Below, in pieces: positions 1-64,000 of a stretch of 64,000 nt of DNA (the first letter of the stretch is position 1; each line of letters opens with the position of its first letter). Source of the DNA: Tubulanus polymorphus (taxonomy: Eukaryota > Nemertea > Palaeonemertea > Tubulaniformes > Tubulanidae); the NCBI RefSeq assembly GCF_964204645.1, contig NC_134026.1:14970450-15034449 (forward strand), read 5' to 3'. A model generated the notes under the pieces. The model saw only the letters and a program-made list of their open reading frames with translations, was not told where the DNA came from and did no database searches. The position numbers and the translations under genes are program-made.

Positions 1-21
1 TCTATATTTAGATATTCTTAC

Positions 22-50
22 GGTTCAAATATAAATAAATCTCTTTTCAT
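22..50 (-). pseudogene. Stub of packaging ATPase N-terminus (copy Z)
   Basis: Ten codons starting at position 50 match the start of the intact ATPase of element B (shared residues LFIFEP). The match stops at position 22, where the sequence switches to a piece of integrase gene (positions 1-21, equal to the part around 340-362). The ATPase of this copy was therefore broken by a rearrangement and only its first residues remain. The start directly follows the integrase end, the same order and tight spacing as in element B. Confidence 0.6.
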
Positions 51-53
51 TTA

Positions 54-1123
54 TTCTTTTAATTTTACTAGATAAAATCCATTCATTTATCATCATATCC
101 TTTATATTTCACCAAAGATTACTTTTTTCCTTTAAGAGTTTTTGTTTTCAATACTTTTTCTATTTTGTATTCTATTTCATCTGGGTTTGGTACAAGTGAT
201 AATTCTTGTTCATAGAAATAACCTAATATTTCTTCATATTTTAGATCTTCTAATTTATAAACAAAAGGTTTAGTTAATATTATCTTTTTAATCTTGAATA
301 TTTCTTCGGTAAAATTAGGGGTATAACCTTTATAAAATGTTTTTCTATATTTAGATATTCTTACATGTTGCCTAATTTTAAATTTAGGTTCTCCGAAATC
401 ATGTGTAACAAACGCTCCATATAAATAATTCCAAACTATTTCTGAATTATCTTCTTTTCTAGCTTGTATTGGTTTCATATTTATAGAACTATGTTTAGAA
501 TTATTATAACCTTTCACTAAATCATCTAACACATCGATATATTTATACGTTTCATTAGCAGTAAAATATTTCCACATTCTAGTTTTCAATGTTTTATTAA
601 ATCTTTCTATAATAGATGCTTTTTTATCTGAATGTGTTGAAAAATAATCTACATCGTTATCAGATAATAGTTTTTTAAAATGTTTGTTATAAAATTCCTT
701 ACCTTCATCAAATTGTATCTTATCTGGAATAGCTTCTTTAAATATTGATTTAAAAGCATTTGTCACTTCTATACCAGTTTTATTTTTGATTGGAATTGAC
801 CATGCGTATCTACTGAATATGTCTATAACATTTAATAACCAGAAATATCCTTTGTTGTGTTCTTCTAAGTTATTCATGTCAATTAAATCTGCTTGCCATT
901 GTTGATCGATATATGAAACCATAACTTTTCTTGTTAAATAAGTTTTATCCATTTTCTTGTGGATTTGATATGTTGGTTGATTTTGTAACCATAATCTTAG
1001 TTCACTATATTTTATATTTTCATTATCAGATTTAATTGTATTCCATAATTCTGAAACGTTTGAATATGATGCTTCACTTTCTGGGTTGTAATATAAATCT
1101 CTTAAATATTCTTCTTTTTTCAT
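54..1123 (-). pseudogene. Polinton integrase, frameshifted before the chromodomain (copy Z)
   Basis: This is a retroviral-type integrase of the Polinton family, which inserts the linear element DNA into the chromosome. The open part (119-1123, 334 aa) has the N-terminal block with YLRDLYYNPE, the core with the acidic residues in QADLIDM, QFDEGKEF and SIIERFNKTL (D, D, E triad), and a C-terminal SH3-like part. The chromodomain that follows in element B is present in another frame in 54-118 (INEWILSSKI), so a frameshift near 119 removed it from the protein. It lies between the ATPase stub and the overlapping small genes, the usual order for this family. Confidence 0.85.
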
Positions 1124-1129
1124 CTTATT

Positions 1130-1531
1130 TTAATCCATTAATAATAATTTAGATTTAGTTTCAATGGTTTTATGATTTGACTTATTTTCTGGTATAATAG
1201 GTTTATTGTCTTTTCACAGATAACTAAGTTTCCGATCATCATTGGAATCATCTTTATCATCAGATTTGAATTTTGATTTATATATTACACCAGAGAATAT
1301 AATAATTGTGATTAACCCAATTGTAATATATATAAGTAATTATTTCTTCCACTATTAGAAGAATCAGATGGATTATTATTTGAATTAATATCAGATAAAG
1401 TCTGTGATTCATTTATATCATTTAATTTCTTTTTCTTAGCTTTTTATTAATTCTGAAGATCTTTTACCTAATTCTCTTGCCCATTTAATTTGTTTCTCGG
1501 ATCTAGGCTTTTTCTTAACGCCATCACTCAT
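1130..1531 (-). pseudogene. Degraded homologue of the 122-aa membrane gene (copy Z)
   Basis: The start (TAAATG context, 1529-1531) is followed by lysine-rich codons with KPRSEKQIKWAREL, matching KPRTQKQIEWSRQL of the 122-aa gene in element B. Several stops and frameshifts follow, then a hydrophobic stretch (around 1285-1335) that would be the membrane segment, and a lysine-rich tail just before the integrase start. Function unknown. As in element B, its first codons overlap the end of the gene upstream (1524-2125), so the overlap is an old property of the family. Confidence 0.6.
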
Positions 1532-2125
1532 TTATTTTAGATAATTTTTGTTCTGATTCATTTTCTGTTTCACCGTTTGGTTGTAGTACATCTGTTTCGT
1601 TCTTACCTGATTTATATTCCATAGGTTTGATATTCGAAAATGTTATGACGCCAGTAGAAATTAATGTCATAACCGATCCTAATTGAAATGAAGCATAACC
1701 AACCCATTTTTGTAATTCAGTCATAACTAAATAGTCATTTTTCAAATCACTATATAATTTATTTTCATCATCAATTGGTATTAACTGGTTACATAATTTA
1801 GAGTAACATTTGACAATACCATCTGAAATAGAATCATTTATTCGGGCTAATCTTGCCTCTTCATAAATCTTAAAATATTTTATTACTTTATCAGTTTCAT
1901 AGCATCTAATTCTTGAAAAGTTATTATTTTTCCCAAGAAATCCTTAGATTTCCCGCCAACAATTAGTAATTCAAGATGATGCTTACAATATAAATAGTAT
2001 TCATAATCTATATTGTTATTAACTTGAATAGAATTAGAAACAACTGTATCCTTATTATCACTAATACCCAAATCATCTAATGTTTTTTCAATATCAATAC
2101 TATTCTTACTCGATTTTTTTGACAT
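1524..2125 (-). pseudogene. Frameshifted homologue of the 201-aa hypothetical gene (copy Z)
   Basis: The two open segments, 1883-2125 and 1524-1745, match the two halves of the 201-aa protein of element B. Shared strings include EKTLDDLGI, DYEYYLYCKHHLE and DYLVMTELQKWVGY, and the hydrophobic segment with SFQLGSVMTLISTGVITF. One or more frameshifts between about 1746 and 1882 break the frame; the length of 602 nt is not a multiple of three. No function is recognised. A single membrane segment near the C-terminus and a conserved position next to the integrase and ATPase genes are all that can be said. Confidence 0.65.
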
Positions 2126-2426
2126 TTATATTAGAGAAATTTAATAAGAAAAATATTATAAGTATTATAAAATGATACTAGATAGTTAAAGTTAAAGAAT
2201 TCTAGTATTGACTACTGATACTAGCTATTTGAATTTAAAGAATTTCTATTTGAATCTATTCAAAATATAAAGTATTCTCTTTTTGAAAAGAAAATATTAA
2301 AAATATAATAGAATTCACTAGCAGTTGAAGTTATTGTTTTTTTATTATATTTTATTTAAATTAGATTTAATATCTCACTACTATTGTCTATCTATTAGGA
2401 GCAGTAATTATAACTGTCCAGATAAG
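2126..2426. other. A+T-rich intergenic stretch with TAGTATC/GAATTC short repeats
   Basis: There is no gene here. The sequence is built from short recurring strings such as ACTAGATAGTTAAAG and GATACTAGCTATTTG, with alternating ATTC/GAAT runs. It resembles in style, not in detail, the repeat-rich gap that precedes the ATPase in element B (37859-38151). Positions 2341-2440 are shared with element B near 36816-36910 (reverse orientation), which marks the 3' side of an HNH gene. Confidence 0.5.
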
Positions 2427-3176
2427 TCATTTCGGATCCTCGATAATAAATTCCTCAACGTATTGTTCATTTTTAGGATCATTGTTCCATAATTCAATAA
2501 ATGTCTTTGCTTTATCTAATTTATCCAAATATAACTGAAAATCTAGTTTATTAGATTTGATTTTATTTTCTTTCTTTTCAAGAGGTCTTAGATTCTTCCA
2601 ATTCCATATTAACTTCTGATTGTATTCATCATTCATGTTAAATTTCGAAACTGGTAAAACATTGTCTATTTGAAAATATTCGCCATAATTATTTATATTC
2701 ATTTCATCATTAAACTGATATATTATCCATGATTTTAAGAATTTATCTGTACAACCTAACAAATTAGATAACGTGTATGAGTGTTTGTCTTTACTGAATA
2801 ATTGTGATAATCTATTACCTAGGTATTGTCTCATTTTGAAATTAAAATCTGTTCGGCGCCTCTTTTTTTGATAATTATTATAATATTCTGGATTATTTTC
2901 TCTCCATTGTTTTTTCGTTACTTTACATTTTTCTAGATTATTTAGATAATATTGTTTGTCTTTTTCTTTACATTTTTCAATATTATCTACATAATATTGT
3001 TTACTATATAATTTACTACAAGTTTTACAAATATTTCTTTTACCATCTTTTTAATTGTTATCTTTATTAAATTCTGCTAATAATTTATTTATTTTACACT
3101 TATAACATGTCTTCTGATATATATTTATAACACCATTACTGTTTATATTTATAGTTTGTGATTGTGCGCTTTCCAT
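2427..3176 (-). pseudogene. HNH endonuclease homologue 1, nonsense codon and catalytic residues lost
   Basis: This is a second, decayed version of the HNH gene at 4082-4750. The start MESAQSQT follows a TAAATGG context (3174-3176). The zinc-ribbon (CYKC...CKTC) is followed by an in-frame TAA in the N-terminal part (near 3050). The C-terminal half is open (2427-2834). The key string HIDH of the intact copy reads QIDN here, so both metal/base histidines are gone, and an extra repeated block (about NLEKCK) lengthens the middle. It is therefore dead twice over. The end is followed by a segment that is also conserved in element B. Confidence 0.7.
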
Positions 3177-4081
3177 TTATAATACATATTTTTATTAAAA
3201 TTGATTAACATGTAAGAATCCTATTCATAATCTCAAACTGAAAATACATTCAAAGAAACGACTGGTGGAATTACTATTTCATAAACACATATATTTATTA
3301 TGCAAATTTTAGCGATCGATAATAGAACAATGGAGAACAATAGAAAAGCGGTCCAATCGGACCGGTTATTGCTCAATACACAGTTATATTTTTATTCTGT
3401 AAACTACAACATTCAAACATAGAAATGTAACCAATCAATATTGAGCAGCTGTTTCCGTCAACAACGATCAATAATAGAACAATGGAGAACAATAGAAAAG
3501 CGGTTCAATCGGACCGGTTATTGCGCAATACTTAGTTAACAGTAAACAATACAATATTAAGACAGATATATACAATCGAGATTACATTTTTGATATCTAT
3601 ATTACAAAGACCTTCAGTGTGTTACGAGAGTTTTATCCTCCATTTCTATTGATTCCTGAGTTTCACTATCCAGCAGCATTAGTTCCTTTTCCGATGGTTG
3701 GCTTAGAATTTCTGGTCGATCTCTGTATTCCATTTTAATCTAAAAGATATCGTGAAAATGAATTACTGTACTTAAATATGTTTAAAGGTTTCCCTACTTC
3801 ATAATAACTACAAAAAACGGTACTTACATTTAGATTTAGAACTGTAAACTGTGTTTTGAGAGAGAATATCCAATACGTACTATGTATGTGAAAGTTGATT
3901 TCTAACTGCCGACGTGGCGCGCGTTCGACCAAACTAATTATTTCTGCACAGATGTTCTTTATGATGAAGTTAATTATTTCTTTAGAATTGAAAACAAGAT
4001 ATATTTGGCAACGTATGTTTTAGTAGTAGGCAAAAGCTATGTATTATAGACATACAAAGCTCAAATAGAATTGCCAGCTTT
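3177..4081. other. Non-Polinton stretch between the two HNH genes, with a 67-bp direct repeat
   Basis: Composition is less A+T-rich than around it, so this looks like inserted or host sequence. A 67-bp unit (with AATAGAACAATGGAGAACAA and a core TCCAATCGGACCGG, palindromic CCGGT/ACCGG) occurs at about 3313-3379 and again at about 3465-3531, 152 bp apart, with few differences. A 39-codon reading frame (3614-3733, minus) starts in the middle. The insertion separates two HNH gene copies, so it may have come in with a duplication. Confidence 0.5.
3614..3733 (-). CDS. Small 39-aa reading frame of unknown nature
   Basis: An ATG in the context TTAAAATGG begins a 39-codon frame rich in Glu, Ser and Leu (it includes KELMLLDSETQESIEMED) ending at TGA. 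It has no recognisable domain. The charged, unbiased composition looks more like coding sequence than chance, and it could be a first exon of a host or transposon gene, but nothing else supports it. Confidence 0.2.
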   Translation of the reverse strand: MEYRDRPEILSQPSEKELMLLDSETQESIEMEDKTLVTH

Positions 4082-4750
4082 CTAACCACTGATTAAAACC
4101 TCAGAATGCGGTTGATTCTGTGAAATACTATTCCATAATTCAACAAATGTCTTTGCTTTATCCAGTTGATCTAAATATAACTGTAAATCTAGTTTGTTAG
4201 ATTTAATTATGTTTTCCTTCTTTTCTAAAGGTCTTAGATTCTTCCAATTCCAAATAAGTTTTTTATTGTATTCATCATTCATGTTAAATTTAGAAATCGG
4301 CAACACATGATCAATATGGTAATAATCCCCATAATTATCTATATTCATTTTATCGTCGAATTGATATATTATCCATGATTTGAGAAATTCATCTGTACAA
4401 CCCAACAAATTAGATAGTGTTTCTGAATGTATTTCTTTGTTGAATAATTGTGTTAATCTAGATCTTAAACATTGTTTCAATCTAAAATTAAGATCTGTTT
4501 TATATCTTTCTCTCATATATTCTGCCATATAATAATTATAATGTTCTATATTATCTTCTCGATATTGTTTGGTATATAGTTTAGTGCAAGTTTTACAGCA
4601 ATATTGAAAACCATCTTTGCTAATCTTACGCTTACTAAATTCTGTTAAAGCTAATTTATCATATTCACATTTAGAACACTTCTTGTAGTATATGTTTATG
4701 ACACCAGTGTTATTTGTAATATTGATAGTTTGTGGTTGTTCTGATTCCAT
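4082..4750 (-). CDS. Free-standing HNH endonuclease with zinc ribbon (222 aa)
   Basis: The protein has an N-terminal zinc ribbon with two CxxC pairs (C25/C28 and C52/C55), then an HNH nuclease domain: HIDH at 145-148, WNWKNLRPL with N171, and EN at 179-180, the layout of HNH nucleases with HIDHxxP and NLxPL motifs found in phages and giant viruses. The likely role is to cut double-stranded DNA, either as a homing endonuclease that spreads itself or as part of element replication. It starts in the TAAATGG context typical of this element family, and sits next to the palindromic terminus of copy Z. Intact reading frame and intact catalytic residues; the specific target is unknown. Confidence 0.8.
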   Translation of the reverse strand: MESEQPQTINITNNTGVINIYYKKCSKCEYDKLALTEFSKRKISKDGFQYCCKTCTKLYTKQYREDNIEHYNYYMAEYMRERYKTDLNFRLKQCLRSRLTQLFNKEIHSETLSNLLGCTDEFLKSWIIYQFDDKMNIDNYGDYYHIDHVLPISKFNMNDEYNKKLIWNWKNLRPLEKKENIIKSNKLDLQLYLDQLDKAKTFVELWNSISQNQPHSEVLISG

Positions 4751-4983
4751 TTATTATACATATTTTTTTACTAAATTGATTTTAGAAGTTCAATGATTTA
4801 TATCATGTATTATTTCAATCACACTTTACTAACACTTTTAATATTTAAAAATCTAACTCATACAAATATAAATATTGAAATAATGTTGTAAATATATCTA
4901 TATATCTATTCTATAAGAGCTTACACTTTTATATTGAATAATCTATCAATTTAAATGTTATTCATTGATATGAATATTTTAAG
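4751..4983. other. Subterminal A+T-rich region of copy Z
   Basis: There is no gene. It holds the subterminal sequence shared by copies C and F: TTTAGAAGTTCAATGATTTA, then a segment with ACTAACACTTTTAATATTTA, then TCTATAAGAGCT and a TATGAATATTTTAAG string just before the palindromic terminus. The same order of strings is seen at 11190-11466. Confidence 0.6.
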
Positions 4984-5248
4984 AGTAATAGGAGTAATAG
5001 GCTTTCAGGTTAAAGGTTGAACGGGCGGGTGAGTAAAAATGAAAAACATGAAAATAATAACAATTTCTACTTGAATTAGGAGTGAAACTCATAAAAATGA
5101 AAAATAAATTCGAGCGTGTGAGAATTTATTTTTCATTTTTATGAGTTTCGCGAGTAATTCAAGTAGTTTTGTTATTATTTTCATGTTTTTCATTTTTACG
5201 AGCTCGACCGTTCGACCTTTGGCCTGAAAGCCTATTACCCCTATTACT
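4984..5248. repeat. Palindromic terminal repeat of copy Z
   Basis: The segment begins AGTAATAGG and ends CCTATTACT and folds back on itself: the outer arms (AGTAATAGGCTTTCAGG) and inner arms (CTTGAATTA, CTCATAAAAATGAAAAATAA) are inverted copies. Polinton ends start AG and end CT. The outer end at 5248 abuts an interrupted penton-like gene, so this is the point where copy Z entered copy C. No matching second end is in the window. Confidence 0.75.
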
Positions 5249-5694
5249 CGTATCCTTACATCTGGGGTTATTCCTAAAATTTTAGCTAAAGGTTTTTTAA
5301 CTAGAAATTGATGTTGATCTTCATTACCTAATTTTATTCTTATTTTATCGGAGCTATCACTTTTAATCAGTCTTAATCCAAATCCAGCAGATGCACCCAT
5401 TTTCAACCTAGCTCTTCTATTAATTTCCTGCGCTAATGTATCTAAATTATATAATCCTGGTTTAAGATAAAGATGAAACCATTTACTTTTATTTCTATCA
5501 TGAATTAAAAAGACTCTATGTTCAATAGTTGTATATGATACATTGTAAAAAGAATTACATAAACTTATATAAACTAATTTTAAATCAACAGAATTCTTAA
5601 ATTCTCTATCTAATTGTACTAGTAAATTATGTAATTTATAATTTGTAAGTCTTCTTGAATCAATAAATATTCTGTATTCTTTTAATTCTACCAT
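5249..5694 (-). pseudogene. N-terminal part of penton-like gene (copy C), cut by copy Z
   Basis: The first ~148 residues match the penton-like proteins of element B and copy A (shared MVELKEYRIF, LLVQLDREFK, LYLKPGLYNL, KKPLAKILGITPD). The frame then runs into the terminus of copy Z at 5248, after the codons for KDRIR-type residues; the apparent continuation to 5089 is translated terminal repeat and is not part of the gene. The role, by family comparison, is a capsid vertex (penton-type) or minor capsid protein with a jelly-roll fold; I infer this from position and size, not from a diagnostic motif. Confidence 0.65.
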
Positions 5695-5708
5695 TTATTT
5701 TACATATT

Positions 5709-6063
5709 TTATTCGAAATCTATTTCATGGTGCCCTTTTTCATTCTTACCTTTGTATATGAAATAGAAATCTCCAGAACATAATTCTTCTAAATCTTCAC
5801 TTGATAATCTATGAAATCTATCTGGTAAATATGTTCTGAATTTTATATATATTTCTTTTTAATCCTTCATATTCTAAGTGTATAACTAATTTATCTCCAT
5901 ATTTGTTAGTAACTGTATCAATATTTGTAATTAGATATTTCTTATGGATTGTTAATTCTTTTAACTTCTTAAATTTATAATCTACTGATTTGACATTTGA
6001 AGTATCTTTTATTCTATCTAGAAATAATTTGTTGTTCTCACTGTTTGCTTGTTTACTCTCCAT
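5709..6063 (-). pseudogene. OB-like single-strand DNA-binding protein homologue, frameshifted (copy C)
   Basis: The open part (5818-6063) matches the intact 117-aa protein of copy A (KKYLITNIDTV.NKYGDKLVIHL). The rest (SDGFHRLSSEDLEEL to HHEIDFE) is present at 5709-5817 in another frame after a one-base change in an A-run near 5860. The gene follows PolB directly, as in copy A, and starts TAAATGG. The pattern 'Y.I..I..V..KYG.K..V.L' followed by a short FLP/YLSD block is that of small OB-fold proteins widespread in these elements; single-strand DNA binding during replication is an inference. Confidence 0.6.
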
Positions 6064-6092
6064 TTATAATACACATTTTTATTAAAATTTGA

Positions 6093-9000
6093 TTAACACG
6101 TTATAGTCCTATTCATTATTTCCTTTTCTTTCTCTTCTTCTCTTTTAAATTTTAGATATTCATCTAAATTACAACCATATGCAACTGTATGAATTCCATC
6201 ATCTAAAATATATCTTTTATCGCCAAATGGGTTTAGACTTACCTTTTCAATTTCTTCAATAAACATCTCGTGGTACTCAGATCTTAAACATCTCATCTTA
6301 TGTTTTCTAACTTCTTCATTGAATATACAATTGATGTAATCTTTGAAATAAATATTCTTTTCTACTACACTTTTGGTTATTCCTTTTAACTTTTTAGATT
6401 CATGTTCTTTCTATCATTTCTTCACCACCTAATTCATCCTTAAACTTCCCGGGTCGCTTTTTATTATCATTGCTAAACAATTCATAGTCTTTAGGATAGT
6501 TACTGAAATCAAAATGATGTTTTAATGTTTTTAAATCATCAGTTATGTTATTAGTTTTTATCTTTAATATGTAACTGTCAGTATTTTTTATGATTAATGG
6601 AAATCCACAATTAAATGTACCATCTTCAGTTGTTAAATCATAAACATATTCTGTAGGATTGGATATTTCAAATAAATCTCTAACTTCTTCTGTTAGTTCA
6701 TCTTCTATATGCGTTAATTGAAATACATTTAGTTTATCTTTTCTAATATTAACTAACATATTAAATCCTAATGAATTGCATAATGTATTTAATCCTGATA
6801 TAGCAACTTTTCCTTTTTGTGTCAAAGATATAGTTTTCTGTTTTTTTGAACCATCTGCAGCATAAAATCCAATGAAGAACCATTTTCTTAAATCATATTT
6901 TGCATTTATTACATAATCTGGAACTACCTTTCTTTAGTTGAAGTATTACTTTTAACTATTGCATGAATATAGAATTCGTAATTATATTTTATAGCAAAAT
7001 CTTTAGGGTTATTTACAAGTATTCTATAAACTGCTGTTGATTTCATATAATCCACGATTCTAAATGTTTTATGTGAATAAACTTCTTCACAGTCTTTCTT
7101 AATTCTTTCTAATAATTTCAAATCTTGATTGCATAAACACCAACAATATTTATAACCACTAACATAATTATACACACCTGCTGAACCATCTCCCATAAAA
7201 AATCCTTTGATAAAATATTCTTTTTCTTCTAATGTTTCGGGTTCTATATTATAAATATTATCAATTATTTCATCAAATGACATATGATTCATTCTTGGGT
7301 AAAATCTTTTATGTAATAATTCATCTCCAATTTTTATATCAGTTGGTTTTATTTCATCACCATTTTATTTAATTAAACTATGATCTTCAGTAACATCAAC
7401 AAATCCTAATTTAGTTCTAACTCTATAGATTTTCTTATTCGCTTTATGCCTAATTATATTCTTTAATTTCACCCATCCATTTTTTGTCCAAACATCCAAT
7501 AATGCATTTATTTCTATTAATTCTTTTTCACCATACGAAATATAAAGTTCATTTTGTTTTGGAATTATTTCTGAAATTCTTCTAATTAACATTTTATTAT
7601 TATATTTTAAAAATATTGGGGTGTCAGCTGTAACAGAATCAAAGTATAGAATTTCTATATGTTTTTCTCCAAAATGAGGTTGTAATACATTATAATAGAA
7701 TTCATACATTAATAACTTTGATAATTCTAAAACTGATGCTGCAACATTAATTGGTTTATTAAATTTCATAGATGTTCTTCTCATTTTAACTGCAGCTAAA
7801 TTTTCATCAAATATTCTGTTGCCAATAAATTTAGGGTATGATTGTAAATGCCTTATCCTTTTACCATTACTAACTAACTCAATATCATTTCTATTTCTAA
7901 TATTTTTCACAAGTTTTTCCATAGAATGCATTATTCATTAGTTTGAAAAAATCTTTCTCGAAATCAGTTTTAGCTTCAGTTCTCTGTTTGGTGTTAAAAT
8001 CTATATATTTTTCTAACCACTTAGATTGACTAAATGAAATATATCTATGTACTTTTTTTAGGATCATTCCTTGTTTTAGATAAAACTTCAACATTCTATA
8101 ATGTACTACATAATTATATTTATCTTCCTGAGTTTCCATTAACTTTTCTGTATGAATATGATTATCGGGTTTAATTCTTTTTTTGATAATTTGATAGTTC
8201 TTCATGAGTAACAGTTTTATGTTCGGGACAGTATGCTAGATTTCTAGATTTAAATTTAATGTTTTCAGGATATTCTAAATCTTCAACGAAGAAGTAACCA
8301 GTATCTGAATCATCTGCAATATCTAGGATTCTTTTCTTCCAATCAAATTTATCATTATTTTCATGTTGTAAAACTTCACTTATTTCAAATACTCCATAAG
8401 GTTGTGGTTCCATCATTGCCCAACCATACAAATTATTTGCATCTATATATAATAACTTATATCCAGGGTTATCATTTACATTGAAATGTCTATCACCTAA
8501 TACACCTGAAACTCCTCCTCTTATAGATTTTTCAAATAATAGTAATTGATCTATATTTGTTAACAAATCCATTTTTATATCTGTAAATTTTAATCCACAA
8601 TCCCAAGTTAATCCTGGTGATGAATAACAATGACATGGATCAACATTAAAATATTTTAGGTTTACATCTCTAAATCTTTCGAATATATCGGTTAATAATA
8701 ATACATCTGGTTTTAAATATAAATCTACTAATTGTCCATGATTTTTCATTACAAAATGATTCCAAATATTCAATGTTCTATTATATACTTCATCTTTAAC
8801 ATATTCATTTTTTAATTCATCATAAAATTGTTCTTTTAATAATTCAGTTATATTAAAATCATTATGTGATTTATAAAATGAATATGGAATTGCGCCTTTA
8901 TATCTCATTAATTTAAAATTATCATTATTTGGATAGTGTTGTTTTAATATTTTTAATTCATCATCAACTAATGATTTTGATAAGTTATCTAATGAACTGT

Positions 9001-11165
9001 TTAAAAATCTATATGAATCTATAAATCTTAGACACCCAAATTGGAATGATATATAATTCTCAGATGTTCTAGCTAACATTTTAAATTTATAAGTTGGTAT
9101 TTTATCTTTTGATCTATTTGAATTTAATCTTTCTATTTCATTATTAATTTCTTCTATTTTATGGCATAACTGTTTGATGAATAAATGTGCATCATATCCT
9201 GATAGATTATGAAATATAACTGGAACAAAATTTATTTTCTTTGCTTGCAAATTACAATTCTCATGCGCTGCACCTCTAAACTTTCCATTCAAATGATCAT
9301 GGTCTCTTACTTTTTTATCTTTATAATTAAATATCTTTTCACAATAATAACATTTATCTGCAAACTCAAATGCTTCTTTATCTTCTTCTGTCATTATAAT
9401 TTCTATATTTTTATTCAATAATTTACTAAATCTTATTTCATATTCAATTAATAAGTCACAAAAATGATTGATAACATTTTAATTTCTATAATGATAATAT
9501 TCACTTTTAACTAGTTCTGGATAATCAGATTTAATATATAATCCGAAAGCTGCAGCTGATTGATGAATCTTTTTAATAGTAGTTGTTATTAGGGGATCTG
9601 AATAATCAATTATATCATTTTCATTAGAATTTAATTTCTTTCTTTTATAATATATTTCTTTTCTATCTTGATCAGTTAATTCTTTATTTAATGATTCAAA
9701 ATCTCCATATATTACAAATGGTACTTTATTTTTGAAATCATATTTTTTTGAATTCTAATATTTTATCCTTTTCATTTGGTAAAACTAATTTACAATAATC
9801 ATGATTTTCACATAATTGTTTATGATTTAATAATGTACTTTCATTACTGAATTTATGTAAACATTTTCTACAAAGATATATTTTATTATGGTGATCACTT
9901 TCTGTTCTAAAGAATAAATCGATTTGTTTAATCCACATATAATGATTCTCATACTATAATATATCTATAACATCATTTGAATCATAATCTTAAAGGTATA
10001 AAAGTTCTAATGTATAATGTTTTATATTGTTACCTTTTGTTTTTGGCAATTTGATTAAATCAAATACATTTATTTTTAAATTATTATCTCTTTCTATTTT
10101 TGGAATATTTTTAATTCTAACAGGATAATTATCTATCTTATAATTATTTTCAAATGGTTTATAATGAGTTAATCTACAAATATTATCAGTTGCAGCATGT
10201 AAGCAACTAATTATTGCCCATAAAAAACATTTATCATCAAAATTGTGTACATTTATAACAGCATTAGTTTTAAATGGTAGTTTAATATAACTCGATGCTT
10301 AAATATCTGGTTCTTTATGATATGATACATTATTTTCATCTATTGGTTTCGATTTAGTTATATTTTCATATATATCATTATATTTTGTGTTATAGACATG
10401 TAAAGTCATAAATATTATTTCATCAAATATTAAACCTGATCCTTCAAAATATTTCTCTTCTATTTTAGTTTTTACTTCATTATAACATTTATCTAATTTA
10501 TCATCTATATGTTGTTTAGATATAATATGTTGTGAATGAGAATTTCTATTATATATTGGTTTATCTTCAGATTTTATAAACTTTACTTTAGAAGATATAC
10601 TAATTTTAGGATATTCAACATTAGTTATTATTTTTATAATATTTTTCATATTTTCTAAATGTTTTTTATTTTCTTCTAATGTTTTTCCTTTATGAAATTT
10701 AAACTCAATTGCTGCTGGACCAATATCACTTTTAAATGCTTCGGTTATTTCTATATCTTTATTATTATCTAATGAATTAATATAATTTCTTACATCTTCC
10801 ATGTATGGTCTTTTATTGTTTAATTTATTTTTTATTCTTTTAATTGTCTTCTGTTTCTTATCATTATCTTCATCAAAATAATCTTCACCTAAAATATCAT
10901 TATTCTTATTTCTAATATGACTTTTAGATTTTAAATGTTCATTATAATATCTTTTATCACTGAATGATTGATTACACGCATCACATTTGTATGTTTCTTT
11001 TTCATTCTTTAATTCATCTAATTTAGTTTCTAATATATCATCTTCATATTCTAATTTCAATTTATTCTCTAAATGTGTTTTAGTTTTATTATGTCTTATT
11101 ATTTTTGGGATTGATTTATTTATATTGATTTTACATGTTTAACAGTAGTACTTATTTGTTTCCAT
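6093..11165 (-). pseudogene. Protein-primed DNA polymerase B with intein, decayed (copy C)
   Basis: Start ATG at 11163-11165 (TTAAAATGG). Broken pieces in order: zinc fingers (one stop replaces a Cys near the start), the N-terminal block to 10299, CFLWAII motif region (about 10220), exonuclease and polymerase domains in 8171-9418 (DHDHLNGKFRGAAHENC, LFHNLSGYD, YLKPDVLLLTDI, YIDANNLYGWAMM), TPR/motif B (LMNNAFYGKT) at 7897-8205, then the intein-split motif C, and the C-terminal tail to 6093 (VAYGCNLDEYLKFK). At least six frameshifts or stops. It represents the second PolB subfamily of the window and lies next to its terminus at 11467-11637. Confidence 0.85.
6583..7637 (-). other. Decayed intein inside PolB of copy C
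   Basis: The insertion starts with SVTADTPI after YFD and ends with ..IIKN before TDSYILKIK, exactly the site used in element B. Splicing block B (VTEDHSLI) and LAGLIDADG motif 1 (GFFMGDGSAG) are visible. It is broken by a TAA where B has CGA (near 7364) and by a one-base loss near 6924; the length 1055 nt is not divisible by three. Motif 2 (FYAADGSKK) lies in the shifted part. It is very similar to the intein of B across the endonuclease part, although the surrounding polymerases differ more. Confidence 0.85.
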
Positions 11166-11466
11166 TTTAATACTAAATTTTTATTAAAATTGATTTTAGA
11201 AGTTCAATGATTTAAATATGATTCATATAAAATTTAAATTTAAATATGATTTATATATTTCAATCACACTATACTAACACTTTTAATGTTTAAAAATCTA
11301 ACAAATACAAATATAAATATTGAAATATGTTTAAAAAATATCTATTTATCTATCTATAAGAGCTCGTTAATTACTCGTTACTTTTTTACTAACACTTTAT
11401 ATTGAATAATCTATCAATTTATATGTTATTCATATATTTTTTTTTCATGTATATAAATATTTTAAG
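11166..11466. other. Subterminal A+T-rich region of copy C
   Basis: No gene. It holds TAGAAGTTCAATGATTTAAA, a repeated TTTAAATATGATT, CACTATACTAACACTTTTAA, and CTCGTTAATTACTCGTTAC (11366 on), a string that is amplified as a tandem repeat in copy F. It ends in ATAAATATTTTAAG against the palindromic terminus. This may hold replication or packaging signals, which is inference only. Confidence 0.5.
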
Positions 11467-11637
11467 AGTAATAGGGGAAATAGGCTTTCAGATTAAAGGT
11501 TGAAAGGGCGAGTGAGTAAAAAATGAAAAATATGAAAATAATAATAATTTCTACTTTAATTAGGAGTGAAACTCATAAAAAATGAAAAATAAATTCGAGC
11601 GTTCATTTTGATCTGAAAACCTATTTCCCCTATTACT
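11467..11637. repeat. Palindromic terminal repeat of copy C
   Basis: Begins AGTAATAGGGGAAATAGG and ends CCTATTTCCCCTATTACT, with 27-bp outer arms (one mismatch) and a shorter middle than the terminus of copy Z (171 against 265 bp). The outer end at 11637 abuts the remains of copy D (the tail of a 122-aa gene homologue and an integrase gene). Confidence 0.75.
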
Positions 11638-11735
11638 AGTATAAATCTGATGATAATGATTCCGATGATTATAAACCTATTATACCAGAAAATAAGTCAA
11701 ATCATAAAATCATTGAAACTAAATCTAAATTTTAA
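11638..11735 (+). pseudogene. Tail of 122-aa gene homologue (copy D)
   Basis: A short run matching the C-terminal end of the homologous gene in copy Z (shared IIPENKSNHK and ETKSK), cut on its 5' side by the terminus of copy C. It precedes the integrase start by 24 bp, as in copy Z. It has no function left. Confidence 0.5.
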
Positions 11736-11759
11736 ATATTATTAATGGATTAAAATAAG

Positions 11760-12575
11760 ATGAAAAAAGAACAATATTTAAGAGATTTATATTATAACCC
11801 AGAAATTGAAGTATCATATTCTAGCGTTTCAGAATTATGGGATGAAATTAAATCTGATAAAGAAAATGGTGCCGTATGGCACCCACATGGTGATATAAAA
11901 TATAGTGAACTAAGATTATGGTTACAAAATCAACCAACGTATCAAATCCACAAGAAAATGGATAAAAATTATTTAACAAGAAAGGTTATGGTTTCATATA
12001 TCGATCAACAATGGCAAACAGATTTAATTGACATGAAGAACTTAGAAGAATACAACAAAGGATATTTCTGGATATTAAATGTTGTAGACATATTCAGTAG
12101 ATACGCATGGTCAATTCCAATCAAAAATAAAACTGGTATAGAAGTGACAAATGCTTTTAAATCAATATTTAAAGAAGCTATTCCAGGTAACATACAATTT
12201 GATGAAGGTAAGGAATTCTATAACAAACATTTTAAAAAACTATTATCTGATAACGATGTAGAGTATTTTTCAACACACTCAGATAAAAAAGCATCTATTA
12301 TAGAAAGATTTTATAAAACATTGAAATCTAGAATGTGGAAATATTTTACTGCTAATGAAACATATAAATATATCGATGAGTCTATATATATATTAGATGA
12401 TTTAGTGAAAGGTTATAATAATTCTAAACATAGTTCTATAAATATGAAACCTATACAAGCTAGAAAAGAAGATAATTCAGAAATAGTTTGGAATAATTTA
12501 TATGGAGCATATGTTACGTATGATTTCGTAGAACCTAAATTTAAAATTGGACAACATGTAAGAATATCTAAATAG
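11760..12575 (+). pseudogene. Polinton integrase, 3' end replaced by a gypsy element (copy D)
   Basis: Matches the copy Z integrase closely (YLRDLYYNPE, QTDLIDM, QFDEGKEF, SIIERFYKTL, NNSKHSSINMKPI). The frame ends by chance at TAG 12573-12575, three bases after the shared string AGAATATCTAAAT, where gypsy sequence begins; the SH3-like part and chromodomain are missing. In the core the usual ERFNKT reads ERFYKT, and a 27-bp insertion (11867-11893) adds nine residues in the N-terminal part. Catalytic D, D and E remain, but the protein would be incomplete. Confidence 0.85.
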
Positions 12576-12587
12576 GATGATTTTGAC

Positions 12588-15500
12588 TTGGGTCGGACCA
12601 CACTTCTCGATTTTTCAATCGACACGGGCGACAGCAGACCAATTAAACAACGACCCCGGCGTTTACCACCAGCAAATAGGGAGTTTGTTGAGGCAACCAC
12701 CAAGGAGCTGCTTGATCGAGACCTCATACGGCCCTCATACAGTCCCTGGGCGAGCCCGATAGTGTTGGCCAAGAAGGCGGATGGGTCACTCGGTTTATGC
12801 TGCGACTACCGCCTCCTAAATGCACATACAAACCGTGATTCGCATCCGCTAGGGAGGATTGACAGTACCCTCGAAGCATTGGCTGGAAGTAAATGGTTCT
12901 CGAACCTTGATATGACAAGCGGTTACTGGCAAGTCCCAATCAAGGAAGAGGACAAACCGAAACAGCTTTTGTGACCGAGTGCCACCTTTACGAATAGAAT
13001 GTCCTTCCATTTGGGGTAACTAACGGACCTGCCTGTTTCGCTAGGTTAATGTCACTCGCTCTCGATGAGGTCGCCTGGAAAACTTGCTTGATATACTTGG
13101 ACGATGTTGTGGTATTTTCGGTTGACCTAGAAAGTCACGTCTCTCGGCTTGACAAGGTATTCAGTTTATTTTCTAGGGCACATCTGAAACTAAAACCCCG
13201 GAAATGTAACCTCCTTCAAAAACAGATTAAGTTCCTTGGTCATGTTATCGGCGAAGCCGGTATCGCCACTGACCCATCAAAGTGCGAAAAGGTTCACTCA
13301 TGGCCAGAACCAAAGAATGTATCGGAGGTACGGAGTTTCCTAGGGTTAGTTACATATTATTCCCAATTTGTCAAAGATTTTTCGGAGATAGCAGCCCCAC
13401 TTCACTGGTTGACCAAAAAGCATTCTGTCTTTAAGTGGCATCATGAACAACAAGTTCCATTTGATACGCTGAAGAAAAAACTGTGTGAGGCCCCAGTGTT
13501 AGGGTTCCCAGATTTTACGAAAAATTCAGGTTCGTTCATTTTAGACTGCGATGCTAGCAATTGGGCCATCAGCGCTGTTCTTTCCCAAACCCAGTATGAT
13601 GGCAGTGAGAAGGTGATTGAGTACGGGGGTAGAATGTTCAAGGGTGGCGAAGAAAATTATTGCGCAACTCGCAGGGAAATGCTCGCTATGGTTGACATGA
13701 TTGACCGACATTACCTCCTCGGTCGAAAATTTCTAGTCCGCACCGATCATGCCGCACTCCGCTGGCTGAGAAGTTTTAAGGAACCAACAGGACAGGTCGC
13801 CCGTTGGCTTGAGAGGCTGCAAGAATATGACTTCGACATCGAGCACCATCCGGGTACCCGTCATGGTAACGCTGATGGAATGTCTCGAATACCAAAACCC
13901 AGGCGGAAATATGGGGATTGTCCATCTTGTGGCCCCACCGATATCAACGCCATCGCACGGTCCACAAATCCAGAGATTCCGGTGATTCTCCGTCGAGACA
14001 TCTTAATTCAGGCACAGAAAAAGGATTCTGAGATTTCTGGAGTGAGAGATGTTGTAGCTGCTGGGGTAGGAAGGCCTGATCAGCCAACTCTGCAACAGTG
14101 CGGCAGCTTTATCCCGATCTCTTTATGGTTTGTTAGAAAGATTACAACTCCATAATGGATTGTTGTTCCTTCATCCACTACCGAGTTCAGATAAAAAGCT
14201 TTGTCGTGTTGTTTTGCCCAGATCAGCAGCCAGTGCGGTCATAGCTGACTTACATTGTGGGTTTGCTGGAAAGCATCTTGGTGGGTTAAAAACAGAGAAG
14301 AAGGTTCGAGAACGGTTTTGGTGCCCGGGAATCACTGGTCTTGTTAAGAGAAATGTGAGAGAATGCGAGACATGTCAGAAAAGCAAGTCTCCTACAAAAC
14401 GGCCTCGAGCCCCCCTTAAACCGACTCCAATTGGTCGACGAGGCCAGCGAATACACATTGATATCGTTGGGCCCCTCCCAAGGACTCGAAAAGGAACTGT
14501 TACATCCTCGCTGCCCAGGACGCCTTCACAAAATGGCCGGAAGCGTGGGCCATCAGAAATGAACGCGCAGCGACAGTTGCACGTGTTTTTGTGAATGAAT
14601 GGGTTACACGTTTTGGGTGTCCTGAAAGCATTCACTCGGACAAGGGCTCTAACTTCGAGTCAACATTGTTTTCGGAAATGTGCAAAGTTCTTGGCATTGA
14701 TAAGTCCCATACCACGTCATACCATCCGATGGGAAACGGACAGGTCGAGAACCTAAACAAATCCTTGAAGGCAATGTTGACAACAGCAGTTAATGACCTT
14801 GGTACCGATTGGGATGGAAAACTCCCAGCCTGCATGATGGCTTTCCGGTCAGGAGTACAGGCGCCTACACAGGAAACACCATTCTTTATGACATTTGGCG
14901 AGAAGATGTCTCCCCATTGATCTGATGGTTGGTGCACCGTAACCACGTGACCCAGGGACCAACTTCACGGACAAATTAGTTGACTGCCTTAAATGGGCAC
15001 ACAAAATTGTTCGTGAGCGTTTGAAAGTCGCCCAGAAGGTGCAAAAGAAAAACTATGACCGTTTTTCGAAGCGTGATGGATATCTGGCTGGAGACAGGGT
15101 TTGGCTGTATAGTCACTTCTTGAGGTCAGGCGAGGCATCTAAATTCCATCGACGATGGAAAGGACCATTTGTCGTGACGGAACGCCTCTCAGAAGTTAAC
15201 TACAGGGTGCAGCCTGAAGAAGGGAAGAAAGTGCCAAAGGTAGTCCACTTTAATGACATGAAACCTTGTCATGGAGCACCCAATAGAGTGACCCCATTTC
15301 CCAGGCAACAGAAGACGAAGCGGCACCAAAGGAACCCTCACATAAGACCACGTATGGTTGTTCCTGAGGACAACACCTCGGACTCAGAACCGGCTGAGGA
15401 GACTGTGTGGACCAGGGGGCCGTTTACCGGCCAGGGTCAAACACCAGTTCAGCAAGGTGTAGACCCAGAACCGGCCGTGGAACCTGAGGGCCAGGAACCG

Positions 15501-15773
15501 CAGGCTGTAGACCCTTGTTCCCAAGACTCCGAACCCGAAGACACATCAAATATCGACCAAAACTCTGCACCTGAAGATACCTTGGACGTCGACCAAGGCA
15601 GACGAATCTTGAGACCGAGAGAAGGCATACGCCCCCCATTTCGTTATGTTTGTTCTGCCTCGGTAAATAAGGAAATGACCAGGACCCAGTACTGGGAGTC
15701 AGTGCTCGCAGAGAATGAGAAATGGCTAGAAAGAACTAGGCAAAAGTCAATCACTTACCTAACCACGGTTTAA
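12588..15773 (+). pseudogene. pol: Gypsy pol: reverse transcriptase, RNase H, integrase (frames broken)
   Basis: Domains in order: reverse transcriptase N-terminal part (IDTGDSRPIKQRPRR, SPWASPIVLAKKADG, FSNLDMTSGYWQ), a broken stretch at 12970-13050, YLDDVVVF with the catalytic Asp pair (13097 on), connection, RNase H (FILDCDASNWAISAVL, TDHAALRWL), integrase zinc finger (H...CETCQKSK, 14250-14390), core (HIDIVGPL, SDKGSNFES, HPMGNGQVENLNKSLK) and a GPY/F-type C-terminal domain (RRWKGPFVV, 15150 on). At least five lesions (near 12972, 14150, 14505, 14590 and 14920-15020) split it. A proline- and glutamate-rich tail follows to 15773. Confidence 0.9.
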
Positions 15774-15861
15774 TGTGATTGTTACTTAGCCCATCACTTA
15801 CCGTGTTTCTCCTCGATTTCATGTTTTTCAGCTGAATTCGACCCTGCGCTTACAAGAGAAA

Positions 15862-16689
15862 ATGGATGTTCTTCAGCTAGACCGTCTGGACGAGAAAACG
15901 CAAAATTTCAAGAAGATCCTGACCAAGGAAGTGGCGAAATTTGTGCGAAATTTCTCGCAGAAGGAACAACCGGCTTGCCCCTCGACGTCAGAATTGATCG
16001 TATCCGCTCGGGAAAACTTGCACAACCCGAACACGATCGTCACAGCGGCAGTGATCACCGGGTTGAAGATAGCAATGGGGAGGAAATTCACCCCCCTCAC
16101 CGATGGTCAGTTCGCTACCTTAGGGGGCGAGCTGAAGAAGTTGGTTGGAGATGCCGGCGGGAGTACCTTAGGGTTAGAGCGCAAGTTGCAAAAACTCCAG
16201 TCAAAGATGGGAAGTATACCGAAGCCAAAACCTAAGAGAGTGTTTCTGCTTGCTTATTCCATGTTCAGCCGAGCCAAAGTGTCCGAATCAGTCTTTCCGC
16301 TTAGTCACTCTGGTGAGACAGTGGCTGAGCTCCTGTATTCTCTTCCGAGTTTCCGCATGGATTGCTCCGCCATTGTTTTCAACCATGGGTTGAACCACAT
16401 GCGGAACTCTGACTCGATTGAGGACGACCTGAATCGGTTGTACGGCCTGCTGAAAGGCAGATATCCAGGTATCCCCCTTTACCATCTGGAGGTTCCGAAG
16501 CCACCCTGTATTCGGAAGAACCGGCCTTGCATTATCAACATCGACAGAGTGAACGTTTTTGCTCAACGCGCCGGATTCACACAGATCGACCATCCGGATT
16601 ACGGGGATTCTGACTTCATGGGAGTACACTACCGGAAGCCCACAATGGATCATGTTCTCAGCCATGTTATCTCGTCCATTGAGCAATAA
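15862..16689 (+). CDS. Extra retrotransposon ORF, SGNH-hydrolase-like C-terminal half (275 aa)
   Basis: An intact frame 88 bp after pol, at the place where some gypsy elements carry env. The N-terminal ~125 residues look helical with no known domain. The second half resembles the SGNH/GDSL fold: a VFLLAYS strand where family members have GDS, an FNHGLNHM block in the place of GxND, a YPGIPLYHL strand, an N and later a D..FMGVHY block resembling the DxxH end motif. The usual nucleophile Ser block is not typical, so it may be inactive. There is no signal peptide or membrane segment, so it is not a fusion envelope. The assignment is by eye and tentative. Confidence 0.45.
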   Translation: MDVLQLDRLDEKTQNFKKILTKEVAKFVRNFSQKEQPACPSTSELIVSARENLHNPNTIVTAAVITGLKIAMGRKFTPLTDGQFATLGGELKKLVGDAGGSTLGLERKLQKLQSKMGSIPKPKPKRVFLLAYSMFSRAKVSESVFPLSHSGETVAELLYSLPSFRMDCSAIVFNHGLNHMRNSDSIEDDLNRLYGLLKGRYPGIPLYHLEVPKPPCIRKNRPCIINIDRVNVFAQRAGFTQIDHPDYGDSDFMGVHYRKPTMDHVLSHVISSIEQ

Positions 16690-17296
16690 TGACAGGCTAA
16701 CTGGGTTACCTGATAACGCCTTATCATGGCCTGTTTATGGTTTTCCCCACTTTCATGGTTGCCTGCTCATTTTGACCCACGATAAGCTTGGGTGGTAAGG
16801 TGAACATACCTTTTCATGTTTTATTGATCCACTGGCCTCTGTCTGTTGTGGTTGTAAATAGTGTATGTATGTATATATGTATAATTTAGAAACAGTTCTC
16901 CAGCGCCTTTTTGTGTTTATATTTTTCAGGGTATGTGGAACGAATCTGGACTGCCAGATGGAACCGTTGGCTTAGTGATTTAGAAGACCATCACTCGGAC
17001 CTACCTTATCATGGTTTATGTTTGCAGTGAGGATGCCTTTTCATGGTAATCTAGGTCATAATTCCTGCACTCGGTGATACAATATTACTGGTGTCTACAC
17101 ATACTCGTACCAAAGAACTATTGGACTACTTTTCAACTATCCTCAACTGTCCTTCATACACTGCCGTAAAAAAATGGACTTACCAAAAGATTTGAATCGA
17201 GGACTTTCAAGAGTGACGGATTATTTGCGAACAGGGATTATATAAATTGCGATCGAATGTATTGGACTTAAAAAAATTTCAAGTGTCCCTTTCTAC
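16690..17296 (+). other. Gypsy 3' untranslated region
   Basis: There is no long reading frame. It holds repeats of TTATCATGGTTTATG-like strings (TTATCATGGCC, TTATCATGGTT, TTTTCATGGT) between the last frame and the polypurine tract. It may contain RNA signals, but none is recognised. Confidence 0.4.
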
Positions 17297-20748
<3,452 letters not shown>

Positions 20749-21045
20749 CTAGTTAACAGTATCAACGCGTTGAATAAGTTTTTGTTCCATGGTTTCGCGC
20801 GAATGCTCATTAGAAGTGTTCATTTTATGTAACGCGGTCACTTTTAGGTTACTGATAGTGTGGTTCGGAAGTTTGAAATGTTCGCCGGTAGGTTTATCCA
20901 TTTTCTCTTGTCTGATATCAAATTTGTAACCGGTCAAGCATTGACGTAATGTTTGTCCAGTTTCTCCGATGTAGATGGTTCCAGGACAGATATCGCATGT
21001 GATATCTGTCATACACATTTGAACTGTAGAATATTCATACATCAT
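20749..21045 (-). pseudogene. Penelope-like element fragment: GIY-YIG endonuclease
   Basis: The 98-residue frame contains CDICPGTIYIGETGQTLRQC followed by GEHFKLPNH, SNLKVTALHKM and a REtmEQKLIQR block. This is the GIY-YIG nuclease end of Penelope-like retroelements, with the YIG and the following Arg (LRQ) retained. The reverse transcriptase part is absent, so this is a 5'-truncated 3' remnant. It would read in the minus direction. Confidence 0.7.
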
Positions 21046-21692
21046 GAAAACCTACACTACATGTATGCAGTAATCAAACTTTCACCGATGTTGGATATTT
21101 TAATAACCGTTAGGCTTTTTCAGTATTCTAAAGCAGAAAATAAAAAGCCAAATAAATAGGCCCTATTCCCATTGGTACAATTGTATAATGGGTACAGCTG
21201 TACCGTACACCTATCAGTCAGGATTGGAGAAATCGGTATACCAAACCTACGTACAGCATAATGTACACAGGCCTACAATGATTTCTGGTGTACAAGCCGT
21301 GACCACATGAACGTTTTGGATCTAGGTTTGACTATTAATTTCAGCAGGTCAGAGAGGCATGAGTAAAATTTAATTGTTTGGCTCAAATCAATAAGCCTTT
21401 CTGCGCGTGTAATACTGTATTGTTTTAATAATATCGAGTGAATAGTGCATTTACTGCATGTGATAACGGTACCAGTTATAGTAACATCAGTGTAGGGCCG
21501 ACGAGAGGTAAAAGTTGTGTTTGTAGTATGTAGGCATCGTAGGCTTATCATACTCACTTAATACTTAAAACGTTGTTGTTGCCTTACGTGACTGTACGGT
21601 GATTTCCACAGGTTAGCCGTAGGCCTATGTGAGTACGTTGACGCTATGACTTGCAATATTGGGATTCGAAACCAGAGAGAAAATGGGGATTT
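21046..21692. other. Host sequence with one diverged GTACGTGA-type repeat unit
   Basis: No gene. Positions ~21585-21640 (CGTGACTGTACGGTGATTTC, CACAGGTTAGCCGTA) match one unit of the 109-bp tandem repeat at 53502-53837, so this is a dispersed host repeat. Confidence 0.5.
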
Positions 21693-23340
21693 TGATTCAT
21701 TAGATTAAGAATTAACTGATAGAAGATAGAAAAGAAATATGCAATCAAAACCAATTTTTAAAATCATTGGATAAAGGAAATGAAGTAAATGAAGATACAA
21801 TTCAAGACCCACCAATTATAAATACAATTTAAAAAAAAATAGTTATGACAAAAGGAAAAATTGATTTTAATTATACAACTCATTGTTGTTCTTGTGAAAA
21901 GCTATTTTATTCATTTGAGAAAAAAAGCTAAAGATCGTGATCATCTTAGTCCGAAATATCGTGCAGCTGCTCATGAAGATTGAAATTTCCAAGCAAAAAA
22001 GTTAATTTCGTACACATATTATTTCATAATTTATCAGGATATGATACCCGTCCATTTATTAAACAATTATCAGGAGAATTAGGTGTAATTAATCAGGAAA
22101 TAGAAGAGTATAATGCAATAAATGATGCAAATGTGAGAAAATATGATTTTAGAATATTAGCGAAAACATCGGAAAATTATATTTCGTTTCAATTTGGTTG
22201 CTTTAGATTTTTAGATTTGTATAGATTTTTAGCAAGTTCATTAGATAATTTAGCTAAAAGTCTAGTTGACAATTATTTTATAATAATGCGATATCATTAT
22301 CCAAATGAACAAGATTTTAAATTATTAAGATATAAAGGTGCAATTCCTTATCAATCTTATAAAACACACGATGATTTAAAGTCGCAGAATTATTAAAAGA
22401 GCAATTTTAGAATCGATTGAAAAATGAACACGCGAAAGTTTTTATTAGAACTCTAAATATTTGGAATCATTTTAGAATGAAAAATCATGGTGAATTAGTT
22501 GATTTATATTTAAAATCAGATGTTATGATATTTGCTGATATATTTGAAAAATTAAGAGAAGTTAATTTAAATCATTTTAATGTTGATCCTGGTTATTATT
22601 ATTAAAGCCCTGGTTTAACTTTGCATGTGGTTTGAAATATACAAATGTAGCAATAGATTAATTCAAAGAACCAGATATGGCATTATTGTTTGAAAAATCA
22701 ATTCGAGGTGGAATTAGTGGTGTTGTGGGAGATAGACATTATAAATCAAATGATGAATATAAATTATCATATATTGATAAAAATAATTTATATGGTTGGG
22801 CAATGATGCAATATCAACCATACATAATTTTTATATAAACAGAAGTTGAAAATGATGACAATACTGATTTAGAAGATGATGCTCCAATTGGTTATTTCTT
22901 TGTAGTTGATATAGAATATCCTGATGAAATAAAATTTAAATCTAAAAATTTACCATTTTGTCCTGAACATATAATTGTAGATGATAGTTATTTAAGTAAA
23001 TATCAGAAAAAAATATAACCGAAAGATCATGTTTTTATAAAAAAATTAATAAGTAATGAATATAACACAAAATAATGAATATAATTTCTATTGTTCATTA
23101 AAGAATGTTAAAATTTTACATAACACAGGAAATAAAATTAAAGAAAGTTCATAGATTTTTTAAATTTAATTCATCGAAATGGTTAGAAAAATATCTAGGT
23201 TTCAATACTCAGCAGCGAACAATTTCAAAATCAGATTTTGAAAAAGATTTCTTTAAATTAATGAATAATAGTCTTTATGGTATAAATCGTGTGAAAATAA
23301 ATATTTGAAGTGATATTGAATTAAAAGATAATTCTGCTGA
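21693..23340 (+). pseudogene. PolB relic of the element-B subfamily (copy E)
   Basis: Matches residues about 495-1115 of the PolB of element B: KGNEVNEDTIQDPPIINTI, then the Cys/His block with several lesions (HD-HLSPKYRAAAHED), FHNLSGYDTRPFIKQL, FRFLDLYRFLASSLDNLAKSL, YLKSDVMIFADIFEKL, NNLYGWAMM, and FFKLMNNSLYG. Many stops and frameshifts. It stops just before the intein site (DNSAEW), so nothing can be said about an intein here. Flanks are host sequence on both sides. Confidence 0.8.
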
Positions 23341-23570
23341 GTGGCTGAGTTCAGGTTACCGCTCGCGGTCAGCAGACATTGTTACGCAATGGCGTTTAGA
23401 CGTCTGAATTGCATGGCTCGTGCCATCACCTGGCGATTTGTTTTTCAGGTCGAGGTCAAGGTTGTTTATCAGCATACATAGTACCATAAAATTTCTGGAC
23501 TGCGGAATAGCGTATACCTCCGCAACCTGGCGAATAAGTAACGCCAAGCGAATCAGACAATTCAATAGAT

Positions 23571-23937
23571 AACAACCCTCTGGGGAGGTCGTGAGAGGTT
23601 GCCTGTCGGTTTTTTGGAGGTAATCGATACCGGAGAATGCGCCGATACTAAAACCATAACGCCAAATCGATTTATGGTGTTTAAGTGATATAAGAGGTGA
23701 AAAAACATTTGAAAAAAAGTTGAACCAGTAACGGAATTTGAACCGGTAACGAGAAATTTGAATCGGGAACATGTAATGGTTCCTTGTTCCTCAATGGGAG
23801 ATGAATTCTGAATGGGTAACAACCCTCTGGGCAGGTCGTGAGAGGTCACCTGTCGGTTTTATGGAGGTAATCGATACCGGAGGATGCGCCGATACTAAAA
23901 TCATAACGCTAAATCAATTTATGGTGTTTAAGAGATA
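23571..23937. repeat. Direct repeat, two units 247 bp apart
   Basis: The unit begins AACAACCCTCTGGG and includes GAGGTAATCGATACCGGAG and TTTATGGTGTTTAAG; it runs about 23571-23690 and 23818-23937 with roughly a dozen differences. No coding signal. Confidence 0.7.
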
Positions 23938-24094
23938 ATAGAGTCAATAATAAACATAAACAAGGCAATTTGAAGAACCCCGAAGAACCTATCTTTTAAA
24001 ATCGAAATATGATGAGTGTATCCAGGGATAGTTATTTAAGAATTGACAGGGTTTTAGGCAAAATACCTCTCCTAACCTGGACCTTTGGCCATAG

Positions 24095-24465
24095 AGCTCC
24101 AAAATCACTAGAACTCCAAAATCACTCCAAAAGGCACATCCCCTGGGGTAATCATACTATGAAATAGCATTGTCTTGTTACCAATGGTTCTTCCTGAATC
24201 ATGTTTACAAGATTTCACATGAATGACCTGTAGTGACCTTGACCTTTGATCCTAGGACCCCACAATCAATGGGGCACATCCTCTCCATAGGGGTAATCAT
24301 AGTACGTAATATCATAGTCCTGCGATCAACGGTTCTTCTTGAATCGCGTTCACAAGGTTTCACATGAATGTTCTGTGGTGACCATGACCTTTGGCCCCCA
24401 AAATCAATAGGGCACATCATCTCACTAGGGGTAATCGTACTGTGTAATATCATAGTCCTGCGATC
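24095..24465. repeat. Dispersed/tandem repeat with TGACCTTTGACC-like half sites
   Basis: Three imperfect units contain AATCAATRGGGCACAT, GGGGTAATCATA, and TGACCTTGACCTTTG or TGACCATGACCTTTG. Units are ~115-120 bp apart. Similar repeats are, to my knowledge, common in mollusc and other marine invertebrate genomes. Confidence 0.65.
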
Positions 24466-25626
24466 TTAAATGATATTCAAGATTATGAAATGGTTCCTTT
24501 TTTTAACTCCGTTATTTGTGAAGAGATAGCAGTTATATAGTAGCTTCTTCACGTTGATTTCATGGGTTAAAAAAACGTACTGTAGGTACTAGACAGCGGT
24601 TTCTATGAAATTTAATGTTTAGGCACCGGTACATCATTTCTGGTCGTAGCACATTTCACGTTTGCAGCTGAAACTACGGGCCGACCTAAAGCGACCTTGC
24701 TCAATCCCCGAACTGATAATATTCGGTTATACAAAGTTCGCAATAAGTCATATTAACTTCGATAACCAATGTCTGCACCGGTGCCGTTCTCTTTCCTCGA
24801 TTCTGACTGCTCCTGCACATTGTTACTGACAACCAGCGTGAAATAGTACCAGATAAAATTGTCTGTATAAGTGGGATTCGAAGCTAACTCTGTGCATCGA
24901 TTGGTCAGATGCATTGTCCGACACCGGGTATCCCTGCGGCAAATCCCGGTTACTATTTATACTGAAAATGAAGGAATTCCGTTTTATCAAAAAACTACGC
25001 GATTCCGTCATTACCCGATATGACAACACCGACAGAATGTGTCATTTGCCTTTTTATGAGAAAGCTGACAGGCCATAGTACCCCTCAGGGCTCTTGTTTT
25101 TTTTTCTAATTTTATTGTTTTTAAGTTCAATTTCATTTGTAACATCAACCAATTTCTTCGATGGTTTCATTCTGTTATGTATTGATGCCAAAAAGGTCTT
25201 TCTGTCTCCCATTTATGAGGAGAAAAATAAGGAGTGTGGACGACTCATGCATCGTCTCCTGGCCTGAAAGCGCCATTTTCCCATTACTTCCGTGAACGAA
25301 ACCAGTCTAAATCTTTAAGTAGGTGTAGTAATACGAAGGAATAATTTGTGTGCTGTGAAAGTTTGAAAATGCGACCCGATAATCAACACTGAATCAGTAA
25401 TATTTATAAAGTTTATCATTTTATTTCAATAAATAGGATGAGAAAATGTTGGGATTACTCTTGACGTTCGCTTTTCCAATTAGCTTTCTTCTAATATGCT
25501 CCCCGATGAACCATACGTACGGGATGACTAATGCCATATTTAAGGTAGTGACGTGAATAGCATTAAAACATTCAAATTCATATTTTGCTTTGTCAAATTA
25601 CGACCCTTCAATTTGTTGTGACACAG

Positions 25627-25815
25627 GTTTCCAGACGGATTTCAAAAACAGATCCTCCTATGAGCTCAACAATACAGCCAAGATTATTCTTTAGGAAAGT
25701 GGCTGTAGATCGAATCACAGTTAGATTCCACAGTAGCCATAAGCTTAGCTGTGAGGCTGGTGGAAGTCCAACTCCTACAGTTTATTGGTTGTTTAATGGT
25801 TCGAGAATAATACAG
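25627..25815 (+). CDS. Host gene exon: immunoglobulin domain, IMP-L2-like (part 1)
   Basis: An exon of 63 codons, phase 0 at both ends, preceded by a pyrimidine-rich stretch and CAG and followed by GTAGTA. It encodes the first half of an immunoglobulin domain: LSCEAGGSPTPTVYWLFNG has the strand-B Cys and the strand-C Trp. With the next exon it resembles the IMP-L2 / neural-ectodermal factor group, secreted two-Ig proteins that bind insulin-like peptides in insects. Upstream exons with signal peptide were not found in the window. This is the only clear host gene here. Confidence 0.7.
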
Positions 25816-25938
25816 GTAGTATTCTAAGATTTCTTTATTATCAAACCACCAGTATGATATTGAATGTTCTCTATTCCTATAACCTAAGAAAATATCAAAG
25901 TATATATGCTGCTTAATTATTTGTTATTATTTTGGCAG

Positions 25939-26134
25939 AGCAACTACTTTGATAGGGACCACGCTGTCCCTGAATTTGGAACTGTTTCCTCTTCTTCGGA
26001 GAAACTCATTCAATTAGGTTCAACAAAATCCAGGTTATTTATAGACTGTGTCAGTCAAATGAATGTAGGCACCTACACGTGCGTAGCAGAAACCCCGACC
26101 AGTAAAATTGTTTCGGAAACGATTTTGAATATAA
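25939..26134 (+). CDS. Host gene exon: immunoglobulin domain, IMP-L2-like (part 2)
   Basis: Starts after TTTGGCAG and ends before GTAAGT (phase 0 in, phase 1 out). It completes the immunoglobulin domain: FGTVSSSSEKL, RLFIDCVS, and GTYTCVAETPTSKIVSET with the strand-F YxC motif. The string TYTCVAETP is characteristic of IMP-L2-like proteins. The intron between parts 1 and 2 is 123 bp. Confidence 0.75.
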
Positions 26135-26262
26135 GTAAGTAATTTCTGCAATTTCCATGAAAATGACCATTAGTAGAAATCACCTTCACGACCTACTCAT
26201 TTTAATCTTATCATCTGATTCTACAATATTTTTTTCAACGATTACCCTTTACTTTATTTTAG

Positions 26263-26316
26263 AACCATTTGGGGATGCTTACGAGGAGAGATGTCTGCTA
26301 AAAAAACAACAGCAAG
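26263..26316 (+). CDS. Host gene exon: linker after first Ig domain
   Basis: A 54-bp exon between TTTTAG and GTAAGA, phase 1 to phase 1. It encodes PFGDAYEERCLLKKQQQ, the linker that leads to a second immunoglobulin domain in this family. The splice phases agree with the previous exon. Later exons were not recognised before the Polinton cluster starts at 27.6 kb; they may lie beyond it or outside the window. Confidence 0.6.
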
Positions 26317-27592
26317 GTAAGAAAAAATGGCAGGCAGTGAGCCATTGCTTGATTGTAATCTTAGTGACTATCAATTTAGTACGTACGCGCGATAGGGGAG
26401 AGGTGCGTGAAAATGCAAACATTTGCGTACAGGGGAGGGAGGGCGTACTTGGCTCTGCGAACGATACGCTCTTGATGATTATTTTGCACTCCGTTAACCG
26501 TTTATTGTTCCCGACGTGAATACGGGAAATTCTCAGAATATCGGGGCATTTCGGCACTTCTGACGTAATTATAGAAAGCCACAAAATGGCGAGGATTTCT
26601 TTTGACGTTCGTACCGTGCAAAGGTTGCTTAGTGTATTCGTTGTGAGGGTTACAATGGAGTCGGCTATCAAATTTAGTATACCGAACTCAGTAAGTAGGC
26701 TTATGTACAAAATACAATATTTGATGAAGTTAGAAGATAATGCAACTTTCTTGCTTTGGTAAAAAATAACTTCCGAACGAAGCTTAGTTTCTCTTCGTGA
26801 TTTTCAAAACATTCAATGCAGTAATGAGATCTCTAACCCTATATAATTCCATCGGAATCCGTTGCTCATTTATTGATTAGGGTTTTCTGTTTCTTCACAG
26901 AAAACCCTATTGAGATTCGCATGATTATTAGGGTTTTCTTTCTGACTTTCGTCGAAAACCCTCTTGTAATTCTGTTGATTATTGTTATTAGGGTTTCTGC
27001 TGCCTCGGCAGAAACCCTATTGGATTCCTGCTGATTATTATTTTCGTCACATTAAAATCATCTTCTATTAGATTTGACTACTAACAACTTTGAAACGAAA
27101 TGTTAAACTCTTATGTTAACATAACACAATATATAATATAATCTCTTTCTACGCATAGTTTTTATGGATGTACTGTGCTTCCTATTTTAAACTTGAAGTT
27201 ACTTAAAGATAACACCGGTGGAAATAGCAATCATCGATCATGGCGCGCATACTGGCTCGAATCTGAATGTTTGTGACGTCATTTCACAAATAAATAAAGA
27301 AGGAAGGCTCAGAGAATATCCAAATCACAGGTTACTGTGAATAACTGGGGTTCGACCATTCGCAAGTAAAAAATGTACTTCCTTGTTTGTGAAGTAAGTT
27401 TATTCATACTGTTATTAAAAACAGTTCCTTTTAAACATTCTATAATAGTATAGTTTTGTTCGTGGATATCAATACTTCAAAAAATCAATAGCGGTTTATT
27501 TATTTACTGTACCGGTACGCGTTTTCTTAATTGAATTGAATTGGTCCGGTCCAAAAGGCGGGTCATACTAGTTATCGTCAGAAAATGTCAGC
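26317..27592. other. Host intron or intergenic sequence
   Basis: No convincing exon. It contains a trio of hairpin repeats at 26876-27040 and otherwise ordinary host sequence up to the terminus of copy A. A frame on either strand around 26300-26700 has no domain. Confidence 0.4.
26876..27040. repeat. Three tandem hairpins with TTAGGGTTT stems
   Basis: Each unit (~55-60 bp) has a stem TTAGGGTTTTCT...AGAAAACCCTATT or a close variant, a loop of TTTCTTC or CTGCCTCGG type, and a spacer GATTCGCATGATTATT. Half of a related unit (CTTCACAGAAAACCCTATTG) lies at about 36240, between copy A and element B. Confidence 0.75.
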
Positions 27593-27744
27593 AGTAATTG
27601 GGAATATGGGGGTTCATACCAAAGGTCGAAGGGTCGAACTCATAAAAGATAAAAAATAAATTCTTGCACGCTCGAATTTATTTTTTATATTTTACTCACT
27701 TGCCCCTTCAACCTTTGTTATGAACCCCCATATTCCCAATTACT
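27593..27744. repeat. Palindromic terminal repeat of copy A
   Basis: Begins AGTAATTGGGAATATGGGGG and ends with the exact inverse CCCCCATATTCCCAATTACT. Inside are a second inverted pair (AAAAAATAAATTC / GAATTTATTTTTTA) and diverged AAAGGTCGAAGGG / CCCTTCAACCTTTG arms. The outer end at 27593 abuts host sequence GTCAGC. The right end abuts subterminal sequence with ATATGAATA, as in the other copies but in opposite orientation. Confidence 0.8.
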
Positions 27745-27824
27745 CCTAATAATATTCATATATATGAATAACATATAAATGAATAACTTCTAAAATGAAT
27801 TTTAATAAAAAATTTGATATTAAA

Positions 27825-30800
27825 ATGGAAGCAAATAAGTGCTACTGTCCGTTATGTAAAATTAATATAGATAAATCTCAAAAAGCAAGACATAATAAAA
27901 CAAAATATCACTTAGAGAATAAATTAAAGTAAGAATATAAAGATGATATATTTGAAACTAATTTAGAAGAATTAAAGAATGCAAAAGAAATATATAAATG
28001 TGATACGTGTAATCAATCATTCAGTAACAAAAGATATTTTAAAGAACATCTAAAATCTAAAAGTCATATTAGAAATATGAATAATGATATTTTAGGTGAA
28101 GATTATTTTGATAATGATAATGATAAACCGAAGACAATTAAAAGAATAAAAGATACTTTAAATAATAAGAAATCATATATGGAAAATGTTAGAAATTATA
28201 TTAATTCATTAGATAATAAAAAAGAAATAGAAATAACTGAAGCATTTAAAAGTGATATTGGACCAGCCGCAATTGAGTTTAAATTTCATAAAGGTAAAAC
28301 ATTAGAAGAAAATAAAAAACATTTAGAAAATATGAAAAATATTATAAAAATAATTACAGACGTAGAATATCCTAAAATTAGTATATCCGCTAAAGTTAAA
28401 TTTTTAAATCTGAAGATAAACCAATATATAATATAAATTCTCATTAACAACATATTATTTCAAAACAGCATATAGATGATAGATAAGATAAGTGTTATAA
28501 TGAAATAAAAAGTAAAATAGAAGAGAAATATTTTGAAGGATCTGGTTTAATATTTGATGAAATAATATTTATGACTTTACATGTTTACAATACAAAATGT
28601 AATAAATTAACTAAATCAAAACCAATTGATGAAAATAATTTAATATTATAAAGATGATAATATTAATGGATCAAGTTATAACAAATTACCATTTAAAACT
28701 AATGCAGTTATAAATGTACAAAATGAAGATGATAAATGTTTTCTATGGACAATTATAAGTTGCTTACACCCAACAGAAGATATTACACATAGTTTTAGAT
28801 TAACAAATTATAAACAATTTGAAAAAAAATATAAGATAGACAGTTATCCGGTTAAAATTAAAAATATTCCAAAAATAGAAAGAGATAATAATCTAAAAAT
28901 AAATGTATTCGATTTAACTAAATTACCAAATACAAAAGGCAATAAAATTGAACATTATACATTAGAACCTTTATATCTATCAAACGATTATGATTCAAAT
29001 GGTGTTATACATATATTATATTATGAAAATCATTGTACGTGGATAAAACAAATCGATTTATTTTTTAGAACAGAAAATGATCACCATAAAATATATCTAT
29101 GTAGAAAATGTATTACTAAATTCAGTAATGAAAATATTAGAATTCAAGAAATATGATTACAAAAATAAAGTGCCATTTGTAATATATGGAGATTTTTAAT
29201 CATTAAATAAAGAAATAACTGATCAAGATAGAAAAGAAATATATTATAAAAGAAAGAAATTAAATTCTAATGAAAATGATTTTTCAGAAGAACCACCAAA
29301 AACAAATACTATTAAAAAGATTCATCAATCAGCTGCAGCTTTTGGATTATATATAAAATCTGATTATCCAGAACTAATTGAAAGTGAATATTATCATTAT
29401 AGAAATGAAAATGTTATCAATCATTTTTGTGACTCATTAATTGAATATGAAATAAAATTTAATGAAAGTTAAATGAAAATAAAGAAATTATAATGTCAGA
29501 AGAAGATAAAGAAGAATTTGAGTTTTCAGATAAATGTTTTTATTGTGAAAAACTCCAATTTGGATGCCTAAGATTTATAGACTCATATAAATTTTTAAAT
29601 AGTTCATTAGAAAATTTAACAACCTTGCCATAGTTATTCTAGTCCAGGTTTAACTTGGCATTGTGGGTTAAAATTTACAGATATAAAAATAGACTTGTTA
29701 ACAAATATAGATCAATTATTTGAAAAATCTATAAGAGGAGGAGTTTCGGGTGTATTAGGCGATAGATATTTCAATGTAAATGATAACCCTCGATATAAAT
29801 TATTATATATAGATGCAAATAATCTATATGGTTAGGCAATGATGGAACATCAACCTTATGGAGTATTTGAAATAATTGAAGTTTTACAACATGAAAATAA
29901 TGATAAATTTGATTGGAAGAAAAGAATTCTAGATATTACAGATGATTCAGACACTGGTTACTTTTTTGTTGTAAATTTAGAATATCCCGAAAACATTAAA
30001 TTTAAATCTAGAAATCTAGCATACTGTCCCGAACATAAAACTGTTACACACGAAGAATTATCAAATTATCAAAAAAGAATTAAACCTGAAAATCATATTC
30101 ATACAGAAAAGATAATGGTAACTCAGGAAGATAAATATAATTATATAGTACATTATCGGATGTTAAAATTCTATTTGAATCAAGGAATGATTCTAAAAAA
30201 AGTACATAGATATATTTTGTTCAGTCAATCTAAATGGTTAGAAAAATATACAGATTTTAACACCAAACAGAGGAATAAAGCTAAAACTGATTTCGAAAAA
30301 GATTTCTTCAAGTTAATGAATAATGCATTCTATGGTAAGACTGAAAATATTAGAAATAGAAATGATATTGAGTTAGTTAGTAATGGTAAAAGGATAAGGT
30401 ATTTACAAACATATCCTAAGTTCATAGGTAACAGAATATGTGATGAAAATTTAGCTGCAGTTAAAAAGATTAAAAAACATTAAAACATCATTTTGATTTC
30501 AGTAATTATCCTAAATATCATGAATTGTTTAACAATGATAATAAAAAGCGACCCCGTAAATTCAAAGATGAATTCGGTGGTGAAGAAATGATAGAGTTCA
30601 TTGGAATTCGATCTAAAATGTATTCATATAAAACCAAAACTCATCAAGCTAAAAAGTTAAAAGGAATTACTAAAAGTGTAGTAGAAAAAAACATTCATTT
30701 CAAAGATTACATCAATTGTATATTCAATGAAGAAGTTAGAATACATGTTAGATGAAATGTTTAAGATCAGAAGATCATGAAATGTTTATTGAAGAGATAG

Positions 30801-30955
30801 AGAAGATAAGTTTGAATCCTGATGATGATAAAAGATATATTTTAGATGATGGTATACACACAGTTGCTTATGGTTGCAATTTAGATGAATACTTAAAGTT
30901 TAAAAGAGAAGAAACAAGAGAGAATGAGATTATGAAAAGGATTCTAGCATGTTAA
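27825..30955 (+). pseudogene. PolB pseudogene with large internal deletions (copy A)
   Basis: Same subfamily as copy C. Start ATGGAAGCAAATAAG at 27825. Zinc fingers, the N-terminal block (28077-28436 open), CFLWTIISCLHP (28738 on), then a cut: the exonuclease region from the EndoVII-like block to motif A is mostly lost (29540-29640), NNLYG.AMM at 29818, motif B (LMNNAFYGKTENI) at 30318, and a deletion from the codons for LAAVK to those for LKHHFDF (30465-30485) that removed motif C with the intein. The C-terminal tail is intact (KYILDDGIHTVAYGC-type end at 30955). It cannot encode an active polymerase. Confidence 0.85.
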
Positions 30956-30984
30956 TCAAATTTTAATAAAAATATGTATTATAA

Positions 30985-31338
30985 ATGGAGAGTAAACAAG
31001 TACACAGTGAGAACAACAAATCATTTCTAGATAGAATCAAAGATACTACAAATGCTAAATCAGTAGATTATAAATTTAAAAAGTTAACAGAATTAACACT
31101 TCATAAGATATATTTAATTACAAATATTGACACAGTTTCTAACAAATATGGAGATAAATTAGTTATCCACTTAGAATATGAAGGATTAAAAGGAAATACA
31201 TATAAATTCAGAACATATTTATCAGATGGATTTCATAGATTATCAAGTGAAGATTTAGAAGAATTATGTTCTGGCGATTTCTATTTCATATATGAAGGTA
31301 AGAATGAAAAAGGGCATCATGAAATTGATTTCGAATAA
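30985..31338 (+). CDS. OB-like single-strand DNA-binding protein (copy A, 117 aa)
   Basis: An intact frame starting TAAATGG, 29 bp after PolB. Core: YLITNIDTVSNKYGDKLVIHLEY, then TYKFRTYLSDGFHRLSSEDLEEL and a HHEIDFE end. Small proteins with 'KYG.K..V.L' and a short 'LP/LSD' block are common in Polinton-like elements and resemble an OB fold. Binding of single-stranded DNA displaced during protein-primed replication is the probable role (inference). The 40 N-terminal residues are polar and may be flexible. Confidence 0.6.
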   Translation: MESKQVHSENNKSFLDRIKDTTNAKSVDYKFKKLTELTLHKIYLITNIDTVSNKYGDKLVIHLEYEGLKGNTYKFRTYLSDGFHRLSSEDLEELCSGDFYFIYEGKNEKGHHEIDFE

Positions 31339-31354
31339 AAAATATGTAAAATAA

Positions 31355-32112
31355 ATGGTAGAATAAAAGAATACAGAATATTTGTTGATTCAAGAAGACT
31401 GGCAAATTATAAATCACATAATTTACTAGTACAATTAGATAGAGAATTTTAAAAATGCGTAGATTTAAAATTAGTAAATATTAGTTTATGTATCTCATTT
31501 TACAATATATCGGATAAATCTATTGGACATAGAGTCTTTTAATTCATGACAGAAATAAGAATAGATGGTTTCATCTTTATCTTAAACCAGGATTATATAA
31601 TTTAGAAACATTAGCTCAAGAAATTAATAAAAGAGCACAGGTAGAAAATGGGTGCATCTGCTGGATTTGGATTAAGACTTATTAAAAGTGATAGCTCTGA
31701 TAAAGTAAGAATAAAATTAGGCAATGAAGATCAGCATCAATTTCCAGTTAAAAAACCTTTAGCTAAAATTTTAGGAATAACCCCGGATGTAAGGATACGT
31801 AATGCTGATGCTACACCAAACTTAATGCCTTTTACGCATTTTTATATTTATTGCAATTTGATTGATCCTACAAAAACATTTGAAGCAACTAAAGATACAA
31901 TTTGTAATTCTGGTTTATTGAATATTTTACCATTGAAGAATGTTAAAGAATTTGGAACACAAATAAATTATAATTTAGCTGAGTGTGATTTCAAACCATG
32001 CATTCCTCAATTTAATAATTTTAGATTTGAAATTAGAAATTATAATGGATATTTAATTGATTTGAATAACTCTCATGTAATTCATGAATTAGTTATAAGA
32101 TGTAAAGAGTAA
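31355..32112 (+). pseudogene. Penton-like protein, several lesions (copy A)
   Basis: Start TAAATGG, but codon 4 is TAA (Leu in other copies). Further lesions near 31450 and 31640 (frameshifts around LNKRAQ). The last 154 codons (31648-32112) are open and run through FGLRLIKSDSSDK, KKPLAKILGITPD, PFTHFYIYCNLIDP, NILPLKNVKEFGTQINYN and ELVIRCKE. This is the most complete view of the C-terminal half in this subfamily. A jelly-roll capsid vertex protein is the likely identity. Confidence 0.65.
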
Positions 32113-32128
32113 TTTCTTTGATATATAA

Positions 32129-32473
32129 ATGAATATAACTGTTGGACCGAGTATATGTTTTGGGTTTGATTTTAAACATGGTAAAGAAATGAGAATTAAA
32201 CTAAATAATATAATTACTGATATTAAAAGTAAATCATTTAACAATGCATCAATGATTAATAAAGAAAATTATAATATCGAAAAGGTAATTGATTTAATCA
32301 AAACATCTTTTGAATATTATGAATTAAATGAAGATGGAATTATTGATGATATTAAAAACATATTATCTAAAATATATGATAATCATAAAAGTAGTAATGA
32401 AATAAATGTTGAATTAATCATAAATAACATAACTAAATATTTTGAAGATGGTAATTTTTTGATAAATAAATGA
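32129..32473 (+). CDS. Hypothetical 114-aa protein (copy A)
   Basis: Homologue of the 118-aa protein of element B (shared MNITVGPSICFGFDFK, NVELIINNITKYF.DGNF). Polar, helical in the second half, without Cys pairs or a membrane segment. Starts TAAATG 16 bp after the penton-like gene. Its stop TGA overlaps the start of the next gene (ATGA). Function unknown; its fixed place after the penton-like gene in both subfamilies suggests a virion or assembly role. Confidence 0.6.
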   Translation: MNITVGPSICFGFDFKHGKEMRIKLNNIITDIKSKSFNNASMINKENYNIEKVIDLIKTSFEYYELNEDGIIDDIKNILSKIYDNHKSSNEINVELIINNITKYFEDGNFLINK

Positions 32474-32690
32474 GCGATAATAAGTGGATAATAATTGGAT
32501 TATATAATGGAGCATTATTATCAGTGGGAACTGTTGGATACAAAATGGTATTTAAAAAGTATTTAGAATGGGCAGTATTAATGTTGATAGATTTGATATC
32601 AATGATATTTTAAAATTTACGTTGGCAGTTACTTTATCTAATTTAACTATTGATTATATAGAAAAACAAAAATACATTCCTCCTATATAA
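32470..32690 (+). pseudogene. 74-codon membrane gene, one-base deletion (copy A)
   Basis: ATG overlaps the preceding stop. The first 25 codons (SDNKWIIIGLYNGALLSVGTV) are read correctly with Trp at codon 6; a one-base loss in an A-run near 32550 then shifts the frame, and the remainder matches the gene of element B in another frame. The protein would have an N-terminal membrane segment. Length 221 nt against 222 in B. Confidence 0.55.
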
Positions 32691-32714
32691 ATGCATAATT
32701 TTTTTGTTAAATAA

Positions 32715-33137
32715 ATGGTATCTGTAATTATAGCTATTATAGGATCGGCAATTGTTATCGCTTTAGCATTTACTGGTGGTGGTTATTTATTTAAGCATAT
32801 TGATAAAAATGGTTCATTATCAGAACAGAAAAGACATAATTTAGCATTAGAAAAATATAATAAAGCAGCGGAAGAATACAGAGAAAAGAGACAAAACTAT
32901 ATTGATTATATTAACAAAAAATTATATGATCACAAGATTTCACATAGAGATTTTCAATCAGTCGATGATGCAATGAGTTTATATAACGCAGTAACAAATA
33001 AAGAAAAATTACATCTATATAAACCTAAATTATCAGATTATTATACACCAAGTAAAGAACAACAGAAATATGAAATGATTTGGATTTTAGGTGGAACAGT
33101 TATTGTTATATTTGTTGCATATAAATTTACTAATTAA
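32715..33137 (+). CDS. 140-aa protein with two membrane segments (copy A)
   Basis: Intact and the same length as its homologue in element B. Hydrophobic N-terminal segment (residues ~3-27, IIAIIGSAIVIALAFTGGGYLF) and C-terminal segment (~118-137, WILGGTVIVIFVAYKF) flank a charged, helical middle with QKRHNLALEKYNKAAEEYREKRQ. No known family. The two anchors suggest an element-encoded membrane protein. Starts TAAATGG. Confidence 0.65.
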   Translation: MVSVIIAIIGSAIVIALAFTGGGYLFKHIDKNGSLSEQKRHNLALEKYNKAAEEYREKRQNYIDYINKKLYDHKISHRDFQSVDDAMSLYNAVTNKEKLHLYKPKLSDYYTPSKEQQKYEMIWILGGTVIVIFVAYKFTN

Positions 33138-33162
33138 TTATTTATTATTTTTTGTTAAATAA

Positions 33163-33591
33163 ATGGATGATAAAGTTGATAATATTGATATTATTCCTCA
33201 TGATATCAGTAAAACTAAATTAAAATCGTATTTGGAAAAACAAATATTAGAATTTGAAAATGATTTAAAAGTTTAAAAGAAAAAATATTTAAAAAGTGAA
33301 ATTATATATTATTTTTTTATTAGTGGTTCAGTTACAATTAGTTCTGTAATAACATTTTTAGCAATATTCTCACCATTAACACCTTTAGCTATATCAATTG
33401 GTGTGTTAGGATTTAGTTCAAGTGTTTTAACCGGAATAAGTTCAAAATTAAATATAAAAAAGTAATAAAGAAAAAATAATATAAAAGAAATTAATAAATT
33501 GAAGAATACATTAGATTATAGTATTAGTTTAAACGGTAATACAACAGTTGAAGAACAAGATAAATTATTAAAAGAATTAATAAATTATTAA
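33163..33591 (+). pseudogene. 144-aa membrane gene with stop codons (copy A)
   Basis: Homologue of the 144-aa protein of element B. In-frame TAA near codon 38 and further lesions near 33463-33475. The hydrophobic middle (SGSVTISSVITFLAIFSPL and IGVLGFSSSVLTG) is retained. Starts TAAATGG. Confidence 0.6.
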
Positions 33592-33607
33592 TTTTTTTAG
33601 TATATAA

Positions 33608-34904
33608 ATGGGGTTTCCAAAAGCTTTCCAATATAATAAATAGAATTAAATATAATATGCCTACAATAGATTTTGATAAGAATATTACATATAAAGATTT
33701 AGTTTTAAATTCATTAGTTAATTTAGAAATTTATGTTACTGAAACACAGTTTTTTATTTCTAAAATGGAAAATATATTTAATGCATATGAAGTTACTTTT
33801 ACTCGAGATGAATATCATATACATGAAGTAAAATCTAATATGAAATATTGGCAGAATCAATTAAATTTTGCTGTTTATTGTGCAACAACAGGGTGTGGTA
33901 TAAGTTGGAACAATCATCTTAATAACTTAGATAAAAATTTGTCTTATTCAGATTTAAAATTCATTCATACAATACTTAGATTTCACACATATTTTCAAGT
34001 CAGAATTATATTAAATGAATTACAATGCCCTTTGCCTGGATGTAAATATTTTAAAGAATTGGATAATAATATTAATCTATCTAATTTTGATAAAATATGT
34101 AATGAATTTAATATAAATATTAATTCCGATTTTAGAGCGCATGGTAAATTGCAAGGTATTGGTGAACAGTGTGAAATATAAAGCATTGATTATATGCATA
34201 GAATTTCAGCTTATCATAATTATAAAATTGATAATAATAATGGTTGGATTAATTTCATTTTAGAAAATAGTGAAGGTTTTACAAAATCAGGTATACAAAG
34301 AATAAATCAATCTATAAGAACATATTTAATTTGTATATTAGGTGCACAAGTTGAAACAAGATCCCCAATAGTTGGAAATGATAGTACTTCATTTGATGCA
34401 CAGAAACAATTTAAAGTATTATTTGAAGATTCAATTCATAATGATAAAAATAGATCGATTCCAGAAAATATAGTCAGGTACAGAAATTATTCAGATAATT
34501 CTCATGTAAGATTAAATTATTGTATAGGTCCTAATTTATTGATTATTTCTAATGATTTAATATTAAAAATGGGAAATATAATTGGTTACAATAATTTGAT
34601 TAAAACTGCAACAATACATAATAAGTTTGGAATAAATGATATAAATAAGAAAATTATTACCGCTCCAAAATTAATGGAAGGTGAAAAAATTAAAAAACAT
34701 ATTCAATCAACTGAAACTAAAACTAAGAATATTGAATTAAATAATGATTATAAATTAAAAGATTACAATACATCAGAAAATATAAAAACTGATATTATTC
34801 AACATGAAATAATAAAAACCAATAATGATAATAAATCACATGAAAATGCTAAATTGACTATAACTTGTATAGGAATTATAATAGGAGGAATATTATATTT
34901 TTAA
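33608..34904 (+). pseudogene. 433-aa protein homologue with at least two stops (copy A)
   Basis: Start TAAATGGGG; early lesions near 33638 and a TAA at 34179-34181 break the frame. Open parts (33657-34181, 34194-34904) match element B very closely (MKYWQNQLNFAVYCATTGCG, GIQRINQSIRTYLICILGAQ, TSFDAQKQFKVLFEDSIHND). The last residues form a membrane segment (LTITCIGIIIGGILYF). Confidence 0.7.
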
Positions 34905-34926
34905 TTTTAATTTTTATATGATATAA

Positions 34927-36195
34927 ATGGATGTAGAAGGTGGAGAAGATATTCCAATGGAAGACATGGGAAATAATAATGATGGGTATAATGATGATGA
35001 TTATGATGATGCTGAAACTAATATTGTTGGTGATGATGGAACAGCATATAGTTCTAATTTAGCAGATAGTGGTTCTAAAGCCCCATCAACAGAGGAGTTT
35101 GATAAAAAACTAGATCGAGAATAAATCCTGAAAATGAAAATCCAGATTTAGTAAAACAAAGATTAGATCATAATGAATATATTTATAAATTCAAACCTGT
35201 ATTTGAAAGATCTGGGTATAAAATAAATGATAAAGGTGCCGAACGTTTAGTAGGAGATTTAAAACTAAAAGTTAAATATCATTATCATTTGGATGGGGAT
35301 TATTATATTGATATAACTAATAAAAGTACAAAACTAAATAAACTATTAGCAGAATCAACTTTGAGAAAATTAGAAACATTTAGAATTAAAAGAATAAATA
35401 ATACCTGGTAGTTATGAAACAACTGATGTTACACAACAAGAAAGAGATGATAATATAACAGACTTTAGTGAAAGAATTGATGATTTATTTGAAACAATCA
35501 ATAATAATTTAGAAACAGAAACAACTTCTAAACAGAATATAACTTCCAAAACTAGTAAATTTAAATCAAATAAAGTTCCAACTGAAAAACTTATACCGAA
35601 TGGATTACTTGATGCAACAGGTCAATAATTAGAAGATTTAAATTTATTTTCTGATAAAGCAATTAGAGAAATTATTAGTACAAGACTAGCAGCTGATAGT
35701 ATTGCGCATGATAAAAGTATAAGAGATTTTAAAATTAGATTTTTAGAAAAAGAATTATCTGATAAATATAAAGAAACAGATCAATTAAAGTCTGATTTAG
35801 AACGACAAGTGATTGATGAAATAGAATATAGGCAAAAAGAATTATGTTTAGAAAAAGAAATTGATAATTTAAAAGATAATTTAGAAGTACAGAAAGAAGA
35901 AATTAAATAATTATTAAAATCATATGATTATTGTATTAATAGATTAAAAGTTGTTGTTAAGGATTTAATAATAAAACCAGATTCTAATATATCATTGAAT
36001 GATAGAATAAAATTATTATTGAAGTTAGAAGGAATAACAATTCTTTCAATTTTAACACCTGTAACTATGGTATTTACAACAATAGGTTTAGCTATTTCTA
36101 ATTCATTAAAATCTGCGCCAAATCCTAATAAACCACCGGATAAACCTCCGAATAATAATTCTATACAAGATTAAGTTAAGGATGGTTTAAAAAAA
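34927..36195 (+). pseudogene. 478-aa protein homologue, multiple stops, 3'-truncated (copy A)
   Basis: Starts TAAATGGATGTAGAAGG. Open to 35124 with an acidic N-terminal region, then several stops (35124, near 35410, 35626, 35908). Coiled-coil part (KELSDKYKETDQLKSDLERQ) and the first membrane segment (ITILSILTPVTMVFTTIGLA) are recognisable. It is cut at ~36195 before the second hydrophobic region, which is also the 3' limit of copy A; capsid, integrase and ATPase genes of this copy are missing. Confidence 0.7.
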
Positions 36196-36322
36196 TTAAA
36201 TCTATGGGATATCAAAATATCTATGGGAATTATCTATTTCTTCACAGAAAACCCTATTGAAATTCGCGTGATTATTATTATTTTTTTCCCCTTTTCCACA
36301 TAGTTTTTGTTAAAAGTGTAAA
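36196..36322. other. Host repeat sequence between copy A and element B
   Basis: No gene. It holds ATCTATGGGATATC-like direct repeats and half a hairpin unit (CTTCACAGAAAACCCTATTG) of the type at 26876-27040. It ends next to the target duplication of element B. Confidence 0.5.
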
Positions 36323-36328
36323 GGCTTC
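36323..36328. repeat. Target site duplication, left (GGCTTC)
   Basis: GGCTTC directly before the AG terminus of element B; the same six bases follow the CT end at 52782-52787. Six bp is the usual Polinton target duplication. Confidence 0.9.
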
Positions 36329-36440
36329 AGTAATTGGAAAAGTAGGCTTTCAGATCAGAGTACGAAGTACGAGACACCACTCATCACCACAAGTAATTTT
36401 TTTCCTAACACTCATCACCACAAGTAATTTTTTTTCCTAA
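36329..36440 (+). repeat. Left terminal inverted repeat of element B
   Basis: Starts AGTAATTGGAAAAGTAGGC. Contains ACTCATCACCACAAGTAAT twice in direct orientation (36379 and 36409), each followed by a T-run and CCTAA. The arm is almost identical to the reverse complement of 52671-52781, with a single T/C difference seen. Confidence 0.92.
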
Positions 36441-36443
36441 TTA

Positions 36444-36770
36444 ATGGGAGATAGAAAAGCATTCTTAGCAACAATAAATAACAGAATAAAACCAGCAAAA
36501 AAACAATTTGAAATAAAAAAGTTAGTTGATGTTACAAAAGAAATTGAACATAAAATATTGAAATTAGAAAAGATAAAAACTAAATATGGAGAGAAAGTAT
36601 CAGCTAATTTAAGCTACTGTAATGTTAGTACATCGCGAGAATTTAAAGTGTTTTTACCTGATAAATGGGTTTCATTGAGTACGGAGGAATTGAAAGATTT
36701 AGTAGGATTTAAAATAATATATCATGGGAAAAATGAAGACGGTCATCATGATTTAGAAATTGTTGATTAA
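36444..36770 (+). CDS. OB-like single-strand DNA-binding protein (108 aa)
   Basis: Starts just inside the left terminal repeat. Core: LKLEKIKTKYGEKVSANLSY, then FKVFLPDKWVSLSTEEL and HHDLEIVD, the same layout as the 117-aa proteins of copies A and C but clearly diverged. The KTKYG and FLP blocks are typical of small OB-like proteins in Polinton-type elements. Probable role: binding single-stranded DNA displaced in replication (inference). In copies A and C the gene follows PolB; here it sits at the opposite end on the other strand, so the element has been rearranged. Start context is TTAATGG, not TAAATG. Confidence 0.6.
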   Translation: MGDRKAFLATINNRIKPAKKQFEIKKLVDVTKEIEHKILKLEKIKTKYGEKVSANLSYCNVSTSREFKVFLPDKWVSLSTEELKDLVGFKIIYHGKNEDGHHDLEIVD

Positions 36771-36951
36771 ATTTTAAAAAAAATAAATTAATAGAAATAA
36801 TGAATATCTAGAATCCGAAATGACTTATCTGGACAATTTAATTGCTCCACATAGATGGTGCCATAAACAGCACCCACACAGTGATAGACAAAAGTAGTGA
36901 GATATTCAATTAATTAAAAAAAATTATTTTTTTTTGCTTTTTTCTAAAATA
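36771..36951. other. Gap holding the 3' scar of an HNH gene
   Basis: The string CCGAAATGACTTATCTGGAC (36817 on) and the following AATTGCTCC...GTAGTGAGATATT match, in reverse orientation, the sequence at the end of and after the HNH gene at 2427 (copy Z). No HNH coding sequence remains. A TGGTGCCATAAACAGCACCC string (36854 on) resembles the 27-bp insertion in the copy D integrase. T-runs follow at 36920-36940. Confidence 0.55.
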
Positions 36952-37320
36952 TTAATCCATTTTTTTTATTATCAATTTTGGAATTTCAGAAGTATTTTCA
37001 TTTTTGATAGCAGTTGTTTCAGAATTATTACTATCATGAATTTTATTTGATTTCTTATACCAATTACACCCAATCAAAATGAATACAATTACAAATCCAA
37101 CTGTAAAATATAGATATTTATCAAATATTCTACTATCAGAAGGAGTAGAAATAACAATATTTTCACCATTTTTATTAACATTTTTATTACTTATTTTTTC
37201 TTTTACAGCTTTTTTATATTCTTGTGATTTAATTCCTAATTGTCGAGACCATTCAATTTGTTTCTGAGTTCTCGGTTTTTTCTTCACAGTTAATTCCTTC
37301 ACTTCTTTCACTTCGCTCAT
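36952..37320 (-). CDS. 122-aa protein with one membrane segment
   Basis: N-terminal lysine-rich part with KKKPRTQKQIEWSRQLGIKSQEYK written in pieces (KPRTQKQIEW, RQLGIKSQEY), followed by a single membrane segment (residues ~72-90, FTVGFVIVFILIGCNW) and a polar tail. Function unknown. The first 68 bp overlap the end of the 201-aa gene in another frame; the same overlap is seen in copy Z. The start is TAAATGAG. The basic N-terminus followed by an anchor could place it on an inner membrane surface or capsid, which is speculation. Confidence 0.65.
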   Translation of the reverse strand: MSEVKEVKELTVKKKPRTQKQIEWSRQLGIKSQEYKKAVKEKISNKNVNKNGENIVISTPSDSRIFDKYLYFTVGFVIVFILIGCNWYKKSNKIHDSNNSETTAIKNENTSEIPKLIIKKMD

Positions 37321-37858
37321 TTATTATAGAAATATTTTTACTTTCAATATTTGAAAATGTTATAACCCCGGTTGATAATAATGTCATAAATCCACCTAAT
37401 TGAAATGATAAATATCCAATCCACTTATTTAATTCAGTCATAACTAAATAATCATATTTTAAATCGGAATATAATCTATTTTCATCTTCAATTGGTAGTA
37501 TATAATTACATAATTTACTATAACCTTTTACTACATTTTCTGATATCGCTTCATTAATTTTAGCTGTTCTCGCGGCTTCATAAATCTTAAATAATCTAAT
37601 AATTTCAACTGATTTCATTGTATCTAATTCATTATAAGTTAAATTTTTATCAACAAATTTTTTACATTTTCCAGATGCTATTAATATTTCTAATTGATGT
37701 TTGCAATAAAGATAATATTCATAATCATTATTTGTTGTAACATTATTTAAAGCACCATCATCTGGAGTTAATTTTGTTTCTGTTATTCCTAAATCATCTA
37801 AAGTTTTTTCAATTGGAACATCACCATTTTTAGATTTTATTTTCTTTTCACCTCCCAT
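37253..37858 (-). CDS. 201-aa hypothetical protein with C-terminal membrane segment
   Basis: N-terminal EKTLDDLGI block, then DYEYYLYCKHQLEILIASGK, a helical middle (IIRLFKIYEAARTAKINEAI) and a hydrophobic segment at ~160-178 (SFQLGGFMTLLSTGVITF). No known domain. Homologue in copy Z. The start context is TATAAATGGG. Downstream it overlaps the 122-aa gene by 68 bp, so the two may be translated together. The position next to the ATPase may mean a role in packaging or assembly (inference). Confidence 0.65.
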   Translation of the reverse strand: MGGEKKIKSKNGDVPIEKTLDDLGITETKLTPDDGALNNVTTNNDYEYYLYCKHQLEILIASGKCKKFVDKNLTYNELDTMKSVEIIRLFKIYEAARTAKINEAISENVVKGYSKLCNYILPIEDENRLYSDLKYDYLVMTELNKWIGYLSFQLGGFMTLLSTGVITFSNIESKNISIINERSERSEGINCEEKTENSETN

Positions 37859-38151
37859 TTATAAAACAAATAAATTAGTTGTGTTGTTGCAACTAGAATT
37901 CAACTAGAATGTAATTAGAATTCAACTAGATTAACAAGCTAGTTGAAATATTGTTGTTTTTGTTTATTTCTTGTTAAATCTAGTTGATTTTTGTTTCAAC
38001 TACTAACAACTAGAATTCAACTAGAATGTAACTAGAATTAAAATAGATTAACAAGCTAGTTAAAATATTGTTAAATCTATTTGATTTTTGTTACAACTAC
38101 TAATAACTAGAATTCAACTAGAATTCAACTAGATTAACAAACTAATTGAAT
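37859..38151. repeat. Intergenic AACTAGAATTCAACTAGA repeats upstream of the 201-aa gene
   Basis: A 293-bp gap, the largest non-terminal gap among the minus-strand genes. The string AACTAGAATTCAACTAGA starts at about 37891, 38009 and 38105, each time followed by a GATTAACAA(G/A)CTAG-type block and separated by ATTGTTAAATCTA.TTGATT. Units are 118 and ~96 bp apart. Inverted half sites (CTAGTTGAA / TTCAACTAG) allow hairpins. A regulatory or replication role is possible but unproven. Confidence 0.65.
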
Positions 38152-38760
38152 TTAAATAAATTCATATTTAAATGGGTGTTGTAATCTAAATAGTAATTTT
38201 GATCTTTTAATATTTTTCAACTTATCCATATATTCATTATGTAAATCATGTGGAATAATATCATTTTCCTCAAGTGCATTTTTCATCGATTTTCTATCTT
38301 TATTGTAGAATAAAACTAGAAATCTAATGTTTTCTCTAAAGTCTTTAACAATTGAATTATATTTTTGATTTAAAACCCAAGTTGTTATCCCAAAATGTCT
38401 CCCAGAGAAAGCTAAATAACATAACTCACTTTCTCTAATTTTAGAATCATGTAAATTTGCGCAATCATCTATGATAAATAATGTATTTGATCCTTTATAA
38501 ATATCAATTGCTATTTTTATACAATTATCTAAATTTTCTTTTACTGTTTTAGGATCTAATATAATAAATTTATTATTCCTAGTAATATTTTTATCATAAG
38601 TTTGATTAAATTCATACGTTGGGCAAAATAATACTATATTATCAAAATAGTTTTCATAAACAGTTTCTAATAAATTTAATATGAAATAAGTTTTTCCACA
38701 ATTTGTTACGCCAGATATTAACATATTATGAGGCTCAAATATAAATAATTCTTTATTCAT
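38152..38760 (-). CDS. Packaging ATPase (A32/FtsK-HerA type, 202 aa)
   Basis: P-loop ATPase of the kind that drives DNA into preformed capsids in Polintons, virophages and large DNA viruses. Walker A GVTNCGKT at residues 17-24; Walker B LFIIDDC with D98/D99; then FSGRHFGITTWVLNQ (sensor region with Arg and Gln) at ~118-132 and a basic C-terminus. Length is normal for Polinton ATPases. It directly abuts the integrase gene (0 bp; ATG context ATATAAATG). It acts in the nucleus or wherever virions assemble. Reading frame and motifs are intact. Confidence 0.92.
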   Translation of the reverse strand: MNKELFIFEPHNMLISGVTNCGKTYFILNLLETVYENYFDNIVLFCPTYEFNQTYDKNITRNNKFIILDPKTVKENLDNCIKIAIDIYKGSNTLFIIDDCANLHDSKIRESELCYLAFSGRHFGITTWVLNQKYNSIVKDFRENIRFLVLFYNKDRKSMKNALEENDIIPHDLHNEYMDKLKNIKRSKLLFRLQHPFKYEFI

Positions 38761-39891
38761 TTATATATTTTTAATTTTACTTGATAGTATCCATTCATTG
38801 AATTTATCTGGCCATCCAACCCATTTTACTAAAGAATATTTTTTTCTTTTAACAGTTTTTGTTTTTAATACTTTTTCAATTTTATATTCTTGTTCTAGAT
38901 TTTCAGTAGTTAAACTTAATTCTTCTTCGTAAAAGTAGCCATCAACTTCTTCACCATCTAAATCTTCTAATTTATAGACATATGGTTTTGTTGTTATTAC
39001 CTTTTTTATTTTGTATATTTCTCTAGTAAAATTTCGATCGTATCCTTTGTCAAATATCTTTTTATACTTAGAAATTCTAACATTTTGACCAACTTTAAAT
39101 TTAGGTTCACCAAAATCATCAACAAGAAATGCTCCATATAAATTATTCCAAACAATTTCAGCATTTTCAGGTTTTCTAGCATCAATAGGTTTCATTCCAA
39201 TAGAAGAATGATAAGAATTATTATATCCTTCTATAAATTTTGGTAAAACATCAATCCATTTATAAGTATTATTTGCTGTAAAATATTTCCACATTCTTCT
39301 TGTTCTTAATGTTCTATTAAATCGTTCAACAACTGCTGCTTTTTTATCTGATTTTGTTGAAAAATATTTAATATTATGAAAATCTAAAAGTCCATGAACT
39401 AATGAATTATCAAATTCTTTTCCATCATCAAATTGTATTTTTTCTGGTTTTAGTTTACCACCTGAAAGAAATTTTCTTAAAACATTTGATGTTTGTACAG
39501 CATCTTTTCTATAAAGTGGGAAACTCCATACATAACGACTAAAAATATCAATTATATTCAATAACCACCAATAATCATCATTATCTTTCTTAACATTTTT
39601 CATATCAATTAAATCTCCTTGCCACTGTTGATCTACATAACTTACCATAGTTTTACGAGTTTTATATTTTCTAACAATTTTTTTATGTGTTGTATATGTT
39701 GGTTGTTCTAACATAAATTCATTTATATCTTTATATTTAACTAAATTTTGTGGGATTATCTTATCTAATTTATCTTGTTTTACTTTACGCCATATATTTT
39801 TAGTAGAAGAATAAGCAACCGAACTCTCAGGGTTGTAATATAAATTTCTTAAATATTGTTCTTTAGTATTAGGAGTTTTTTTACCACTCAT
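38761..39891 (-). CDS. Polinton integrase with C-terminal chromodomain (376 aa)
   Basis: Retroviral-type integrase that would join element ends to target DNA with a 6-bp stagger. The N-terminal part has EQYLRNLYYNPES; the core has acidic residues in QQWQGDLIDM (D93), QFDDGKEF (D155/D156) and AVVERFNRTL (E189), then NNSYHSSIGMKP. An SH3-like part follows (PKFKVGQNVRISKYK), and a chromodomain ends the protein (YKIEKVLKTKT, LVKWVGWPDKFNEWI; residues ~330-375), which may steer integration to modified chromatin. The intact version here explains the truncated copies Z and D. Start context TATAAATG. Confidence 0.93.
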   Translation of the reverse strand: MSGKKTPNTKEQYLRNLYYNPESSVAYSSTKNIWRKVKQDKLDKIIPQNLVKYKDINEFMLEQPTYTTHKKIVRKYKTRKTMVSYVDQQWQGDLIDMKNVKKDNDDYWWLLNIIDIFSRYVWSFPLYRKDAVQTSNVLRKFLSGGKLKPEKIQFDDGKEFDNSLVHGLLDFHNIKYFSTKSDKKAAVVERFNRTLRTRRMWKYFTANNTYKWIDVLPKFIEGYNNSYHSSIGMKPIDARKPENAEIVWNNLYGAFLVDDFGEPKFKVGQNVRISKYKKIFDKGYDRNFTREIYKIKKVITTKPYVYKLEDLDGEEVDGYFYEEELSLTTENLEQEYKIEKVLKTKTVKRKKYSLVKWVGWPDKFNEWILSSKIKNI

Positions 39892-39921
39892 TTATATATC
39901 CTTAATTTTAACTTTATATTT

Positions 39922-41169
39922 CTAATATTGAATACTATCTAATTGAGAATTTACAATATTTAATTGTGCGTCAGATATAATATAAATGTGCATTTTAAAA
40001 TTTTTGATTCCTTTATTCTTTTTCATAAATAATTGTATTCCATCTTTAGTGTTCTGTAGTTTTTTTCCAGAACCATGTAATAAGTTATCTTCAGTTGTTC
40101 TAAAATCTAACCATAATGCATATTTATTACCGGTATAATAATCAATTTGATTAATGTTACAATTTTCAGATGATTTCACTTTTTCATTCATAAAATGTTT
40201 TCTAATTTCTGGCCATTGATCAATCATTCTCATTCCTTGACAAAATATTTTATTCGCTATTCCTTCGATAGTTATTTCTACTTTTGTTATTTCAGGATTA
40301 TAATAATTATCAACATTTATTGCACCATTAGAATATGTTGCAATAGTAAAAAATATTAATATACCTTTAATAGATCTTCTAGGAAAGTTAATATTCTCAT
40401 TAATTATTTCATCATTTGCATTAATAGTTACAGTTTTAAATTTATCAATATAATCATATAATAATGAAAATCCTTGATTGTATTGAGTTTGAATTGTGCT
40501 AGCAATATTTTCATTAGTTATTGTGTTATATTCTAAACATATATTCGATAATTTATAACTCATATCTTTAACAACGCTAGATAATACAATTTCATTTACA
40601 GGAGCAAATGTTATCTCAAATATAATATCTTCTTGAATTGCGTATTTATATAAAGGTGCATTATTATTTATCAATTCAAAGTCTAATGGAATTTTATATT
40701 TGCTTCCATAAATCTTTTTAATCAAATTATCTGTGGCACGAGTTACTACTGCATTATTGGCTTCAGATCTTAATTTATTATGGTTTTCCGATTGGATGCC
40801 TTGAAATATCATATTATTTCTATTTTCTTTAGTTAACCATAAATCTTTATAATGCATAAATAAATTATAATCATCTAATGAGAAAACTGTTTCCGGACCA
40901 ATCTTTATTGTTAACTTTTTAATCAAATATCTTCCAACATTATCAACAACATAATTGTTATCATGGCCAGTTACTTTTATATCGGCTGATAAATAAATAC
41001 TGTTTGGAACATAAAAAGTATTTTGTGTTAATCGAGGGATTCTAACATATAAAGTTTCATCGGGATTAATATTTGAAGGGTTATGAGTAATTATATGATG
41101 TGATCTTTCTGCTTTAATAGCATTAGATATTCTATGATTCTTCGAAGGACTTATATAACTCCCACTCAT
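39922..41169 (-). CDS. Major capsid protein, double jelly-roll type (415 aa)
   Basis: Pattern typical of Polinton/adintovirus capsid proteins: an early block DETLYVRIPRLTQNTFYVP, NVGRYLIKKLTIKIG, SLDDYNLFMHYKDLW, then NMIFQGIQSE and IPLDFELINNNAPLYKYA.QEDI, followed by ITFAPVNEIV. Jelly roll 1 spans roughly residues 35-215, jelly roll 2 roughly 225-400 (NFPRRSIKGILIFFT, VEITIEGIANKIFCQGM, YALWLDFRTTEDN). The protein would form the hexon-like capsomers. Length is close to other Polinton capsid proteins. No damage is seen. The name rests on pattern recognition; a structure prediction would settle it. Confidence 0.82.
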   Translation of the reverse strand: MSGSYISPSKNHRISNAIKAERSHHIITHNPSNINPDETLYVRIPRLTQNTFYVPNSIYLSADIKVTGHDNNYVVDNVGRYLIKKLTIKIGPETVFSLDDYNLFMHYKDLWLTKENRNNMIFQGIQSENHNKLRSEANNAVVTRATDNLIKKIYGSKYKIPLDFELINNNAPLYKYAIQEDIIFEITFAPVNEIVLSSVVKDMSYKLSNICLEYNTITNENIASTIQTQYNQGFSLLYDYIDKFKTVTINANDEIINENINFPRRSIKGILIFFTIATYSNGAINVDNYYNPEITKVEITIEGIANKIFCQGMRMIDQWPEIRKHFMNEKVKSSENCNINQIDYYTGNKYALWLDFRTTEDNLLHGSGKKLQNTKDGIQLFMKKNKGIKNFKMHIYIISDAQLNIVNSQLDSIQY

Positions 41170-41213
41170 TTATTTAACAAAAAAATTAATTATTTATTTT
41201 TTGATATCATGGT

Positions 41214-42650
41214 TTACTTGATATTTTTTGATATCATATTTACTAAACCAAAAATAATAGCACTTACAACTGTAATTAAAAATAAAATAATATGTTCAGC
41301 AGCAATGTTAATAATGTTTCCTGCAGATTTCAATATAAAACCAACAATTGAAGCAATAACTCCTGGTAAAGCTGCAGCAGATTTCTTTGATAGTTCCCAT
41401 AAATATTTTGCTAATTTCTTTAAACCATCCTTAACTTTATCTTGTATAGAATTATTACCTGGAGGTTTATCTGGTTTGTTAGGAGTGGGAGTAGGAGTAG
41501 ATTTCAAAGCATTTGATATAGCTAAACCTATTGTTGTAAATAACATAGTAACAGATGTTAGAATTGAAAGAATTGTTATTCCTTCTAATTTAAATAATAA
41601 TTTTATTCTGTCTTTCAATGATATTTTAGAATCTGGTTTTATCAACAAATCTTTAAAAATAACTTTTAATCTATTAATATTATAATCATATGATTTTAAC
41701 AATAATTTAATTTCTTCTTTTTGTAATTCTATGTTATATTCTAAATCATCTTTTTCTTTTTCTAAACGTAATTCTTTTTGCCTATATTCTATTTCATCAA
41801 TTACTTGATGATCTAAATCAGACTTTAGTTGTTCTATTTCTTTATTTTTATCAGTTAATTCTTTTTCTAAAATTCTAATTTTAAAATCTCTTATACTTTT
41901 ATTATGTGCAATTTTATCACATGCAAGTCTTATACTAATAATTTCTCTAATTGCTTTATCAGAAAATATATTTAAATCTTCTAATTGTTGATTTGTTGCA
42001 TCAAGTAATCCATTTGGTAAAAGTTTTACAGTTTGAACTTTATTTGATTTAAGTTTACTATTTTTGGAAGTTATATTCTGTTCAGAAGTTGTTTCTGTTT
42101 CTAAATTTTCATTAATTATCTTAAAAAATTTAGCATTTCTTTGTTTAAATTCTTTTATATTATAATCTCTTTCTTCTTGTGTAACATCAATTATAGCATC
42201 ATTTTTTATTTTCTTAATTCTAGATTGTTCTAATAAATTAAAAGTTGATTGTGTTATTATTTTATCACTATTTTTAAGATTTGAAATCTTAAAATAATAG
42301 TCGCCTTTCAATTTCCAATAATATTCACCATTTAAAAATTTTAAATCTTCTACTAAATGATCCATACCTTTATTTGTTATATTGAAACCAGATTTTTCTA
42401 ATATTGGTTTAAATTTATGAATAATTTCATTATAATTGTATTCTTTTTCTGTTATTTCTGGTACTTCATTTTCAATACTTATCTTTGAACGTGCTTTGTC
42501 AATAAATTGGGGTGTAGTTAAATTAGAATTATATGCTGATTCATTACCATCATTAAAACTTGTTTCATCAAAATCAGGTGGTTGTTCATCAGTTATACCA
42601 GGTTCATCAAAAGGATCCATTCCAATATCTTCTACACCTTCTACATCCAT
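41214..42650 (-). CDS. 478-aa protein with coiled coil and hydrophobic C-terminus
   Basis: Acidic N-terminus (residues 1-60), a compact region (~70-130), a helical coiled coil (~255-325), a membrane segment (~357-382), a PTPTPNKPDKPPG linker (~385-398) and a long amphipathic/hydrophobic end (~405-475) with KKLAKYLWELSKKSAAALPG. Proteins with the last feature occur in many invertebrate Polinton-like elements; their role is unproven. The end resembles membrane-active or capsid-interior proteins (inference). It stands between the 433-aa gene and the capsid gene in a tight cluster, which supports a virion function. Start context TATAAATGG. Confidence 0.7.
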   Translation of the reverse strand: MDVEGVEDIGMDPFDEPGITDEQPPDFDETSFNDGNESAYNSNLTTPQFIDKARSKISIENEVPEITEKEYNYNEIIHKFKPILEKSGFNITNKGMDHLVEDLKFLNGEYYWKLKGDYYFKISNLKNSDKIITQSTFNLLEQSRIKKIKNDAIIDVTQEERDYNIKEFKQRNAKFFKIINENLETETTSEQNITSKNSKLKSNKVQTVKLLPNGLLDATNQQLEDLNIFSDKAIREIISIRLACDKIAHNKSIRDFKIRILEKELTDKNKEIEQLKSDLDHQVIDEIEYRQKELRLEKEKDDLEYNIELQKEEIKLLLKSYDYNINRLKVIFKDLLIKPDSKISLKDRIKLLFKLEGITILSILTSVTMLFTTIGLAISNALKSTPTPTPNKPDKPPGNNSIQDKVKDGLKKLAKYLWELSKKSAAALPGVIASIVGFILKSAGNIINIAAEHIILFLITVVSAIIFGLVNMISKNIK

Positions 42651-42666
42651 TTATATAATAAAAAAA
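42651..42666 (-). promoter_or_regulatory. Sixteen-bp spacer with T-run and TAAATG start (example of family signal)
   Basis: Between the stop of the 433-aa gene and the start of the 478-aa gene the coding strand reads a T-run, then TATTATATAAATGG. The same layout (stop, TTTTTT, 5-12 bp, TAAATG) occurs before the 433-aa gene (43969-43984), the 144-aa gene (44420-44438), the 140-aa gene (44862-44885), the capsid gene (41170-41213), the integrase and PolB. It is a candidate late-promoter-like or initiator signal. Confidence 0.45.
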
Positions 42667-43968
42667 TTAAAATTTAAAATATAATATTCCTCCGATTACA
42701 ATTCCTATACAAGTTATAGCTAATTTAGTATTTTCATGGGATTTATTATCATCATTTAGTTTAATTATATCATGTTGAATATTATCAGTTCTATTATTTT
42801 CTGATGTATTATAATCTTTTATTTTAGAATCATTATTTAATTTAATATTCTTAGTTTTAGTTTCTGTTGATTGAATGTGTTTTTTATTTTTTTCACCTTC
42901 CATTAATTTTGGAGCAGTAATAATCTTTTTATTTATATCATTCAATCCAAATGAATTATTTATTGTTGCAGTTTTAATTAGATTATTATAACCAATTATA
43001 TTTCCCATCTTCAATACTAAATCATTAGAAATAATTAATAGATTAGGGCCTATACAATAATTAAGTCTTACATGAGATTTATCTAAATAATTTTGATATC
43101 TTATAATGTTTTCTGGAATCGATCTATTTTTATCATTATGAATTGAATCTTCAAATAAAACTTTAAACTGTTTCTGCGCATCGAATGAAGTGTTATCATT
43201 TCCAATTATTGGGGATCTTGTTTCAACTTGAGCGCCTAAAATACATATCAAATAAATTCTAATAGATTGATTTATTCTTTGTATACCTGATTTTGTAAAA
43301 CCTTCACCATTTTCTAAAATGAAATTAACCCAACCATTATTATTATCAATTTTATAATTATGATAGGCTGAAATTCTATGCATATAATCAATTCTTTTTA
43401 TTTCATACTCTTCACCAACACCTTGCAATTTACCATGCGCTCTGAAATCGGAATTAATATTTATATTAAATTCATTACATATTTTATAAAACTTAGATAT
43501 ATTAATATTATTATCCAATTCTTTAAAATATTTAGACCCAGGTAAAGGACATTCTAATTCATTTAATATTATTCTGATTTGAAAATATGTGTGAAATCTA
43601 AATATTGTGTGAATTAATTTTAAATCAGAATACTTCAAATTTTTATCTAAGTTATTTAAATGATCATTCCAACTTATTCCACATCCTGTTGTTGCACAAT
43701 AAACAGCAAAATTTAATTGATTCTGCCAATATTTCATATTAGATTTTACTTTATATATATGATATTCATCTCGAGTAAAAGTAACTTCATATGTATTAAA
43801 TATATTTTCCATTTTAGAAATAAAAAACTGTGATTCATTAACATAAATTTCTAAATTAGTTAATGAATTTAAAACTATATTTTTATATGTAATATTTTTC
43901 TTAAAATCTATTGCCGGAATATTATATTTAATTGATTTATTATATTGGAAAGCTTTTGGAAACCCCAT
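42667..43968 (-). CDS. 433-aa conserved protein, virion-type, unknown function
   Basis: Long conserved body with FKKNITYKNIVLNSLTNLEI, DEYHIYKVKSNMKYWQNQL, FAVYCATTGCGISWNDHL, GIQRINQSIRIYLICILGAQ, FDAQKQFKVLFEDSIHND and LNYCIGPNLLIISNDL. The tail is polar and ends in a membrane segment (residues ~414-431, LAITCIGIVIGGILYF). Related proteins are, to my knowledge, common in marine invertebrate Polinton-like elements, without known activity. It is highly similar in copy A, more so than PolB is. A tail-anchored virion or entry-related protein is a guess from the anchor and context. Start context TATAAATGGG. Confidence 0.7.
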   Translation of the reverse strand: MGFPKAFQYNKSIKYNIPAIDFKKNITYKNIVLNSLTNLEIYVNESQFFISKMENIFNTYEVTFTRDEYHIYKVKSNMKYWQNQLNFAVYCATTGCGISWNDHLNNLDKNLKYSDLKLIHTIFRFHTYFQIRIILNELECPLPGSKYFKELDNNINISKFYKICNEFNININSDFRAHGKLQGVGEEYEIKRIDYMHRISAYHNYKIDNNNGWVNFILENGEGFTKSGIQRINQSIRIYLICILGAQVETRSPIIGNDNTSFDAQKQFKVLFEDSIHNDKNRSIPENIIRYQNYLDKSHVRLNYCIGPNLLIISNDLVLKMGNIIGYNNLIKTATINNSFGLNDINKKIITAPKLMEGEKNKKHIQSTETKTKNIKLNNDSKIKDYNTSENNRTDNIQHDIIKLNDDNKSHENTKLAITCIGIVIGGILYFKF

Positions 43969-43984
43969 TTATATAACTAAAAAA

Positions 43985-44419
43985 TTAATAATTTATTAAT
44001 TCTTTTAATAATTTATCTTGTTCTTCAACTGTTATATGACCATTTAAACTTATTATATAATCTAGTGTGTTCTTTAATTTATTAATTTCTTTTATATTAG
44101 TTTTAATTTTTTCTTTATTACTTTTTATATTTAATTTTGAACTTATACCAGTTAAAACACTTGAACTTAATCCTAACACACCAATTGATATAGCTAAAGG
44201 TGTTAATGGACTGAATATTGCTAGAAATGTTATTACAGAACTAATTGTAACCGAACCACTTATAATCAAATAATATATAATTTTACTTTTTAAATATTTT
44301 TTCTTTTTTATCTTTAAGTCACTTTCAAATTCTAATATTTGTTTTTCTAAATATGTTTTTAATTTAGTTTTATTTATATCATGAGGAATAATATCAATAT
44401 TATCAACTTTATCTTCCAT
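43985..44419 (-). CDS. 144-aa protein with paired membrane segments
   Basis: A charged helical N-terminus (LKTYLEKQILEFESDLKIKK) is followed by two adjacent hydrophobic segments (~48-69 and ~71-92; SGSVTISSVITFLAIFSPL, LAISIGVLGLSSSVLTG) and a polar helical C-terminus (KEINKLKNTLDYIISLNG). A hairpin-type membrane protein. Unknown function. Spacer to the next gene is 16 bp. Homologue in copy A is broken. Confidence 0.65.
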   Translation of the reverse strand: MEDKVDNIDIIPHDINKTKLKTYLEKQILEFESDLKIKKKKYLKSKIIYYLIISGSVTISSVITFLAIFSPLTPLAISIGVLGLSSSVLTGISSKLNIKSNKEKIKTNIKEINKLKNTLDYIISLNGHITVEEQDKLLKELINY

Positions 44420-44438
44420 TTATTTAGAATAAAAATTA

Positions 44439-44861
44439 CTAATTAGTAAACTTATAAGCAACAAATATAACAATAACAGTTCCACCTAAAATCCAAATTA
44501 TTTCATATTTCTGTTGTTCTTTACTTGGGGTATAATAATCTGATAATTTAGGTTTGTATAGATGTAATTTTTCTTTATTTGTTACTGCGTTATATAAACT
44601 CATTGCATCATCAACTGATTGAAAATCTCTATGTGAAATCTTCTGATCATATAATTCTTTATTGATGTAATCCATATAGTTTTGTCTCTTTTCTCTATAT
44701 TCTTCTGCAGCTTTATTGTATTTCTCTAACGCTAAGTTATGTCTTCTTTGTTCTCCTAATGAACTATTTTTATCAATATGTTTAAATAAATAACCACCAC
44801 CAGTAAATGCTAAAGCGTTAACAATTGCCGATCCTATAATAGTTATAATTGCAGAAGCCAT
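44439..44861 (-). CDS. 140-aa protein with N- and C-terminal membrane segments
   Basis: Hydrophobic ends (residues ~3-26 IITIIGSAIVNALAFTGGGY, ~119-137 ILGGTVIVIFVAYKF) enclose a charged helical middle (HNLALEKYNKAAEEYREKRQ, then QSVDDAMSLYNAV). Same length as in copy A and nearly identical there, so it is under constraint or recently shared. No known family. Start context AATAAATGG. Confidence 0.65.
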   Translation of the reverse strand: MASAIITIIGSAIVNALAFTGGGYLFKHIDKNSSLGEQRRHNLALEKYNKAAEEYREKRQNYMDYINKELYDQKISHRDFQSVDDAMSLYNAVTNKEKLHLYKPKLSDYYTPSKEQQKYEIIWILGGTVIVIFVAYKFTN

Positions 44862-44885
44862 TTATTTAACAAAAAAATTATGCAT

Positions 44886-45107
44886 TTATATGGGAGGAAT
44901 ATATTTTTGTTTTTCCAAATAATCAATAGTTAAATTAGATAAAGTAACTGCTAATGTTAATTTTAGAATATCATTTATATCAAATCTATCAACATTAACA
45001 CTTCCCATTTTGAATACTTTTTTTAATACCATTGAATAACCAACAGTTCCAACTGATAGTAATGCGCCATTATATAATCCAGTTATTATTCACTTATTAT
45101 CACTCAT
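44886..45107 (-). pseudogene. 74-codon membrane gene with TGA at codon 6
   Basis: ATG (45105-45107) directly follows the stop of the 118-aa gene. Codon 6, TGG (Trp) in copy A, is TGA here. The rest is open, with a hydrophobic N-terminal part (GALLSVGTVGYSM) and a helical end (LTLAVTLSNLTIDYLEKQ). A downstream start could give a shorter product, but the hydrophobic part would be damaged. It is broken in a different way in copy A. Confidence 0.6.
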
Positions 45108-45464
45108 TTATTTATCAAAAAAATTACTATCATCAAAATATTTAGTTATCTTATTTATGATTAATTCAACATTTATTTTATTACTAGTTTCATTTGTATA
45201 TATTTCAATTATTATTTTTTTAATATCATCGATGATAAAATCTTCATCTAATTCATAAAATCTTAAAGATTCTCTAATTAAATTAGTAATCTTTTCTACA
45301 TTTAAAGTTTCTTTATCTATTGTTGTTTCATACTCAAATGTTGTTTCATTAGAAAATGTTATATTTTTGATATGTGTTATTACATCATTAATGTTAAATT
45401 TCATTTCTTTCTCACGTTTAAAATCAAATCCAAAACATATACTCGGTCCAACAGTTATATTCAT
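45108..45464 (-). CDS. 118-aa hypothetical protein
   Basis: MNITVGPSICFGFDFK start, then a helical, acidic body ending INVELIINKITKYFDDSNFF. No Cys pairs, no membrane segment. Homologue in copy A (114 aa). It lies 16 bp after the penton-like gene and 0 bp before the 74-codon gene. The constant neighbourhood in two subfamilies suggests a role with the capsid genes; no function is recognised. Confidence 0.6.
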   Translation of the reverse strand: MNITVGPSICFGFDFKREKEMKFNINDVITHIKNITFSNETTFEYETTIDKETLNVEKITNLIRESLRFYELDEDFIIDDIKKIIIEIYTNETSNKINVELIINKITKYFDDSNFFDK

Positions 45465-45480
45465 TTATAAAGGTGAAAAA

Positions 45481-46239
45481 TTACTCTTTACATCTTATAA
45501 CTAATTCATAAATTACAGGAAAGTTATTCAAATCAATTAAATAACCATTATGATTTCTTATTTCTAATTTAAAATTATTGAAATGTGGGATACAAGGTTT
45601 GAAATCACATTCAGTTAAATTATAATTTATTTGAGTTCCAAATTGTTTGACATTTTTTAATGGTAAAATATTTAATAAACCAGAATTACAAATTGTATCT
45701 TTAGTTGCTTCAAATATTTTTGTAGGATCGATTAAATTGCAATAAATATAAAAGTGTGTAAAAGGTATTATATTTGAGTTACCTTCTGCGTATGCTGTAA
45801 CGGTATCTGGTGCAATTCCTAACAGTTTAGCTAAAGGTTTTCTTATTGTAAATTTAAATTGTTCGTCATTAGCTAACCTAATCTTTATTTTATTAGAACT
45901 AGCACTTTTTAAAATTCTAATACTAAATCCGGAATCACTTCCTAATTTAGCTCGAGCTTTTCTATTAATTTCTTGTGTTAATGTATCTAAATTATATTAT
46001 CCTGGTTTTAAATATATAAAAAACCATTTATTCCTTTTTTTGTAAAAGATTGAAAAAATTAAATGTTCTAGACTTTTATCCGATATATTATAAAAAGAAT
46101 TACATAAACTTATATTAACTAATTTTAAATCTACACAATTCTTAAATTCTTTATCTAATTGTACTAATAAATTATGAGATTTATAATTTGTAAGTTTTCT
46201 AGAATCAACAAATATTCTGTATTCTTTTAATTCTACCAT
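45481..46239 (-). pseudogene. Penton-like (jelly-roll vertex) protein with one nonsense codon
   Basis: A 253-codon frame with a single TAA at 45997-45999, where copy C and copy A have TTA (Leu). N-terminal part MVELKEYRIFVDSRKLT, LVNISLCNSFYNI, IYLKPG; after the stop RKPLAKLLGIAPD, FTHFYIYCNLIDPTK, LLNILPLKNVKQFGTQINYN and ELVIRCKE. Size, place near PolB, and beta-rich look fit the single jelly-roll penton of Polintons; the assignment is inference. Start context is AATAATGG, unlike its neighbours. Readthrough would restore the product; otherwise the element lacks it. Confidence 0.7.
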
Positions 46240-46307
46240 TATTTATAACATAAAAAAATTACCGCTCATCACTAAAAATTAATCTTAATAAAATTTTTCC
46301 TTAATAA
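46240..46307. other. Divergent spacer between penton-like and zinc-finger genes
   Basis: A 68-bp A+T-rich gap from which both strands are read outward. It has A- and T-runs (AAAAAAATTACC, AAAATTTTTCC), and CCGCTCATCACT resembles the ACTCATCACC string of the terminal repeats. Confidence 0.4.
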
Positions 46308-47606
46308 ACGGATGAGAAGATAGCATGCGAAATTTGTGGTGAACTTCTAAGAAAAAGTAATATGGCTCGACATATGAAAAAACATGATGAAAATTATAAA
46401 CCCCCTAAAATAAACTGTCCAAAATGTAATAAATTATTCTCAAGAAATTATGTTAAAAAACATTCAGAGAAGTGTAGAATTAATGGCGCAACGGCTAATG
46501 TTGATAGTAATTCTGCTGAAGTTGAACCTGAAGTTATTTGGAAAACACCTTTCTTATTCTATGATAAGGATAATATAAAAGATCATTTCTGTGAGCCTTG
46601 TCAAGTAAAATATAGCCCTGAAAATATAGAAGATTGGGAGAATCATCAATTTCGTAAAGCACATATAGATAAAATTTCTAATAAATTTGAAACTGAATTC
46701 AATGAAAGAAAAAATAATTTATTAGAAAAAATAAAATATGAGAAAACGTTACCAGATAATAAAGAAACAGTTGAAAAGTTAGAAAAACAATATAATGAAT
46801 TAACAAGAAAAACATATTATTGTAAATATTGTAAATTGATTATTACAACAAGTAATTCAAATCTACATAATAGAACAATAAAACATAAAGAAAACGTAAG
46901 AAAATACCAAGAGCTTAATGAAGATCTATTACCAAGAAATTATAAACAAAAATGCCCACAATGTAGTTATGCGACCTTAAGGCAAGAAGGTACTGTGTTA
47001 TTTTGTGTTGAATGTGGATGGCAAAAGAATTTATGGGGTGAAGAAAAAACTAGAGATTTTCTCATAGAACCAAAATTAAATTATCTAGATGAAATTTTTA
47101 AAATATTTTCTATAGAAGATCATACACCAGAATATATGCAATGGCTTGAAAAAATGAAAATAATAGAAAATAAAAATGGTGAAATAACTAAAAAAGATAT
47201 TATAAAAACAATTATTCCACCAACATTTAACACAAAACAAAAGAAAATGTATTTATATTTATTATTTAACGATTATTATGAAAAACCTAAATTAACAGAA
47301 GAAGATATGGAAAATATAAAAAAAATATTTAAACAAATATTAATGTATCATTTGGAAAATAGAATAACAGATTCAATAAATTATGAATTCTTTTTAAATA
47401 AGATTGTAAATTATTTAAACCTAGATATTATAATTCCATTTGATGAATTAACAAACAAAAAGAAACAAAGAGAGCGAGATGAAATGTGGAACAAGATAGA
47501 ACTTTATTTAAATGAGAAAAATGGAATGGAAGAAGAACCTGAACAATTAAATGAAAATGAAGAAGCCAATAGTGATTTCGAGTTTGATGATATAGATCCA
47601 TTTTAA
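46308..47606 (+). CDS. Zinc-finger protein (414 aa from ATG 46362; ancestral start probably 46308)
   Basis: Several Cys/His units: CEIC...H...H upstream of the first ATG, CPKCNKLF..H...C (C19/C22 from ATG), FCEPCQVKY..H, YYCKYCKLI...H...H and a ribbon CPQC...FCVECGW. The frame is open upstream to a stop at 46305-46307; the codon where other genes have TAAATGG reads TAAACGG (46308-46310). Use of 46362 would lose the first finger's Cys pair. The second half is helical (YLYLLFNDYYEKPKL, FDELTNKKKQRERDEM) with an acidic tail. DNA or RNA binding is likely. Its stop overlaps the PolB stop by 4 bp (convergent). Homologous fragments are in copy G. Confidence 0.75.
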   Translation, partial: TDEKIACEICGELLRKSNMARHMKKHDENYKPPKINCPKCNKLFSRNYVKKHSEKCRINGATANVDSNSAEVEPEVIWKTPFLFYDKDNIKDHFCEPCQVKYSPENIEDWENHQFRKAHIDKISNKFETEFNERKNNLLEKIKYEKTLPDNKETVEKLEKQYNELTRKTYYCKYCKLIITTSNSNLHNRTIKHKENVRKYQELNEDLLPRNYKQKCPQCSYATLRQEGTVLFCVECGWQKNLWGEEKTRDFLIEPKLNYLDEIFKIFSIEDHTPEYMQWLEKMKIIENKNGEITKKDIIKTIIPPTFNTKQKKMYLYLLFNDYYEKPKLTEEDMENIKKIFKQILMYHLENRITDSINYEFFLNKIVNYLNLDIIIPFDELTNKKKQRERDEMWNKIELYLNEKNGMEEEPEQLNENEEANSDFEFDDIDPF

Positions 47607-50600
47607 TAACCATAAGGTAATGTTTTTATACCATCATCTGAAATATGCCTTTTATCATCAAATGGATTTAAACTAGTTTTTTCAACTTCATTAATGTACA
47701 TCTCATGATCTTCTGATCTTAAACAATTCATCTTGTGTTTCATTACAATTGATTTATATAAACACTTTATATAATCTTGAAATTCTATATGTTTATCAAC
47801 CACATGTTTTGTTATTCCTTTTAACTTTTTAGCTTCATGATCTTTTGTTCTGTAACTATACATTTTACTTCTTATCCCAACAAATTCAGTCATTTCATCA
47901 CCTCCTAATTCATCTTTAAATTTACAAGGAATCTTTTTATTATCATTGCTAAATAGTTCATGATCTTTAGGATAATTGCTAAAATCAAAATGATGTTTTA
48001 ATGTTTTTAAGTCTTTTGTTATGTCATTTGTCTTGATTTTTAGTATGTACGCATCCGTATTTTTTTGGATTAATGGGAACCCAGAATTGAATGTTCCATC
48101 ATCTGTTGATAAATCATAAACATAGTCAGTTGGGTTATATATTTCAAATAAATCTTTAACTTCTTCAGTTAAATCTTTTTCTACATGCCTTAAATTAAAG
48201 CAATTTGGTTTAGATTTAATCAATCCAATATTCATATTGAAGCCTAATGAACTGCATAACACATTTAACCCACTTATTGCACATTTTCCATTCTGTGCAA
48301 AGGTTATCGTTTTATCCTTTATAAATTTTTTAGTACCATCGGCTGCGTAGAACCCAATGAAGAACCATTTTCTAAGATTATATTCTGAATTTAATATATA
48401 ATCTGGTACTATTTTTTCTTTAGTTGAAGTATTACTTTTCACTATTGCATGAATATAGAATTCATCATTATATTTTATAGCAAAATCTTTAGGATTATTT
48501 ACAAGTATTCTATAAACCGCGGATGATTTCATAACATCCATGATTCTAAATGTTTTATGTGAATAAACTTCTTCACAGAATTTCTTAATTCTTTCTAATA
48601 ATTTTAAGTCTTGATTGCATAAATACCAACAATATTTATTACCCCAAACATATTTATACACACCTGCTGAACCATCACCCATGAAAAATCCTTTGATAAA
48701 ATATTCTTTTTCTTCCAATGTTTCGGGTTCTATATTATAAATATTATCAATTATTTCATCAAATGACATATGATTCATTCTTGGGAAAAATCTTTTATGT
48801 AATAATTCATCTCCAATTTTTATATCAGTTGGTTTTATTTCATCACCATTTCGTTTAATTAAACTGTGGTCTTCAGTAACATCTACAAATCCTAATTTAG
48901 TTCTAACTCTATAGATTTTCTTATTTGTTTTATGTCTAATAATATTCTTTAATTTTTTCCATCCATTTCTTGTCCAAACATCTATTAAACCATTTATTTG
49001 TATTAGTTCTTTTTCACCATATGAAATATAAGATTTATTTTGATTAGGAATTATTTCTGAAATTCTTCTAATTAATATTTGGTTATTGTATTTTAATAAT
49101 ATTGGGGTGTCAGCTGTTACAGAATCGAAGTATAGAATTTCTATATGTTTTTCCCCAAACAATGGTTGTAATACATTGTAATAAAAATCATACATTAATA
49201 ATTTTGATATTTCTAAAACTGTTGAACCAATGAAAATGGGTTTATTAAATTTCATTGACGTTCTTTTTAATTTTACTGCTGTTAAATAATCTTCAAATCT
49301 TTTATTTCCTAAATGTCTAGGACTTGATTGTAGGTGTCTCAATCGTTCAGAATTATTTACTAATTCAATATCATTTCTATTTCTAATATTTTCACATGTT
49401 TTACCATAAAAACTATTGTTCATTAATTTGAAGAAATCTTTTTCAAAATCTGTTTTTGATATGGTTCTCTGTTGAGTATTGAAATCTATATATTTTTCTA
49501 ACCACTTTGATTGATTAAATTCAATATATCTATGTACTTTCTTTAATTTCATTCCTTGTTTTAGATAAAATTTTAACATTCTATAATGAACAATATAATT
49601 ATATTTATTATTTTGAGTAAGTATTAATTTTTCTGTAAAAACATGATCTTTCGGTTTTATTTTCTTCTGGTATTCACTTAAATAACTATCATCTACAGTT
49701 AAATGTTCTGGGCAATAAGGTAAGTTTCTTGTTTTAAACTTTATGTTATCAGGATATTCTAAATCAACTACAAAGAAATAACCAATTGGTGCTTCATCTT
49801 CTAAACTCATAATTGCGCTTTCCCAATTAGTTTTATCATCATTTTCAACTTCTGTTAATATAAAATTTTTATATGGTTGAGGTTGCATCATTGCCCAACC
49901 ATATAAATTATTGGCGTCAATATATAATAATTTATATTCATCATTTGCTTTAAAATACCTATCTCCCATAACACCACTAATTCCACCTCTAATTGAGTTT
50001 TCAAATAATAAAACCATATCTGGTTCTTTTAATAAATCTAATTCTACATTTGTATATTTTAAACCACATTGCCAGGTTAAACCAGGACTTGAATAACAAT
50101 AACAAGGATCAACATTAAAATGATTCAAATTAACTTCTCTAAATTTTTCAAATATGTCAGCTAATATCATAACATCTGATTTTAAATATAAATCAACTAA
50201 TTCACCATGATTTTTCATCTTAAAATGGTTCCAAATATTTAATGTTCTATCAAAAACTTCGTCTTTCACATACTCCTCTTTTAATTTATCATAAAATTGA
50301 TCTTTTAATAATTCTGTTACATTAAAATCATCATGTGTTTTATAAAATGAATAAGGAATTGCGCCTTTATATCTCAGTAATTTAAAATCTTGTTCATTTG
50401 GATAATAATATCGAGTTATAACAAAATCATTATCAACTAAACTTTTTGATAAATTATCTAATGAACTTGCTAGAAATCTATAAGAATCTAAAAATCTAAT
50501 GCAACCAAATTGAAATGAAATATAATTTTCAGATGTTTTAGCTAATAGTTTAAAATCATATTTTCTTACATTTGCTTCATTCATAGCATTATATTCTTCT

Positions 50601-52666
50601 ATTTCTTGATTAATTGCACCCAATTTTCCTGATAATTGTTTTATAAATAGATGGGTATCATATCCTGATAAATTATGAAATAATATTGGTACAAAATTTA
50701 CTTTTTTAGCTTGTAAATTGCAATCTTCATGAGCAGCTCCACGATATTTTGAATTCAAATGATCATGATCTCTAACTCTTTTATCAAATGAATAAAAACG
50801 TTTTTCACAATAACAACAATGAGTTGCATAATTAAAATCAATTTCATCTTCTTTTGTCATAACTATTCTTTTATTTTTGTTTAATAATTTTGCAAAATCA
50901 CTTTCTAATTCAATAATTTTATCACAAAAATCATTAACTACATTTTCACCTCTAAAAGAAATATATTGACTTTCATATAATTCAGGATAATTTGATTTTA
51001 TGTAAATTCCATAAGCAGCAGCTCTTTGATGAACTTTTTTAATTGTATTTATAATTGGCGGGTCTTGTATTGTGTCTTCATTTAATTCATTTCCTTTATC
51101 CATTGATTTTAATAATTGCTTTTTGTTATATATTTCTTTTCTATCTTGATCAGTTAATTCTTTATTCAACGATTCAAAATCCCCATAAATTACAAATGGA
51201 ACAATATTTTTAAATTTATGATTAGTAAATTTCAATTTATAATCTTTTTCTGTTGGCATTATTAATTTACAAAAATCTTTATTATCACATAATTCTTTAT
51301 GTTTTAATAATGTATTCTCAGTCATAAATTTGGATAAACATTTTCTACATAGATAAATTTTATTATGATGATCACTTTCTGTTCTAAAGAATAAATCAAT
51401 TTGTTTTAACCACATATAATGTTCATTTTCATCTTTTTTGTAATATAACAAATCTATAGCATTTTCATCATCATAATATTCTGTTAAATATAAAGCTTCC
51501 AATGTATAATCTTTAATATTTTCACCTTTTGTCTTTGGTAATTGCATTAATTCGAATACATTTATTTTTAAATTATTAACTTTTTCTATTTTAGGAATCA
51601 TTTTTATAGTTACTGGATATTGATCAATTTTATATAATGTTTCATATTTCCGATAATCTGTTATTCTACAAACATTTTCCTGTGTTGGATGTAAACAACT
51701 AATAATTGACCATAGAAAACATTTATTATCTTCATTTTGAACATTTATTACTGCTTTTGTTGTAAACGGTAATTTGATATAACTTGATGCTTTCATATCC
51801 TTTTCTGTTGTAAAGTTTGAATCATTTTTAAACATTTTATTACTTTTTGATGTTTTATTCCTTTTTGTATTATAAACATTTAAATCTAAATATATAATTT
51901 CATTCAATGTTAAGCCAGAACCCTCAAAATATCTTTCTTCAATATGACGTTTAAATTCATTTAATATTTTTTCTAACTTCTCTTTTATTTGTGTTTTTGA
52001 AATTATTTCTTCAGAGTGTGTTTGAATATTATAATCCATTTTTTCTTCTGACTTTATAAAACTTACTTTCCCAGAGATACTAATTTTTGGATATTCAACA
52101 TCTGTTATCAAATCTAGTATTTTTTCTATTATTTCATTAAATTTACTATAATCTTCTATTGTTGTACCTTTAAAAAATCTAAATATAATAGCTGCAGGAC
52201 CAATTTTACTATGTAATGTTTCTAAGATTTCAATTGTATCTTTTATTTCTAGTGAATCAATATAATTTCTAATATTTTCCATGTAAGGTTTATTTGAAAT
52301 GGATTTAGTTTTTGAAGTTGATTCTTTTACTTGTTGAGGTTTATCATCAAAATAATCTATTCCTAAAACATTATTTCTCAAATTTTGATGGTGTTTTTCT
52401 GTTTCGAGATGTTTATTATAATTCCTTTTTGTTATAAATTCATCACAAACTTCACATTTTATTTCATCCACATTCATATTTTCTAATCGTTCTTTTCTTT
52501 CAATGGAATTTTCTGGAGTTTCAAAATCTATAACATTTTTTATATGATTTGAAGATTTTTCATGTTTAGATTTATTAGATTTATCGATGTATTTTTTACA
52601 ATATTGACAATAATATTGATTTTTATTGATATTATTGTTTTCTAGTTGGTGTTCATTCTCCCCCAT
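47603..52666 (-). CDS. Protein-primed DNA polymerase B with in-frame intein (1687 aa; 1332 after splicing)
   Basis: Replicates the linear element using a protein primer. N-terminal zinc fingers (C20/C23; C71/C74), a KCFLWSII block (C316) with EHYMWLKQI (H416), a finger CRKC at 440-443, Exo I GDFES (D496/E498), a Cys/His EndoVII-like block (CYC 618-620, RVRDHDH 630-636, RGAAH 642-646, C649), Exo II HNLSGYD (D670), Exo III YLKSD (827-831), motif A YIDANNLYG (D917), motif B FFKLMNNSFYGK (~1078-1089), and motif C YFD/TD split by the intein at 1182-1536. The C-terminal tail is short. Start TAAATGGG. All key residues are present; activity would require splicing. No separate terminal protein gene is seen; it may lie in the N-terminal part. 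Confidence 0.93.
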   Translation of the reverse strand: MGENEHQLENNNINKNQYYCQYCKKYIDKSNKSKHEKSSNHIKNVIDFETPENSIERKERLENMNVDEIKCEVCDEFITKRNYNKHLETEKHHQNLRNNVLGIDYFDDKPQQVKESTSKTKSISNKPYMENIRNYIDSLEIKDTIEILETLHSKIGPAAIIFRFFKGTTIEDYSKFNEIIEKILDLITDVEYPKISISGKVSFIKSEEKMDYNIQTHSEEIISKTQIKEKLEKILNEFKRHIEERYFEGSGLTLNEIIYLDLNVYNTKRNKTSKSNKMFKNDSNFTTEKDMKASSYIKLPFTTKAVINVQNEDNKCFLWSIISCLHPTQENVCRITDYRKYETLYKIDQYPVTIKMIPKIEKVNNLKINVFELMQLPKTKGENIKDYTLEALYLTEYYDDENAIDLLYYKKDENEHYMWLKQIDLFFRTESDHHNKIYLCRKCLSKFMTENTLLKHKELCDNKDFCKLIMPTEKDYKLKFTNHKFKNIVPFVIYGDFESLNKELTDQDRKEIYNKKQLLKSMDKGNELNEDTIQDPPIINTIKKVHQRAAAYGIYIKSNYPELYESQYISFRGENVVNDFCDKIIELESDFAKLLNKNKRIVMTKEDEIDFNYATHCCYCEKRFYSFDKRVRDHDHLNSKYRGAAHEDCNLQAKKVNFVPILFHNLSGYDTHLFIKQLSGKLGAINQEIEEYNAMNEANVRKYDFKLLAKTSENYISFQFGCIRFLDSYRFLASSLDNLSKSLVDNDFVITRYYYPNEQDFKLLRYKGAIPYSFYKTHDDFNVTELLKDQFYDKLKEEYVKDEVFDRTLNIWNHFKMKNHGELVDLYLKSDVMILADIFEKFREVNLNHFNVDPCYCYSSPGLTWQCGLKYTNVELDLLKEPDMVLLFENSIRGGISGVMGDRYFKANDEYKLLYIDANNLYGWAMMQPQPYKNFILTEVENDDKTNWESAIMSLEDEAPIGYFFVVDLEYPDNIKFKTRNLPYCPEHLTVDDSYLSEYQKKIKPKDHVFTEKLILTQNNKYNYIVHYRMLKFYLKQGMKLKKVHRYIEFNQSKWLEKYIDFNTQQRTISKTDFEKDFFKLMNNSFYGKTCENIRNRNDIELVNNSERLRHLQSSPRHLGNKRFEDYLTAVKLKRTSMKFNKPIFIGSTVLEISKLLMYDFYYNVLQPLFGEKHIEILYFDSVTADTPILLKYNNQILIRRISEIIPNQNKSYISYGEKELIQINGLIDVWTRNGWKKLKNIIRHKTNKKIYRVRTKLGFVDVTEDHSLIKRNGDEIKPTDIKIGDELLHKRFFPRMNHMSFDEIIDNIYNIEPETLEEKEYFIKGFFMGDGSAGVYKYVWGNKYCWYLCNQDLKLLERIKKFCEEVYSHKTFRIMDVMKSSAVYRILVNNPKDFAIKYNDEFYIHAIVKSNTSTKEKIVPDYILNSEYNLRKWFFIGFYAADGTKKFIKDKTITFAQNGKCAISGLNVLCSSLGFNMNIGLIKSKPNCFNLRHVEKDLTEEVKDLFEIYNPTDYVYDLSTDDGTFNSGFPLIQKNTDAYILKIKTNDITKDLKTLKHHFDFSNYPKDHELFSNDNKKIPCKFKDELGGDEMTEFVGIRSKMYSYRTKDHEAKKLKGITKHVVDKHIEFQDYIKCLYKSIVMKHKMNCLRSEDHEMYINEVEKTSLNPFDDKRHISDDGIKTLPYGY
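48059..49123 (-). other. Intein with LAGLIDADG homing endonuclease in PolB motif C (355 aa)
   Basis: Host residues YFD end at 49124; the insert starts Ser-1 (SVTADTPILL, block A) and ends Asn-355 (FPLIQKN, block G) before TDAYILKIK, giving a continuous YFD-TD catalytic motif after removal. Block B is VTEDHSLI with T83/H86. The endonuclease motifs are FIKGFFMGDGS (D150) and FFIGFYAADGT (D262). The block F region is YVYDLSTDDGTFNSG. The residue before the terminal Asn is Lys instead of the usual His, which is tolerated in some inteins. The first extein residue is Thr, a valid nucleophile. The insertion site is that of the well-known polymerase inteins of archaea. Splicing and homing are inferred. 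Confidence 0.92.
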
Positions 52667-52670
52667 TTAT

Positions 52671-52781
52671 TAGGAAAAAAAATTACTTGTGGTGATGAGT
52701 GTTAGAAAAAAAATTACTTGTGGTGATGAGTGGTGTCTCGTACTTCGTACTCTGATCTGAAAGCCTACTTTTCCAATTACT
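52671..52781 (-). repeat. Right terminal inverted repeat of element B
   Basis: Inverse of 36329-36440; ends CCAATTACT. It includes two direct TTACTTGTGGTGATGAGT units with a T/C difference from the left arm. It starts 4 bp upstream of the PolB start. Confidence 0.92.
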
Positions 52782-52787
52782 GGCTTC
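52782..52787. repeat. Target site duplication, right (GGCTTC)
   Basis: Exact copy of the six bases at 36323-36328. Confidence 0.9.
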
Positions 52788-53109
52788 CTTACCTTACCGC
52801 TGTCGCCGATACAATCCGTATGATATCCTTCAGCTCACTTCAATCTCCAGATACTGCATGGGAATTTTGATAAATCCACGTTATAAAGGCACTGTCGAGC
52901 CGTAAACATCGGAAATTTGGCTCCGTTCAATTAGTAGCCATGTTGTATTTTCTTTCCGATATTTCTCTCTTCTTTTCGAGGAAGATCTGCAAAAACCGTA
53001 ATGTTTCCAATGTCTCCGTTTTTAACGCATGCGCATTAGTGAGTGTTGGGGAAATTCTCTAAGTCCAGAAATCGGTTGAGTGCGCAGGCGTCACTACATG
53101 TCAGAATGT

Positions 53110-53202
53110 CATGATTTGAAAGTTTAACAATATGTCTCCATGCCTACCAACTGAAGTTTGGTACGTAGGCATGGAAACATATTGTTAAACTTTCAAATCA
53201 TG
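53110..53202. repeat. Near-perfect 93-bp inverted repeat
   Basis: CATGATTTGAAAGTTTAAC at the left is repeated inverted at the right (GTTAAACTTTCAAATCATG); arms of ~40 bp with two or three differences around a short loop (AACTGAAGTTTGG). A small foldback element or MITE is likely. Confidence 0.75.
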
Positions 53203-53293
53203 GAGTCACTTCTCTTCATTTAACCCCTTTAAGTGAAGTCTTTTTGGATATCCTTCAATACAGTTTCAAATGGATTTAAAAATGATGATTTAG

Positions 53294-53337
53294 GTCGACT
53301 GCCCGTCCTTTCTGGTCCTACTAAGACCTTTATCAGG
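53294..53337 (-). ncRNA. Possible degraded Penelope-type hammerhead motif
   Basis: The minus strand reads CCTGATAAAGGTC, a loop, GGACCAGAAAGGAC. This resembles the CTGATGA - stem II - GAAA core found with Penelope-like elements, with one core change (CTGATAA). The stem is imperfect and the ribozyme is probably inactive. Confidence 0.25.
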
Positions 53338-53501
53338 TATGTACTACCAAAACAAACTGAGCTAGGCCACCTGGAATGCTCTCAAGTCAGGTTGAAATAG
53401 ACATTAGATATACTGGTTGGTCAGTTGGTTCGGTTGTGAAGTGTGGAAGCTAAGAAAGCCTACCGGTATTTATTTGTCTATAGCAGGCCTATTATATAGT
53501 A

Positions 53502-53837
53502 GCCAATACCATTTTGGTACGTAGTTGTTACCCGTACATGACTGTACGGTGATCTCCACAGGTTAACCGTACGTGAGTTCCCCACTAACGCCGTACGTGA
53601 GTTCCTAGAAGCCAATACCATTTAGGTACGTAGTTGTTACCCGTACGTGACTGTACGGTGATCTCCACAGGTTAACCGTACGTGAGTTCCCCACTAACGC
53701 CGTACGTGAGTTCCTAGTAGCCAATACCATTTAGGTACGTAGTTGTTACCCGTACGTGCCTGTACGGTGATCTCCACAGGTTAACCGTACGTGAGTTCCC
53801 CACTAACGCCGTACGTGAGTTCCTAGTAGCCAATACC
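53502..53837. repeat. 109-bp tandem repeat, three units
   Basis: Units start GCCAATACCATTT at 53502, 53611 and 53720, with a partial at 53829. Each contains GTACGTAGTTGTTACCCGTA, TGTACGGTGATCTCCACAGG and two GTACGTGAGTTCC strings. Units 2 and 3 are nearly identical. A single diverged relative lies near 21585. Confidence 0.85.
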
Positions 53838-53838
53838 A

Positions 53839-53941
53839 ATAGAAATCAAAAAGTTTTAAATAAAAAAACAATAAGTTAAATAAGTTAGTATTAGATAAAG
53901 TAACTTATTGTTTTTTTATTTAAATCTTTTTGATTTCTATT
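53839..53941. repeat. Inverted repeat of ~44-bp arms at the left edge of copy F
   Basis: AATAGAAATCAAAAAG and following A+T-rich sequence are repeated inverted (CTTTTTGATTTCTATT), around a short GTATTAGATAAAG loop. It marks the change from host repeats to A+T-rich Polinton-like sequence, but the ends do not start with AG, so it is not a standard terminus. Confidence 0.6.
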
Positions 53942-54370
53942 CGCGCTATTGGTTAACAAGAATTGACTAGAATTCAAATAGATTTAACAAGAAATTCAAT
54001 AACTTTAACTGTTAGTATCACTCTTGTATTATTTCATTGTTTCTCTTATTGAATAAGCCAACTAACTAATATCACTCTTGTATTATCCTAGTCAAATGTA
54101 AAGAATTTACAATATCATACTTGAATGAATTAAAACATAAATTACTTATGTTACTTCATTTTCAGAAATAAAGCATAATATGTATTTAATACCATTAATA
54201 GGTATTTAATACCATTAATACGTATTTGATACGTATTTAATACATGGTATTAGGGTATCTAATAGGGTATCTAATACATTGATACCTCAACCCCCCTTTT
54301 TATTAACTTTTATTTTCATACATTTCAACTAATATATTTTATATTTTCAGCTAATTTAACAGTTGATTTC
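53942..54370. other. A+T-rich intergenic stretch of copy F with TATTTAATAC repeats
   Basis: No gene. It contains ATTGACTAGAATTCAAATAG (like the intergenic repeats of element B), a TATCACTCTTGTATTAT pair (54015, 54061) and a cluster of TATTTAATACCATTAATA repeats with inverse forms at 54180-54290. Confidence 0.5.
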
Positions 54371-54685
54371 TTATTTTGAATCATATAATTTTTCATCAAG
54401 TTCATGAATATATTTATGAGTTTTTAAACTCTTTTTATTTTTATATCTTTTATTGCATATTTCACAGCATTTAATATTATTCAATCTATCTGAAATATAA
54501 TTCATATTTTCTATTAATTCAGTGTATCTAATTTTACAGCAATCATAGAATTCTAACAACTGTTTTATAGTATAAACTGAGAATGAAAATAAACCTGTAA
54601 GCATAATAATTGATTTAATATTCTGTTGATTTTTATATATTAGATGTAATAAGTTTAATATATTTTCACTCATTTTTATAGCCAA
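54371..54685 (-). CDS. 104-aa protein: membrane segment plus C2H2 zinc finger (copy F)
   Basis: N-terminal helix, hydrophobic segment (residues ~25-45; IIMLTGLFSFSVYTIKQLL), then a helical region and a C2H2 finger near the C-terminus (CCEICNKRYKNKKSLKTHKYIH). The combination of a membrane anchor and a nucleic-acid-type finger is unusual. An internal ATG at codon 5 fits the element's TATAAAAATGAG start context better. No homologue elsewhere in the window. Intact frame next to another small membrane gene, 26 bp upstream. Confidence 0.55.
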   Translation of the reverse strand: MAIKMSENILNLLHLIYKNQQNIKSIIMLTGLFSFSVYTIKQLLEFYDCCKIRYTELIENMNYISDRLNNIKCCEICNKRYKNKKSLKTHKYIHELDEKLYDSK

Positions 54686-54711
54686 AATATATGAAATTAA
54701 AAGATGCTGTT

Positions 54712-54930
54712 TTAATCATCCAAATCATTTAAATCATTAACTTTTTTATTGTTATTCTTTCTGTGATTGTTTCCATTTAACTTCTTTAATTTCTTGCTCA
54801 ATTTTATATTTTCATTAATCAAATCCTTACTAATATTTTCATAATAAAAGAAAAGCGCAGCCAATATTAATCCACCTGCTACTAAATAATGTTTCAAATC
54901 ACTTTTCCCAGTTGGGATGAAACCATCCAT
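54712..54930 (-). CDS. 72-aa membrane protein (copy F)
   Basis: Starts in the typical TAAATGG context. One hydrophobic segment (residues ~14-30, HYLVAGGLILAALFFYY) followed by a helical region (LINENIKLSKKLKKLNG) and a tail of Asn, Lys and Asp. Unknown function; like the other small membrane proteins of this family it may belong to the particle or to a membrane step in assembly. Confidence 0.55.
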   Translation of the reverse strand: MDGFIPTGKSDLKHYLVAGGLILAALFFYYENISKDLINENIKLSKKLKKLNGNNHRKNNNKKVNDLNDLDD

Positions 54931-55047
54931 TTATTTAAGAGAAAAATTAAACAGTTTATAAAATATTTGCTAGTTTTTAATTAAATATTTTATAATCATT
55001 TTAAAGATATTAAACTTTTAAATGATTAAATCAAATAACAATTAAAT

Positions 55048-55818
55048 TTACAGCCAAACAATTTAACATTTCAACTGTCAAACAATTTAACATTTCAACT
55101 GTCAAACAATTTATCATTTCAACTGTCAAACAATTTATCATTTCAACTGTCAAACAATTTATCATTTCAACTGTCAAACAATTTATCATTTCAACTGTCA
55201 AACAATTTATCATTTCAACTGTCAAACAATTTATCATTTCAACTGTCAAACAATTTTACATTTCAACTGTCAAACAATTTAACATTTCAACTGTCAAACA
55301 ATTTATCCTTTCAACTGTCTTATCATTTCAACTGTCAAACAATTTATCATTTCAACTGTCAAACAATTTATCATTTCAACTGTCAAACAATTTATCATTT
55401 CAACTGTCAAAAAATTTATCATTTCAACTGTCAAACAATTTAACATTTCAACTGCCAAACAATTTATCATTTCAACTGTCTTATCATTTCAACAGTCAAA
55501 CAATTTATCATTTCAACTGTCAAACAATTTATCATTTCAACTGTCAAAAAATTCATCATTTCAACTGCCAAACAATTTATCATTTCAACTGCCATAAATT
55601 TATCATTTCAACTGTCAAACAATTTATCATTTCAACTGTCAAACAATTCATCATTTCAACTGTCTTATCATTTCAACTATCAAACAATTTATCATTTCAA
55701 CTGCCAAACAATTTATCATTTCAACTGTCAAACAATTTAACATTTCAACTGTCAAACAATTTATCATTTCAACTGTCAAACAATTTATCATTTCAACTGT
55801 CAAACAATTTATCGTTTC
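55048..55818. repeat. 24-bp minisatellite, about 32 units
   Basis: Unit CAAACAATTTATCATTTCAACTGT written in two parts: CAAACAATTTATC and ATTTCAACTGT. Repeats nearly without interruption over 770 bp, with single-base variants and four short units (TTATCATTTCAACTGTC without CAAACAATT). As 24 is divisible by three, an 8-residue repeat can be translated on the minus strand over part of it, but this is not taken as a gene. It lies inside copy F. Confidence 0.9.
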
Positions 55819-55827
55819 ATGCTAAAC

Positions 55828-55919
55828 ATATCATGATCTTTAGGATAGTTACTGAAATCAAAATGATGTTTTAATGTTTTTAAATCATCGGTTATGTTAT
55901 TAGTTTTTATCTTTAATAT
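55828..55919 (-). pseudogene. PolB fragment downstream of motif C (copy F)
   Basis: Matches the region just after the intein site in copies B and C (ILKIKTNNITDDLKTLKHHF and SNYPKDH). It begins at the residues directly after TDSY, so a breakpoint lies close to the intein junction. About 30 codons only. Confidence 0.65.
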
Positions 55920-56488
55920 GTGTTATGATATTTTGATTTAAGATGGTGTGATTTATTGCTTCGAGTATAATATTTTCCACAATTACATAAAACGCTTTCA
56001 TTAGGATTATATTTAGGCGCAACAATTTCATTATTTAAATTACATTGAATTCCAACATCTTTATATGATTTTTCATTTGGAATGTCAGGGATAAATCTCT
56101 TTTCTTGTAATCTGAAAAACATAACATAGCATTCTCTGAATGGGCAATAACGTAAGTGTAAAAATAATGTTTTATGATTTAATAATGTACTTTCATCATT
56201 AAAAAGTGATTGCATTTCATCTGTAATTATTAAATGTTTATCTATTCCATCAAATGTTGTGAATTTTGGAATTATTGTATTGAATAAGATTTTATCTTTA
56301 TCATTCGATAACTCTATCATTAGATAATGATTTTTAAACACTAATTCAGTAATATTTTTTACTTGAAAACGAAGACGCACAGTTTTAATCAAATCTTTAA
56401 TAGGAATGAAATTTTTGATTGTAAAATATTTTTCTAATTCATTTAAATCGATATCTTTGAAATGTAGTATCTGTTCATTCATATTCAT
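55913..56488 (-). CDS. 191-aa protein with C-terminal zinc finger (copy F)
   Basis: Intact frame. N-terminal part with DIDLNELEKYFTIKNFIPIK, middle with beta-type alternation (VRLRFQVKNITELVFKNHYL), VMFFRLQEKRFIP, and at the end a compact Cys/His unit (LCNCGKYYTRSNKSHHLKSK, final H). Similar 'C.CG..YT.SNK..H..SK.H' ends are common in small proteins of invertebrate Polinton-like elements. No homologue in element B. A DNA-binding accessory role is possible. A+T content and placement between PolB fragments show it belongs to copy F. Start choice: MNMNEQ, two nearby ATGs. Confidence 0.6.
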   Translation of the reverse strand: MNMNEQILHFKDIDLNELEKYFTIKNFIPIKDLIKTVRLRFQVKNITELVFKNHYLMIELSNDKDKILFNTIIPKFTTFDGIDKHLIITDEMQSLFNDESTLLNHKTLFLHLRYCPFRECYVMFFRLQEKRFIPDIPNEKSYKDVGIQCNLNNEIVAPKYNPNESVLCNCGKYYTRSNKSHHLKSKYHNTY

Positions 56489-56525
56489 AAATAGTTTTTT
56501 TTTATTAAAATTGATATTTTCATCA

Positions 56526-56830
56526 ACTCGTTAATTACTCGTTACTTTTAAACATAAAAAAAAATTTAACGCATATAAATATAAATATTCAATGTTTTAA
56601 ACATGAATTATTTCACTCGTTAATTACTCGTTACTTTTTATAACAAAATTTTTTTTAAACTCATTCAAATATAAATATTCAATGTTTTAAACATAAATTA
56701 TCTCACTCGTTAATTACTCGTTACTTTTTATGTTAAAAAAATAAGAATTTAACGCACATAAATATAAATATTCACTGTTTTAAATATGAATTATTTCACT
56801 CGTTAATTACTCGTTACTTTTTATATTATT
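56526..56830. repeat. ~90-bp tandem repeat with ACTCGTTAATTACTCGTTAC, four units
   Basis: The string ACTCGTTAATTACTCGTTAC starts at 56526, 56615, 56705 and 56798. Between are AAATATAAATATTCAATGTTTT and a TTTAAACATRAATTATTTC block. One such unit is present near the terminus of copy C (11366), so it is an amplified subterminal signal. Confidence 0.85.
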
Positions 56831-56839
56831 TCACTCATT

Positions 56840-57098
56840 ATTCTTATTTCTAATATGACTTTTAGATTTTAAATGTTCTTTATAATATCTTTTATCACTG
56901 AATGATTGATAACATGTATCACATTTGTATGTTTCTTTTTCATTCTTTTAATTCGTCTAATTTAGTTTCTAATATATCATCTTTATATTCTAGTTTCAAT
57001 GTATTCTCTAAATGTGTTTTAGTTTTATTTTGTCTTGCTTTTTGGGATTTATCTATATTGATATTACATGTTGGACAGTAGTACTTATTTGCTTCCAT
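56840..57098 (-). pseudogene. PolB N-terminal fragment with zinc finger (copy F)
   Basis: ATG at 57096-57098 (TTAAAATGG, as in copy C). It encodes the first zinc fingers (MEANKYYCPTCNI, YKCDTCYQSFSDKRYYKEHL) with a frameshift near 56950, then ends. Same subfamily as copies A and C; the rest of PolB is deleted. Confidence 0.7.
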
Positions 57099-57177
57099 TT
57101 TAATACTAAATTTTTTATTAAAATTGATTTTAGAAGTTATTCATTTATATTTTACTCATATATATGAATATTTTTAG

Positions 57178-57580
57178 AGTAATAGGGAATATGTTGTTTC
57201 AGGTTAAAGGTTGAATGGTCGAGTTCATTAATAACAAATATTAAAAGTAATTTAAAACTATAATATATTTTCATAACCGTGTGTATTTCAGTTGAATAAT
57301 AGAATAATTATTATTATTTGAATATATTTGATTATATGAATGTGTGTATTGTAAATAAATCAATTGGTCGTGGAGCGGAGCGGTAGCGAAGTGGAGCGAC
57401 CAATTGATTTAATACAATATGCTTTTTAAATTATTGATATCTTAGAATAAATATTTAGTTTTAATATTAAATGCACACGGTTATGAAAATATATTATAGT
57501 TTTGAATTACTTTTAATGTTTTGTTTTTAATGAACTCGACCGTTCGACCTTTGGCTTGAAACAACATATTCCGTATTACT
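57178..57580. repeat. Palindromic terminal repeat of copy F (403 bp)
   Basis: Starts AGTAATAGGGAATATGTTG and ends CAACATATTCCGTATTACT. Long inverted arms continue inward (GTTTCAGGTTAAAGGTTGAA; TATTTTCATAACCGTGTG), with a G+C-richer core hairpin (57359-57409: CAATTGGTCG...CGACCAATTG around GGAGCGGAGCGGTAGCGAAG). The outer end at 57580 abuts the zinc-finger gene of copy G. Confidence 0.8.
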
Positions 57581-57698
57581 GAGATATTCTTCTGGAACCA
57601 AAATTAAAATATCTAGATGAAATTTTTAAGATATTTTCTATGGAAGATCATACTCCAGAATATAAGCAATGGCTTGAAAAAATGAAAATGATAGAAAA

Positions 57699-59935
57699 CA
57701 AGAGCCCCAAGGGGCACAATGGCCAGCCTGTCAGATTTGCTTTATATAAATGATGTAATCTGTGGGTTATATTTATCAATATACACTCCCTGCTCAATAT
57801 CATTTACATAGTAAAATCGTGTGTTAACACAGACAGCAGGAACGAATGTAATATAGAAATACTAAGTTATTGTATTGTTCAACGCCCCCTGGTGGCCATA
57901 AAAAAAACCAATGAGCTTGAAACTCACCTCGATCATAGAACATGTCATGAGCTACAACTTTCCAATTGATTATAGTAGCAAAATATGCTTAAGTATCAAT
58001 TATGATGTGGAAAAACTTTTTTTCCACCTACGAATGAGTACTGATGACCCCAAGATGGCTGCCAAGTGCGTCATAATTGCCTGGTCAAAAATACCCTCTC
58101 GGATATAAAAGATCCCTTTCCAAAGAATACCCATTACAAATTGCAATGAAACATGGCGCACCATTAGAAAGCTACAGTACTCAGAATTCAGGCCAAAATT
58201 GACATTTTTGGGAACAAAAAAGGTCACAGTACGGCCATCTTGAGTCCGATCGACTCAATTTTTCTCATGCCGATGGGCCCTCGGGGGATACAAATATATA
58301 CGACTGATCAAGCTTATTGATAAAAGTGTCTTCAAAATTTCCCTCGAAAACTTCAAAAATGTGTAAAAAGTGCTGATTTTGGCGAACAACAATGGCTGCC
58401 AGTCGGCCATCTTGAATCTGACAGGGCCAGTTTTTGGCCTGAAGATGTGTCTAGGGTAGATACACGTATAAAACAAATATCAAGACATTACCTTGAAGCG
58501 TCTTCAAAACTTTGGAACTCTCACGAACTATCTAGATGGTTATCTCTCGACCTCAATAGCTTCAAGACCCATCTCAAAACAACTTTGTTCCATGCAGCAT
58601 ACCATTAACTCTCGGAAAGCGAATTGTATTTAACATTTTTTGGCAGAATAAAATTTGATTGAATTTGCAATTCGGGCACATGGCTAATTAGCATATCAAG
58701 GTCATACACCCGATTTGGTAAAACCTTTTTTTCGCGAACCTTGCGCGATTGTCAAGGATGAATTTTCTGTAGAGCAAATAAAAATTCCTCCCAAACACCA
58801 AATCAACTAAAGATTTCATAGAAATCGATCTTGAAATACAATTTTAAATCATAAAATAAAACCCGGAAGTAAAACAGTAGACGATACCGCGGATTCACGT
58901 GAACACCTGATTTCTGTAAACGAAATGTTGGTTGTGACAAAATTGTTCAGACGGTTTTAGGTGGTAATAAGTACGGAAACGTAACGACCATGGTCGACTT
59001 ATTCGATGAAATCAGGCCTACGTGATATCCAAATTTTGACTTTTTTATTCTCCAGACCTCCCTGATATAGAAATAGAAAAGTTTGGTGGTACGAAAGTGC
59101 AATCACAGCGCCGACGGGGACAGAGCCGATTCAAAGATCGGCGGAGTGAGAATTGAGGTGGACGAACACGAAGAAGTAGGCTATTGCGCTACTTGAATCA
59201 CGAAAACTCCTGGCGCGGCCCCGACGCTTTTCGTTGATTAAGTAATACAAATATCATGCAATGGGTTTTCACAATCTACCGCTGGTATTTACCGGATTTC
59301 AATATCACTCCAAAATTCAAAGAAACCTCGAAGTATCGAACCGGAACACTTCCGGTAGATATCCGCGGCTGCCCAACCGGGAAACTTATTTGTTTCAATA
59401 GATATTGATAGGATCCATCATCTTCACCCGTCAAGGGATTCGAACCCACTAAGCTAAAGCCATGCCAGAATCGGGTCGGGCCAATCACAGCGCTTGTAAC
59501 AAACCACATTAGGCTTCTGTGGAATTTCCCAGTAAATGGGCCAATCAGCGAAAACGTAGCGAACGCGGAAGTATTGTCGCGTGTTGATACATGACGTCAT
59601 GCGCAAAAGCGCCAGTAATGAAATCGCGATAATTCACGTGAACAGCTGCTGATATTTTCAGATAAACCAATCACAGGGAAGACACAACTTCCTGATTGGC
59701 TGATAAAAATTGAAATTTTCCCGATTTAACTTTCGTGAAAAATGCAGAAAACATTTTTATGAGACCCTATTTCAAAATTCTGCTCGCTTCGATTCCGAGA
59801 ATGGATTACGCTTAAATACGTGATTTGTTCGAATATGCCCTCACTTGGCAAGCAAAAGAGCCTTTTGTGTGGAAACCATGTCATTTAAATTCGCTCCATT
59901 TGTATAGTAATAGGCTCAGCCTACGGCTGGCCTAA
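57699..59935. mobile_element. 2.2-kb composite host-type insertion in the zinc-finger gene
   Basis: Starts CAAGAGCCCCAAGGGGCAC and ends GGCTGGCCTAA; base composition is that of the host. It interrupts the gene between GAAAA and TAAAAATGG. The left end also occurs at 25053-25100 in reverse, so it is a repeat family. A LINE-like tail (SFKTHLKTTLFHAAYH, 58540-58608) lies inside. Internal GGCCATCTTGA-type repeats occur at 58230 and 58408. The remaining 1.3 kb shows no gene. Confidence 0.55.
58485..58670 (+). pseudogene. Tail of a non-LTR retrotransposon ORF
   Basis: The frame reads LNSFKTHLKTTLFHAAY then a stop and an A+T-rich 3' end. Strings of the type 'FK..LKTHLF..AY' are common at the C-terminus of LINE reverse transcriptase proteins in marine animals. 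Only ~45 codons, so the family is not determined. Confidence 0.4.
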
Positions 59936-60010
59936 TAAAAATGGTGAAATAACTAAAAAAGATATTATAAAAACAATTATTCCGTCAACATTTAACACAC
60001 AAGAAAAGAA

Positions 60011-60765
60011 CGGTACTCGAAAAACGCCTAATGAAATACACCGAATCGGAAAACGCATAACGCCTTATTCCTAGAAAATGACCTAATTTCGTAATTGCAC
60101 CATCTACTGAGACTCACAATCCAACTCATCAACGGAACAGTTTGAAAATACATGTGTTTTACGCTTCACGAAACGACACTACTACTCTTATAAACTACAT
60201 TATAGGATGATTATAGAATGTCCGCCGTGCAAGCAATTAATTACATAACGCCATAGAAGTGTAAACTGAGACAGTTTACACTTCTATGATAACGCGAAAA
60301 CAAACGCCGCGGTTATAAACCGGCTTTCTTGAATTTTGAAACTGGAATGCATAAATATGGTACAACGCACACAAAGACTGATAAAGTAGCAAATTATCCT
60401 CCAAACTTTTCACAACCACGCTAATGTGAACCTACCGAACCAATGAGAGACTAAATAATGTCCAGCCCCTGAACTTCCTTGAACAAAATATAATAAACTA
60501 TACGTTCCATATAAAAAATATGATGTCTTTTATTATCATAATACTCTGTCCTAATATGAAATAATAACACAGATAAGCCTGTGTAACCAAAGACAGTAGA
60601 AACGAAGATGGAACAGGCGGGGCTCCACGCACTCTGACGTGAACTATGTAGCGTTGCGTACATAGTTCACGTAGGGATTTAGGTCAATTTCTTGGATGTT
60701 ACTATGAATTAGGCGTTATACGTTTTCCGACTCGGTGTTTTTCATTAGGCGTTTTTCGAATACCG
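60011..60765. mobile_element. MITE, 755 bp, with ~57-bp terminal inverted repeats
   Basis: Ends CGGTACTCGAAAAACGCC and GGCGTTTTTCGAATACCG; the inverted arms run ~57 bp (ACACCGARTCGGAAAACG, ATAACGCCT). Flanked by AGAA on both sides, a possible 4-bp target duplication. Internal hairpins CATAGAAGTGTAAACTG / CAGTTTACACTTCTATG (about 60252-60288) and GAACTATGTA / TACATAGTTC. No transposase. Confidence 0.8.
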
Positions 60766-61130
60766 AGAAATGAAAATGTATTTATATCTATTATTTAACG
60801 ATTATTATAAAAAACCTAAATTAACAGAAGAAGATATGGAAAATATAAAAGAAACATTCAAAAAAATATTAAGATATTATGTGGATAATAGAATAACAGA
60901 TTCAATTAATTATGAATTCTGTTTGAATAAGGTTGTAAATTTTTTTAACATAGATATTATAATTCCATTTGATGAATTAACGAACAAAAAGAAACAAAGC
61001 AAGCTACATGAAATGTGGAATAATATAGAACTTTATTTAAATGGAAAAATTAAATGGAAGAACCTAAACAATTAAATCAAAATGAAGAAACCAGTAGTTA
61101 TTTCGAGTATGATGATCTTGATTTTATGGT

Positions 61131-64000
61131 TTAATGGCCATAAGGTAATGTTTTTATTCCATCATCCAAAATATATCTCTTATCGTCGAATGGATTTAAA
61201 CTAGTTTTTTCAACTTCATTAATGTACATCTCGTGATCTTCTGATCTTAAACAATTCATTTTGTGTTTCATTACAATTGAGTTGTATAAACACTTTATAT
61301 AATCTTAAAATTCTATATGTTTGTCAACCACATGTTTTGTTATTCCTTTTAACTTTTTAGCTTCATGATCTTTTGTTCTATAACTATACATTTTACTTCT
61401 TATCCCAACAAATTCAATCATTTCATCACCCCCTAATTCATCTTTAAACTTACCAGGCTGCTTTTTATTGTCATTGCTAAATAATTCACGATCTTTTGGA
61501 TAATTAATAAAATCAAAATGATGTTTTAATGTTTTTAAGTCTTTTGTAATGTCATTTGTCTTGATTTTTAGTATGTACGAATCGGTATTTTTTGGATTAA
61601 TGGGAACCCAGAATTGAATGTTCCATCTTCAGTTGATAAATCATAAACATAATCTGTTGGGTTATATATTTCAAATAAATCTCTAACTTCTACAGTTAAA
61701 TCTTTTTCTGTATGCCTTAAATTAAAACAATTTGGTTTAGATTTAATTAATTCAATATTCATATTAAATCCTAATGAATTACGTAGGATATTTAGCCCAC
61801 TTATTGCACATTTTCCTTTTTGCGCAAATGTTATTACTAGAGAACTCGTAAATTTTTTAGTACCATCTGCTGCGTAGAATCCAATGAAGAACCATTTTCT
61901 AAGATTATATTCTGCATTTAATACATAATCTGGTACTATCTTTTCTTTGGTTGAAGTATTACTTTTCACTATTGTATGAATATAGAATTCATCATTATAT
62001 TTTATAGCAAAATCCTTAGGATTATTCACATGTATTCTATAACATTGTGATGATCTATGATTTTAAAAACTTTGTGCGAATAAACTTCTTCACAGTATTT
62101 CTTTATTCTTTCTAATAATTTCAAATGTTGATTGCATAAATACCAACAATATTTATTACCCCAAACATAATTATACACACCTGCCGAACCATCTCCCATA
62201 ACAAATCCATTGATAAAATATTCTTTTTCTTCTAATATTTCGGGTTCAATATTATAAATATTATCAATTATTTAATCAAATGACATATGATTCATTCTTT
62301 GGAAAAATCTTTTATGTAATAATTCATCTCCAATTTTTATATCAGTTGGTTTTATTTCATCACCATTTCGTTTAATTAAACTATGATCTTCTGCAATATC
62401 TACAAACCCTAATTTAGTTCTAACTCTATAGATTTTCTAATTTGTTTTATGCCTAATAATATTCTTTAATTTTTTCCATATATTTCTTGTCCAAACATCC
62501 ATTAATCCATTTATTTGTATTGATTCCTTTTTACCATATGAAATATAACGTTCATTTTGCTTTGGAATTATTTCTGAAATTCTTCCTATCAACATTCTAT
62601 CATTACATTTTAATAATATTGGGGTGTCAGCTGTAACAGAATCAAAATATAATACTTCAATATGTTTTTCCCCAAAAAGTGGTTGTAAAACATTATAATA
62701 AAAATCATACATTAATAATTTTGGTATTTCTAAAACAGTTGAACCAATGAATATAGGTTTATTAAATTTCATTGACGTTTTTTTTAATTTTACCGCGGTT
62801 AAATAATCTTCAAATCTTTTATTTCCTAAATGTCTAGGACTTGATTGTAAATGTCTAAATCGTTCAGAATTATTTACTAATTCAATATCATTTCTATTGC
62901 TAATATTTTTACATGTTTTTCCATAAAAACTATCATTCATTAATTTGAAGAAATCTTTTTCAAAATCTGTTTTAGATATGGTTCTCTGTTGAGTATTAAA
63001 ATCTATATATTTTTCTAACCACTTCGATTAAATTCAATATATCTATGTACTTTATTTAATTTCATTCCTTGTTTTAGATAAAGTTTTAACATTCTATAAT
63101 GAACAATATAATTATATTTATTATTTGGAGTAAGTATTAATTTTTCTGTAAAAACATGATCTTAAATAACTATCATCTACGGCTAAATGTTCTGGGCAAT
63201 TTGGTAAGTTTCTTGTTTAAAACTTTATGTTATCAGGATATTCTAAATGAACTACAAAGAAATAACCAATTGTGCTTCATCTTCTAAACTCATAATTGCG
63301 CTTTCCCAATTAGTTTTATCATCATTTTCAATTTCTGTTAATATAAAATTTGTGTACGGTTGAGGTTGCATCATTACCCAACCATATAAATTATCGGCGT
63401 CAATATATACTAATTTATATTAATCATTTGCTTTAAAATGTCTCCCATATCACCACTAATTCCACCTCTAATTGATTTTTCAAATAATAAAACCATGTCT
63501 GGTTCTTTTAATAAATCTAATTCTACATTTGTATATTTTAACCCACATTGCCAGGTTAAACCAGGACTTGAATAACAATAACAGGGATCAACATTAAAAT
63601 GATTCAAATTAACTTCTCTATAATTTTCAAATATGTCAGCCAATATCATAACATCTGATTTTAAGTATAAATCTACTAATTCACCATGATTTTTTATCTT
63701 AAGGTGATTCCAAATATCTAATGTTCTATTAAAAACTTCATCTTTCACATACTCCTTTTAATTGATCATACAATTGTTCTTTTAATAATTCTGTTACATT
63801 AAAATCATCATGTGTTTTATAAAATGAATAAGGAATTGCGCCTTTATATCTCAATAATTTAAAATCTTGTTCATTTGGATAATAATGTCGAGTTATTATA
63901 AAATCATAATCAACTAAACTTTTTGCTATATTATCTAATGAACTTGCTAGAAATCTATAAGGATCTAAAAATCTAATGCAACCAAATTGAAATGAAAAAC
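61131..64000 (-). pseudogene. PolB with decayed intein (copy G), continues past the window
   Basis: Closest to the PolB of element B. From the right edge: Exo/TPR region (RFLASSLDN), YLKSDVMILADIFEN, GLTWQCGLKYTNVEL, motif A (YLYG.VMMQPQ) with losses near 63430, motif B (LMNDSFYGKTCKNI) at ~62930, the intein, and the C-terminal tail (SLNPFDDKRYI) to the stop at 61131. Frameshifts and stops near 63040, 63170, 63230, 63280, 62440 and 61300. The N-terminal part lies outside the window. Confidence 0.85.
61587..62640 (-). other. Decayed intein in PolB of copy G
   Basis: Starts SVTADTPILLKCN after YFD and ends before TDSYILKIK with FPLIQK-type residues in a shifted frame. LAGLIDADG motif 1 reads GFVMGDGSAG and motif 2 GFYAADGTKK. 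Length 1054 nt, broken by a stop near 62275, a stop or frameshift near 62440 and a deletion near 62045. Same insertion site as in copies B and C. Confidence 0.85.

What the first reader, a model, noticed from the sequence alone, without database searches (positions are those of the whole stretch)
48059..49123. Full-length intein with homing endonuclease in an animal-genome Polinton polymerase
Seen: a 355-codon in-frame insert with splicing blocks A, B, F and G and two LAGLIDADG motifs splits the catalytic YxDTD motif of a protein-primed PolB. Known: polymerase inteins at this exact site occur in archaea and large DNA viruses, while inteins in animal nuclear genomes are, as far as I know, essentially undescribed. 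The host polymerase could work only if the protein splices itself in an animal cell.
Basis: partly seen in the sequence, partly recalled or inferred. Interest (0 to 1): 0.97.

Follow-up and report, generated by a model that had tools for sequence, protein, structure and literature searches.

The report
Self-splicing intein in animal-genome Polinton polymerase
A virus-like mobile element in what is very probably an animal chromosome carries, inside its DNA-copying enzyme, a complete parasitic 'protein intron' of a sort thought to be missing from animal genomes, and sister copies with and without it suggest that it has been moving between elements.

The parts
47603..52666 (-). Copy D: open PolB ORF, 1687 aa, holding the intein
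   Evidence: P0001 itself does not match PF03175 at E<=0.1, but its relatives P0002 (E 5e-17) and the empty copy L024 (E 4e-14) do
48059..49123 (-). Intein with homing endonuclease, 355 codons (residues 1182-1536 of the PolB ORF)
49088..49123 (-). Splicing block A with nucleophile S1 (SVTADTPILLKY)
   Evidence: S1 the same in all 25 aligned rows; block names recalled
48857..48916 (-). Splicing block B, V-T83-E-D-H86
   Evidence: T83 and H86 the same in all 25 rows
48671..48697 (-). First LAGLIDADG motif (KGFFMGDG), acidic D150
   Evidence: D150 the same in all 25 rows; I-DmoI fold match
48335..48361 (-). Second LAGLIDADG motif (IGFYAADG), acidic D262
   Evidence: D262 the same in all 25 rows
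48080..48124 (-). Splicing block F (YVYDLSTDDGTFNSG)
   Evidence: V335, Y336, D337 the same in all 25 rows
48056..48076 (-). Splicing block G and +1 residue (PLIQKN|T)
   Evidence: N355 the same in all 25 rows; penultimate K in 71 of 117
6173..10955 (-). Copy A PolB, broken frames, intein at 7637-6583
60768..64000 (-). Copy E: end of the neighbouring zinc-finger ORF and PolB (runs off the window), broken frames, intein at 62640-61589
27690..36198 (+). Copy B of the element (borders approximate); its PolB lacks the stretch from about 140 bp before to about 45 bp after the intein site
21683..23336 (+). Copy C, PolB fragment ending about 225 bp before the intein site
38761..39891 (-). Copy D retroviral-type integrase with chromodomain-like end
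   Evidence: PF00665 E 5e-9; PF00385 E 2e-4, below its cut-off
38152..38760 (-). Copy D packaging-type ATPase
   Evidence: PF04665 Pox_A32 E 2e-13
39922..41169 (-). 415-aa ORF, possible major capsid protein
   Evidence: PF16903 E 0.03 only, below cut-off

Best explanation
A canonical Ser/Asn class-1 intein with a double-motif LAGLIDADG homing endonuclease sits at the pol-c type site of a Polinton (Maverick) protein-primed DNA polymerase, in a eukaryotic, very probably animal, chromosome. Shown by sequence: exact in-frame placement, the splicing and nuclease residues, the predicted fold, intein-bearing and intein-free relatives of the same polymerase inside and outside this genome, protein-level constraint, and exchange of the front two thirds of the intein between two old element lineages. 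Inferred: the precursor splices itself after translation so that the polymerase motif YFDTD is restored; the intein cuts intein-free Polinton polymerase genes, and repair from an intein-bearing copy spreads it. The element thus carries its own parasite.
Against: No transcript, splicing or cleavage was observed. Only 1 of 3 intein copies in the window is open. The last third of the intein (48399-48059) is not exchanged between A and D: 76.5% identical, dS 0.63, so one whole-intein homing event does not explain copy A; a mosaic of two intein alleles does. Co-conversion of the flanks is hardly seen: A agrees with D against the empty copy at 3 of 4 informative sites in the 20 bp before the intein, but at 0 of 3 in the next 30 bp, 2 of 6 in the next 50, and 0 of 5 in the first 20 bp after it. 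D and E are more alike in the N-extein (94%) than in the intein (90%). The Pfam splicing model stays below its cut-off. A whole-genome search with LAGLIDADG_3 found no match at E<=0.001, not even this intein, while 5 of 14 control genomes rang. Host not named.
Confidence: 0.84

Rival explanations
1. A degenerate intein relic: it was active when acquired, but in this genome it no longer splices or homes, and all copies, D included, are fossils, D merely still open.
For: 2 of 3 intein copies in the window are broken and the elements around D are fragments; the mosaic history of copy A can be ordinary gene conversion among repeats.
Against: D keeps a 1687-codon ORF and open neighbouring ORFs; D has the same letter as the 24 other rows at the catalytic positions; dN/dS 0.24-0.38 although broken copies push it up.
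Confidence: 0.3
2. Exchange without homing: the intein is inherited vertically in Polintons and often lost; the high identity between A and D is ordinary ectopic gene conversion between clustered repeats.
For: The exchanged tract ends inside the intein (48416), not at its 3' border, and flank co-conversion is at most about 20 bp on one side; the copies lie within 60 kb of each other; intein identity to P0002 and P0004 (64%, 50%) roughly follows N-extein identity (54%, 45%), so these inteins may be as old as the exteins.
Against: Within the 5-kb gene the exchanged stretch is the intein front with the endonuclease, and no other stretch stands out as much; D and A share 3 of 4 informative sites in the last 20 bp before the insertion point (small numbers); intein rows are scattered among empty ones.
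Confidence: 0.43
3. The host is not an animal but another eukaryote (for example a protist or alga) in whose genome Polintons with giant-virus-like inteins would be less surprising.
Against: Of 120 listed hits to the neighbouring Ty3-type element 11 carry an organism label: 8 animals (spider twice, three flatworm rows, a bee, two fishes), 2 bacterial MAG labels, 1 label cut off; an ORF with reverse transcriptase and a sub-threshold GIY-YIG match as in Penelope-like elements; CCCTAA arrays; 268 Mb in 77 contigs.
Confidence: 0.08
4. Assembly or contamination artefact.
For: None found directly; the neighbouring inverted near-copy in L009 (98.7% over 4.5 kb) is the sort of place where assemblies can err.
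Against: 31.9-Mb contig; three diverged intein copies in the window; independent intein-bearing Polinton PolBs in other data sets.
Confidence: 0.03

Closest known systems
Mimivirus PolB intein and other pol-c PolB inteins of large DNA viruses and archaea (PMC549080, passages)
   Same: Same insertion point Y-x-D|T-D, S1...N, T at +1, LAGLIDADG endonuclease, mostly Lys before the last Asn; 38% identity to the Mimivirus one.
   Different: Host enzyme is a PF03175-type PolB of a Polinton in a eukaryotic chromosome; the four full-length inteins of PF03175 polymerases form their own clade, support 100.
Nuclease insertions in Polinton pPolBs (Jeong et al. 2023, cited in PMC11071308)
   Same: Homing-type nuclease domains inserted in the same polymerase family; proposed to be intein invasions.
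   Different: From memory of the abstract (paper not held) these are HNH and VSR nucleases, in nematodes among others; here there is a complete Hint splicing domain with LAGLIDADG at the catalytic motif.
Inteins of Iridoviridae
   Same: Inteins in viruses of animals (14 counted in Iridoviridae in PMC5784728, which lists DNA polymerases and ribonucleotide reductases among the carriers; passages), so splicing in animal cells has precedent.
   Different: Carried by free viruses, not by a chromosomal element; insertion sites were not compared here.
Hedgehog Hint domain
   Different: Cleaves and attaches cholesterol, no splicing, no endonuclease (recalled).

Membership tests
Class-1 intein with LAGLIDADG endonuclease | In-frame insertion absent from relatives, with exact borders | tested here: met
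   natural empty PolBs, one in the same genome
Class-1 intein with LAGLIDADG endonuclease | Nucleophile S/C at 1, TxxH in block B, Asn at the end, S/T/C at +1 | tested here: met
Class-1 intein with LAGLIDADG endonuclease | His before the last Asn (usual, not obligatory) | tested here: not met
   Lys instead; among 117 extracted inteins Lys 71, His 34, other 12, so it does not define membership
Class-1 intein with LAGLIDADG endonuclease | Hint fold plus two-fold LAGLIDADG fold | tested here: met
   Predicted model
Class-1 intein with LAGLIDADG endonuclease | Two LAGLIDADG motifs with acidic residues | tested here: met
   D150 and D262, same in 25 of 25 rows
Class-1 intein with LAGLIDADG endonuclease | Protein splicing and DNA cleavage | not testable with these tools
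   Needs the bench
pol-c PolB intein allele | Insertion between Y-x-D and T-D of the polymerase C motif | tested here: met
   compared with passages of PMC549080
Polinton / Maverick | Protein-primed-type PolB, retroviral-type integrase, A32-like ATPase | tested here: met
   protein priming itself not tested
Polinton / Maverick | Jelly-roll capsid proteins and Ulp1-type protease | tested here: inconclusive
   Capsid_N E 0.03 for the 415-aa ORF; no protease family among 20 window ORFs scanned
Polinton / Maverick | Terminal inverted repeats and 6-bp target duplication | tested here: inconclusive
   Only weak matches between the ends of copy D, best 113 columns at 65%; target duplication not looked for
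Animal host | Animal-specific genes in the same assembly | not tested
   The Wnt search did not complete

The most novel reading that the evidence does not exclude
A natural homing gene drive is at work, or was until recently, among Polintons in an animal germ line: the intein cuts empty Polinton polymerase genes at their catalytic motif, copies itself in, and makes every carrier's transposition depend on protein splicing in animal cells. Rearrangement scars in empty or broken copies near the site would be failed repairs.
Probability: 0.32. Interest if true: 0.87.

Novelty: new member of a known kind. Interest (0 to 1): 0.72.

Why it matters
A review states that inteins are absent from metazoan genomes (PMC8529194, abstract and passages), and the 2018 survey of eukaryotic inteins places nuclear ones in fungi and a few unicellular groups (PMC5784728, passages). 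A complete one inside a chromosomal animal element would extend the host range of protein splicing, give a natural source of splicing and homing enzymes suited to animal cells, and offer a genome in which occupied and empty sites of the same element can be compared directly.

Tried and rejected
Missing His in block G as a sign of decay: rejected, Lys is the majority in the family (the script placed the start at an S or C after D within 4 residues and the end at N or Q before T, S or C followed by D, N or E within 6, which favours the expected letters; P0038 was mis-cut and dropped from the tree, leaving 116 rows).

Copy B as an empty site: rejected, its deletion is wider than the intein.

Co-conversion of about 98 bp before the intein, as the change-point scan seems to say: rejected. 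That stretch is alike in D, A and the empty copy alike; only the last 20 bp group A with D (3 sites to 1).

Breakpoints clustering at the insertion point as proof of cutting: copies B, C, F (left flank, L009) and a 102-bp PolB fragment all have a break within about 225 bp of the site, but B and C have other breaks too and no statistics were done; not claimed.

IMG/VR scan with P0001 alone: nothing; with alignment A3: 2 distant loci, both empty. Prokaryote genomes: 5 distant loci in MAGs; in L005, L006 and L007 the exteins abut, in L004 the two matched pieces are 21 bp apart, so no intein-sized insert fits, and L003's match ends before the site. Rfam (gathering threshold) and tRNA scans of the window: no match. 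Contig C77 (15.6 kb) as a mitochondrial genome for naming the host: rejected by eye on the ORF list of its first 10 kb. Terminal repeats of copy D: only weak. Of the 21 sampled stretches L010-L030, only L024 matched PolB exteins or the intein at E<=1e-5. Literature: 10 searches, among the listed papers none found that describes an intein with splicing blocks in a Polinton or an animal genome; I read passages of some, not whole texts. The most relevant paper (Jeong et al. 2023), the adintovirus paper and a coral Polinton paper are not held.

Full report
WHAT IS THERE. The minus strand of 52666-47603 is one open frame of 1,687 codons. The polymerase reads ...HIEILYFD, then the insert SVTADTPIL...GFPLIQKN, then TDAYILK..., so the insert parts YFD from TD of the catalytic motif YxDTD.

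THE CARRIER. Around it lie an integrase with rve core and a chromodomain-like end, an A32-type ATPase and ORFs without known family. With the polymerase type (PF03175 in P0002 and in the empty copy L024) this is a Polinton. Capsid and protease were not shown, and terminal repeats were weak. The window holds at least five copies or pieces: A, C, B, D and E; only D has an unbroken polymerase frame.

THE HOST. The window is bases 14,970,450-15,034,449 of contig C2 in a genome of 267.8 Mb and 77 contigs; C2 is 31.9 Mb long. Of 20 contig starts sampled, two, C10 and C8, hold long CCCTAA arrays. A Ty3-type element at 12588-15773 gave 120 listed hits, 11 with an organism label: 8 animal rows (spider twice, flatworms three times, a bee, two fishes), 2 bacterial MAG labels, 1 cut off. 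An ORF with reverse transcriptase and a sub-threshold GIY-YIG match, as in Penelope-like elements, lies near several contig starts. I take the host to be an animal with good but not final confidence; the Wnt search did not complete.

INTEIN-BEARING AND EMPTY COPIES IN ONE GENOME. Copies A and E carry the intein at the same place in broken frames. By chance a sampled contig start, C20 (L024), holds a polymerase ORF of 1,130 codons, open to the contig edge, with the uninterrupted motif YFDTDS. Its DNA aligns with copy A from window 10515 to 7638 at 93.2% and from 6584 to 5411 at 87.5%; A's intein is 7637-6583, so the alignments stop within 2 bp of its borders. This is a clean empty site for A's insertion. 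The synonymous divergence of A and the empty copy is 0.20 in the N-extein and 0.41 in the C-extein.

HISTORY. Copies A and D are old relatives: dS 0.71-1.04 along the N-extein and 1.9 in the C-extein. Yet dS is 0.27 in intein blocks A-B and 0.19 in the endonuclease, rising to 0.63 in the last third. A change-point scan puts the similar stretch at 49221-48416: 91.9% inside, 74.3% outside, gain 71.2 against at most 23.9 in 40 block shuffles; A against E gives 49218-48353, gain 35.9 against at most 17.1; D against E shows only a short less similar stretch, 48323-48219, at the edge of the shuffles, 15.6 against 15.1. In the three-way comparison the extein upstream groups D with E at 245 sites against 33 (D with A) and 17 (A with E); in the 141 bp before the intein 17, 10, 4; in intein blocks A-B 15, 16, 14; in the endonuclease 14, 25, 10; in the last third 56, 12, 16; in the C-extein 76, 11, 13. 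So the front two thirds of the intein passed between element lineages. The flanks hardly did. Against the empty copy, A sides with D at 3 sites and with the empty copy at 1 in the 20 bp before the insertion point; further out the empty copy leads 3 to 0 (21-50 bp), 4 to 2 (51-100), 8 to 1, 26 to 2, 21 to 3 and 42 to 4; on the other side it leads 5 to 0, 8 to 1, 2 to 0, 4 to 3, 4 to 1 and 40 to 2. The 3' end of the tract lies inside the intein, so copy A is a mosaic of two intein alleles and a single simple homing event is not enough.

WIDER SPREAD. On a tree of 119 of 121 Polinton-type polymerases (two dropped for poor coverage; N-extein only; quick method, with long branches flagged by the program) 5 have the intein, 72 are empty with T, 35 empty with C in place of T, 7 are unclear; the intein label needs 5 changes, all forced by starred branches, as many as in shuffles (mean 5.0). 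A stricter script had called 4 occupied, 104 empty and 13 unclear of the 121. Two of the five, P0135 and P0157, stop inside the intein. D's nearest kin P0122-P0124 (62-64% over the N-extein) are empty; P0004 and the empty P0133 are 95% identical in the N-extein. The four full inteins of PF03175 polymerases are one clade (support 100), next to 16 inteins of PF00136 polymerases (support 90; quick tree, midpoint root). I read this as a Polinton-specific intein lineage, related to those of large-virus-type polymerases, that is gained and lost often.

HOW IT WORKS. Shown: anatomy, constraint (dN/dS 0.24, 0.29, 0.38 for the three pairs), occupied and empty sites, exchange. Inferred from the family: Ser1 attack, transfer to Thr+1, Asn cyclisation and ligation rebuild YFDTDA; the LAGLIDADG part cuts an empty allele across the same motif codons. 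Not shown: any activity.

AGAINST. The whole-genome search with LAGLIDADG_3 found nothing at E<=0.001, although 5 of 14 control genomes rang; the intein here scores too low for that model at genome scale, so the result cannot count copies. A census by protein search did not complete. Two of three window copies are broken.

PRIOR ART. PMC8529194 (abstract and passages): inteins not in metazoan genomes. PMC5784728 (passages): nuclear inteins in fungi and a few unicellular groups, viral ones in large DNA viruses, Iridoviridae of animals included. PMC549080 (passages): Mimivirus intein at YGD|TDS. PMC11071308 (passages and part of the reference list): Polinton pPolBs contain diverse homing endonuclease domains, suggesting intein invasions, citing Jeong et al. 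2023, which is not held; that its insertions are HNH and VSR nucleases is recalled from the abstract. PMC12220804 (passages): GIY-YIG and HNH endonucleases in Polinton-like viruses of protists. So a nuclease insert in a Polinton polymerase is not new; a complete splicing intein there appears to be, as far as the ten searches listed under Tried and rejected can tell.

Noticed in passing
55820-55921: A 102-bp piece of Polinton C-extein (95% to copy A and to the empty copy L024) lies beside a 24-bp minisatellite; it begins about 9-11 bp after the intein insertion point.
   Followed up: partly
L009:3501-7936 (left of the window) and window 7648-12127: Inverted near-copy, 98.7% over 4.5 kb; its PolB breaks off 18 bp before the intein insertion point and is fused to ATPase-gene sequence.
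   Followed up: partly
proteins P0133-P0239 (hits): 35 of 119 Polinton polymerases have Cys in place of Thr in the catalytic motif (33 of 104 read DCD), among them near kin of intein carriers such as P0133; a change at the +1 residue would alter the homing target. Not tested.
   Followed up: partly
54947-55867: Minisatellite of 24-bp units (29 overlapping registers), in the region upstream of PolB of copy D.
   Followed up: no
L018, L023, L026, L028: ORFs of 830 aa that share their first 60 residues lie in stretches at contig starts (twice in L023); the one in L028 has reverse transcriptase and a sub-threshold GIY-YIG match; L026 also has CCCTAA arrays.
   Followed up: no
L011:7105-9510: 802-aa ORF with a Baculo_F match, E 2.5e-6; perhaps an envelope-bearing retroelement.
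   Followed up: no
12588-16689: Broken Ty3-type retroelement of higher GC followed by a 275-aa ORF without Pfam match at E<=0.01.
   Followed up: partly
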